The notes under the pieces are model-generated. The model was not told the DNA's origin. It worked only from the letters and a program-made list of their open reading frames with translations, and did no database searches. 34,967 nucleotides of DNA from Rhodocyclaceae bacterium (GTDB lineage Bacteria; Pseudomonadota; Gammaproteobacteria; Burkholderiales; Rhodocyclaceae). The position numbers were made by a program, and so were the translations under genes. Below are positions 1-34,967 of this stretch, piece after piece. The DNA is taken from assembly GCA_020445665.1 (NCBI GenBank), contig JAGRGD010000293.1:1-34967 (forward strand), written 5' to 3'. Numbering within the stretch: the stretch's first letter is position 1; every line of letters begins with the position of its first letter.

Positions 1-508
1 AGCCGATCAGGCTCGCCAGCGGCATCACCGCGACGCAGCCGATGTCCTCCAGCATGCGGGCCTGGACCGGGTCGTCCGAGCAATACACCATCACCTCGAA
101 GCCATCGGCCACCAGCGTTTCGGCGGCCTTCAGGGTCTCCGGCATGTTGGGGAACAGGGTGCGTTCGTCGCCCAGCACCTCGAGCTTGACCAGGGCATGG
201 CCGTCCAGCAGCTCCCGCGCCAGCTGCAGGGTGCGCACCGCGTCGGTCGCGCTGTAGCAACCCGCCGTGTTGGGCAGGATCGTGAATCGATCCGGCGGCA
301 GGACATCGAGCAGGTTCGGCTGCGACGGATCCTGCCCGATGTTGCTGCGGCGGATCGCCACCGTGACGATCTCGGCCCCGCTCGCCTCGGTGGCGGCGCG
401 GGTCTCGTCGAAATCGCGGTACTTGCCGGTGCCGACCAGCAGGCGGGAGCGGAGGGTGTGGGACCCGATCTTCAGCGCGTCCATGGGCAGGTCCTTCGCA
501 GCGTTCAT
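1..508 (-). CDS. thiG: Thiazole synthase ThiG (partial, C-terminus beyond left edge)
   Basis: ThiG builds the thiazole phosphate ring of thiamine in the cytoplasm from 1-deoxy-xylulose 5-phosphate, dehydroglycine and the sulfur carried by ThiS thiocarboxylate. The 169 visible codons read as the family N-terminus: a [18 protein letters not shown]-like start, VTVAIRR, the [10 protein letters not shown] segment with the TAGC signature, and KLEVLGD followed by LFPN. The reading frame stays open to base 1. The ATG at 508 has GAGGAG about seven bases upstream. It lies 11 bases after the DUF1097 gene in the same direction, so it is the last visible gene of the aco-lipA-thiS operon. Its presence here ties thiamine supply to a TPP-dependent acetoin dehydrogenase. 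Family assignment is secure; its length cannot be judged. Confidence 0.95.
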
Positions 509-519
509 GGCGAAGCTCC

Positions 520-987
520 TCAGGCCGGCCGGGCCATCTTCTTGCCGAGGGCCTCGCTGGCGTAGCCCAGCGCCAGCCCCGCGATCCACGACAGGATGAC
601 GAACACGATGCTCTCGTCCACCTTGCCGCCGGAGCCGAAGTAGGTCGCCGCGCCGAGGAAGGCCGCCGGCGTATAGGAGAGGGCCGCCACGTCGGAGATC
701 ACCACCAGCACGAAGGCCAGCACGGCCACCAGCCCGATCAGGACACCCAGCCCCCCGCCCGCGGCGCCGACCGCGTACATGGTCAGCGCGGTGAGCAGGA
801 TCGCCACGGTGCTCGCGGCGAGGGGCTTCAGGACGCCGTCCAGCCCCCCGCCGGCGGCGAAGAAGGCGGCCCAGGCGACGAAGCCGATCCAGGGATAGAA
901 GCCGAGGTCCGGCAGGCCGATGCTGACATAGACCCACAGGGCGACCAGCAGGGCGATGCTCAGACCAAGCGCATGCAGCAGTTTCAT
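520..987 (-). CDS. DUF1097-family small integral membrane protein
   Basis: This 155-residue, very hydrophobic protein has about five predicted membrane segments, starting at residues 5-25 and ending near residue 148, then a short basic tail ending KKMARPA. The pattern [15 protein letters not shown] near residues 33-47 resembles DUF1097 inner-membrane proteins (E. coli YcdZ-like), whose function is unknown. The ATG at 987 is chosen because AAAGGAGACACCC stands directly before it; an in-frame upstream start at 1047 would overlap thiS. The gene lies between thiS and thiG, which are normally adjacent, 40 bases after thiS and 11 bases before thiG. A role in thiamine precursor or acetoin uptake is possible from position only. 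Family call fairly sure; function unknown. Confidence 0.8.
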
Positions 988-1027
988 GGGTGTCTCCTTT
1001 GGTGGTGTGGTTGGGGCGGAGAAACCG

Positions 1028-1231
1028 TCAGCCGCCGCCCACGGCAACGACGATCTCGATGCGATCGTCCGGATTCAGGGGGCTCCCGTCGTGGCGGCTG
1101 CGGGGCACGATCTCGCCGTTCTGCTCGACCGCCACGCGGCGACCCTGGTAGCCCAGGTCGAGGAGCAGGTCGGCGATGCGCCAGCCCTGGGGAATGTCCA
1201 TGGGCTCGCCATTGACGTGTATGCGGTTCAT
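1028..1231 (-). CDS. thiS: Sulfur carrier protein ThiS
   Basis: This is a 67-residue ubiquitin-fold sulfur carrier. ThiF adenylates its C-terminal glycine, which is converted to a thiocarboxylate that donates sulfur to ThiG. The sequence begins [13 protein letters not shown], contains [15 protein letters not shown] at mid-length and [13 protein letters not shown] at the end, with the glycine tail intact. Its ATG overlaps the lipA stop codon in an ATGA arrangement (1228-1231), so translation is probably coupled to lipA. No thiF, thiO/thiH or thiE is visible in the window; they may lie beyond the left edge or elsewhere. The small size and glycine tail make the call secure. Confidence 0.95.
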
Positions 1232-2184
1232 CGGGCAGCCACCCGGGCCGCCGCGCCGGCGACCTGCTCGGCATGGTACGAGGAGCGCACCAGCGGTCCG
1301 GCGGCGACCTCGTCGAAGCCGAGGGCGAGGCCGATCCCGCGCAATGACTCGAAGGCCTCGGGGGTCACGTAGCGGCGCACCGGCAGGTGGTCCCGCGAGG
1401 GCGGCAGATACTGGCCCAGGGTCAGGATGCGGCAGCCGTGGGCGCGCAGGTCGCGCATCACCGACACCACCTCGTCGTCGCGCTCGCCCAGGCCGAGCAT
1501 CAGGCCGGACTTGGTCGGTACCTGGGGCAGGGTGCGCGCCGCATCCACCAGCAGCTGCAGCGAGCCCAGGTAGTCGGCGCCGGGGCGCACGGCCCGGTAG
1601 AGCCGCGGCACGGTCTCGATGTTGTGGTTGAAGACGTCCGGCGGCGCGCCGGCGAGGACCGCCAGGGCCGCCTCGGCGCGCCCGCGGAAGTCCGGCGTCA
1701 GCACCTCGATGGCCAGGTCCGTCGACACGGCCCGCAGGGCATCGATGCAGGCCGCGAAGTGGGCGGCACCACCATCGCGCAGGTCGTCCCGGTCCACCGA
1801 GGTCAGCACCACGTGGCGCAGGCCCATCGCGGCGACGGTGGCCGCGAGGTGGGCGGGCTCTTCGGGGTCGGGCGGCGCGGGCCGGCCATGGGCCACGTCG
1901 CAGAAGGGGCAGCGCCGGGTACAGATCGCGCCGAGGATCATGAAGGTGGCCGTGCCGCTGGCGAAGCACTCGCCGATGTTCGGGCAGGCCGCCTCCTCGC
2001 AGACCGTATGCAGGCGCTGCGCCCGCAAGACGGATTGCAGGGCGCGCACCGCCGGTGTGCCCGGGTCGCGGGCGCGCAGCCAGGTCGGCCGGGGTGGCGA
2101 GGGGACGCTGCGGTCCACCTGCACCGGGATACGGGCGAGCTTGTCCGCGCCGCGCAGTCCTGCGGCGAGCCGTGTCGATTGCAT
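1228..2184 (-). CDS. lipA: Lipoyl synthase
   Basis: A 318-residue radical SAM enzyme that inserts two sulfurs at C6 and C8 of an octanoyl group attached to a lipoyl domain. Both clusters are visible. [12 protein letters not shown] near residues 62-73 holds the auxiliary-cluster cysteines. CTRRCPFC near 88-95 is the radical SAM CxxxCxxC. The C-terminal RSSYHAE segment carries the conserved serine ligand. Length is normal. The ATG at 2184 has GGAG eight bases upstream. It follows acoC by 59 bases and overlaps thiS. Lipoate-synthase genes next to acetoin dehydrogenase genes are known (Pelobacter carbinolicus acoS). The likely role here is lipoylation of AcoC; whether a housekeeping lipA also exists cannot be seen. 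Confidence 0.96.
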
Positions 2185-2243
2185 GCTTGTCGCTCCGAGC
2201 TTGGTCGGGCGGCGCCGTCGCTGCGCGCCGCCCGAAGGGACCT

Positions 2244-3356
2244 TCAGCCGAGGAAGTGGCCGATCAGCCGGTTCACCTCGTTGGCCGCCTCCATCTGGAC
2301 CATGTGGCCCTGGCCGGCGAGCACCTCGACCCGAAGCTGTCCGCCGGCCGATGGCGCGTGCGCGACCGGAATGATCCGGTCACCCTCGCCCCAGATCACC
2401 AGCACCGGCTTGCCCAGCGCGGCCGGCACGCCGGCCATGACCTGGGCCTGCCTGCCGCCGGGGAAGAGCTGGCCGGCCAGCGTGGCCAGCGCCGTGCCGA
2501 CCCCTTCGAGGCGCTTGTACTTGAGCATGTCGTCCACCAGCTGGCGGGTGACCAGGCTGGTGTCGGCGAACAGCTCACCCAGCAACGGCTTCAGCGAGCG
2601 GCGGTCGCCGGCCGCGACGAAGCCCTCGAGGTAGCTGCCGTTGATCTCGTCGCCGAGGCCGGCGCTGCCGATCAGGATCAGCGAGTCCACCCGCGCCGGC
2701 GCACGGCGGGCGATGTCGAGGCACACCGCGCCGCCCATCGAGTGGCCGGCGAGGTGGGCCGAGTCGATGCCGACCGCGTCCATGAAGGCCAGCACCGTGT
2801 CGGCCAGCATCGACAGCGAGCCGTCCCCGACGTCCTTGGCCGATTCGCCGTGGCCCGGCAGGTCGAGGGCATACACCGCCCGGTCGCCCGCCAGGGCCTC
2901 GTGGTTGAACAGCCAGTTGTTGAGGTCGCCGCCGAAGCCGTGGATCAGCACCAGCGGCTGGCCCCCATCGCCGTGCTTCAGGTAGCGGATACGGCGGCCG
3001 ACCACCTCGATCTTCTCCGGGGCCGGGCCGCTCTCCTCCTCGTCGTCGGAGGGCGGCACGAAGTCGGCCAGGAAGGCGGCGACCGCGGCGTCGATCTCGC
3101 TGTCCGCGACATCGGCGTCGGCGACCACGCCGAGCAGGCCGCCGACCGGCAGCACGTCCTCGTCGCCGGCCAGCTGCCGGCGCAGCACGCCGGCCACCGA
3201 GGCCTCGACCGCGCCGGCGATCTTCTCGCTCTCGACCTCGACGATCTCCTCGCCGGGCTCGATTCCGTCTCCGACACCCTTCAACCACTCATTGACCTTC
3301 CCCTTCTTCATGGAAAGGCCCCACTTGGGCATCGTGAGCATGTGGATTGCAGACAT
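2244..3356 (-). CDS. acoC: Acetoin dehydrogenase E2, lipoyl domain fused to alpha/beta hydrolase (AcoC)
   Basis: This is the acetyl-carrying component of the acetoin dehydrogenase complex. Residues 5-80 form a biotinyl/lipoyl domain with lipoyl lysine K45 in VESEKIAGA. An acidic linker spans about 101-113. Residues 120-370 form an alpha/beta hydrolase fold with the nucleophile elbow GHSMGG (S206), an acid segment IWGEGD and a late GQGH histidine. This lipoyl-hydrolase architecture is typical of proteobacterial AcoC and lacks the HxxxDG acyltransferase site of ordinary E2 proteins. The ATG at 3356 overlaps the acoB stop as TGATG and is preceded by AAGGAG; the in-frame TTG one codon upstream is less likely. 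Translation is probably coupled to acoB. Confidence 0.95.
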
Positions 3357-4366
3357 CAACGGTACTCCTTGACGCGCTTGACGGCGGCCTCGATGGCGGC
3401 CGCGTTGGGAATGTAGAGGTCCTCCAGGGCGTCGGAGAACGGCACCGGCACGTGGGGCGCCGTGACCTGCTCGATCGGCGCCTTGAGCGCGCCGAATGCC
3501 TTCTGGGCGACGATGCCGGCGATGTCGGAGGCCATGCTGCAGCGGGGATTCGATTCGTCGACGACGACCAGTCGGCCGGTGTTCTCGACGCTCTCGAGGA
3601 TGGTGTCCTCGTCGAGCGGCGAGGTGGTGCGGGGGTCAATGATCTCGCAGTGGATGCCCTGCTTCTGCAGCGAGGCGGCCGCCTCCTGGGCGAAGCCCAC
3701 CATCCGGCCGATCGCGACGATGGTCACGTCGCCGCCCTCGCGCACCACCGCCGCCTCGCCGAAGGGCACCGTGTAGAGCTCTTCGGGGACCTCGCCCTCC
3801 ATCGTGTAGAGCACCTTGTGCTCCATGAAGATGACCGGGTCGTTGTCGCGGATCGACTGGATCAGCAGGCCCTTGGCGTCGTACGGGTTCGACGGCACCA
3901 CCACCTTCAGGCCCGGGATGTGGGTGAAGATGTTATAGAGGCACTGGGAGTGCTGGGCCGCGGCGCGGAAGCCCGCGCCGTACATGGTGCGGATCACCAC
4001 CGGCGTCTCCGCCTTGCCGCCGAACATGTACTTGAACTTGGCGGCCTGGTTGAAGATCTGGTCGAAGCACACGCCCATGAAGTCCACGAACATCAGCTCG
4101 GCCACCGGCCGCATGCCGTTGCAGGCCGCGCCCACCGCCGCGCCGATGAAGCCCGACTCCGAGATCGGCGTGTCGAGCACCCGGCCCGGATGCTTGTGGT
4201 AGAGGCCCTTGGTCACGCCGAGCACGCCGCCCCAGGCGTCGTCCTCACCAGGCGAGCCGGCACCGCCGGCGTTGTCCTCGCCCATCACGATGACGGTCTT
4301 GTCCCGCCCCATCTCCTGGTCCAGGGCCTCGTTGATGGCCTGCTGGTAAGTGATCTTTCTTGCCAT
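3356..4366 (-). CDS. acoB: Acetoin dehydrogenase E1 beta subunit (AcoB)
   Basis: This 336-residue transketolase-type beta subunit pairs with AcoA to form the TPP-dependent E1, which cleaves acetoin to acetaldehyde and a hydroxyethyl group passed to lipoyl-AcoC. Family signatures are VMGEDNAGG near residue 28, DTPISESGFIGAAVGAA near 65-81, RTMYGAGFRAAAQHSQ near 125-140 and IGRMV in the C-terminal domain. ISE carries the TPP-contacting glutamate. The ATG at 4366 follows CGAGGAGACCAGAC, a good ribosome binding site. It starts 20 bases after acoA ends and overlaps acoC by one base. Length is normal for the family. Confidence 0.96.
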   Translation of the reverse strand: MARKITYQQAINEALDQEMGRDKTVIVMGEDNAGGAGSPGEDDAWGGVLGVTKGLYHKHPGRVLDTPISESGFIGAAVGAACNGMRPVAELMFVDFMGVCFDQIFNQAAKFKYMFGGKAETPVVIRTMYGAGFRAAAQHSQCLYNIFTHIPGLKVVVPSNPYDAKGLLIQSIRDNDPVIFMEHKVLYTMEGEVPEELYTVPFGEAAVVREGGDVTIVAIGRMVGFAQEAAASLQKQGIHCEIIDPRTTSPLDEDTILESVENTGRLVVVDESNPRCSMASDIAGIVAQKAFGALKAPIEQVTAPHVPVPFSDALEDLYIPNAAAIEAAVKRVKEYR

Positions 4367-4386
4367 GTCTGGTCTCCTCGCTCGGT

Positions 4387-5361
4387 TCAGTAGCTGACGT
4401 ACACGTCGGTCATCAGGTCGGCCGCACCCGGTTTCGGATCGGCCTTGGCCTTGGCCACCGAGCCGTCGATCAGCGACCGGATCTCGGCGTCGATGGCGTC
4501 GAGCTGCTCGTTGGTGATCTCGCCGTTGGCGGTGACGCGCTTGCGGAACTGCATCAGGCAGTCCTTGGTCTCGCGCAGCTTCTGCACCTCGCCGTCGGCA
4601 CGGTAGGTCTGCTGGTCGCCCTCGAAGTGGCCGTAGTAGCGCGACAGCTTCATCTCGATCAGGGTCGGGCCGCCGCCCTCGCGGGCACGCCGGATCGCCT
4701 CCCCTGCCGCCTCATGGACGGCGAAGAAGTCGAAGCCGTCGACGATCACGCCGGGCATGCCGAAGGCCGAGGCGCGGTCGGCGATGTTGTCGCAGGCCAC
4801 CGAGAAGGTGGACGAGGTGGCCTCGGCGTAGCCGTTGTTCTCGGCGACGAAGATCGCCGGCAGGTTCCACACCGTGGCGAGGTTCATGGCCTCGAAGATC
4901 GTGCCCTGGTTCGAGGCACCATCACCGAAGAAGCACACCCCCACGGTCTTGTCGCCGCGCAGCTTGGAGGCCAGCGCGGTGCCGCAGATCAGCGGGCCGC
5001 CGCCGCCGACGATGCCGTTGGCGCCGAGCATGCCGACCCCCAGGTCGGCGATGTGCATCGAGCCGCCCTTGCCCTTGCAGGTGCCGGTGGCCCGACCCCA
5101 GATCTCGGCCATCATGCCCACCGGGTCGACGCCCTTGGCGATGCAGTGGCCATGGCCACGGTGGGTACTGGCGATGTAGTCCTCGCCCCGGAGGTGCATG
5201 CACACCCCGGTAGCCGAGGCCTCCTCGCCGGCGTAGAGGTGGACGAAGCCGGGGATCTCGCCGGTGGCGAAGTCGTTATGGACCCGTTCCTCGAATTCCC
5301 GGATCGTGCGCATCGTCCGGTAGGCCTCGAGCAGGCCCTCGCGATTCAGCGTCTCGCTCAC
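4387..5361 (-). CDS. acoA: Acetoin dehydrogenase E1 alpha subunit (AcoA)
   Basis: This 324-residue TPP-binding alpha subunit of acetoin:DCPIP oxidoreductase carries the complete diphosphate and Mg2+ motif, from GDGASNQG (146-153) to ENN (174-176). It also has the family segments REFEERV, THRGHGH (67-72) and GKGGSMH (98-103). The start is a GTG at 5361, supported by GGAAGGAGACTGATA directly upstream; no better ATG exists nearby. An 88-base gap separates it from acoX upstream and 20 bases from acoB downstream. The E1 alpha family also includes pyruvate and branched-chain dehydrogenases. The AcoX, AcoC and AcoR neighbours fix the substrate as acetoin or a close relative. Confidence 0.96.
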   Translation of the reverse strand: MSETLNREGLLEAYRTMRTIREFEERVHNDFATGEIPGFVHLYAGEEASATGVCMHLRGEDYIASTHRGHGHCIAKGVDPVGMMAEIWGRATGTCKGKGGSMHIADLGVGMLGANGIVGGGGPLICGTALASKLRGDKTVGVCFFGDGASNQGTIFEAMNLATVWNLPAIFVAENNGYAEATSSTFSVACDNIADRASAFGMPGVIVDGFDFFAVHEAAGEAIRRAREGGGPTLIEMKLSRYYGHFEGDQQTYRADGEVQKLRETKDCLMQFRKRVTANGEITNEQLDAIDAEIRSLIDGSVAKAKADPKPGAADLMTDVYVSY

Positions 5362-5449
5362 TATCAGTCTCCTTCCTGGGTTGTGGTCTTGCAGACCGGT
5401 TGCAGCGGCGCGGAGCCGATGGCCCGTGCCGCGTGTTCTGTGATGGCGC

Positions 5450-6496
5450 TCATGGCGCGGTCGCCTCGGGCGCCACGTCGCCGAGCACGCCGCTGCGCAC
5501 CGCCTCGCGCAGCGTCGCGCTCACATCGAGCGTCCGTGGGCCATCGAGGGACAGGCGCACCTCGGCGCTGTCGCCATCGATCAGTTCGATCTCGCGCTCG
5601 CCGTCGAGGGCGATGCTCCCCTGCCGTGTCGCCACCAGATAGTCGATGCCCGGGCGCATGCGATCCGAGCCGGTGACCCGCAGGTGGGTCAGCAGCCCGG
5701 GGGCGATCGGCGCCCATACGGGCCGGCCCTCGCTGCCGCAGCGCACGAAGGCGCCGGCCGGCTCCTGCCGCCCGACCGGCTCGACCATCGCCGCGATGCT
5801 CGACAGGCCGATGGCGTCCGGTTCGGCGAAGGCGACGAACAGCTCCTCGATCGTGTCGCCGGACCACACGGCCCGGGCGCCGACGTGGGTCATGCGCGTC
5901 ACGCACACATCCACCAGCGCCAGCTCGTGGCGCTCGCCGACCCGGACATGCAGGCACTTGTTGCGCTTGAGGGCGATCTCGGCGGGTACGCGGCCGGTGG
6001 CATAGAGGGCCGCCGCGAGGCCGGTGACGGTCGCCTCGCGCAGGTCCGGGAAGACGTTGTTGGTGCCCGACGACAGGGTCGCCAGCGGCATCTCCGGCAC
6101 CGCGCCGGCGACGTTGCGGTGGGTGCCGTCGCCGCCCAGCACGACGATCAGCCGGGCACCGGCCTCGGCCATCGCCCGGGCGGCGCGCTCGCTGTCCGCG
6201 GCGCCGTCCTCGAGGGTCATCTCGACGAACTCCACCAGCGGCCACGGCGGCAGGCGCTGGGCGTGGTGGGTGCGGATGGCGCGGATCACGCCAGCGGCGA
6301 TGCCGGTCGCGTCCGGCATCATCAGGACGCGATGCACGCCGAGCTGGCCCAGCGGGCCGAGCAGGCGCTGGACCATGTTGGCCTTCTCGGCGGTCGGGAA
6401 GACCGAGGCCTTGGCGGTCAGCCGACGGATGTCGCGCCCCGAGGCGGGGTTGGCGATCAGGCCGACGACGATCTCCGATGAAGGGCTGGGGGACAC
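5450..6496 (-). CDS. acoX: AcoX, ATP-NAD-kinase-like protein of acetoin catabolism
   Basis: This 348-residue protein shows the NAD-kinase-like fold: IVVGLIANPASGRD near the N-terminus, VVLGGDGTHRNVA (GGDGT) in the middle and SSGTNNVFP just after. AcoX is a frequent first gene of aco operons; its biochemical role is unsettled and it is reported dispensable for acetoin cleavage in some species. I choose GTG at 6496, preceded by GGAAG at seven bases. An in-frame GTG at 6526 has no Shine-Dalgarno sequence and lies upstream of the transcription start predicted from the sigma54 promoter. It is the first gene of the operon, divergent from acoR. Confidence 0.92.
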   Translation of the reverse strand: MSPSPSSEIVVGLIANPASGRDIRRLTAKASVFPTAEKANMVQRLLGPLGQLGVHRVLMMPDATGIAAGVIRAIRTHHAQRLPPWPLVEFVEMTLEDGAADSERAARAMAEAGARLIVVLGGDGTHRNVAGAVPEMPLATLSSGTNNVFPDLREATVTGLAAALYATGRVPAEIALKRNKCLHVRVGERHELALVDVCVTRMTHVGARAVWSGDTIEELFVAFAEPDAIGLSSIAAMVEPVGRQEPAGAFVRCGSEGRPVWAPIAPGLLTHLRVTGSDRMRPGIDYLVATRQGSIALDGEREIELIDGDSAEVRLSLDGPRTLDVSATLREAVRSGVLGDVAPEATAP

Positions 6497-6529
6497 GGCA
6501 GGGCTTCCGCAGTTCGATGTTCCCACCAG

Positions 6530-6545
6530 CGCACAGGCTGTGCCA
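6530..6545 (-). promoter_or_regulatory. Predicted sigma54 (-24/-12) promoter of acoX-ABC-lipA-thi
   Basis: Reading leftward, TGGCAC (6545-6540), five bases, then GTGCG gives GG at -24 and GC at -12 with the required 10-bp spacing. The -24 box is perfect; the -12 box has T-G-C of consensus TTGC. Transcription should start near 6519-6520, about 23 bases before the chosen acoX GTG. An adjacent sigma54 activator gene (acoR) makes this placement expected. Confidence 0.85.
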
Positions 6546-6672
6546 TGCGCATTCTCCAGCGCAGGGCCCCGGCCCCCTTCTGTCGGCTTTTACCTTTCAT
6601 CACAAGCCCTTGCGCGCCCCTCTCGCCGATCCCGCCGTCGCCCCGGACAGCCCCTGCGACTGCCGCGGCGGG

Positions 6673-6739
6673 CGAACACGTGAGTCACCGGGGGCGTCAC
6701 CGGCAGGACAGCTGTTGCACCTCGTGAGACACGTGTACG
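6673..6739. promoter_or_regulatory. Paired inverted 16-bp motifs, probable AcoR upstream activating sites
   Basis: CGAACACGTGAGTCAC (6673-6688) and GTGAGACACGTGTACG (6724-6739) are inverted copies matching at 13 of 16 positions. Each is centred on CACGTG. The two centres are 53 bp apart, close to five helical turns, so both would sit on the same face. They lie about 135 and 188 bp upstream of the -24 element, normal for enhancer sites of a sigma54 activator, and 105-158 bp before the acoR start, which would also allow autoregulation. Assignment to AcoR is inferred. Confidence 0.7.
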
Positions 6740-6837
6740 CATTGCGCGCCCCCGGTGCCTTCAATAACCTTCGACATAGGGGATCCCCCTGACGACACGA
6801 TCCGGTGGCTACGACTCACCGGACGGAGGAGACAAGA

Positions 6838-8880
6838 ATGCGGACTCATCAGACCATCGCGCGCCATGTGGGGCGCGTCATCGACGTGGTCGAGCGCGGC
6901 GCCACCCTCGGCAGCGACGGTTCTTCGGGCCGGCTGGCCCGATCGTGGCAGCGCTCGCTCAACAACCACCAGGTGGACCCGGCGCAAATCAACGTGCCGC
7001 GGGTCGTCACCTCGCAGGAGCTGCGCGAACACCGCGACCGCCTCGAGGCCTTCATGCGCATCTCGCGCGAGGGCATCGACCGTCTCTACGCCCAGGTGCT
7101 GCCGGCCAACTACTGCGTGCTGATGACCGACGCCGAGGGCATCACGATCGACTACCGCACCGTGCCGGGGCTCGACAAGGAGTTCAAGGAAGAAGGCTTC
7201 CGCGTCGGCACCTGCTGGTCCGAGGAGCGCGAAGGCACCTGCGGCGTGGGCACCAGCCTGGTGGACGGCCAGCCCACCCTGGTCCACCGGGACGAGCACT
7301 TCCGCACCCACAACATCCAGTTCACCTGCAGCTCGGCACCGATCTTCGGCCTCGAGGGTCGGCCGATCGCGCTGCTCGACGCCTCCGCCCTCAATTCACC
7401 GGAGCAGCGCGACAGCCAGATGCTGGTCTTCCGGATGGTGATCGAGCGGGCGCAGCAGATCGAGAACGCCTTCGCCTACTACAGCCTGCGGCCCTACTGG
7501 GTCCTGCAGTGCGGGCGCCTCGCCGAGTATCTGAGCGTACAGACCGACTACATCGTCGCCTTCGACGACACCGGCCGGCTGGTGGGCGGCAACCGACGCG
7601 CCAACCTCGAACTGCTGACCCGCGACGGCTACAGCCCGGTGTTCGTGCACGACCTGTTCGAATTCACTGCCAACGACATCCTCGCCGCGGCCCATGCCCG
7701 CCCCGGCCAGCCCTTCCCGCTGCGTCTGCAGGGCTCGGGCGAACGCATCTTCGCCACCCTGCGGGCACCGGCCACGCGCACGCGGGCGGCCGAGCTGCAG
7801 CGCCGGGGGTCGGTGCCGGAAGCCACCCGCCCGGCGGCAACCCCGACCGAGGTGCCGGGTTTCAGCCACCTGGCCCTCAACGACCCGCGCGTGCGCGCCA
7901 ATGTCGAGCGGGCCCTGAAGATCGTCAACCGGGACATCCCGGCCATGCTGCTGGGCGAGACCGGCACCGGCAAGGAGGCCTTCGCGCGCGCATTGCACGA
8001 GGTAAGCGATCGCCGCGCGAAGCCTTTCGTGGCCCTCAACTGCGCGGCGATCCCGGAGAACCTGATCGAGAGCGAGCTGTTCGGTTACCGTGAGGGCGCC
8101 TTTACCGGTGCGAAGTCCAAGGGCGCCCGCGGCAAGATCCTGCAGGCCGACGGCGGAACGCTGTTCCTCGACGAGATCGGCGACATGCCCCTGCAGTTGC
8201 AGTGCCGCCTGCTGCGAGTGCTGGCCGAGGGCGAGGTCCTGGCGCTGGGGGCCGAAACGCCCGTGCCGGTGCAGTTGCACATCGTCTGCGCCACCCATCA
8301 GAACCTGCCCGAGCTGGTCGCCCAGGGGCGATTCCGGGAAGACCTCTACTACCGCCTCAACGGCGCGGTCTTCCAGTTGCCGCCGCTGCGCGAGCGCACC
8401 GACATCCGCGAGGTGATCGACAAGGTGCTGCGCGAGGAAGCGGAGGCCATGGAGCGCGGCGGGCTGAACCTGGACAGCAGCGCCAGCGCGGCGCTGGAGG
8501 GGCACGACTGGCCCGGCAACATCCGCCAGCTGCGCCACGCGATGCGCTACGCCTGCGCGATCACCGACGGACACGTGATCCGCAAGGAACACTTCCCGCC
8601 CGACCTCTTTACCGGCCTGCGGGTGGCGGCGCCCGCCGACGGCAGCCCGACGGCCCTGCGGGAGGCCGCCTACGGCCAGCCGGTGCGTCCGCCCGCCGCC
8701 CCGCCTCCGCCGATCAACCTGACGGACAGCGAGGCCATGCTGCGGGCCCAGATGATGGAGACCCTCCGCCGCAACCAGTGGCAGGTCAAGCTGTCGGCCC
8801 GGGAGCTGAGCATGTCGCGCGCGACCTTCTACCGCAAGCTCGCGCGCTTCAACATCGTGCCGCCCAACCGGCGCGAGTAG
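6838..8880 (+). CDS. acoR: Sigma54-dependent transcriptional activator of acetoin catabolism (AcoR)
   Basis: This 680-residue bacterial enhancer-binding protein has a GAF-type sensor at about residues 70-205 and a PAS-like stretch near 225-300. The AAA+ domain covers roughly 335-575: Walker A GETGTGKE from 373, the sigma54-contact loop GAFTGA at 420-425 and Walker B LFLDE (D445, E446). A Fis-type helix-turn-helix lies near 638-675 (LSARELSMSRATFYRKL). All motifs for ATP-driven open-complex formation are intact. The ATG at 6838 is preceded by GGAGGAGACAAGA, clearly better than the in-frame GTG at 6805. AcoR proteins sense acetoin or acetaldehyde and activate the divergent aco operon; the -24/-12 promoter found here fits that. 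Confidence 0.95.
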   Translation: MRTHQTIARHVGRVIDVVERGATLGSDGSSGRLARSWQRSLNNHQVDPAQINVPRVVTSQELREHRDRLEAFMRISREGIDRLYAQVLPANYCVLMTDAEGITIDYRTVPGLDKEFKEEGFRVGTCWSEEREGTCGVGTSLVDGQPTLVHRDEHFRTHNIQFTCSSAPIFGLEGRPIALLDASALNSPEQRDSQMLVFRMVIERAQQIENAFAYYSLRPYWVLQCGRLAEYLSVQTDYIVAFDDTGRLVGGNRRANLELLTRDGYSPVFVHDLFEFTANDILAAAHARPGQPFPLRLQGSGERIFATLRAPATRTRAAELQRRGSVPEATRPAATPTEVPGFSHLALNDPRVRANVERALKIVNRDIPAMLLGETGTGKEAFARALHEVSDRRAKPFVALNCAAIPENLIESELFGYREGAFTGAKSKGARGKILQADGGTLFLDEIGDMPLQLQCRLLRVLAEGEVLALGAETPVPVQLHIVCATHQNLPELVAQGRFREDLYYRLNGAVFQLPPLRERTDIREVIDKVLREEAEAMERGGLNLDSSASAALEGHDWPGNIRQLRHAMRYACAITDGHVIRKEHFPPDLFTGLRVAAPADGSPTALREAAYGQPVRPPAAPPPPINLTDSEAMLRAQMMETLRRNQWQVKLSARELSMSRATFYRKLARFNIVPPNRRE

Positions 8881-8887
8881 CGGCCGC

Positions 8888-9967
8888 TCAGGCGGCGGCT
8901 GCGCCGACGGCCGGATAGTCGGTGTAGCCCTCGGCGCCCGACGTATAGAAGGTGGCCGGGTCCGGCGTGGCGAGGGACGCACCGCGCTTGATGCGCGCCG
9001 CCAGGTCCGGGTTGGCAATGTAGGCCGAGCCAAAGGCGACGGCATCCAGCTGGCCCGCTGCCACCGCCCGGGTCGCCTCGTCCGGCGAGTAACCCATGTT
9101 GCCAACCAGCGCGCCTTCGAAGGCCCGGCGCACCGGCGTGACCACATCGCCACCCTGGCGCCCCATGAAATCGGCGCGCATCAGGTGCAGGTAGGCGAGG
9201 TCGAAGCGGTTGAGCTCGCCGGCGAGCCAGCCGGCGAGCCCGACCGGGTCGCTGTCGATCATGTCGTTGAAGCTGTTGAGTGGCGACAGCCTGAGGCCCA
9301 CGCGACCCCGGCCGACCGTGTCCCCGACCGCCTCCAGGACCTCGAACAGCAGCCGAGCCCGGTGCGCGCGGGCGCCGCCGTAGGGACCACTGCGGCGGTT
9401 GCTGCCGTCGCGCAGGAACTGGTCGATCAGGTAGCCGTTGGCGCCGTGCACCTCGACCCCGTCGAAACCGGCCCGCATCGCATTGGCTGCCCCACGCGCG
9501 AAGGCGGCGACGATGCCGGGGATCTCCGTGTCGTGCAGCGGTCGCGGCACGGTGTAGGGCTGCTTGCCCTCCGGGGTGTGGGTCGAATCGTTGCGGATCG
9601 CCAGCGCGCTCGGGGCCACCGCCGGCGTACCGCCATTGAGCAACGGGTGGCAGGCGCGGCCGCCGTGCCAGAGCTGCAGCACGATGCGCCCGCCGGCGGC
9701 ATGGACGGCGTCGGTCACCTGCCGCCAGCCCGTGACCTGGGCACCGGAGTAGACACCCGGCTCCATCCAGAAGGCCGACGCGCCCTCGGAAACCATCGTC
9801 GCCTCGGCGATGATCAGGCCGGCACCTGCGCGCTGGGCGTAATAGGTCGCCATCAACTCGTTGGGCAGATGCGCCTCACCGGCGCGGCAGCGGGTCAGAG
9901 GTGCCATCAGGATGCGGTTCGGGAGCCGGAGCTCGCCGGCCTGCAGCGGGGTGAACAGCGCGGTCAT
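8888..9967 (-). CDS. Old Yellow Enzyme family FMN ene-reductase (NemA-like)
   Basis: This 359-residue TIM-barrel flavin reductase is of the N-ethylmaleimide reductase / xenobiotic reductase type. It reduces activated alkenes, nitro compounds or quinones with NAD(P)H. Visible motifs are PLTRCRA near residue 24, the YYAQRA segment, QLWHGGRA, VEVHGANGYLIDQFLRDGSNRR with the substrate-binding HxxN pair, and FGSAYIANPDLAARI binding the FMN phosphate. The ATG at 9967 has GGAGG ten bases upstream; a longer in-frame start at 10015 would run through the divergent regulatory region. It is transcribed away from an HxlR regulator across a strong palindrome, a common arrangement for electrophile-induced reductases. 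It converges on acoR with seven bases between. Confidence 0.93.
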   Translation of the reverse strand: MTALFTPLQAGELRLPNRILMAPLTRCRAGEAHLPNELMATYYAQRAGAGLIIAEATMVSEGASAFWMEPGVYSGAQVTGWRQVTDAVHAAGGRIVLQLWHGGRACHPLLNGGTPAVAPSALAIRNDSTHTPEGKQPYTVPRPLHDTEIPGIVAAFARGAANAMRAGFDGVEVHGANGYLIDQFLRDGSNRRSGPYGGARAHRARLLFEVLEAVGDTVGRGRVGLRLSPLNSFNDMIDSDPVGLAGWLAGELNRFDLAYLHLMRADFMGRQGGDVVTPVRRAFEGALVGNMGYSPDEATRAVAAGQLDAVAFGSAYIANPDLAARIKRGASLATPDPATFYTSGAEGYTDYPAVGAAAA

Positions 9968-10037
9968 CAGGAAAAGTCCTCCGGTTGGGTTCGGTCGTGG
10001 CCGCTCTCCGGCCATCCGCCGCCAGTCTGGAGACAGT

Positions 10038-10072
10038 GGTTACAAAATTCAACCAGTAGTAATTTGGTAACC
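10038..10072. promoter_or_regulatory. 12-bp inverted repeat, probable HxlR operator
   Basis: GGTTACAAAATT (10038-10049) and AATTTGGTAACC (10061-10072) are inverted copies matching at 11 of 12 positions, with an 11-bp spacer. The stretch is conspicuously AT-rich and lies midway between the divergent ene-reductase and hxlR starts. It is the only dyad of this quality in the intergenic region, so it is the natural operator for both promoters. Confidence 0.75.
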
Positions 10073-10097
10073 TGCTCCCCGCCCCCAGGACACCCCC

Positions 10098-10427
10098 ATG
10101 CCGCCCGCCACCGAGATCAAGCGCTGCACCGAACCCTGCCCCATCGAACGCGGCATGCGCGTGCTCGGCGGAAAATGGACCGGCTCGGTGCTGTGGCACC
10201 TGAAAGCGGGGCCGGTCCGCTTCAACGACCTCGCCCGCCAGCTCGGCGGCGCCAGCAAGAAGATGGTCGACCAGCGTCTGAAGGAACTCGAGGCCCACGG
10301 CCTCGTTCGCCGACAGGTCCTCAGCACCCGCCCGATCGCGGTGGCCTACCAGATGACCCCGGCCGGCCAGAGCGCCCTCGATGTCCTCGAGCGCCTGCGG
10401 GAGTGGACCGAAACCAACGGCATCTGA
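10098..10427 (+). CDS. HxlR-family winged-helix transcriptional regulator
   Basis: This 109-residue one-domain regulator contains the HxlR pattern: CPIERGMRVLGGKWTGSVLWHL, then RFNDLARQLGGASKKMVDQRLKELEAHGLV as the winged helix, and VAYQMTPAGQSALDVL before the C-terminal dimer helix. Cys10 and Cys14 precede the fold; in HxlR proteins such as YodB and HypR a cysteine here senses quinones, aldehydes or disulfide stress. The ATG at 10098 follows AGGA at a suitable distance. Divergence from the ene-reductase suggests it controls that gene in response to electrophiles. Redox sensing is inferred from family and cysteines. Confidence 0.93.
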   Translation: MPPATEIKRCTEPCPIERGMRVLGGKWTGSVLWHLKAGPVRFNDLARQLGGASKKMVDQRLKELEAHGLVRRQVLSTRPIAVAYQMTPAGQSALDVLERLREWTETNGI

Positions 10428-10436
10428 GCCGCCCGA

Positions 10437-10862
10437 TTACGGCAGCTCGACGAAGCGCACCACCGGAATCCAGCCGCGCGTGCGGCGCGCGAGCCGGGCG
10501 GCCAGGTCCTCTTCGCCAAAGCTCGCCGCCGCCTCCTGGATACGGTCGGGCGCCACGTTGTCCATCGCCCGCACGCTGACCACCGCATAGGTCCGCCCCT
10601 CGATCTCGGAGGTCACCACCGGGACAGCGCCGCACCGCCGGCAGACATGGAAGCGCGCCGAGCCGGTGCCGAAACGGTAGTCCCCCGCCCCGCCGGGCCG
10701 GACACGCACCTCGAGCGCACCAGTCGGGCTCGAGGTCCATAGGCCGCCGTGCTTGCGGCAGAAGCTGCAATCGCAGGCCCGCGCCGGGATCGACTCGGGG
10801 TCACTGCCCCAGTCGAGCGTGTATGAGATATCGCCACAGTGGCAGCTGCCGGTTATCTCCAT
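10437..10862 (-). CDS. GFA/CENP-V family zinc protein
   Basis: This 141-residue protein has the GFA fold. Its cysteine pattern is complete: CHC at residues 7-9, CDCSFC at 30-35 and CRRC at 74-77, enough for two zinc sites. The family is named after glutathione-dependent formaldehyde-activating enzyme (Gfa), but most members are uncharacterised and activity cannot be read from sequence. The ATG at 10862 opens the gene; upstream is a 177-base gap to the divergent sensor gene. It converges on hxlR with only nine bases between the stops. No formaldehyde dehydrogenase gene is adjacent. Confidence 0.88.
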   Translation of the reverse strand: MEITGSCHCGDISYTLDWGSDPESIPARACDCSFCRKHGGLWTSSPTGALEVRVRPGGAGDYRFGTGSARFHVCRRCGAVPVVTSEIEGRTYAVVSVRAMDNVAPDRIQEAAASFGEEDLAARLARRTRGWIPVVRFVELP

Positions 10863-11039
10863 CGTCTCTCCTCACGACCCGGGTCGCGCCGCCCGCCGCG
10901 GGTGCGCCCCCGGGTAAAACAAGACCGCCCTGCGGCATCCTTCCTTTCCGCCGGGCCGACAATTTGTAAAAATTAACGTCTTTTGCACCTTGAGACCGGC
11001 GCCCCCCCGTTGAAGCCTGCCGGCCGCTGCGCGCGCTCC

Positions 11040-14000
11040 ATGCAACTCCCCACCGCCCTCACCGCCCCGCATCGCCTGCTGGCTGCGTTCACCCTGGTCG
11101 GCGCCCTGCTCCTTGCGCTGCTGTGGGCGATCGTCCTGACCGAGGTCGAGCGCCACCGGGCCGAGGTCCTGCGCGATGTCGAACAGGTCGTCGTGCTCAA
11201 GGCCCAACTCTACGCCGAGGCGACGCGCCCCGTCCTCCAGCGGCTCGACGCCCTCCTGCTGGATCTGCGGGAGCACTGGTCGGGCGATCCGGATGCAATG
11301 GCCGCCCTGGTCGCCTCCCGCCAGCGCAGCACCCCGGACCTCCCGTTTCGCATCACCGTTTTCGACGCCGACGGCGGGCGCGCATTCGAGAGTCATGGCA
11401 GCCCTGGCGAACCGCCGGATTCCGCAGCACAGAGCCGCTTCGCCGCCCATCGCGGTGCCCCCGGGCGTGACGCGCTCGCGGTTGGCGCGGGTCTCCGTGC
11501 CGGGCGGCGCGAGATCGTCCTGTCGCGGCCGATCCACGCGCGCGAGCACTTCATCGGCGCGATCGAGGTCGGCCTCGCCCCGACGGTGTTCTCGCGGATT
11601 CATCCAACCCTCGGCCTGGGCCCCGCCGGCATCAGCCTGATCGTCCTCGACGACGGCCAGCCGCTGGTCCGCCGCCCTGACTCCGGGCTGCCCGCGATGG
11701 CGCCGATCGAAGCGCTGGCCCATCAGACCGACGCCGAGCCGACCGGCCTGCGCCGCTTTGCGGATGCATCCGATGGCGCAGATCGGATCGCCGGCCTGTC
11801 GCGGCTGCCGGCCTACGGCTGGACCTTCGTCGCGGCCGAGTCGGTCGATGCGGTTCTGGCCCCGAACCGGACGTTTCGCACGGTCGCCCTGGGTGGCGCG
11901 GCCGCCGCATCGCTGGTGACGGCCCTGCTGCTCTTCGCCGCCTGTCGCGCCCGCCTGACCCGGCTTCGGGCGCTGGATTCGCTCGCCGCCCAGGAGCGGA
12001 TGCTGGCCGACCAGAGACACCTCACCCGCGCCTTGCTCAACACCGTCGGCGACCTGATCTGGCTGAAGGACGCCAACGGCGTCTACCTCGCCTGCAATAC
12101 CCGCTTCGAGCAGTTCTTCGGCGCCGCCGAGCACGAGATACTCGGCAAGACGGACTACGACTTCGTCGATGCGGCGCTGGCCGACTTCTTCCGCCAGAAC
12201 GATCGCCGTGCCATGGAAAAGAATGGCCCGACCACCAACCGAGAGTGGGTCCGGTTCGCCAGCGACGGCCACAGCGAACTGCTGGAGACCACCAAGACCC
12301 CGATGGTGGACGCCCAGGGCCGTCTGATCGGCGTCCTCGGCGTCGGCCACAACATCACCGACGCCCAGGCCCTGCAGGACGCACTCGAGGCGTCCCACCG
12401 GGAACTGCTGGAGGCACAGGCGGTGGCCCGCCTGGGGAGCTGGTCGCTGGACCTCGACTCCGAGCGCATCATCTGGTCGCCCGTCGCCTACGAGCTGTTC
12501 GGCGTCCCGGCCGGCGAGCCCATCGACCTGTCGCGGTTTTTGTCGCTGATCCACCCCGACGACCTGCCGCATGTGGAGGCCCAGTGGCAGGCCGCCATGA
12601 GCAGCGGCAGCTATGACGTGGAGCACCGGACCATCGTGAACGGCGAAGAGCGCTGGCTGCGGGAGCGGGCCGACTTCGTGCGCGACGATGGAGGGAACGT
12701 CACCCGGGCCATCGGCACGGTCCTCGACATCACCGCCCGGCGCCGACTGGAGGGCGAACTGCGCGAACAGCGCCAGCGCCTGGCCGCGATCATCGAAGGC
12801 ACCGGCGTCGGCACCTGGGAGTGGTTCATCCAGAGCGGCCGGGTGCTGTTCAACGAGCGCTGGGCCGAGCTGACCGGCCACACCCTCGACACTGTCGGTC
12901 CCTTCGGCATCGACACCTGGATCGACGCCATCCACCCCGACGACCGGGCGCGCGTCGAGGCCCAGCTCGAGGCACACGTGTCGGGCGCCAGCGAAAGCTT
13001 CGAGAGCGAGTTTCGCCTGCGCCACCGGCAGGGTCACTGGGTCTGGGTCCTGGCCCTCGGCCGCATCAACCAGTGGAGTCCAGCCGGACAGCCCCTGCGG
13101 ATGTCCGGCACCAAGCTCGACATCACGGTGCGCAAGGCCACCGAGCAGGCGCTCTCCGCCCTCGCAGGCGCCATGACCCAGCTCGCCGGCACGGCCCTCT
13201 ACCAGGGCATCTGCCGCCACCTGGCGCTGGCGCTCGACCTGGACTTCGTCTTCACGGGCCAGCTCGACGACTCGGGCAAGCAGGTGGATGTGATTGCCGG
13301 CTGGCACGCCGAGCGGCCGATGTCCACCTTCTCCTATGCGCTCGAAGACACCCCGTGCGCAGACGCCATGAAGCGCAGCACCGCCGTCTTCCCGAGCGCC
13401 GTGAGCGCGCGTTTTCCCCAGGATGTGATGCTCGCCGACATGGGCATCGAGTCGTACATCGGCAGCACCCTCTTCGACAAGAACGGCCACCCCATGGGCA
13501 TCCTCGTGGGGCTGGGCCGGCGGACCATCCACCAGACCGATCTCGCCAACCGCCTCTTCGGCGTTTTCGTCGACTCGGTCAGCGCCGAGATGATGCGCGC
13601 CCAGGCCGAGGAGACCGTCATTGCAGCCCGCAACCGCCTCGACGCGATCCTGCAGACCACCCGGGATGCGGTCTGGCTGGTCGACTACGACGGCCGCCTG
13701 ACGGACGTGAACCCCGCCGCCTGCGCGATGTCCGGCTACCCTCGGGCGCACATGCTGGCGATGAACGTGACCGACCTCGACGCCAGCCACGACGCGTCGA
13801 GGGTGAGCGCCACGATCGCGCGCATCCGGCAGCGGGGCAGCCTGCGCTTCGAGAGCCGCCACGAAACCCGCGACGGGGCGCTCGTCAATGTGGACGTGGC
13901 GATCAGCGACCTGCCCGGCGAATCGCTGATCGTGGCCTTCATCCGGGACATCACGGCCCGCAAGCGAGCCGAGGAAGGGCTGCGGCAGGCGGCCAGCGTG

Positions 14001-16013
14001 TTCGAGTTCTCCCACGAAGGCATCATGATCACCGACCCGGCGGGCACGATCATCGACGTGAACGATGCCTTCTGCCGGATCACCGGCTACGCCCGCGGGG
14101 AGGCGATCGGCAGCAACCCGCGCATCCTCAAGTCCGGCCGCCACGACGACGCCTTCTACCAGACCATGTGGCAGGGCCTGCAGCGGGAGGGCCACTGGAC
14201 GAGCGAGGTCTGGAATCGCCGCAAGGATGGCGACGTCTACGCGCAGAAGCAGACCATCAGCGCAGTGCGCGACACCGCCGGCGAGGTCCTGCGCTATGTC
14301 TGCCTGTTCTCCGACATCACCGAACTCAAGGAGCACCAGCACCAGCTCGAGCGCATCGCCCACTACGATGCCCTGACCGGCCTGCCCAACCGGGTGCTGC
14401 TCGCCGACCGCATCAGCCAGGCCATGGCCCAGGCGCGCCGCCACGACACCCGGATGGCGGTCGCCTTCCTCGACCTGGACGGCTTCAAGGCAGTCAATGA
14501 CAACCACAGCCACGAGATCGGCGACAAGCTGCTGACCCAGCTCTCCGGCCGCATGCAGGACGCCCTTCGCCAGACCGACACCCTGTCCCGACTGGGCGGC
14601 GATGAGTTCGTCGCGGTGCTGGTGGACCTGGAGAGCCTCGAGGCGAGCGCCCCGGTCATCGACCGCCTGCTGGGGGCCGCGGCAGAGCCCGTCTATGTCG
14701 ATGGGCTGGAGATGCGGGTCTCGGCGAGCATCGGCCTAAGCTTCTATCCGCAGGCCAGCGAGGTGGACGGCGACCAGCTGCTGCGCCAGGCCGACCAGGC
14801 CATGTACCTGGCCAAGCAGGCCGGCAAGAACCGCTTTCATGTCTTCGACGTGGAGCACGACCGCTCGGTGCGCGGCCGCCACGAGAGCCTCGAGCGTATC
14901 GGCCTGGCCCTGGCGCGGGGCGAGTTCGTGCTCCATTACCAGCCGCGCGTCAACATGCGCACCGGCGACATCCTGGGTGCCGAGGCGCTGATCCGCTGGC
15001 AGCACCCGGAGCGGGGACTGCTGCCACCGGCCGCCTTCCTGCCGACGATCAAGAACAACCCCCTCACCGAAGCCGTCGGCGGCTGGGTCCTGGAAACTGC
15101 GCTGGCGCAGATCGAGGCGTGGAGTGACGTGGGGCTGAACGTGCCCGTCAGTGTCAATGTGGATGCCCGCCAGCTCGACCGCCCCGATTTCATGGACACC
15201 CTGAGGGCGGCCCTCGCGCGCCACCCGAGCATCCGCCCCGGCGACCTGGAGCTCGAGGTGCTGGAAACCAGCGCGCTGGAAGACATCGATCAGATCTCCG
15301 AGATCATCGACGCCTGCGGCGAGCTCGGCGTGCACTTCGCCCTGGACGACTTCGGCACCGGCTACTCCTCGCTCACCTACCTGCGCCGACTTCCGGCCCG
15401 CAACCTCAAGATCGACCAGAGCTTCGTGCGCGGCATGCTGGACTCGCCCGAGGACCTGGCGATCCTGGGGGGCGTGCTGAGCCTGGCCGAGGCCTTCCGG
15501 CGGCAGGCCATCGCCGAAGGCGTGGAGTCCGTCCCCCACGGCATCAAGCTGATCCAGATGGGCTGCGTCATCGGCCAGGGCTACGCCATCGCCCGCCCGA
15601 TGCCCGCCGACGCCTTCGCCGCATGGGCGGAGAGCTGGCAACCCGACCCGGCCTGGACCGGCCAGCAGCCCGTCGACCGCAGCGACCTGCCGGTGATCTT
15701 CGCGATGGTCGAACACCGGGCCTGGGTCGCCCAGCTGCATCGGCATCTTCACGAAGACGAGGTCCAGGCGCCGACCCTCGACCCACACCAGTGCCAGTTC
15801 GGCCGCTGGCTCGACGACATCGGCTCGATCCGCCACGGCAGCCACCCGGCCTTCGCCCGCATCGTCGGCCTGCACGAGACCATCCACGACTGCGCTGGCG
15901 AACTGGTAACACTCAAAGGGGCCGGCGAATCCACCAAGGCGCAGTCACGCCTCGGGGAAATCAGCGCCCTGCGGGACGCCCTGCTGCAGGAACTCGACCG
16001 CCTCGCGACCTGA
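11040..16013 (+). CDS. Membrane PAS/GAF sensor with GGDEF, EAL and C-terminal CZB zinc domain
   Basis: A 1657-residue cyclic-di-GMP enzyme. A membrane helix at about 12-33 and another at 280-302 enclose a periplasmic Cache-like sensor. In the cytoplasm follow PAS domains near 331-445, 463-570 and 583-700, a GAF domain near 703-860, PAS domains near 865-975 and 983-1095, then GGDEF near 1105-1265 and EAL near 1290-1530. GGDEF (1186-1190) is intact, with the RxxD inhibitory site (RQTD) five residues before it. EAL (1315-1317), NVDARQL, ELEVLE, DDFGTGYSS, KIDQSFV and AEGVE are all present, so both activities are plausible. The last 100 residues match a CZB domain with ligands H1559, C1585, H1612 and H1616. 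The ATG at 11040 is preferred over an in-frame TTG at 10983, though no strong ribosome binding site precedes either. Confidence 0.93.
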   Translation: MQLPTALTAPHRLLAAFTLVGALLLALLWAIVLTEVERHRAEVLRDVEQVVVLKAQLYAEATRPVLQRLDALLLDLREHWSGDPDAMAALVASRQRSTPDLPFRITVFDADGGRAFESHGSPGEPPDSAAQSRFAAHRGAPGRDALAVGAGLRAGRREIVLSRPIHAREHFIGAIEVGLAPTVFSRIHPTLGLGPAGISLIVLDDGQPLVRRPDSGLPAMAPIEALAHQTDAEPTGLRRFADASDGADRIAGLSRLPAYGWTFVAAESVDAVLAPNRTFRTVALGGAAAASLVTALLLFAACRARLTRLRALDSLAAQERMLADQRHLTRALLNTVGDLIWLKDANGVYLACNTRFEQFFGAAEHEILGKTDYDFVDAALADFFRQNDRRAMEKNGPTTNREWVRFASDGHSELLETTKTPMVDAQGRLIGVLGVGHNITDAQALQDALEASHRELLEAQAVARLGSWSLDLDSERIIWSPVAYELFGVPAGEPIDLSRFLSLIHPDDLPHVEAQWQAAMSSGSYDVEHRTIVNGEERWLRERADFVRDDGGNVTRAIGTVLDITARRRLEGELREQRQRLAAIIEGTGVGTWEWFIQSGRVLFNERWAELTGHTLDTVGPFGIDTWIDAIHPDDRARVEAQLEAHVSGASESFESEFRLRHRQGHWVWVLALGRINQWSPAGQPLRMSGTKLDITVRKATEQALSALAGAMTQLAGTALYQGICRHLALALDLDFVFTGQLDDSGKQVDVIAGWHAERPMSTFSYALEDTPCADAMKRSTAVFPSAVSARFPQDVMLADMGIESYIGSTLFDKNGHPMGILVGLGRRTIHQTDLANRLFGVFVDSVSAEMMRAQAEETVIAARNRLDAILQTTRDAVWLVDYDGRLTDVNPAACAMSGYPRAHMLAMNVTDLDASHDASRVSATIARIRQRGSLRFESRHETRDGALVNVDVAISDLPGESLIVAFIRDITARKRAEEGLRQAASVFEFSHEGIMITDPAGTIIDVNDAFCRITGYARGEAIGSNPRILKSGRHDDAFYQTMWQGLQREGHWTSEVWNRRKDGDVYAQKQTISAVRDTAGEVLRYVCLFSDITELKEHQHQLERIAHYDALTGLPNRVLLADRISQAMAQARRHDTRMAVAFLDLDGFKAVNDNHSHEIGDKLLTQLSGRMQDALRQTDTLSRLGGDEFVAVLVDLESLEASAPVIDRLLGAAAEPVYVDGLEMRVSASIGLSFYPQASEVDGDQLLRQADQAMYLAKQAGKNRFHVFDVEHDRSVRGRHESLERIGLALARGEFVLHYQPRVNMRTGDILGAEALIRWQHPERGLLPPAAFLPTIKNNPLTEAVGGWVLETALAQIEAWSDVGLNVPVSVNVDARQLDRPDFMDTLRAALARHPSIRPGDLELEVLETSALEDIDQISEIIDACGELGVHFALDDFGTGYSSLTYLRRLPARNLKIDQSFVRGMLDSPEDLAILGGVLSLAEAFRRQAIAEGVESVPHGIKLIQMGCVIGQGYAIARPMPADAFAAWAESWQPDPAWTGQQPVDRSDLPVIFAMVEHRAWVAQLHRHLHEDEVQAPTLDPHQCQFGRWLDDIGSIRHGSHPAFARIVGLHETIHDCAGELVTLKGAGESTKAQSRLGEISALRDALLQELDRLAT

Positions 16014-16459
16014 GGCGAAACGTCGGAAGTGTCGAATGCCTCGCCGGGCGAGCGCTCCGGTCGAGCTGATGGAAGAGTTGCCCCTACGGCGCCAATCAGC
16101 CAGCAGCCCGCATGAGGGCGTGGGGAGGACGGCGTCAGCATCTGGTCGGCTTGCGCCACGCCCAAAGCGGCGTGTGGCGGATGACGCTGCGCTCTTCCGC
16201 CCTACGTGAGAAACGGTCTATGAGCGACTGAGTCCGGCCAAGTGCCGCCACTCAGTGATTCCGGTAAGCAGCCAACTGAGCGACAGCTGTACCTCAGGAA
16301 CCGCCAGTAGGGCAATGCACGCAACTCGGCCTTTGGGGCCCTTGTCGCAGTCGCCCCGCGGAGACACGTTTGCGATTCCAAAGCGCACGCATAGCACGTG
16401 CGCGGTTGCAACCAAGCGCGACCGCTGCGCGAATCGCCCGCCCGCCCCGAAGAATCGCA
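16014..16459. other. Non-coding stretch between sensor gene and TerD-like gene
   Basis: No ORF here has a plausible start, ribosome binding site or recognisable family. Base composition changes along it, from high-GC near 16014 to more mixed sequence by 16200. It contains one REP-like palindrome (listed separately). It is the left flank of a probably acquired segment; I saw no flanking direct repeats or integrase. Confidence 0.6.
16176..16201. repeat. REP-like palindromic element
   Basis: GGCGGA (16176-16181) and TCCGCC (16196-16201) are exact inverted arms around a 14-base centre containing GCTGCGC, followed by CTACG. This resembles the extragenic palindromes common in Pseudomonas and related genomes (GCGGATGACGCTGCGCTTTTCCGCCCTACG type). 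Only one copy is seen in the window, so repeat status rests on resemblance. Confidence 0.5.
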
Positions 16460-18523
16460 CTAGAGGTAGGAGGCCCGAATCAGGTCGACGTCAAATGGTG
16501 TGACGCTGCCATCTACTGAAAAAACCAAATCGGCTGTATCCCGTGATTCGGCATGGTGTCCTCGGGCCCGAACATGGAGATCAAATAGGTCATACAGATT
16601 CGGGCGGCGGCTATGCGCGAATGCGCGCAGCATGAGCGAAACACCACTCAGATTCTGGATGGTGTTGTTGAAGCCAGGACTGCGCTTGAGCGCAAGATCA
16701 AGCCAGATCACTCGATTCTCGAGCAGATCGAAGACCAATGGCAGGCAGATCTGACTGTTCGAGGCGATATCGATTCGATCTTCGACCGTCCTTGCATCGA
16801 AGATCTCGCCGGAGTTCGCGTCCAATCTGCTCATCCAGCCCGCGAAGCACTCAGGTAGCTCGCAAAATGGCTGCTCTGAGTAGCTATTGATCGATGCGAC
16901 GACAAATCGTACCTGCGATACTCGCAATCGCTGAAGATCCAGATCTATAAACTCCGCGGCCCCCTGCGGCGCATCGACTATATCTCCGCTGTGGCATCCG
17001 CCCCAGCCCGCGAGGTTGTAGTAGGCCAGTGAGTCAACGTAGCGGAAATCCGCGTCAAACATGGCCGCTGATAGGTCAATATCGGTGCGTGAGCGACCGT
17101 TCTTCCACCATAGAAATAGCCGAACAAATCGCGAGGACGGCAATGGCAGGCGACTGCCACGGGTAACCGTGCGCAGGCTGGTCGAAGCGCCCCGCTGCGA
17201 CATGGGAGCACAGTAGTCCGCCAATTCTGGCGCAACGTAGCAGGTGCCCAGCGGCGGCAGCTTCGAAAACCGCTCGAGCAGGATGCGATCCGTGGTTTTG
17301 ACAATGCGTTTCGTCGCCTCCACCGGCACCTCCGGTCGCAAGTCTTGCGTTGCAAAGGCCCTTACTAAGTCACCCTTAGGCAAGAAGACCCTCAGTCCTG
17401 GCACCTGCCGGTGCTGAAAGTGGGCACGCATCTGCAGAAGCACCGCTGTCGACACCTTCGCGGCGACTGTGTCAAAGGCGACGCAGACCGCGTCCTCGCT
17501 TCCATTCAGTCGGAGCATGTGGTCGAGCCGACGTGCAAGCTCACCCGGACGCTGTCGCAGCAGTCGGCTGGCCGACTCAGTGTCGCCAATCGCAAGCCAG
17601 TGCTCAACCTTGCGATTGAACGACTCCGCGCGCGTTCCAGCGCGAACGTTGGCAAACGCTCGGTGGCATACGGGGAAGCGACGAGCGTACTCACCCGGGT
17701 GCAACGCCTCTCCTAGTCGCTTCCAACGCTCTGGCCACCGAAACATATCTTCCTCGACTTCTTCACAAGCTTCGACCAGTGAAAGAAGGAAGCGGCGCAT
17801 CGCCCGCGAAAACCCGGTGAACTTTGTCGGCTCGAAGAGTGAAACATCACCCTTGCACTGGGCGACGGCTAGCCGCAGTACATCTGTGGGAGCGCGCATC
17901 TGCCGCCTGACGTATGCCTTGACAGCCGCTTCGTCGGGATACATGGCTAAGAGTTGAGCACAGACGATTGCGGCAATCTCTTTCACCGAGATGCTCTCAG
18001 GCAGCAGGCAGAGGGTATCCGGCCCAAAATGGACCATCATCTTGATGAGATCGTCCTTGTCCTGGGGCGAGAGGCTGCGCTTGGCGCCGGCGAGCTCGGT
18101 CATAATCGACGCAAGCTCAGCCGCACTACCGGCCTCGATCACCCGAGGCGCCTTGTCATGAAACAGTGGAGGGCGAGGTGACGCATCGAGTGGCAAGCGC
18201 CGAAGTGTCACGTAGTGCCAGAGGGCATTGAGATACAACTCCACACCACTCCTTCGCTGCACGTCTGCGGGAAAGTCAGGATAGAGCGGACTAAGGCCCC
18301 GATTGGCGCCAACAAGCGCGCGAAGGTCATCAAGCAGTGAGCGATGGAGCCGGGCGAGCGCCAAACCATCGAAGGTCTCGATGACGGCGCAAACCTCTGG
18401 CGCCAACACATAGCCCAGACGTTCGAGTTCCTCCTGCAGCGCAACGATTGACTCCGCCGCCGCCTTACCGCTACCCCGCGTCAAGAGCAACTTGCCGCGC
18501 CGCCTCAGATAGATGGATTGCAT
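16460..18523 (-). CDS. Large protein with C-terminal TerD-like domain
   Basis: This 687-residue soluble protein has no signal peptide or membrane segment. The N-terminal ~450 residues are helical and contain AKRSLSPQDKDDLIKMM, RAPTDVLRLAVAQCKGDVSLFEPTKF and HWLAIGDTESASRLLRQRPGELARRLDHML, the last resembling a repeat-like scaffold. From about 460 on there is a TerD-like pattern: RTDIDLSAAMFDADF, then YYNLAGWGGCHSGDIVDAP (HSGD at 511-514), FIDLDLQRL and VRFVVASINSY, matching the acidic calcium-binding TerD fold of tellurite/stress proteins. Codon use is less GC-rich than its neighbours and the gene stands alone between long non-coding stretches, suggesting transfer. The ATG at 18523 has a weak AGGG upstream. 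No other ter genes are nearby. Function unknown; TerD-like call moderately sure. Confidence 0.8.
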   Translation of the reverse strand: MQSIYLRRRGKLLLTRGSGKAAAESIVALQEELERLGYVLAPEVCAVIETFDGLALARLHRSLLDDLRALVGANRGLSPLYPDFPADVQRRSGVELYLNALWHYVTLRRLPLDASPRPPLFHDKAPRVIEAGSAAELASIMTELAGAKRSLSPQDKDDLIKMMVHFGPDTLCLLPESISVKEIAAIVCAQLLAMYPDEAAVKAYVRRQMRAPTDVLRLAVAQCKGDVSLFEPTKFTGFSRAMRRFLLSLVEACEEVEEDMFRWPERWKRLGEALHPGEYARRFPVCHRAFANVRAGTRAESFNRKVEHWLAIGDTESASRLLRQRPGELARRLDHMLRLNGSEDAVCVAFDTVAAKVSTAVLLQMRAHFQHRQVPGLRVFLPKGDLVRAFATQDLRPEVPVEATKRIVKTTDRILLERFSKLPPLGTCYVAPELADYCAPMSQRGASTSLRTVTRGSRLPLPSSRFVRLFLWWKNGRSRTDIDLSAAMFDADFRYVDSLAYYNLAGWGGCHSGDIVDAPQGAAEFIDLDLQRLRVSQVRFVVASINSYSEQPFCELPECFAGWMSRLDANSGEIFDARTVEDRIDIASNSQICLPLVFDLLENRVIWLDLALKRSPGFNNTIQNLSGVSLMLRAFAHSRRPNLYDLFDLHVRARGHHAESRDTADLVFSVDGSVTPFDVDLIRASYL

Positions 18524-18547
18524 GGTTTGTCACCCTAGACAAGACAA

Positions 18548-18566
18548 CGCCTGCGAATCGCAGGCG
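18548..18566. repeat. Perfect hairpin upstream of the TerD-like gene
   Basis: CGCCTGCG (18548-18555), AAT, CGCAGGCG (18559-18566) form an exact 8-bp stem with a three-base loop, 25 bases before the start codon at 18523. It could act as an operator or a 5' leader hairpin. No T-tract follows on either strand, so it is not a typical intrinsic terminator. Confidence 0.6.
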
Positions 18567-19120
18567 CTGTAGCGGAAAGCGGAGACCCTAGTTCGAAGGA
18601 AGGAAGGAAGAACCTCCATAGCCGCCATGCATAGTCTATTGGGGACCAAGAAAAATGTCCATTGCATGAAATCTGCCTTCAACGGCAATCTGCGCGGCCA
18701 CCCTGCTCACGAGACCGAAGCGGCTATTCCTTCGGCATTTGATCAGGCTCGATGCTCGCGGGAAAACATGCGCTCTATGTCGTGCATGGTTGCATCTCAA
18801 TCTGGTTGGGAAGATCTGTACTTCTCATCATAGCCCTCCGTCCGCAAGCATATTCCTGACCGACCCTTCCGGCCGACAAGCGCTCGGTCGTCGACCGACT
18901 TTGGCGACCGCTTCGCGCGGGAACCGGCTAGGTAACCAAGGGAACAACGACAGTCTGTTTTGGGTCGGCAGCGGTCCGCGCGCAGCGCAAGTTTCAGATC
19001 CGATGGTCGTGTCCGGCTGACCCTGGCTGCACCCTTCCATCATCCGTGGCAAGGTCACCACAGCCAATTCGGACGGCACGCGCCTCTGGGGCGCCCGACG
19101 ACGGGAAGGGAAAAAGAAGC

Positions 19121-19187
19121 GGAAAGGTGCCCGCGGCGAAGCCGTGGAGAGGAGGACCCGTGAGCGCCGCGTTGGCGGCACCTTTCC
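19121..19187. repeat. Long inverted repeat (hairpin 1 of a tandem pair)
   Basis: GGAAAGGTGCC (19121-19131) pairs exactly with GGCACCTTTCC (19177-19187). Inside, CGCGGCG (19132-19138) pairs with CGCCGCG (19165-19171), leaving a five-base bulge (19172-19176) and a 26-base loop containing GGAGAGGAGG. The 18 paired positions make a stable stem. It codes for nothing recognisable. Confidence 0.65.
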
Positions 19188-19191
19188 GGAA

Positions 19192-19269
19192 CAGGCTGAT
19201 CATCGCGGCCGCCCGCGAGGGGGGAGCCGGACGTCCCACCCATGAGGGGACGGCCGGCCGATCAGCCTG
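19192..19269. repeat. Long inverted repeat (hairpin 2 of a tandem pair)
   Basis: CAGGCTGATC (19192-19201) pairs exactly with GATCAGCCTG (19260-19269), enclosing 58 GC-rich bases that can fold further (CGGCCG-type arms). It begins four bases after hairpin 1 ends. The two together form a 149-base structured block between the TerD-like gene and the terminator of the outer-membrane protein gene. Confidence 0.6.
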
Positions 19270-19317
19270 GGGAGATACCCGGGACCAGCCGGCGATCAGG
19301 CCGGCAGGCCGCCGAAA

Positions 19318-19347
19318 GCCGGGGGCCGCCCACCGGCAGCCCCCGGC
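19318..19347 (-). terminator. Terminator-like hairpin after the outer-membrane protein gene
   Basis: GCCGGGGGC (19318-19326) and GCCCCCGGC (19339-19347) make a perfect 9-bp GC stem with a 12-base loop, beginning seven bases after the stop codon at 19354. Read leftward it is followed by TTTC. The T-tract is short, so termination may be partial or Rho-assisted. Confidence 0.7.
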
Positions 19348-19353
19348 CCGTCA

Positions 19354-20205
19354 TCAGAAGACGTAGGCGAAGCGCAGGTTCACGTTGTTGGACACCGGCA
19401 TGTTCTCGCCCTCGATGCCACCCTGGTAGTGCACCGACAGGTGGTAGGTGGGCGCCAAGTGGAACATCATGCCGACGGTGCCAACCCACTCGTGGGCGCT
19501 CGGGGCGTCGCCCTTGCTGCTCTGCCAGGCGTAGTCCAGACCGACGTAGGGCTCGATCAGGTCGGTGGCGCGATAGCCGAAGCGGTTGGTGAAGGCATAG
19601 GGGTTGGCCGGATCCGCGGCGCCGTCGTCTTCCGTGGGGCCGAGGATCGTGGCGGCCACGTTGCCGGTCCAGTTGAACTTGTCGAACTGACCATCCCAGA
19701 ACACCGAGGTGACGAAGTTCCAGCGCGTACCGCGCAGCTCGCGATCACCGATGGGCACCTGCAGGAAGCCGAAGTCGGCACCCAGGGTCCAGTTGGCGTT
19801 GGGCTTGATCCAGAAGGCCGGACCGACCAGCGCGTCGCCGATGCCGCTGACGCCGCCGCCATTCTCCCGGTCGTTGACGCTGACCTTCGGCACGATCAGT
19901 TCCATGGCGATGCCGACGTCCGGCGCGATTTCCCAGAAATGCACGAACTTGGAGAGGCTGACCAGGGTCTCGACGTCGCCGGCCTCGGTGCGGTCACCGC
20001 TGCCGTTCCAGACCTTCTTGGTCTTCTGGAACGTGGAGTACTCGACGAACACGTGCCAGGGCTCCATGCCGGCCGGGTTGGGCAGGGCGTATTCATGGGC
20101 GCCGATGAATCCGCGCTGGACCTGGGCCTGAGCCACGCCTGCGCCCAGGGCGCAACCGGCGATCACGGCGCTGGCGACGAACTTGCCGAACTTGTTTTGC
20201 TTCAT
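19354..20205 (-). CDS. Outer-membrane beta-barrel protein (MetA-pathway-of-phenol-degradation-like)
   Basis: This 283-residue protein starts with a clear Sec signal peptide (KQNKFGK, hydrophobic core, AQA cleavage near residue 27). It then shows alternating aromatic strands and ends RFAYVF, the terminal phenylalanine expected of an outer-membrane barrel. The strand pattern resembles the PF13557 family often found beside aromatic or alcohol degradation genes, where it is thought to help solute entry; the exact solute is unknown. The ATG at 20205 follows AAAAGGAAAATTCGCA. It lies 71 bases downstream of the AldA gene in the same direction, separated by a small hairpin. The likely role is substrate passage for the PQQ dehydrogenase pathway. 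Family moderately sure; role inferred. Confidence 0.75.
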   Translation of the reverse strand: MKQNKFGKFVASAVIAGCALGAGVAQAQVQRGFIGAHEYALPNPAGMEPWHVFVEYSTFQKTKKVWNGSGDRTEAGDVETLVSLSKFVHFWEIAPDVGIAMELIVPKVSVNDRENGGGVSGIGDALVGPAFWIKPNANWTLGADFGFLQVPIGDRELRGTRWNFVTSVFWDGQFDKFNWTGNVAATILGPTEDDGAADPANPYAFTNRFGYRATDLIEPYVGLDYAWQSSKGDAPSAHEWVGTVGMMFHLAPTYHLSVHYQGGIEGENMPVSNNVNLRFAYVF

Positions 20206-20227
20206 TGCGAATTTTCCTTTTCTGGAT

Positions 20228-20247
20228 GGGCGGCCTCGTGGCCGCCC
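20228..20247 (-). other. Intercistronic hairpin between aldA-type gene and outer-membrane gene
   Basis: GGGCGGCC (20228-20235), four bases, GGCCGCCC (20240-20247) form a perfect 8-bp stem. It lies between the aldehyde dehydrogenase stop at 20277 and the next start at 20205. No T-run follows on either strand. It may set differential expression of the barrel gene by attenuation or mRNA stability. Confidence 0.6.
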
Positions 20248-20276
20248 TTCGGTGCGACGGTTGGGGTAAGGGGTGC

Positions 20277-21710
20277 TCAGTGGGTCTGCAGGTAGACGAC
20301 GTGGGTCTCGGTGTACTCGTAGAGACCGTGCTTGCCGTCGGCGCCGCCGATGCCCGACTTGCGGCGGCCGGCGTGGAAGCCCTGCATCGCCTCGAAGTGC
20401 TCGCGGTTGACGTAGGTCTCGCCGAAGCGCAGCTCGCGGGTGGCCTTCATGGCGGCGTTGAGGTCGCGGGTGAAGACCGACGACGTCAGGCCGTACTCGG
20501 AGTCGTTGGCCAGGGCCAGCGCCTCGTCCAGGTCCTCGACGATCTGGATCGGCAGCACCGGTCCGAAGATCTCGCGGCGCATGATGTCCATCTCGCTGCG
20601 GCAGCCGACCAGCACCGTGGGCTCGTAGTGGAAGCCGTCGCGATCAGCGACGCGACCGCCCGAGAGCACCTCGGCGCCCTGCTGGCGCGCGCTGTCCACC
20701 AGCGCGGCGACCTTGTCGAGGCCGATGCGGTTCACCAGCGGACCCATCTGCAGGCCCTGCTCGGTCATCGGGTTGCCGTAGCGGGTCTCGGCCATCAGGG
20801 CGGTGACCTTCTGGGCCAGGGCCTCGGCGATGCCGCGCTGGGCATACACGCGCTCGGCGGCGTTGCAGACCTGTCCGGTGTTCAGCACGCGGGAGGCGTG
20901 CAGGGCGCGGGCGGTCAGCTCGAGGTCGGCGTCATTCAGGACGATGGCCGGCGCCTTGCCGCCCAGCTCCAGGTTCACCCGGGTCAGGTTGCGGGAGGCC
21001 GTCTCCATGATGCGGATGCCGGTCTCGACGCTGCCGGTGAAGCTCACCAGGCCGACGTCCTTGTGGGCGGACAGGGCCGCACCGGTAGCACCGGCACCAT
21101 TGACCAGGTTAAACACGCCGGCCGGCAGCTCGCACTCGGCCACGATCTCGGCGAACTCGACGGCGTTGAGCGGCGTCTCCTCACTGGACTTGATGACGAT
21201 GGTGTTGCCGGTCACCAGGGCCGGGGCCATCTTGCGGGCGATCAGGAAGAACGGGAAGTTCCAGGGCAGGATGCCTGCCGTGACACCGATCGGCTTGCGG
21301 TGCAGGAAGATCGTCTCGCCCGGCCGGTCGCTGGGGATGATCTCGCCTTCGATGCGGCGTGCCCACTCGGCCATGTAGTCCATGTAGTTGGCGGTGAAAT
21401 CCACCTCGACACGGGCCAGGTCCAGGATCTTGCCCTGCTCCAGGGTGATCGTGCGGGCCAGTCGCTCCTTGTGCTCGCGCAGCTTGTTCGCGATGCGGCG
21501 CAGGTGGCCGGCACGCTCGATCGCGGGCAGACGCTCCCAGGCGGGCTGGGCGCGGCGGGCCGCCTCGACGGCGCGATCCACGTCGGCCTGGGTCGAGGCC
21601 GGCACGACGCCCAGCAGCTCGTTGGTGGCAGGGTTGCGGACCTCGATGGTGGAGGCGCCTTCGGCATCGACGAACTGGTTGTCGATGAAGTTCTTGGTTG
21701 ACTTGCTCAT
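20277..21710 (-). CDS. NAD-dependent aldehyde dehydrogenase, AldA (lactaldehyde/glycolaldehyde) type
   Basis: This 477-residue aldehyde dehydrogenase has all catalytic residues: the PWN motif with N151, K174 in IVIKSSE, E248 in LELGGK and nucleophile C282 in GQVCNAAERV. It resembles E. coli AldA closely, including ILPWNFPFFLIARKMAPAL and, near the C-terminus, FGETYVNREHFEAMQGFHAG followed by GIGGADGKHGLYEY. AldA enzymes oxidise lactaldehyde and glycolaldehyde to 2-hydroxy acids. The ATG at 21710 is preferred because GAGG stands eight bases before it; the ATG two codons upstream would leave only three bases. A GntR-type operator half-match lies about 50 bases upstream. With the PQQ dehydrogenase upstream it would carry the second oxidation step. 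Confidence 0.93.
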   Translation of the reverse strand: MSKSTKNFIDNQFVDAEGASTIEVRNPATNELLGVVPASTQADVDRAVEAARRAQPAWERLPAIERAGHLRRIANKLREHKERLARTITLEQGKILDLARVEVDFTANYMDYMAEWARRIEGEIIPSDRPGETIFLHRKPIGVTAGILPWNFPFFLIARKMAPALVTGNTIVIKSSEETPLNAVEFAEIVAECELPAGVFNLVNGAGATGAALSAHKDVGLVSFTGSVETGIRIMETASRNLTRVNLELGGKAPAIVLNDADLELTARALHASRVLNTGQVCNAAERVYAQRGIAEALAQKVTALMAETRYGNPMTEQGLQMGPLVNRIGLDKVAALVDSARQQGAEVLSGGRVADRDGFHYEPTVLVGCRSEMDIMRREIFGPVLPIQIVEDLDEALALANDSEYGLTSSVFTRDLNAAMKATRELRFGETYVNREHFEAMQGFHAGRRKSGIGGADGKHGLYEYTETHVVYLQTH

Positions 21711-21759
21711 GTGCATGTCCTCACGCGTCTTGGGGGCACCGCCCTCTCACCATTCCGAA

Positions 21760-21773
21760 CTCCGTATTCAGTT
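21760..21773. promoter_or_regulatory. Candidate GntR operator, aldA-type gene
   Basis: CTCCGTATTCAGTT matches the 14-bp palindrome at 27106-27119 in 9 of 14 positions, including one complete half (ATTCAG). It sits in the 126-base gap before the aldehyde dehydrogenase gene. Read leftward its core is CTGAATAC, the same as the site before the gntR gene at 28980. Confidence 0.5.
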
Positions 21774-21836
21774 TGCACGGACAAAATGAAACGGAACGGG
21801 GTTCGATGACGGCGCCTCCGGATTGGGTCACTGGGA

Positions 21837-23576
21837 TTACTTGGCCAGCTTGTAGACCATGACCGTGCCGCCCTGCGGAACGTGGGTCACCTCGCCCAGC
21901 AGCCGGTCGATACCGCCCTGCATGCGCTGGGCATCGACGCCCCAGCCCGACTGCACGGCGATGTACTGCTCGCCATCCACCTCAAAGGAGGTCGGCACGC
22001 CGGTCACGCCCGAGGGGGTCGCGGTTTCCCACAGCTGCTTGCCGGTGGAGGCATCGAAGGCGCGGAACTTGCGGTCGTTGGTGCCGCCAGCAAAGACCAG
22101 GTTGCCCCCGGTGGTCAGCAGCGGGCCCCAGTTGAAGGTCGGGAACTTGTGGGTCCACACCTGCTTGCCGGTCTTGATGTCCCAGGCCTGGATTTCGCCA
22201 ATGGTCTTCGGCGCCTCCTTGGTATCCTTCGCCCAGCGCAGACCGGTCAGGATGGCCTCGATCGGGTAGCCGATGTAGAGGTCGCCCTTCTTGTACTTGG
22301 TCGGCTCCGGCTCGGGCAGCTCGGCGCACAGGTTATTGTTGGCCGGAATATAGAACAGGCCGGTCTTCGGGTTGTACGCCTCGGGCGTCCAGTCCTTGCC
22401 ACCCCATAGGGCCGGGCAGAAATGCACGTCACCCTTGCCAAGACCCGGGCGGCGGTCTTCGAAGTAGGTCGGGCGACCCGTCTTCTTGTCGATGGACTTG
22501 ATGGTGTTGTTGTTGACGTAGGGGTAGGCATCGACAAAGTTCAGCTTGCCGCCCTCGCGCTCCAGCACCCACAGGTAGCCGTTACGGCCGGCATGCACCG
22601 CCACCTTGCGGTTCTTGCCACCGATTTCCTTGTCGAACAGCACCGGGGCCGATACCTCGTCCCAGTCCCAGGCGTCGTTCGGGTTGTACTGGAAGTAGCC
22701 CTTCAGCGCGCCGGTATCCACATCCAGGGTGATCGTCGAGCCGGTGTAGAGGTTGTCGCCGGGGCGACCCTCGGTCGGCCACGGTGCCGGGTTGCCGGTC
22801 CCCCAGTAGGCCAGGTTGGTGGCCGGATCGTAGGTGCCGGTGATCCAGATGCTGCCGCCGCCATTCTTGTAGGCGCCCTCGGGCCAGGTGTCGCCGCCCG
22901 GCTCGCCCGGTGCCGCGGTGGTGAAGGTGCGCCAGGCTTCCTCGCCGGTCTCGGCGTCGAAGGCCGCGACGAAACCACGCACGCCGGTCTCGCCACCCGA
23001 GGAGCCGACCATGATCTTGCCCTTGGCGGCCAGCGGCGCGAGGGTGATGTACTGCAGGGCCTTCCAGTCGCCGACCTGCTTGGTCCAGATTTCCTTGCCG
23101 GTCTTGGCGTCGAGCGCGACCAGGTGGGCATCGACGGTGGCCACGTAGACCTTGTCGCCATACAGCGCCACACCCCGGTTGGTCGGGTGGAGCTGCAGCA
23201 TTTCCATCGGCAGCTCTTTCTTGTAGCGCCACAGCTCCTTGCCGGTGGCCGCCTCGAGGGCGATCACCTGGGCGCCCGGGGTCGTCACGAACATGTAGCC
23301 GTTGTTGACGATCGGCGGCGACTGGTGGCCTTCGAGCTGGCCGGTGGCAAAGGCCCAGGCCAGTTCCAGCTTGCCAACGTTCTTGTCGGTGATCTGCTCG
23401 AGCGGGCTATAGCCGAGGCCGGCGTAGGTACCGCGGTACTGCAGCCAGTTGGCCGCTTCGGGATTGGCCAGACGTGCATCGGTCACCGGCGAATACTCGC
23501 CCACGGCCGCGACGGCTGCAGCGACCGGCAGTGCGGCCACGACGCTCAGGGCGACGCCCTTCAGCAAACGCTTCAT
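21837..23576 (-). CDS. PQQ-dependent alcohol dehydrogenase, predicted lanthanide type
   Basis: This 579-residue periplasmic quinoprotein has a signal peptide (residues 1-24) and an eight-bladed propeller with W-docking repeats such as GKELWRYKK and GKEIWTKQV. It lacks a C-terminal cytochrome domain. Metal and catalytic positions are visible: Glu in GGETGVRG, Asn in GTGNPAPW and the catalytic Asp D304 in NDAWDWDEV. The residue two further on is D306, the extra Asp that marks XoxF, ExaF and PedH lanthanide enzymes, where calcium enzymes have Ala or Ser. The vicinal Cys pair normally before NRGVA is absent; the stretch reads LQLHPTNRGVA. The ATG at 23576 follows AAAGGAGACAAGTA. It lies 82 bases after the Rieske gene, probably co-transcribed. 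Substrate unknown. Confidence 0.93.
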   Translation of the reverse strand: MKRLLKGVALSVVAALPVAAAVAAVGEYSPVTDARLANPEAANWLQYRGTYAGLGYSPLEQITDKNVGKLELAWAFATGQLEGHQSPPIVNNGYMFVTTPGAQVIALEAATGKELWRYKKELPMEMLQLHPTNRGVALYGDKVYVATVDAHLVALDAKTGKEIWTKQVGDWKALQYITLAPLAAKGKIMVGSSGGETGVRGFVAAFDAETGEEAWRTFTTAAPGEPGGDTWPEGAYKNGGGSIWITGTYDPATNLAYWGTGNPAPWPTEGRPGDNLYTGSTITLDVDTGALKGYFQYNPNDAWDWDEVSAPVLFDKEIGGKNRKVAVHAGRNGYLWVLEREGGKLNFVDAYPYVNNNTIKSIDKKTGRPTYFEDRRPGLGKGDVHFCPALWGGKDWTPEAYNPKTGLFYIPANNNLCAELPEPEPTKYKKGDLYIGYPIEAILTGLRWAKDTKEAPKTIGEIQAWDIKTGKQVWTHKFPTFNWGPLLTTGGNLVFAGGTNDRKFRAFDASTGKQLWETATPSGVTGVPTSFEVDGEQYIAVQSGWGVDAQRMQGGIDRLLGEVTHVPQGGTVMVYKLAK

Positions 23577-23658
23577 TACTTGTCTCCTTTGGTGGATATG
23601 TCGACGACCCGGCAAAGACCGTCTTGCTGCAAAAAAAATCAGTGAGGCGGGAAAGGGC

Positions 23659-24282
23659 TCAGCCCTGGAGCATCGAGCCCGGTGGCGAGCTGAACTCGCC
23701 GGCGACCACCAGCTGGTCTCCTTCGAGGCGCAGCGGCAGGGCCGGCAGGGACCGCGGAGCCGGCCCGCCGGCGACGGCGCCCCGCTTGGTCGGGTTGAAC
23801 TTGGACGAATGGCAGAAGCAGGCGAAGACCTTCTCACTCTTCATCCAGGTCTTGATCTCGCAGCCCTGATGGGTGCAGATGGCCGAGAAGGCCAGTACGC
23901 CGCCGGCGGACAGCGCCTTGCTTTCTGCATCCAGCTCGGCTTCGGGCAGGCGCAGCAGCACGATCTTGTTGAGGCGCGATTCGGTGCGCGGTTTGCCGGT
24001 TTCGGCGTTGAGCGCAAAGGCCAGCAGCGGGCGTCCGACCGTCAGATCCTCGACCTTGAGGGGTGTCAGCGGACCCTCGGCGTCGTCTTCGACCAGGCGG
24101 TCGCCGATCGCGACGCGGGGCGCGGACGACGCCTCCTCGGCGTGGGCCACGCGCGCCGAGAGGGCCATCCCCCCCACCAGGCCGGCGGCGCCGGCGGCAG
24201 CCATCCGGAAGATCTTGCGGCGGGAAGGCATCCCGGGGGTCTGGACGGCCTCGGCCGTGCCCATGTCCTGCAGTTTCATCAT
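23659..24282 (-). CDS. Tat-exported Rieske [2Fe-2S] protein
   Basis: This 207-residue protein has a twin-arginine signal (SRRKIFRMAAAG, Arg21-22, hydrophobic stretch to about 48, AHA cleavage site). It has one Rieske cluster: CTHQGC with C136 and H138, and CFCHSS with C155 and H158, plus C141 and C157 placed for the stabilising disulfide. There is no membrane anchor apart from the Tat signal, which may be cleaved or retained. The ATG at 24282 has GGAGAGAGAC before it; in-frame starts at 24294 and 24333 are weaker. The gene directly precedes the PQQ dehydrogenase, suggesting a periplasmic electron acceptor or relay for that enzyme, a job usually done by a cytochrome c. Partnership is inferred from position. 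Confidence 0.92.
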   Translation of the reverse strand: MMKLQDMGTAEAVQTPGMPSRRKIFRMAAAGAAGLVGGMALSARVAHAEEASSAPRVAIGDRLVEDDAEGPLTPLKVEDLTVGRPLLAFALNAETGKPRTESRLNKIVLLRLPEAELDAESKALSAGGVLAFSAICTHQGCEIKTWMKSEKVFACFCHSSKFNPTKRGAVAGGPAPRSLPALPLRLEGDQLVVAGEFSSPPGSMLQG

Positions 24283-24332
24283 GTCTCTCTCCATCCTGAT
24301 CTGCTGGGTAGCGGGAGCACCTCCGCTTTGCA

Positions 24333-24379
24333 TTCAGAATTCGTTATTTTTCGCTACTATACACACTCTGAATTCAGCG
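24333..24379. promoter_or_regulatory. Two GntR-type operators flanking a -10 box before the Rieske-PQQ genes
   Basis: Site one, TTCAGAATTCGTTA (24333-24346), matches the 27106 palindrome in 10 of 14 positions. Site two, CTCTGAATTCAGCG (24366-24379), matches 11 of 14 and holds the perfect 10-bp core CTGAATTCAG. Their centres are 33 bp apart, about three helical turns. Between them, read leftward, is TATAGT (24361-24356), a good -10 box. This placement would let a repressor block the promoter. Confidence 0.75.
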
Positions 24380-24427
24380 TCCACAGTTTTTCAGAACTTT
24401 CTTGCCACGTTGCCGGCCGACGGCGGA

Positions 24428-25390
24428 TCAGGTCAGCAGGGCGACCGCGGCCGAAAACGTGACGAAGGCCAGTGCCGTGGTCACGAGCACGATCTGCGCG
24501 ATCCGCCCTGTGTCGGCCTGGAAGCGCTCGGCTAGCATCGGCACGTTGCTCGCGCTGGGCAGCGCAGCCACCAGCACCAGCACGGTCACGGCAAAGGGAT
24601 CGACGGGCAGGCCGACGCGCATGGCCAGCGTGCCGACCCCCAGCACCAGCAGGGGATGCACGATGAGCTTGTACAGGACCACCTTCGGCACATCCCCCCA
24701 GCCCCGCCCACTGCCGTCGGCGGGTGCCGTCATGCGGGTCCGCGCCAGCACCGCGCCAATCGTGAACAGGGCCGTCGGCGAGCCCGCCTCGGCGAGCATG
24801 TCGATGATCTGCATCACCGGGCCAAACAAGGTCAATTGGAAAGTCGAGGCCAGCCCACCCAGCAGGATCGCCCACGGCAAGGGATTGACGACGACACCCC
24901 GCAGCGCGCGTTGTGCCGCCTCGCGGGCGCCCTCCGCCCCACCACTGCCAAGGCGCGAGAGCGCAATGCACAGGGAGGACGTCACCACCATGTCGATGGC
25001 CAGGGGCACCATCACCGGACCGGCCGCCTGGGCGCCCAGCAGCGAGATCAAGAGCGGCATGCCCATGAAGCCGGAGTTCGGGAAGGCCGCCACCAGAGCG
25101 CCAAACGATGCATCGTTCCAGCCGATCCGTCCGCCTCTGGTGGTCTGGATCGCGAGCGCCACCATCGCCAGGGCGCACACGATCCAGACCACGAACACGC
25201 CCACGTCGAGCAGTTTGTCCAGGGGTGTGCCGGCGGCGAATCGGTACAGCATGCACGGCAGCGCGAAGTACAGGACGAAGCCGTTCAGGCCCGGGATGGC
25301 ATCCAGCGGCAGCATGCGGCTGCGCGCGGCCAGGTAGCCGCACAGCACCAGCGCGAAGAACGGGAAGGTGACGAACAGGATCTGTTGCAC
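24428..25390 (-). CDS. AEC-family membrane transporter
   Basis: This 320-residue protein has about ten hydrophobic segments in two halves, and the family pattern LNGFVLYFALPCMLYRF near residue 35-50 and AAFPNSGFMGMPLL (the NxGFMGxP signature) near 100. AEC carriers (auxin efflux carrier, malonate transporter MdcF types) move organic acids. The GTG at 25390 is preferred because VQQILFVTFPFFALVLCGY is the usual family N-terminus; upstream in-frame ATGs add a proline-rich tail unlike the family. Its ribosome binding site is weak. It follows the acyl-CoA synthetase gene by 87 bases and probably shares its transcript, so it may import the carboxylate that enzyme activates. Direction and substrate are not known. 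Confidence 0.87.
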   Translation of the reverse strand: MQQILFVTFPFFALVLCGYLAARSRMLPLDAIPGLNGFVLYFALPCMLYRFAAGTPLDKLLDVGVFVVWIVCALAMVALAIQTTRGGRIGWNDASFGALVAAFPNSGFMGMPLLISLLGAQAAGPVMVPLAIDMVVTSSLCIALSRLGSGGAEGAREAAQRALRGVVVNPLPWAILLGGLASTFQLTLFGPVMQIIDMLAEAGSPTALFTIGAVLARTRMTAPADGSGRGWGDVPKVVLYKLIVHPLLVLGVGTLAMRVGLPVDPFAVTVLVLVAALPSASNVPMLAERFQADTGRIAQIVLVTTALAFVTFSAAVALLT

Positions 25391-25477
25391 GGGGCGAGTT
25401 CCGTCCCCCCACCCCGGCAAGGCCGGCATGGGGGGCATCAGGCAGTCGGCAACCGGGCCCATCGGCCCGGTACGGGC

Positions 25478-27043
25478 TCAGGCGGCGGCGTCGAGCGGCT
25501 GGATGCGCTGGCGCAGCACCCGGTGCAGGATCTTGCCGGTGGCCGTGCGCGGCATGTCCGTGTCGCTGATGAAGACGATCGATCGCGGGCACTTGAAGGC
25601 GGCCAGGCGTTCGCGGCACCAGGCGGTCATCCCGGCGACATCGCCGGTCTGGCCTTCGTGCAGCACCACCACGGCCTGGACCGTCTCGCCCCACTTGTCA
25701 TGGGGTATGCCGATCACCGCCACGTCCTTGACCTGCGGATGGGCGCCGAGCACGCCTTCCACCTCCGACGGGTAAATGTTCTCGCCGCCGCTGATGATCA
25801 TGTTGCTCTTGCGGTCCACCAGCCAGATGTAGCCGTCTTCGTCACGGCGGGCCATGTCGCCCACCGAGCACCATTCGCCGCGGAAGGCCTCGGCGGTCTT
25901 CTCCGGGTTGCGCCAGTAGCCGTCGAAGACGTAGGACGTGCGCGAGAAGAGCTCGCCCACCTCGCCGTCCTCCACCTCGTTGCCGTTCTCGTCCAGCAGA
26001 CGGATCGCGCCGCTGCCGGCCCACTCGCGACCGACCGAGCCGAGCTTGACCAGTTGCTCGTGGGGACGCAGCAGCGTGACCCAGCCGGCCTCGGTGGAGC
26101 CGTACAGTTCATACAGCTTCCCGTTGCGGAAGTACTCGAGGATCGCCGTCTTGGTGCTCTTGCGTGCCGGCGCCGACGAGATCATCAGCTTTCCCACGCT
26201 GTCCATGTTGTAGCGCGCCTTCACGTCGTCGGGCAGCGACAGGATCATGATGTAATGGGTCGGCACCAGCGATGTGAAGGTGACCTTCTCCCGCGACAGG
26301 GTCGCCAGCAGGCCTTCGGGATCGAAGCTGCGGCGGTCGTCCACGATGATCGTCGCGCCCATGTGGATGAAGGTGGTGCCGAAGTACAGCGAGTTGGCAT
26401 GGCACAGGGGCATCACCAGCAGGCCGGTGTCTTCCGACGAGAAGCCCATCTCGAGCGCCGTCGCCAGGGCGATCAGCGTGCTGCCGGCGTGGTTGCGGAT
26501 CGCCCCCTTCGGGCGGCCCGTGGTGCCGGAGGTGTACATCAGTGCACACATGGCCTCGGGGGCGACCTGCGGAAAGTCCGCCTGCCCCGCCGCGCCGGCG
26601 ACCAGCGCCTCGTAGCCGATCCAGCCCTCGTGGGGCGCGTCGTCCAGCACCACGTAGCGCTTGCCCGCGATCGGCAGCTCGCCGCGGATCGCATCGACCG
26701 TCTCCACGAACTCGACGCCGGAGATCAGTGCGCCGGCTTCGCAGTTGTTCAGGATGTAGCTGATCTCGGGCCCGCTCAGGCGGAAGTTCAGGGGCACCTC
26801 GACCAGCCCGGCACGGGCGAGGCCGACGTACATCTCCATCCACTCGACGCAGTTGTAGGCCAGGATGCCGACCCGGTCACCGGCCGCCAGACCCTGCGCC
26901 AGCAGGGCTTCGGCGAGCCGACTGGCACGGCGGTCCCACTCGGCGTAGGTCAGGGAGCGACGCGAATCCCGGGTGCCCAGCTTGTTGGGCTGCAGGCGGG
27001 CGTGGGCGGCGACGGCGTCGGCGATGGTCAGAAGGTGGCTCAT
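25478..27043 (-). CDS. AMP-forming acyl-CoA synthetase
   Basis: This 521-residue ANL-superfamily ligase activates a carboxylic acid to acyl-AMP and then acyl-CoA. The ATP loop YTSGTTGRPKG lies at residues 170-180, YGSTEAG is motif II, GDMARRDEDGYIWLVDRKSNMI is motif III with the hinge, and the catalytic lysine of PRTATGKILHRV is K504. The small-acid specificity pocket cannot be read reliably by eye. The ATG at 27043 follows GGAGGAGACACCGAAC. It is the first gene of a leftward unit, divergent from a TPP lyase-like enzyme across one perfect GntR palindrome. Pairing with that enzyme suggests a 2-hydroxy or 2-keto acid substrate. Benzoate- or crotonobetaine-type ligases are alternatives. Confidence 0.92.
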   Translation of the reverse strand: MSHLLTIADAVAAHARLQPNKLGTRDSRRSLTYAEWDRRASRLAEALLAQGLAAGDRVGILAYNCVEWMEMYVGLARAGLVEVPLNFRLSGPEISYILNNCEAGALISGVEFVETVDAIRGELPIAGKRYVVLDDAPHEGWIGYEALVAGAAGQADFPQVAPEAMCALMYTSGTTGRPKGAIRNHAGSTLIALATALEMGFSSEDTGLLVMPLCHANSLYFGTTFIHMGATIIVDDRRSFDPEGLLATLSREKVTFTSLVPTHYIMILSLPDDVKARYNMDSVGKLMISSAPARKSTKTAILEYFRNGKLYELYGSTEAGWVTLLRPHEQLVKLGSVGREWAGSGAIRLLDENGNEVEDGEVGELFSRTSYVFDGYWRNPEKTAEAFRGEWCSVGDMARRDEDGYIWLVDRKSNMIISGGENIYPSEVEGVLGAHPQVKDVAVIGIPHDKWGETVQAVVVLHEGQTGDVAGMTAWCRERLAAFKCPRSIVFISDTDMPRTATGKILHRVLRQRIQPLDAAA

Positions 27044-27105
27044 GTTCGGTGTCTCCTCCGGGGTGCCCCGGCCTGGGTGTGATTGGTGACGTAAATTTTT
27101 CTGTC

Positions 27106-27119
27106 TTCTGAATTCAGAA
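27106..27119. promoter_or_regulatory. Perfect 14-bp palindrome, best GntR operator
   Basis: TTCTGAATTCAGAA is an exact palindrome in the divergent region between the acyl-CoA synthetase (start 27043) and the TPP enzyme (start 27237). A -10-like TATGAT begins six bases to its right (27125-27130) for rightward transcription, placing the site over the -35 region. It is the reference for the weaker copies at 21760, 24333, 24366 and 28980. Confidence 0.8.
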
Positions 27120-27236
27120 TGCTCTATGATGCATCACAAGTCAATCACCTTTTTTCTTCGCTGAGACACCGGCCGTCGGATGGGACCACTCCCGGAGAAC
27201 CGGCGCGGGGGCGACACCACACCAGGAGACAACACC

Positions 27237-28985
27237 ATGAACACCCTGCAACCGATCTCGGATCAATCCGCCGCGGCGCTCATCGCCCGCTTTCTCAAGC
27301 AGCGTGGCATCCAGCGGGTCTATGCCCTGTGCGGCGGCCACATCATGCCGCTGTGGATGCGGCTCGATCACGAAGGCATCCGTATCATCGACGTGCGCGA
27401 CGAGCGCGCCGCGGTCTACATGGCGCACGCCGAGGCCCAGCTCACCGGCAACTTCGGCGTGGCCCTGGTCACCGCCGGCCCGGGCGTCACCAACGCCATG
27501 ACCGGCATCGCCAATGCCGACGTGGCCCGCGCGCCCGTGCTGGTGCTCTCCGGCACCCCGCCCCGCCAGCAGGAGAACCGCGGCGCCCTGCAGGACATGG
27601 TGCACACTGACCTGGTGCGCAGCATCACCCGCTACGCCCGCACCGTGCGCGAGCCCGAGCTGGTGTTGCGCGAGCTGGACGAGGCCGTCACCCGCGCCCA
27701 GGGCCACGGCGGCGAGCCCGGCCCCGTGTATCTGGACTTTCCGGTGGACACCCTGCGTGCCGACGTGCCGGCCGCCATCCAGCTGCCCGAGTACTTCGCG
27801 CCGAAAACGGCGCCGGTCTGCCCGCCCGACCCGGCCGCCATCGCCGATGCGGTCGAGCTGCTGTGGTCGGCCAGGCGACCGCTGTTCATCTCCGGCCGCG
27901 GCGCCCAGGGTGCCGGCCCAGAGCTGTGCGCCCTGCTATCCGCCCTCGGCGCCCCCTATCTGGATACCGGCGAGAGCCGCGGCCTGGTGCCGGAAGAGCA
28001 CCCCTCGGTGGTCGCCGCCATGCGCGGCTCGGTAATGGGTCAGGCCGACCTCGTCGTCACCGTCGGCCGCCGCCTCGACTTCCAGCTGGCCTACGGTTCG
28101 CCGGCCGTCTTCGGCGAGGCGAAGTTCCTGCGCATTGCCGACTGCACCGCCGAGCTGCGTGACAACCGCCGCGGCGCGGTCGAGTTGCTCGGCACGCCGG
28201 CCCTCGCCCTGCAGGCCCTCCTCGATGCCGCCGGCGACCGCCAGCCGGCCACCGACACCGACTGGGCGGCCACCCTGCGCGCCAAGCACTGCGAGCGCTC
28301 GGAGAAGCTCGTCACCACGATGCGCAACTCGCCCGATGGCCCGGACGGCCTGATGCACCCGAACCGGGCCGTCGCCGCCCTGCGCGACGCGCTGCAGGCG
28401 GACGCCGTGGTGGTCGCCGACGGTGGCGACTTCCTGAGCTTCGCCCGGGTCGGCCTGCCCGCCACCACCTACCTCGACCCGGGCTCCCTCGGCTGCATCG
28501 GCGTCGGCACCCCGTTCGGCGTCGCCGCCAGCCTGGCCTGCCCCGACCGCACCGTGGTGGTGGCCACCGGTGACGGCGCCTTCGGCTTCAACGCCATGGA
28601 AATGGACACCGCTGTGCGCCACGAGGCGCCGGTGCTGATCATGGTGGCCAACAACGGCTCCTGGGCGATCGAGGTGCGCGACCAGCAGGAGACCCACGGC
28701 CGCGTGGTCGGCACCCACCTGCGCTTCTCGGACTACGCCGGCATGGCCCGCGCCCTGGGCATGCATGCCGAGCGGGTCGAGCGTGCGGAAGACCTGCCGG
28801 CTGCCATCGAGCGCGCCCTGGCCAACCGCCCGGCCCTGCTGGACGTGCTCGTCACCCCCGATGCGGCCTCGTCGGACGGCAAGAGTGGGCTCGCGTGGGT
28901 ACCCGATCTGCAACCCCTCGCGGCCTGGGACCAGGCGGAGCGCCGCTGGCGTGCCGGGGGCGCCGAGGCCGGTGATAAACTCTGA
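27237..28985 (+). CDS. TPP-dependent enzyme, acetolactate synthase / 2-hydroxyacyl-CoA lyase superfamily
   Basis: This 582-residue three-domain thiamine diphosphate enzyme has the N-terminal PYR domain with catalytic glutamate E56 (DVRDERAAVYMAHAEA) and VTAGPGVTNAMTGIANA. A middle domain follows (VTVGRRLDFQLAYGSP). The C-terminal PP domain has GDG at 445-447 and closes with NN in MVANNGSW. The family covers acetolactate synthase, benzoylformate decarboxylase, oxalyl-CoA decarboxylase and 2-hydroxyacyl-CoA lyase, which eye alignment cannot separate. The ATG at 27237 follows CAGGAGACAACACC. Divergence from an acyl-CoA synthetase and co-regulation with alcohol and aldehyde dehydrogenases argue for a CoA-thioester lyase or keto-acid decarboxylase rather than branched-chain amino acid synthesis; no ilvN-like small subunit is adjacent. 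Confidence 0.85.
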   Translation: MNTLQPISDQSAAALIARFLKQRGIQRVYALCGGHIMPLWMRLDHEGIRIIDVRDERAAVYMAHAEAQLTGNFGVALVTAGPGVTNAMTGIANADVARAPVLVLSGTPPRQQENRGALQDMVHTDLVRSITRYARTVREPELVLRELDEAVTRAQGHGGEPGPVYLDFPVDTLRADVPAAIQLPEYFAPKTAPVCPPDPAAIADAVELLWSARRPLFISGRGAQGAGPELCALLSALGAPYLDTGESRGLVPEEHPSVVAAMRGSVMGQADLVVTVGRRLDFQLAYGSPAVFGEAKFLRIADCTAELRDNRRGAVELLGTPALALQALLDAAGDRQPATDTDWAATLRAKHCERSEKLVTTMRNSPDGPDGLMHPNRAVAALRDALQADAVVVADGGDFLSFARVGLPATTYLDPGSLGCIGVGTPFGVAASLACPDRTVVVATGDGAFGFNAMEMDTAVRHEAPVLIMVANNGSWAIEVRDQQETHGRVVGTHLRFSDYAGMARALGMHAERVERAEDLPAAIERALANRPALLDVLVTPDAASSDGKSGLAWVPDLQPLAAWDQAERRWRAGGAEAGDKL

Positions 28986-28993
28986 ATACCGTC
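28980..28993. promoter_or_regulatory. Candidate GntR operator before gntR
   Basis: CTCTGAATACCGTC matches the 27106 palindrome at 9 of 14 positions, with one complete half (TCTGAAT). It overlaps the stop codon of the TPP enzyme and lies 18 bases before the gntR start, where it could mediate autoregulation. The match is weak on its own; its value lies in being one of several at meaningful positions. Confidence 0.45.
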
Positions 28994-29010
28994 ACTCACC
29001 GCGTGTCATC

Positions 29011-29715
29011 ATGAAAGTCCTCGAGGCCCAGCCAAAACTCGTCGAACAGGTCTACGAAGCCATTCTCGAAGAGATTTCGACCGGCAGGCTGAGCCCCGGG
29101 GAGCGGGTCATCCAGGAACAGCTGGCGAAGGAACTGGGCGTATCGCGCCAGCCGGTCCAGCAGTCGCTGCTGCTGCTGCGCAACCAGGGCGTCCTGCAGG
29201 ATGCCCCGGGTCGCGGCCTGCAGGTGGCGCCCCTCGACATCGACTACGTGCGCAACATGTACGACATGCGCGCCGTCCTCGAGGGGCTGGCCTGCCGACT
29301 GGCCGCAGAGAACCAGGCCAAGGCCGCCAAGGCGCGCGGCCCGGCACTGATCCGCGCCGGCAAGAAGGCGGTCGAATCCGGCTCGGTGAGCGGCATGATC
29401 GCCGCCGACATGGCCTTCCACAACATGATCTACGAGCTGTCGGGCAACCCGCTTATCGCCCCGACCATGGAATCCCACTGGACCAGCGCCCGGCGCGTCA
29501 TGGGCGAGGTGCTGCTGCTCGACGACCAGCCCCGCAACGTCTGGAGCCAGCACGAGGCCATCCTCGAGGCCATCGGCAATGGCGACGGGGCCAAGGCCGA
29601 GTCGCTGGCCCGCACCCACATCTCGGAAGCGGCCGCGTTCATGATCGACAAGCTGCGGGAGTTGCAGGCGGCCCAGACGGCCGAGCCCGCCGCGGCGCCC
29701 CGGCTAAAGCGCTGA
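29011..29715 (+). CDS. GntR-family regulator, FCD (FadR C-terminal) subfamily
   Basis: This 234-residue regulator has a winged-helix domain at about residues 8-75 (LVEQVYEAILEEISTGRLSPGERVIQEQLAKELGVSRQPVQQSLLLL). The all-helical FCD ligand domain follows at about 80-222 (YDMRAVLEGLACRLAA, then DMAFHNMIYELSGNPL, HEAILEAI and HISEAA), with histidines placed for the usual metal-bound carboxylate pocket. FCD regulators commonly sense organic acids. The ATG at 29011 fits the family N-terminus; its ribosome binding site is poor and translation may be coupled to the upstream TPP enzyme gene 25 bases before. It is the natural binder of the CTGAATTCAG palindromes across 21760-28993. Confidence 0.93.
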   Translation: MKVLEAQPKLVEQVYEAILEEISTGRLSPGERVIQEQLAKELGVSRQPVQQSLLLLRNQGVLQDAPGRGLQVAPLDIDYVRNMYDMRAVLEGLACRLAAENQAKAAKARGPALIRAGKKAVESGSVSGMIAADMAFHNMIYELSGNPLIAPTMESHWTSARRVMGEVLLLDDQPRNVWSQHEAILEAIGNGDGAKAESLARTHISEAAAFMIDKLRELQAAQTAEPAAAPRLKR

Positions 29716-29737
29716 TTCGCCGCCCCACCGCGCGGCG

Positions 29738-30016
29738 CTAGTCCATCTCGCCGAAGCGTTCCCCGATCAGCACTGCCAGCGCGTCGAGGGCATCGGCCGC
29801 ATCCGGCCCGTCGGCCCCGATCGTGAACGGCGGATTGCCCTGCTCGTAGAGCGTCGCCCCGAACAGCATCACGCCCATCATCGACTTGGCATCCACCTCC
29901 AGGTCGCCGACCGCAAGCGTCAGCTGCGAGGCGAACCGCGACGCCATGGTCACGAGCCTGTTGCTTGCCCGCGCATGCAGGCCGCGGCGGTTGGCCAGCT
30001 GAACCGCCCGCCGCAT
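29738..30016 (-). CDS. HPr-family phosphocarrier protein
   Basis: This 92-residue HPr-like protein has the phosphorylation site H14 in NRRGLHARAS and the regulatory serine S45 in DAKSMMGVMLF. Together with the ending LIGERFGE, this matches the beta/gammaproteobacterial HPr of regulatory PTS systems. The ATG at 30016 overlaps the stop of the upstream membrane-protein gene as TGATG, so expression is probably coupled. No EIIA or enzyme I gene is adjacent, unlike the usual arrangement in betaproteobacteria, so this may be a second HPr. Cellular role not deducible. Confidence 0.93.
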   Translation of the reverse strand: MRRAVQLANRRGLHARASNRLVTMASRFASQLTLAVGDLEVDAKSMMGVMLFGATLYEQGNPPFTIGADGPDAADALDALAVLIGERFGEMD

Positions 30017-30576
30017 CACACCCCCGCCCCACCCTGCTGTTCCAGCGCAATGCCCTCGATGATCGCGTCGTGCAGGCGGTTCAGTTCTGCAACCGTCGGC
30101 CTCAGCGCCTCCCGGCCGGCGAGGTAGGCCTCGCGGTCGGCCAGCTGCTCGGGTCGGGTTCGCACGTCATGGAAACCCGCCACATCCTGGGCCGCCCGCT
30201 TGAAGTCGTGCAGGCGCGTGAAGAGCGCCGGGGGCAGGTAGTAGCGCCAGCGGATCAGTGCCGGCGTCAGTTCGCTGCACATCAGCGGCAACTCGTCGTC
30301 CCACTGGGCAATGTGGTCCCGCTCCATGCCGTCGTTGGTGGCCTTGCGGATCCGGTAGCAGAGCTGCGAGATCTCCGGGTAGATGCCCAGCCGCGCATCG
30401 ACGAAGTGGGCATCGATCTGCTGGCGCCGCTTGAGCTCGGCCTCGAAGGCCAGCTCCCGCCGCTTGAACTGCCAGTCGATCTGCTGCCCGAGATAGCGCC
30501 GCACCAGGAACACCAGCAGCGCGGTCACCGTGACCGACGAGAGAATCGAAATCAGGAGGGTTTCAGCCAGCGGCAT
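30016..30576 (-). CDS. Small membrane-anchored protein of unknown function
   Basis: This 186-residue protein has one N-terminal membrane helix (about residues 5-25, ETLLISILSSVTVTALLVFLV), then a charged helical stretch likely to be a coiled coil (QQIDWQFKRRELAFEAELKRRQQ) and a helical C-terminal domain with WRYYLPPALF. I do not recognise a named family. The ATG at 30576 places the membrane helix at the N-terminus and has GGAAC upstream; an in-frame ATG at 30609 is possible. The gene ends in a one-base overlap with the HPr gene, which suggests a linked function. Nothing catalytic is visible. Confidence 0.75.
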   Translation of the reverse strand: MPLAETLLISILSSVTVTALLVFLVRRYLGQQIDWQFKRRELAFEAELKRRQQIDAHFVDARLGIYPEISQLCYRIRKATNDGMERDHIAQWDDELPLMCSELTPALIRWRYYLPPALFTRLHDFKRAAQDVAGFHDVRTRPEQLADREAYLAGREALRPTVAELNRLHDAIIEGIALEQQGGAGV

Positions 30577-30664
30577 GGCGGGTTCCGGCACAAGGGATTC
30601 CGGGGGCATCTTAGCCCGATCGGGCCGCCCTCGCCTGCGCTCGCGCCGCCGCAGAGCGGCGGCG

Positions 30665-32002
30665 TCAGGGGGCCGGTTTTCGCATCAGATGCCGCGCCAG
30701 CGCCTCAAAGGCCGGCAGCGAAGTCGGATCGTTGGCGGCGTTGCCGGCCACCGGATGGCTGGCAAAGCGGGCGATGACCATCTCCGCTTCCGGGTCGATG
30801 TAGAGGGCCTGCCCATGGACGCCCCGCGCCATGAAGGCACCATGCGCGTTGTGGGTCACCCACCACATGTTGCGATAACTCCAGCCCGGCAGCTGCCGGT
30901 AACCGGCCTTGGCGAAATCATCCGGGCTGGCGCCGCGACGGATGTCCGCCACCACCTCGGGCGGCAGGATCTGCTGCCCGTTGTAGTGCCCGCGATTGCG
31001 CACCATCTCGCCAAAACGGGCAAGGTCGCGCAGCCCGGTGTTCAGTCCGCCGCCGGCGAACGGGGTGCCGGTGGAATCCACCGACAGGTAGGCATCCTGC
31101 TCGGCACCGAGCCGGCGCCAGATGCGCTCGGAGAGCAATTGCGCGACGTTGCGGCCGGTGACCCGCGCCAGCACCCAGCCCAGCGCATCGGTGTTGGCCG
31201 TGCGGTAGTGGAACGCCTCGCCATGGGCCCCTTCCGGCCGGACGGTCACCAGAAACTCGTAGTAGCTCCGCGGCCCGGTGTAGTCCGCCGGCTTGGGCAG
31301 CGGATTGCCCGCCGCCGCATGGGCCCAGACCTCGGCCTGGGGATCCGCGTAGTTCTCGCTGAAGCGGATGCCGGTGGTCATGTCCATCAGCTGGCGCACC
31401 GTCGCGCTGCCGAACGCGGACGCTGCCAGCTCGGGCACGTAGTCTGCGACCGGGCGCGCCGGATCCAGCGCACCCTCCGCCACCAGCAGCGCGGCCAGGG
31501 TGCCGACAAAGGTCTTGGTGACCGACATCGCGCCGTGCTGCCCGTCGGCCTTCAGGACACCGAAGTAGCGCTCGTAGACCAACGCGCCCCGGTGCAGCAC
31601 CACGATGCCGTCGGTGTAGTTGGCCAGCAGGGAGGCTTTCCAGGTCATCGGCTCGCCACCGCCGAGGGGCTGGAACGTGACCGCATCCAGGTCGTCCCGC
31701 AACCGCCGCGCGAGCGGTGCCGGCTCGGACAGCCCCCGCGACACCCCGACGGTGGGCATCAGCTGGCGAAAATTCGAGACGCTCCAGCGCATCGCCGGGA
31801 AACGGAAATAGCTGCCATCGTCGAAGCGGAGGATGCGGTCGGCCGGTGGCGGCGCGCCGACCATCCAGCCCAGCGCAGCGGGATCGCTGGCGAGGGCGTC
31901 AGGGAAGTCGGCTGGCTCCCCGGCGCGGGATGCGAGGGCGGAGGCACCAAGCAAGAGCGCCATCAGGAACCGGATTCCGGCGGTCAGGCGGCACACAGTC
32001 AT
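30665..32002 (-). CDS. Periplasmic serine hydrolase, beta-lactamase/esterase fold (NylB/EstB-like)
   Basis: This 445-residue protein has a signal peptide (hydrophobic residues about 10-25, cleavage near ASRAG). The penicillin-binding-protein-like fold shows the SxxK motif SVTK with nucleophile S160 and K163, the tyrosine motif HYRTAN (Y266), and HGQALYIDP near residue 395 in place of the KTG triad. This pattern is typical of class C beta-lactamase relatives such as 6-aminohexanoate-dimer hydrolase and EstB esterases rather than true beta-lactamases. The ATG at 32002 follows AGGAA at six bases. It appears monocistronic. Substrate not predictable. Confidence 0.9.
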   Translation of the reverse strand: MTVCRLTAGIRFLMALLLGASALASRAGEPADFPDALASDPAALGWMVGAPPPADRILRFDDGSYFRFPAMRWSVSNFRQLMPTVGVSRGLSEPAPLARRLRDDLDAVTFQPLGGGEPMTWKASLLANYTDGIVVLHRGALVYERYFGVLKADGQHGAMSVTKTFVGTLAALLVAEGALDPARPVADYVPELAASAFGSATVRQLMDMTTGIRFSENYADPQAEVWAHAAAGNPLPKPADYTGPRSYYEFLVTVRPEGAHGEAFHYRTANTDALGWVLARVTGRNVAQLLSERIWRRLGAEQDAYLSVDSTGTPFAGGGLNTGLRDLARFGEMVRNRGHYNGQQILPPEVVADIRRGASPDDFAKAGYRQLPGWSYRNMWWVTHNAHGAFMARGVHGQALYIDPEAEMVIARFASHPVAGNAANDPTSLPAFEALARHLMRKPAP

Positions 32003-32147
32003 GTCGCGTTCCTAGTCGTTCGTCGGCGGAGAACGCCTGCCCGACCCCGCCGGCACAGCCGTCAACGGACATTCTGGAACAATTCTGGCGGCCCTGCCCA
32101 GTCGGACCCGGCCGCCGCCGCGACAGCCGCGGACTTACGCCCCGCGC

Positions 32148-32510
32148 CTATGCGACGGGCGCGAACCCGTAGTACGAGCCGTAGGCAGAGGGCTCGGGTT
32201 CGTAGGCCGCCACCTTGATCGCATCCGCCACCGTGACCCGGTCGGTGAAGCCATCGACCCCGCCCTCGTCCTGCTTCCAGCGCGCCTCGACCTCCTGGTC
32301 GCTCAGCCCCTTGAGGCTCACGTTCTCGTCGAAGCGCGGCGAGCGGTACTCGATCGCCGTGTCATGAGCGATGAACAGCGTGTGGGCGCAGGCGGTGATG
32401 CGCGTCTCGTCCGCCGGATCGGCCCCCATTACCCGCTTGCCGCAGAACGGGCAATGCACCGGCGTGTAGTAGTAGGTTCGAAGTTCGGTTCGCTGGATCG
32501 CTGGCTTCAT
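32148..32510 (-). CDS. Small hypothetical protein with CPFCG motif
   Basis: This 120-residue soluble protein has one CPFCG pair at residues 20-24 and a further Cys-His (ACAH, residues 40-43), possibly a metal site. The C-terminal third is acidic, with tyrosines near the end (SAYGSYYGF). No family is recognised. The ATG at 32510 is backed by AAGGAGCCCGC, a strong ribosome binding site, which supports it as a real gene. It stands alone between two non-coding gaps. Confidence 0.75.
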   Translation of the reverse strand: MKPAIQRTELRTYYYTPVHCPFCGKRVMGADPADETRITACAHTLFIAHDTAIEYRSPRFDENVSLKGLSDQEVEARWKQDEGGVDGFTDRVTVADAIKVAAYEPEPSAYGSYYGFAPVA

Positions 32511-33163
32511 GCGGGCTCCTTGTCGCTGAAAGTTGAACGGCCCCTGGTTGCGCTGCCCGTGTGCTTCCCCACGCCGCCCGCGCCCCGGCCGCCGCCCGGA
32601 GGACGCGGCCCCCGGCATCGAACCGAGGAACGAAGATGCGAAATCGACGGCAAGACCGGCTTCACCGCCAGGATCGGAAGGAGGCTGGGGAACAACCGCC
32701 TCCCGGTACCACGTGATCTGCACGCAGCCTGCGATGCGCCTCGGGGAAACCCGACCGCAAGGCCCCGGCACAGGGCTCGATCAGACCCGCGAAGCAAGCA
32801 GGGGAAGGGCCCCGCAAGAGCGCGGAGGCCGGACCAACACACTGACAACACAAGCAGAAATTGCTGAGCCGACGATACGCGAGCGGCAGGGGAATCGCAA
32901 ACGAGGGTGTCACGACGGGGAGTGGGAACCGTGTCGGAAACCCCGGCGCAGATGTCCGGCCAGTCCGGACACAGGCCGGGCGGGCTTCGCCGGCCTGAGG
33001 GTCTGGGCGGCCGATCGACCGGGACGCACGGATTGGCGACGCAGGGCTGGATGCATCCCGCCCTGCTGCATCTCGATCTCGTTTGTCACCGGCAATCGGC
33101 GATTCAAGCGAACGCGCGATCCGCGACGGTGATCCGCGCACCTCGCCTCTGGCGGCCGATGCT
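32511..33163. other. Non-coding stretch with two small dyads
   Basis: About 650 bases in which ORFs on both strands are arginine/proline-rich composition artefacts without ribosome binding sites. Two close dyads are present: TGTCCGG (32953-32959) with CCGGACA (32965-32971), and CAGGCCGG (32972-32979) with CCGGCCTG (32990-32997). Neither is followed by a T-tract. Nothing else is recognised. Confidence 0.55.
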
Positions 33164-34099
<936 letters not shown>

Positions 34100-34124
34100 T
34101 TTTTCCCCACAGGAACAGATGATG

Positions 34125-34171
34125 TGCCAATGCGCTGGATTTATTTTTATCCATGCACAGATACATTGGCA
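34125..34171. promoter_or_regulatory. Nested dyad between lysR and a small ORF
   Basis: TGCCAATG (34125-34132) and CATTGGCA (34164-34171) are perfect 8-bp inverted arms. Inside them TGGAT (34136-34140) and ATCCA (34149-34153) form a second dyad around an AT-rich centre (TTATTTTT). The two are nearly concentric. Placement 26 bases upstream of lysR suggests the regulator's own binding region, which could also control the rightward ORF. Confidence 0.65.
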
Positions 34172-34213
34172 ACACGCCCAACCCGTCAGGGCCTGCCTCA
34201 GAAGGAGATCGAC

Positions 34214-34384
34214 ATGACCCCGGTGAACTACGATCAGTTTCGCGAACGTGCCCTGCAGCTACGGGCAGCCGAGTTCTCGCGCCAGTTGGACCGTCTGCTG
34301 CACGTGCTGACTTTCCGCCAGTCCCGTCGCGCGCCGCAGCCCGCCGGACGCGGCTTCAACCCGGGGCGGCCCCAGGCCTGCTGA
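34214..34384 (+). CDS. Small hypothetical protein (56 residues)
   Basis: This small basic protein begins MTPVNYDQFRERALQLRAAEF, is probably helical to about residue 38, and ends in an Arg/Pro/Gly-rich tail with a final cysteine. The ATG at 34214 is preceded by GAAGGAGATCGAC, one of the strongest ribosome binding sites in the window, which is the main reason to call it. No family recognised. It is divergent from lysR across the 34125-34171 dyad, so it may be that regulator's target. Confidence 0.6.
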   Translation: MTPVNYDQFRERALQLRAAEFSRQLDRLLHVLTFRQSRRAPQPAGRGFNPGRPQAC

Positions 34385-34459
34385 GGCGCATCGATCCGGA
34401 CCGCGGCGTCGCGCCAGCGATGCCCGGCCCGGACACCGCTGCTCCGCGCGTCGCCACGA

Positions 34460-34967
34460 TCAGATGCCGGAGCCCAGCCCCTGCGGCAGGTGGCCGGTGC
34501 TATTGAAACTCCTGAGGGTGCAGCGCCCGCCCGAGTAGACGATCTCCGTCACCGACGCGTTGCCGAGCACCCGCAGCAATTCGGCCCAGCGCGTGTCGTC
34601 GAGGCCCAGCACCTCGCAGGTGAGGGCGCAGATGACGCCGGCGGACGTCACCGCCAGGGTGTGTTGCCCACGCAGATTCTGGGCCATCAATTCTTCCAGC
34701 CACTGGCGCACGCGAGCGCGGAAGGCCCCGTAGGAGGCCCGCCCGCCCAGCGCGATCTCGCCGCGGAACCACGCGAGATACGCGGCCTCGTAGCTTTTCA
34801 GCTGCTCTGCTGTCGTCGGCGCGTCGCGGCCCCACATGGGCCGGCCGGCTTGCCGCTCGGCGGCCGACAGGATCTCCTCGCCCTCGGCGAATTCGTCGAG
34901 GCCCGCATCGCTCACTGCGGCGGGCCCCGCGCCGGCGCCCTCGAGGATCAGCGCCGCGGTGTCGATA
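34460..34967 (-). CDS. Histidine-phosphatase (phosphoglycerate mutase-like) protein, partial
   Basis: The reading frame is open to the right edge, so the N-terminus with the RHG motif is missing; about 168 codons are visible. The segment DTAALILEG, then LDEFAEGEEI, and HTLAVTSAGVICALTCEVLGL near the end fits the branch-2 histidine phosphatase fold. Where most members have a second catalytic histidine (VSHGG) this one reads VTSAG, so it belongs to a divergent group or has lost activity. Substrate unknown. The internal GTG at 34915 is not likely the true start. Confidence 0.75.
   Translation of the reverse strand, partial: IDTAALILEGAGAGPAAVSDAGLDEFAEGEEILSAAERQAGRPMWGRDAPTTAEQLKSYEAAYLAWFRGEIALGGRASYGAFRARVRQWLEELMAQNLRGQHTLAVTSAGVICALTCEVLGLDDTRWAELLRVLGNASVTEIVYSGGRCTLRSFNSTGHLPQGLGSGI

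Follow-up and report, generated by a model that had tools for sequence, protein, structure and literature searches.

The window, i.e., the whole stretch of DNA analysed here (34,967 nucleotides, from a Rhodocyclaceae bacterium), was found to carry all of the genes named in the initial annotation at their assigned positions, and profile searches matched all of them, except for the porin, to the expected families. The locus contains the following features:

19354–20205, minus strand: outer-membrane channel, COG4313-like (all-beta AlphaFold model, PDB match 4rl8)
20277–21716, minus strand: AldA-type aldehyde dehydrogenase of the lactaldehyde/glycolaldehyde class (NF007497, 2opx)
21837–23576, minus strand: PQQ-dependent dehydrogenase with the lanthanide-type second Asp, vicinal Cys pair absent (TIGR03075)
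23659–24333, minus strand: Rieske [2Fe-2S] protein, start Tat-like by eye, suggested to accept electrons from the PQQ enzyme (motif alignment, fold match)
24366–24379, no strand: GntR operator-like palindrome before the Rieske–PQQ–AldA–porin operon (one mismatch to the 12-mer core, three to the 14-mer)
24428–25462, minus strand: AEC-family transporter (PF03547, 104 bits)
25478–27043, minus strand: acyl-CoA synthetase, FadD-like, unrelated to HCL (sequence searches)
27106–27119, no strand: operator-like palindrome TTCTGAATTCAGAA in the divergent synthetase/HACL promoter (0 mismatches)
27237–28985, plus strand: 2-hydroxyacyl-CoA lyase (HACL; TPP enzyme), Glu479 corresponding to AcHACL E493 (NF058623, active-site residues, tree)
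29011–29715, plus strand: GntR/FCD regulator, the presumed palindrome binder
34460–34967, minus strand: histidine phosphatase truncated by the contig end, first visible gene of a levulinate-type operon

The profile search gave no Pfam or NCBIfam match for the porin, and AlphaFold (mean pLDDT 69) models it as an all-beta barrel with the best PDB match to the COG4313 channel 4rl8 (TM 0.70, 18% identity). The AldA-type dehydrogenase scores 737 bits against NF007497 (cut-off 500) and 589 bits against PDB entry 2opx, "Aldehyde dehydrogenase A". Comparison with relatives places the true start of the AEC carrier probably at about 25387. The gene set is also found in Aromatoleum (L002, L004) and, according to the deposited annotation, on plasmid pAZKH of Azoarcus sp. 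KH32C, and it is present in part in many of the 62 compared HACL loci; because of this recurrence, the set stands above chance.

By sequence, the TPP enzyme belongs to the short-chain 2-hydroxyacyl-CoA lyases. It reaches 821.5 bits against the NCBIfam equivalog NF058623 (AcHACL type; cut-off 600). The initial annotation had placed it in the superfamily of this lyase and named phylogeny as a check; in the tree, the enzyme falls with AcHACL and away from Oxc, AHAS, Gcl, and PoxB, in a set of sequences that leaves out BFD and the own-genome paralogues L082, L083, and L088 (their best-length frames were not alignable as TPP enzyme), and that has several long reference branches, the joins of which may be false according to a program warning. 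The catalytic Glu (E493, in the active-site helix of AcHACL) corresponds to Glu479 and is Glu in 61 of the 62 aligned enzymes, the remaining one having a gap. The residues limiting substrate size in AcHACL (L127 and I492), as well as its C-terminal lid, are conserved, and together with the profile score, the catalytic Glu and the tree position they bear out the assignment to the lyase class. Gln41, which positions E493 in AcHACL, is Cys in the window enzyme; this Cys is found in 42 of 43 synthetase-type and in all nine readable HCL-type enzymes, including that of PM1, and the position is variable within the family. Position 491 was rejected as a substrate marker, as it tracks phylogeny, with one exception (L052). 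That the protein is instead a 2-keto-acid decarboxylase, an oxalyl-CoA decarboxylase or an acetolactate synthase is extremely improbable. The superfamily is common to all, and acetolactate synthase PRK05858 and Oxc give 372 and 264 bits, but these scores lie under their cut-offs (587 and 557), whereas that of HACL lies above its own. Oxc identity is further rejected by a second score (241 bits versus a cut-off of 739) and by the retention of Glu where E. coli Oxc carries Tyr, and AHAS, Gcl, and PoxB are ruled out by profile scores, residues, and the tree. BFD was absent among the best 25 of 55 NCBIfam matches.

The PQQ dehydrogenase scores 580 bits against TIGR03075 (cut-off 480). In all 16 PQQ dehydrogenase sequences compared, a second Asp lies at +2 from the catalytic Asp, which we take to be the motif of lanthanide-type PQQ dehydrogenases; by this motif, the enzyme is predicted to be of the lanthanide type. 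The vicinal disulphide (Cys pair) usual in that family is absent in 16/16 sequences, and 6zcv has CC at the same place. Similar to XoxF and PedH, which are lanthanide-type PQQ alcohol dehydrogenases, the window enzyme belongs to the TIGR03075 family and has the Glu-Asn-Asp-Asp-Arg set including the second Asp, but it differs in the lack of the vicinal Cys pair, in that no neighbouring cytochrome c gene was seen, and in its constant Rieske partner. In the Rieske protein, the six motif Cys/His and the Arg pair are invariant (alignment of 14); its best fold match is the Thermus Rieske protein 1nyk, and its start codon may lie further in. The Rieske gene adjoins the PQQ dehydrogenase gene in all 16 HACL loci carrying a PQQ gene, and at 10 of 10 places in an order-wide sample (window included), partly without HACL nearby; the order-wide searches scored at most 11, 5 or 7 candidates per genome, so that the order-wide counts are lower bounds. 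The pairing is one of gene adjacency. In arsenite oxidase AioAB, a Rieske subunit is encoded beside the oxidoreductase, and AioB is also among the fold matches of the window protein. Unlike in AioAB, the catalytic subunit here is a quinoprotein rather than a molybdenum enzyme, and the pair is known from its adjoining genes. The Rieske protein and the PQQ dehydrogenase are therefore put forward as a candidate new electron-acceptor pair. Among the open-licence papers that literature searches listed, no title or abstract describes such a pair or HACL with a levulinate-type module; one listed paper, PMC11102522, contains the word Rieske once.

The palindrome occurs at the CoA-synthetase/HACL promoter and, as a near match, ahead of the Rieske–PQQ–AldA–porin operon. 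Beyond these operons, a genome scan found only two further near matches, one of which precedes the levulinate-type operon on contig C113, the end of which matches the window end. The other (C265:20236) falls in the terminal part of what by eye is a sulfotransferase-like frame, 59 bases before the next frame, and is taken as chance. Among 61 sequences (window, L001–L058, L089, and L121), 70 of 75 palindrome sites are found at the starts of ACS, HACL, Rieske, DctP, GntR or ACAD genes, and five shuffles of these sequences yielded 2, 0, 0, 1, and 0 sites in all. Rieske upstream regions carry the palindrome in 10/16 cases at ≤3 mismatches and in 7/16 at ≤2 (null, 0.6% and 0.03%); the 174 upstream regions scanned overlap, with one gap common to each divergent gene pair. 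Since the palindrome lies at both window operons and on C113, and 70 of 75 sites lie at regulon genes, the window operons and the levulinate-type operon look like one GntR regulon, larger than the cluster drawn in the initial annotation, which had placed the ligase–lyase and oxidation genes in one route. A gntR gene is present in 40 of the 43 synthetase-bearing HACL loci, and the GntR protein of the window is presumed to bind the palindrome. Away from the known loci, two exact 13-mer sites were also seen, one at a contig start (G138:C96) and one (G140:C2) 77 bases upstream of what by eye is an operon for a branched-chain-type ABC transporter, possibly a regulon member; neither site points to a substrate.

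On C113, genes for a kinase, DUF6285, ACAD, and SDR lie together, likewise in the Rhodocyclaceae loci L006 and L057, and the operon starting with the histidine phosphatase at the window end appears to continue there. The palindrome starts 93 bases before the ACAD gene and is also found upstream of ACAD in L019 and L020. Identity to the cluster of S. stutzeri S116, called levulinate-like by gene content only, is 73% for ACAD, 55% for the kinase, and 54% for SDR. Of the 28 synthetase-type HACL genomes searched, 15 encode a related ACAD (two at only 52% identity), which occurs in none of seven other HACL genomes and in 10/250 genomes of the order, that of the window included; this comparison is uneven (up to 53 candidates per HACL genome, at most seven order-wide), and the background may be undercounted. 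The ACAD reaches only 206 bits against ACAD11, against the 62% identity of the ACAD domain of ACAD10 to LvaC given in PMC11342911, and because of this difference it may not be a strict orthologue of P. putida LvaC. The Pseudomonas lva operon (PMC6692424) likewise has kinase, histidine phosphatase, ACAD, and SDR genes, and the DUF6285 gene is shared with the S116 cluster, whereas the GntR-type palindrome, the HACL neighbour and the lack of a visible lva-type regulator beside the module set the window side apart. The module has no place in a simple diol-to-lyase route; the route as first drawn is thus incomplete, as this palindrome-bearing ACAD–SDR–phosphotransferase operon seems to be a regulon member.

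The reading we favour, and consider likely, is that of a GntR-controlled catabolic regulon centred on a short-chain HACL and leading from a diol through a 2-hydroxy acid to cleavage; the cluster probably oxidises a small diol to the acid and then splits it with a known but rare enzyme. The reactions, their substrate and their direction are proposed here on genomic grounds. A small 1,2-diol would enter via the COG4313-like channel and be oxidised by the periplasmic PQQ dehydrogenase to the 2-hydroxy aldehyde, with electrons passing to the co-encoded Rieske protein, and the AldA-type dehydrogenase would form the 2-hydroxy acid. Family matches and the second Asp agree with the diol-oxidising role first assigned to these two enzymes. 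Import of the acid by AEC or TRAP carriers would also be possible in relatives; the AEC gene is present as annotated, but it is not the sole carrier type, as TRAP carriers accompany the cluster in relatives. The FadD-like synthetase would then form the CoA ester, and HACL would split it into formyl-CoA and a carbonyl compound one carbon shorter. Formyl-CoA would pass through formate to formate dehydrogenase, and the co-regulated levulinate-type module would process either the resulting carbonyl or a related 4-oxo/4-hydroxy acid. The genome of the window encodes Fdh-alpha (711 bits) and PqqE for PQQ synthesis (525 bits). A formate dehydrogenase operon lies about 2 kb from the porin gene on pAZKH, with two genes between, and near the cluster in only one of 43 synthetase-bearing loci; an epoxide hydrolase, as diol source, is found in 2/43. 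The PQQ module is present in only 16/62 HACL loci, many of which consist of just synthetase, HACL, and GntR, and the diol step is therefore optional. These counts come from a tblastn census with identity cut-offs set by hand, and, with related loci that are often truncated at contig ends, they are neither independent nor complete. Overall, the initial interpretation is borne out in part: for the lyase, for the link between the ligase–lyase and oxidation operons (through their shared palindrome) and for the diol-fitting oxidases, but not for the novelty of the acid-to-lyase half, completeness of the route, or transport by AEC only.

The acid-to-lyase half, in particular, has already been published for the lyase–HCL cluster of Actinomycetospora chiangmaiensis (PMC7176365; structure, PMC8760513), which shares a HACL of the same equivalog family and active site, GntR, diol- and aldehyde-oxidising genes and a CoA ligase. 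On the window side, however, the ligase is FadD-like and not HCL, a PQQ enzyme with Rieske protein stands for MpdB and an AldA-type enzyme for MpdC, and the levulinate-type module and common palindrome are added. It is quite possible, though less probable than the favoured reading, that the cluster runs the known tertiary-acid route with a different dehydrogenase and ligase, from 2-methyl-1,2-propanediol or a close homologue via 2-hydroxyisobutyrate to acetone (or butanone) and formyl-CoA. AcHACL carries out this reaction (PMC7176365, PMC8760513), the residues limiting it to C5 and smaller are conserved, and a tertiary acid is a reason for needing a lyase. The HCL–HcmAB (2-hydroxyisobutyryl-CoA mutase) operon of the MTBE degrader Methylibium petroleiphilum PM1 also contains a HACL homologue (62.6%) with nearly identical active-site residues, but the window cluster lacks both the B12 mutase and HCL. 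HCL was found in 0/43 synthetase-bearing loci, window included (tblastn census), and no meaningful similarity links the synthetase to the ligase in the HCL position of PM1. At position 491, 37 of 42 synthetase-type enzymes have Ala and 9 of 10 HCL-type enzymes have Gln, which may reflect only phylogeny, and the route leaves the levulinate-type module unexplained. Acetone carboxylase is not systematically present; its gamma subunit (PF08882) was rejected as a marker of acetone production, being detected in 9/35 HACL genomes versus 17/101 relatives (the 36th HACL genome, L020, outside the count) and confounded by its presence in every one of the six genus members sampled, among which G038 gave no HACL match at the cut-off.

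Somewhat more doubtful is that the levulinate-type module receives from HACL a 4-oxo or 4-hydroxy acid (or its aldehyde), e.g., levulinate and formyl-CoA from 2-hydroxy-2-methylglutaryl-CoA, or 4-hydroxybutanal and formyl-CoA from 2,5-dihydroxyvaleryl-CoA, followed by AldA, synthetase, kinase, and ACAD. The palindrome ahead of ACAD, the identity to the S116 cluster and the distribution of ACAD among HACL genomes are in its favour, but AcHACL refuses a C6 acyl group and the residues that limit its substrate size are conserved here, ACAD is missing from 13 of 28 synthetase-type HACL genomes at the cut-off used, and the module may act on a second compound that shares the inducer. An accidental neighbourhood, with the Rieske–PQQ–AldA–porin operon as a separate alcohol-oxidation cassette, is unlikely: such cassettes occur without HACL in the surrounding stretch, as a second set in the genome of the window (C78, L159, next to a sigma-54-type regulator) and in L160 (no genes were called in L163), but the palindrome precedes the cassette in the window and relatives, and in L015, L018, L022, and L030 the cassette comes with a divergent gntR of its own, from the same subfamily. 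Even less should be expected of HACL working in the synthetic direction, from formyl-CoA and a ketone or aldehyde. The reaction is reversible (PMC8760513), HACL lies beside a B12 mutase in some relatives, and this combination was proposed for acetone use in Desulfococcus biacutus, as discussed in PMC7176365; however, the CoA ligase and acid carriers of synthetase-type clusters point to the acid as the input, and none of the 43 synthetase-bearing loci was found to have the mutase gene.

Relative to the favoured diol-to-lyase regulon, the hydroxy-acid-to-lyase half is the known part, while the non-HCL ligase and the PQQ/Rieske/AldA front end are the part that differs. That two new links hold together, one by which a subfamily of quinoprotein alcohol dehydrogenases passes electrons to a dedicated exported Rieske protein rather than to cytochrome c, and the other from formyl-CoA release by HACL through a 4-oxo/4-hydroxy skeleton to a levulinate-type kinase/ACAD module, is a speculative proposal. 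The constant Rieske–PQQ pairing raises the question of whether a Rieske protein can accept electrons from quinoproteins. HACL enzymes are sought for one-carbon chemistry, and only one natural short-chain HACL pathway was described in the open-licence literature searched. The present analysis adds dozens of HACLs from proteobacteria, a predicted operator accompanying many of them, and opens a direct path towards the substrate, including through clusters in cultivable isolates such as Azoarcus sp. KH32C, Aromatoleum tolulyticum, Ramlibacter, and Hydrogenophaga.

The window makes up contig C205 in a 4.79 Mb draft genome, the closest named relatives of which are Rhodocyclaceae MAGs, Aromatoleum and Azoarcus. 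All eight genes described in the initial annotation proved to be real and correctly placed, forming a left-hand group on the minus strand and a right-hand group on the plus strand.

Genes and palindromes of the cluster (window positions)
19354-20205, strand -, porin
20277-21716, strand -, AldA-type dehydrogenase
21837-23576, strand -, PQQ dehydrogenase
23659-24333, strand -, Rieske protein
24366-24379, palindrome with one core mismatch, upstream of the Rieske gene
strand -, between the Rieske and synthetase genes, AEC carrier
25478-27043, strand -, acyl-CoA synthetase
27106-27119, exact palindrome, between the synthetase and lyase genes
27237-28985, strand +, TPP enzyme
29011-29715, strand +, gntR

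The model of the porin matches the COG4313 channel 4rl8. Both pqqE (525 bits) and a formate dehydrogenase (711 bits) are present in this genome, and on pAZKH, a plasmid of Azoarcus sp. KH32C, two genes and about 2 kb separate the porin gene from a formate dehydrogenase operon. The isolates Azoarcus sp. KH32C and Aromatoleum tolulyticum both carry the complete cluster. Upstream of the cluster, the window carries an acetoin dehydrogenase operon (2244-8880; E2 component NF011457, 493 bits, cut-off 307) accompanied by a sigma-54-type regulator, which we take to be AcoR-like. A 1676-aa reading frame (10983-16013) resembles, by eye, a PAS-GGDEF-EAL signalling protein, and a 687-aa protein (16460-18523), of lower G+C content than its surroundings, has no Pfam match and reaches 484 bits against NF041916 (RING_SCO0854 family), under the cut-off of 600.

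The TPP enzyme matches the NCBIfam family of 2-hydroxyacyl-CoA lyases (HACL; NF058623) with 821 bits (cut-off 600), while the next match, the acetolactate synthase family (372 bits, cut-off 587), and oxalyl-CoA decarboxylase (264 bits, cut-off 557) both fall under their thresholds. Among solved structures, the lyase of Actinomycetospora (AcHACL, 7pt1) scores 610 bits, and the best Oxc-named chain 228. According to PMC8760513, E493 is the acid-base residue of AcHACL, and L127, I492 and the C-terminal lid limit its substrate to C5; all of these are conserved in the window enzyme. The position of AcHACL Gln41 is occupied by Cys, as it is in 42 of 43 homologues from synthetase-bearing loci and in that of Methylibium petroleiphilum PM1. 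In a tree of 42 rows, rooted at the midpoint and with several long reference branches, the window enzyme groups with AcHACL and proteobacterial homologues (support 100/98), E. coli Oxc falls outside this group, and IlvI, Gcl and PoxB are more distant. Of the two clusterings that the initial annotation had regarded as contrary to its reading, with acetolactate synthases or with benzoylformate decarboxylases, this tree covers the first and does not show it.

A scan of the genome collection kept 80 loci, of which L001-L058 (HACL 66-95% identical) were compared together with three plasmid loci (51-84%) and the window, 62 in total; L059-L078 and L080 (30-35%) and a contig-end fragment, L079, were excluded. 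A related synthetase is found in 43 of the 62 loci, 40 of which also carry GntR. The PQQ dehydrogenase occurs in 16, in each case with an adjoining Rieske gene, AldA in 11, AEC in 14, a TRAP carrier in 16 and a levulinate-type ACAD in 14, absences being no proof because loci stop at contig ends or at 10 kb. The diol module is thus optional in HACL loci. An epoxide hydrolase, which makes diols, was found in 2/43 synthetase-bearing loci; acetone carboxylase is not systematic (9/35 HACL genomes, 17/101 relatives).

HCL, the ligase of the known 2-hydroxyisobutyrate route, is present in none of the 43 loci with the synthetase versus 10 of the 19 others (nine of these ten with a B12 mutase gene), which indicates two kinds of HACL locus. 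Similarity between the window synthetase and the HCL-position ligase of PM1 is not meaningful. In PM1, an MTBE degrader, the HACL homologue (62.6%) of locus L090 (plasmid RPME01, 481481-507163) is surrounded by GntR, B12-binding, HCL-type ligase, MeaB and mutase genes. HACL and HCL also co-occur in L036, L045, L048-L050, L052-L054 and L056, eight of the nine with the mutase, and a set resembling that of PM1 is found in the archaeon Natrinema zhouii (L092). In a further locus type (L025, L037, L042-L044, L161, L165), HACL adjoins a different CoA synthetase, which shares about 30% identity with that of the window; some of these loci also hold the Rieske-PQQ pair or, by eye, an MFS-like gene.

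The PQQ enzyme belongs to TIGR03075 (580 bits, cut-off 480), and its best solved match is 6zcv (372 bits), presumably PedH. All 16 PQQ sequences have the additional Asp of lanthanide enzymes; none has the vicinal Cys pair. An order-wide search of 250 genomes, some of which overlap the loci above (L165 has the same genes as L042), gave at least 10 places in 9 genomes for the PQQ subfamily (E <= 1e-150) and at least 11 places in 10 genomes for the Rieske protein. By coordinates, a Rieske place adjoins every one of the 10 PQQ places, the window included, and a single Rieske place (G224) has no PQQ partner. Of the eight stretches read, L161 and L165 contain HACL, none was seen in L159, L160, L162, L164 and L166, and L163 gave no gene calls. 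L159 (G000:C78:4152-9476) is a second Rieske-PQQ-porin-aldehyde dehydrogenase set of this genome, beside a sigma-54-type regulator; L160 holds such a set too, with a similar regulator by eye. Judging from these two stretches, the Rieske-PQQ cassette is apparently a self-contained unit.

The Rieske protein has all six motif residues, and an invariant Arg pair followed by a hydrophobic segment looks, by eye, like a Tat signal. Its model (pLDDT 80.7) best matches the fold of the Thermus Rieske protein 1nyk, with AioB among the other matches. The gene table of the pAZKH cluster, described as incomplete, lists no cytochrome c gene. We propose the Rieske protein as the acceptor of the electrons of the PQQ dehydrogenase.

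Enumeration of palindromes upstream of cluster genes revealed TCTGAATTCAGA in 59 of 174 partly overlapping regions, far exceeding five shuffles, in which no 6+6 palindrome occurred in more than 2 regions. The palindrome TTCTGAATTCAGAA is a putative operator that would be bound by this GntR. The window has four matches at up to three mismatches (0.16 expected; 0/100 shuffles reach four). At up to one mismatch, the whole genome has four places, two in the window plus C113:258 and C265:20236, and zero for the reversed palindrome. Across 61 sequences (window, L001-L058, L089, L121), 70 of 75 sites lie -60 to 420 bases from the start of a synthetase, HACL, Rieske, DctP, GntR or ACAD gene, five shuffles giving 2, 0, 0, 1 and 0 sites. 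The remaining five include one upstream of a DctP-like gene (by eye, L019) and two about 460-500 bases upstream of the ACAD gene in L020. Palindrome-free loci include the HCL type. The Rieske gene is accompanied by a divergent gntR of its own, from the same subfamily, in L015, L018, L022 and L030. Of 25 HACL genomes, 22 contain the exact 13-mer, with 2 places off known loci (coordinates read by hand). By eye, the palindrome also precedes a TonB-receptor-like gene in Limnobacter (L020, site 7030; gene 4735-6891) and a branched-chain-type ABC transporter operon in genome G140 (L153, 4268), both possible extra regulon members.

Contig C113 (3.9 kb), which was not visible to the initial annotation, carries ACAD, SDR, APH-type kinase and DUF6285 genes, and a palindrome beginning 93 bases upstream of ACAD. 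At the opposite end, the last bases of C113 (25 by script, 28 by eye) are identical to those at the right end of the window, within a histidine phosphatase gene cut by the window end. The order phosphatase, DUF6285, kinase, SDR, ACAD adjoins HACL-GntR in L002, L004, L006, L019, L020, L057 and pAZKH. Stutzerimonas stutzeri S116 has a levulinate-operon-like cluster, to which identity is 73% (ACAD), 55% (kinase) and 54% (SDR). The module has the kinase, histidine phosphatase, ACAD and SDR in common with the levulinate cluster of Pseudomonas citronellolis (PMC6692424). ACAD was found in 15 of 28 synthetase-type HACL genomes searched (43 such loci in all; two matches only 52% identical), in 0/7 other HACL genomes and in 10/250 genomes of the order, this genome included, a contrast that is an upper estimate because fewer candidates were scored in each genome of the order. 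According to PMC11342911, 4-hydroxyacyl-CoAs are substrates of ACAD10/11 and LvaA/LvaC. The size-limiting residues kept in HACL argue against larger substrates that would account for the module, which is a puzzle within the cluster.

The initial annotation had proposed, as a candidate new pathway, oxidation of a diol to a 2-hydroxy acid, the CoA ester of which would be cleaved by the TPP enzyme. According to Rohwerder et al. (PMC7176365), Actinomycetospora converts 2-methyl-1,2-propanediol via 2-hydroxyisobutyrate to acetone and formate, with adjoining genes for the lyase, HCL, MpdB, MpdC and GntR; the acid-to-lyase half therefore has a precedent and cannot be claimed as new. In Mycolicibacterium ELW1, a TPP lyase may provide a minor route, as mentioned in PMC13188929. 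In the titles and abstracts of the open-licence papers listed by literature searches, no description was found of the Rieske-PQQ pair or of HACL together with the levulinate-type module. The HACL catabolic cluster is real and conserved, and probably co-regulated; every reaction is predicted from sequence, and the Rieske-PQQ pair is possibly its new element.
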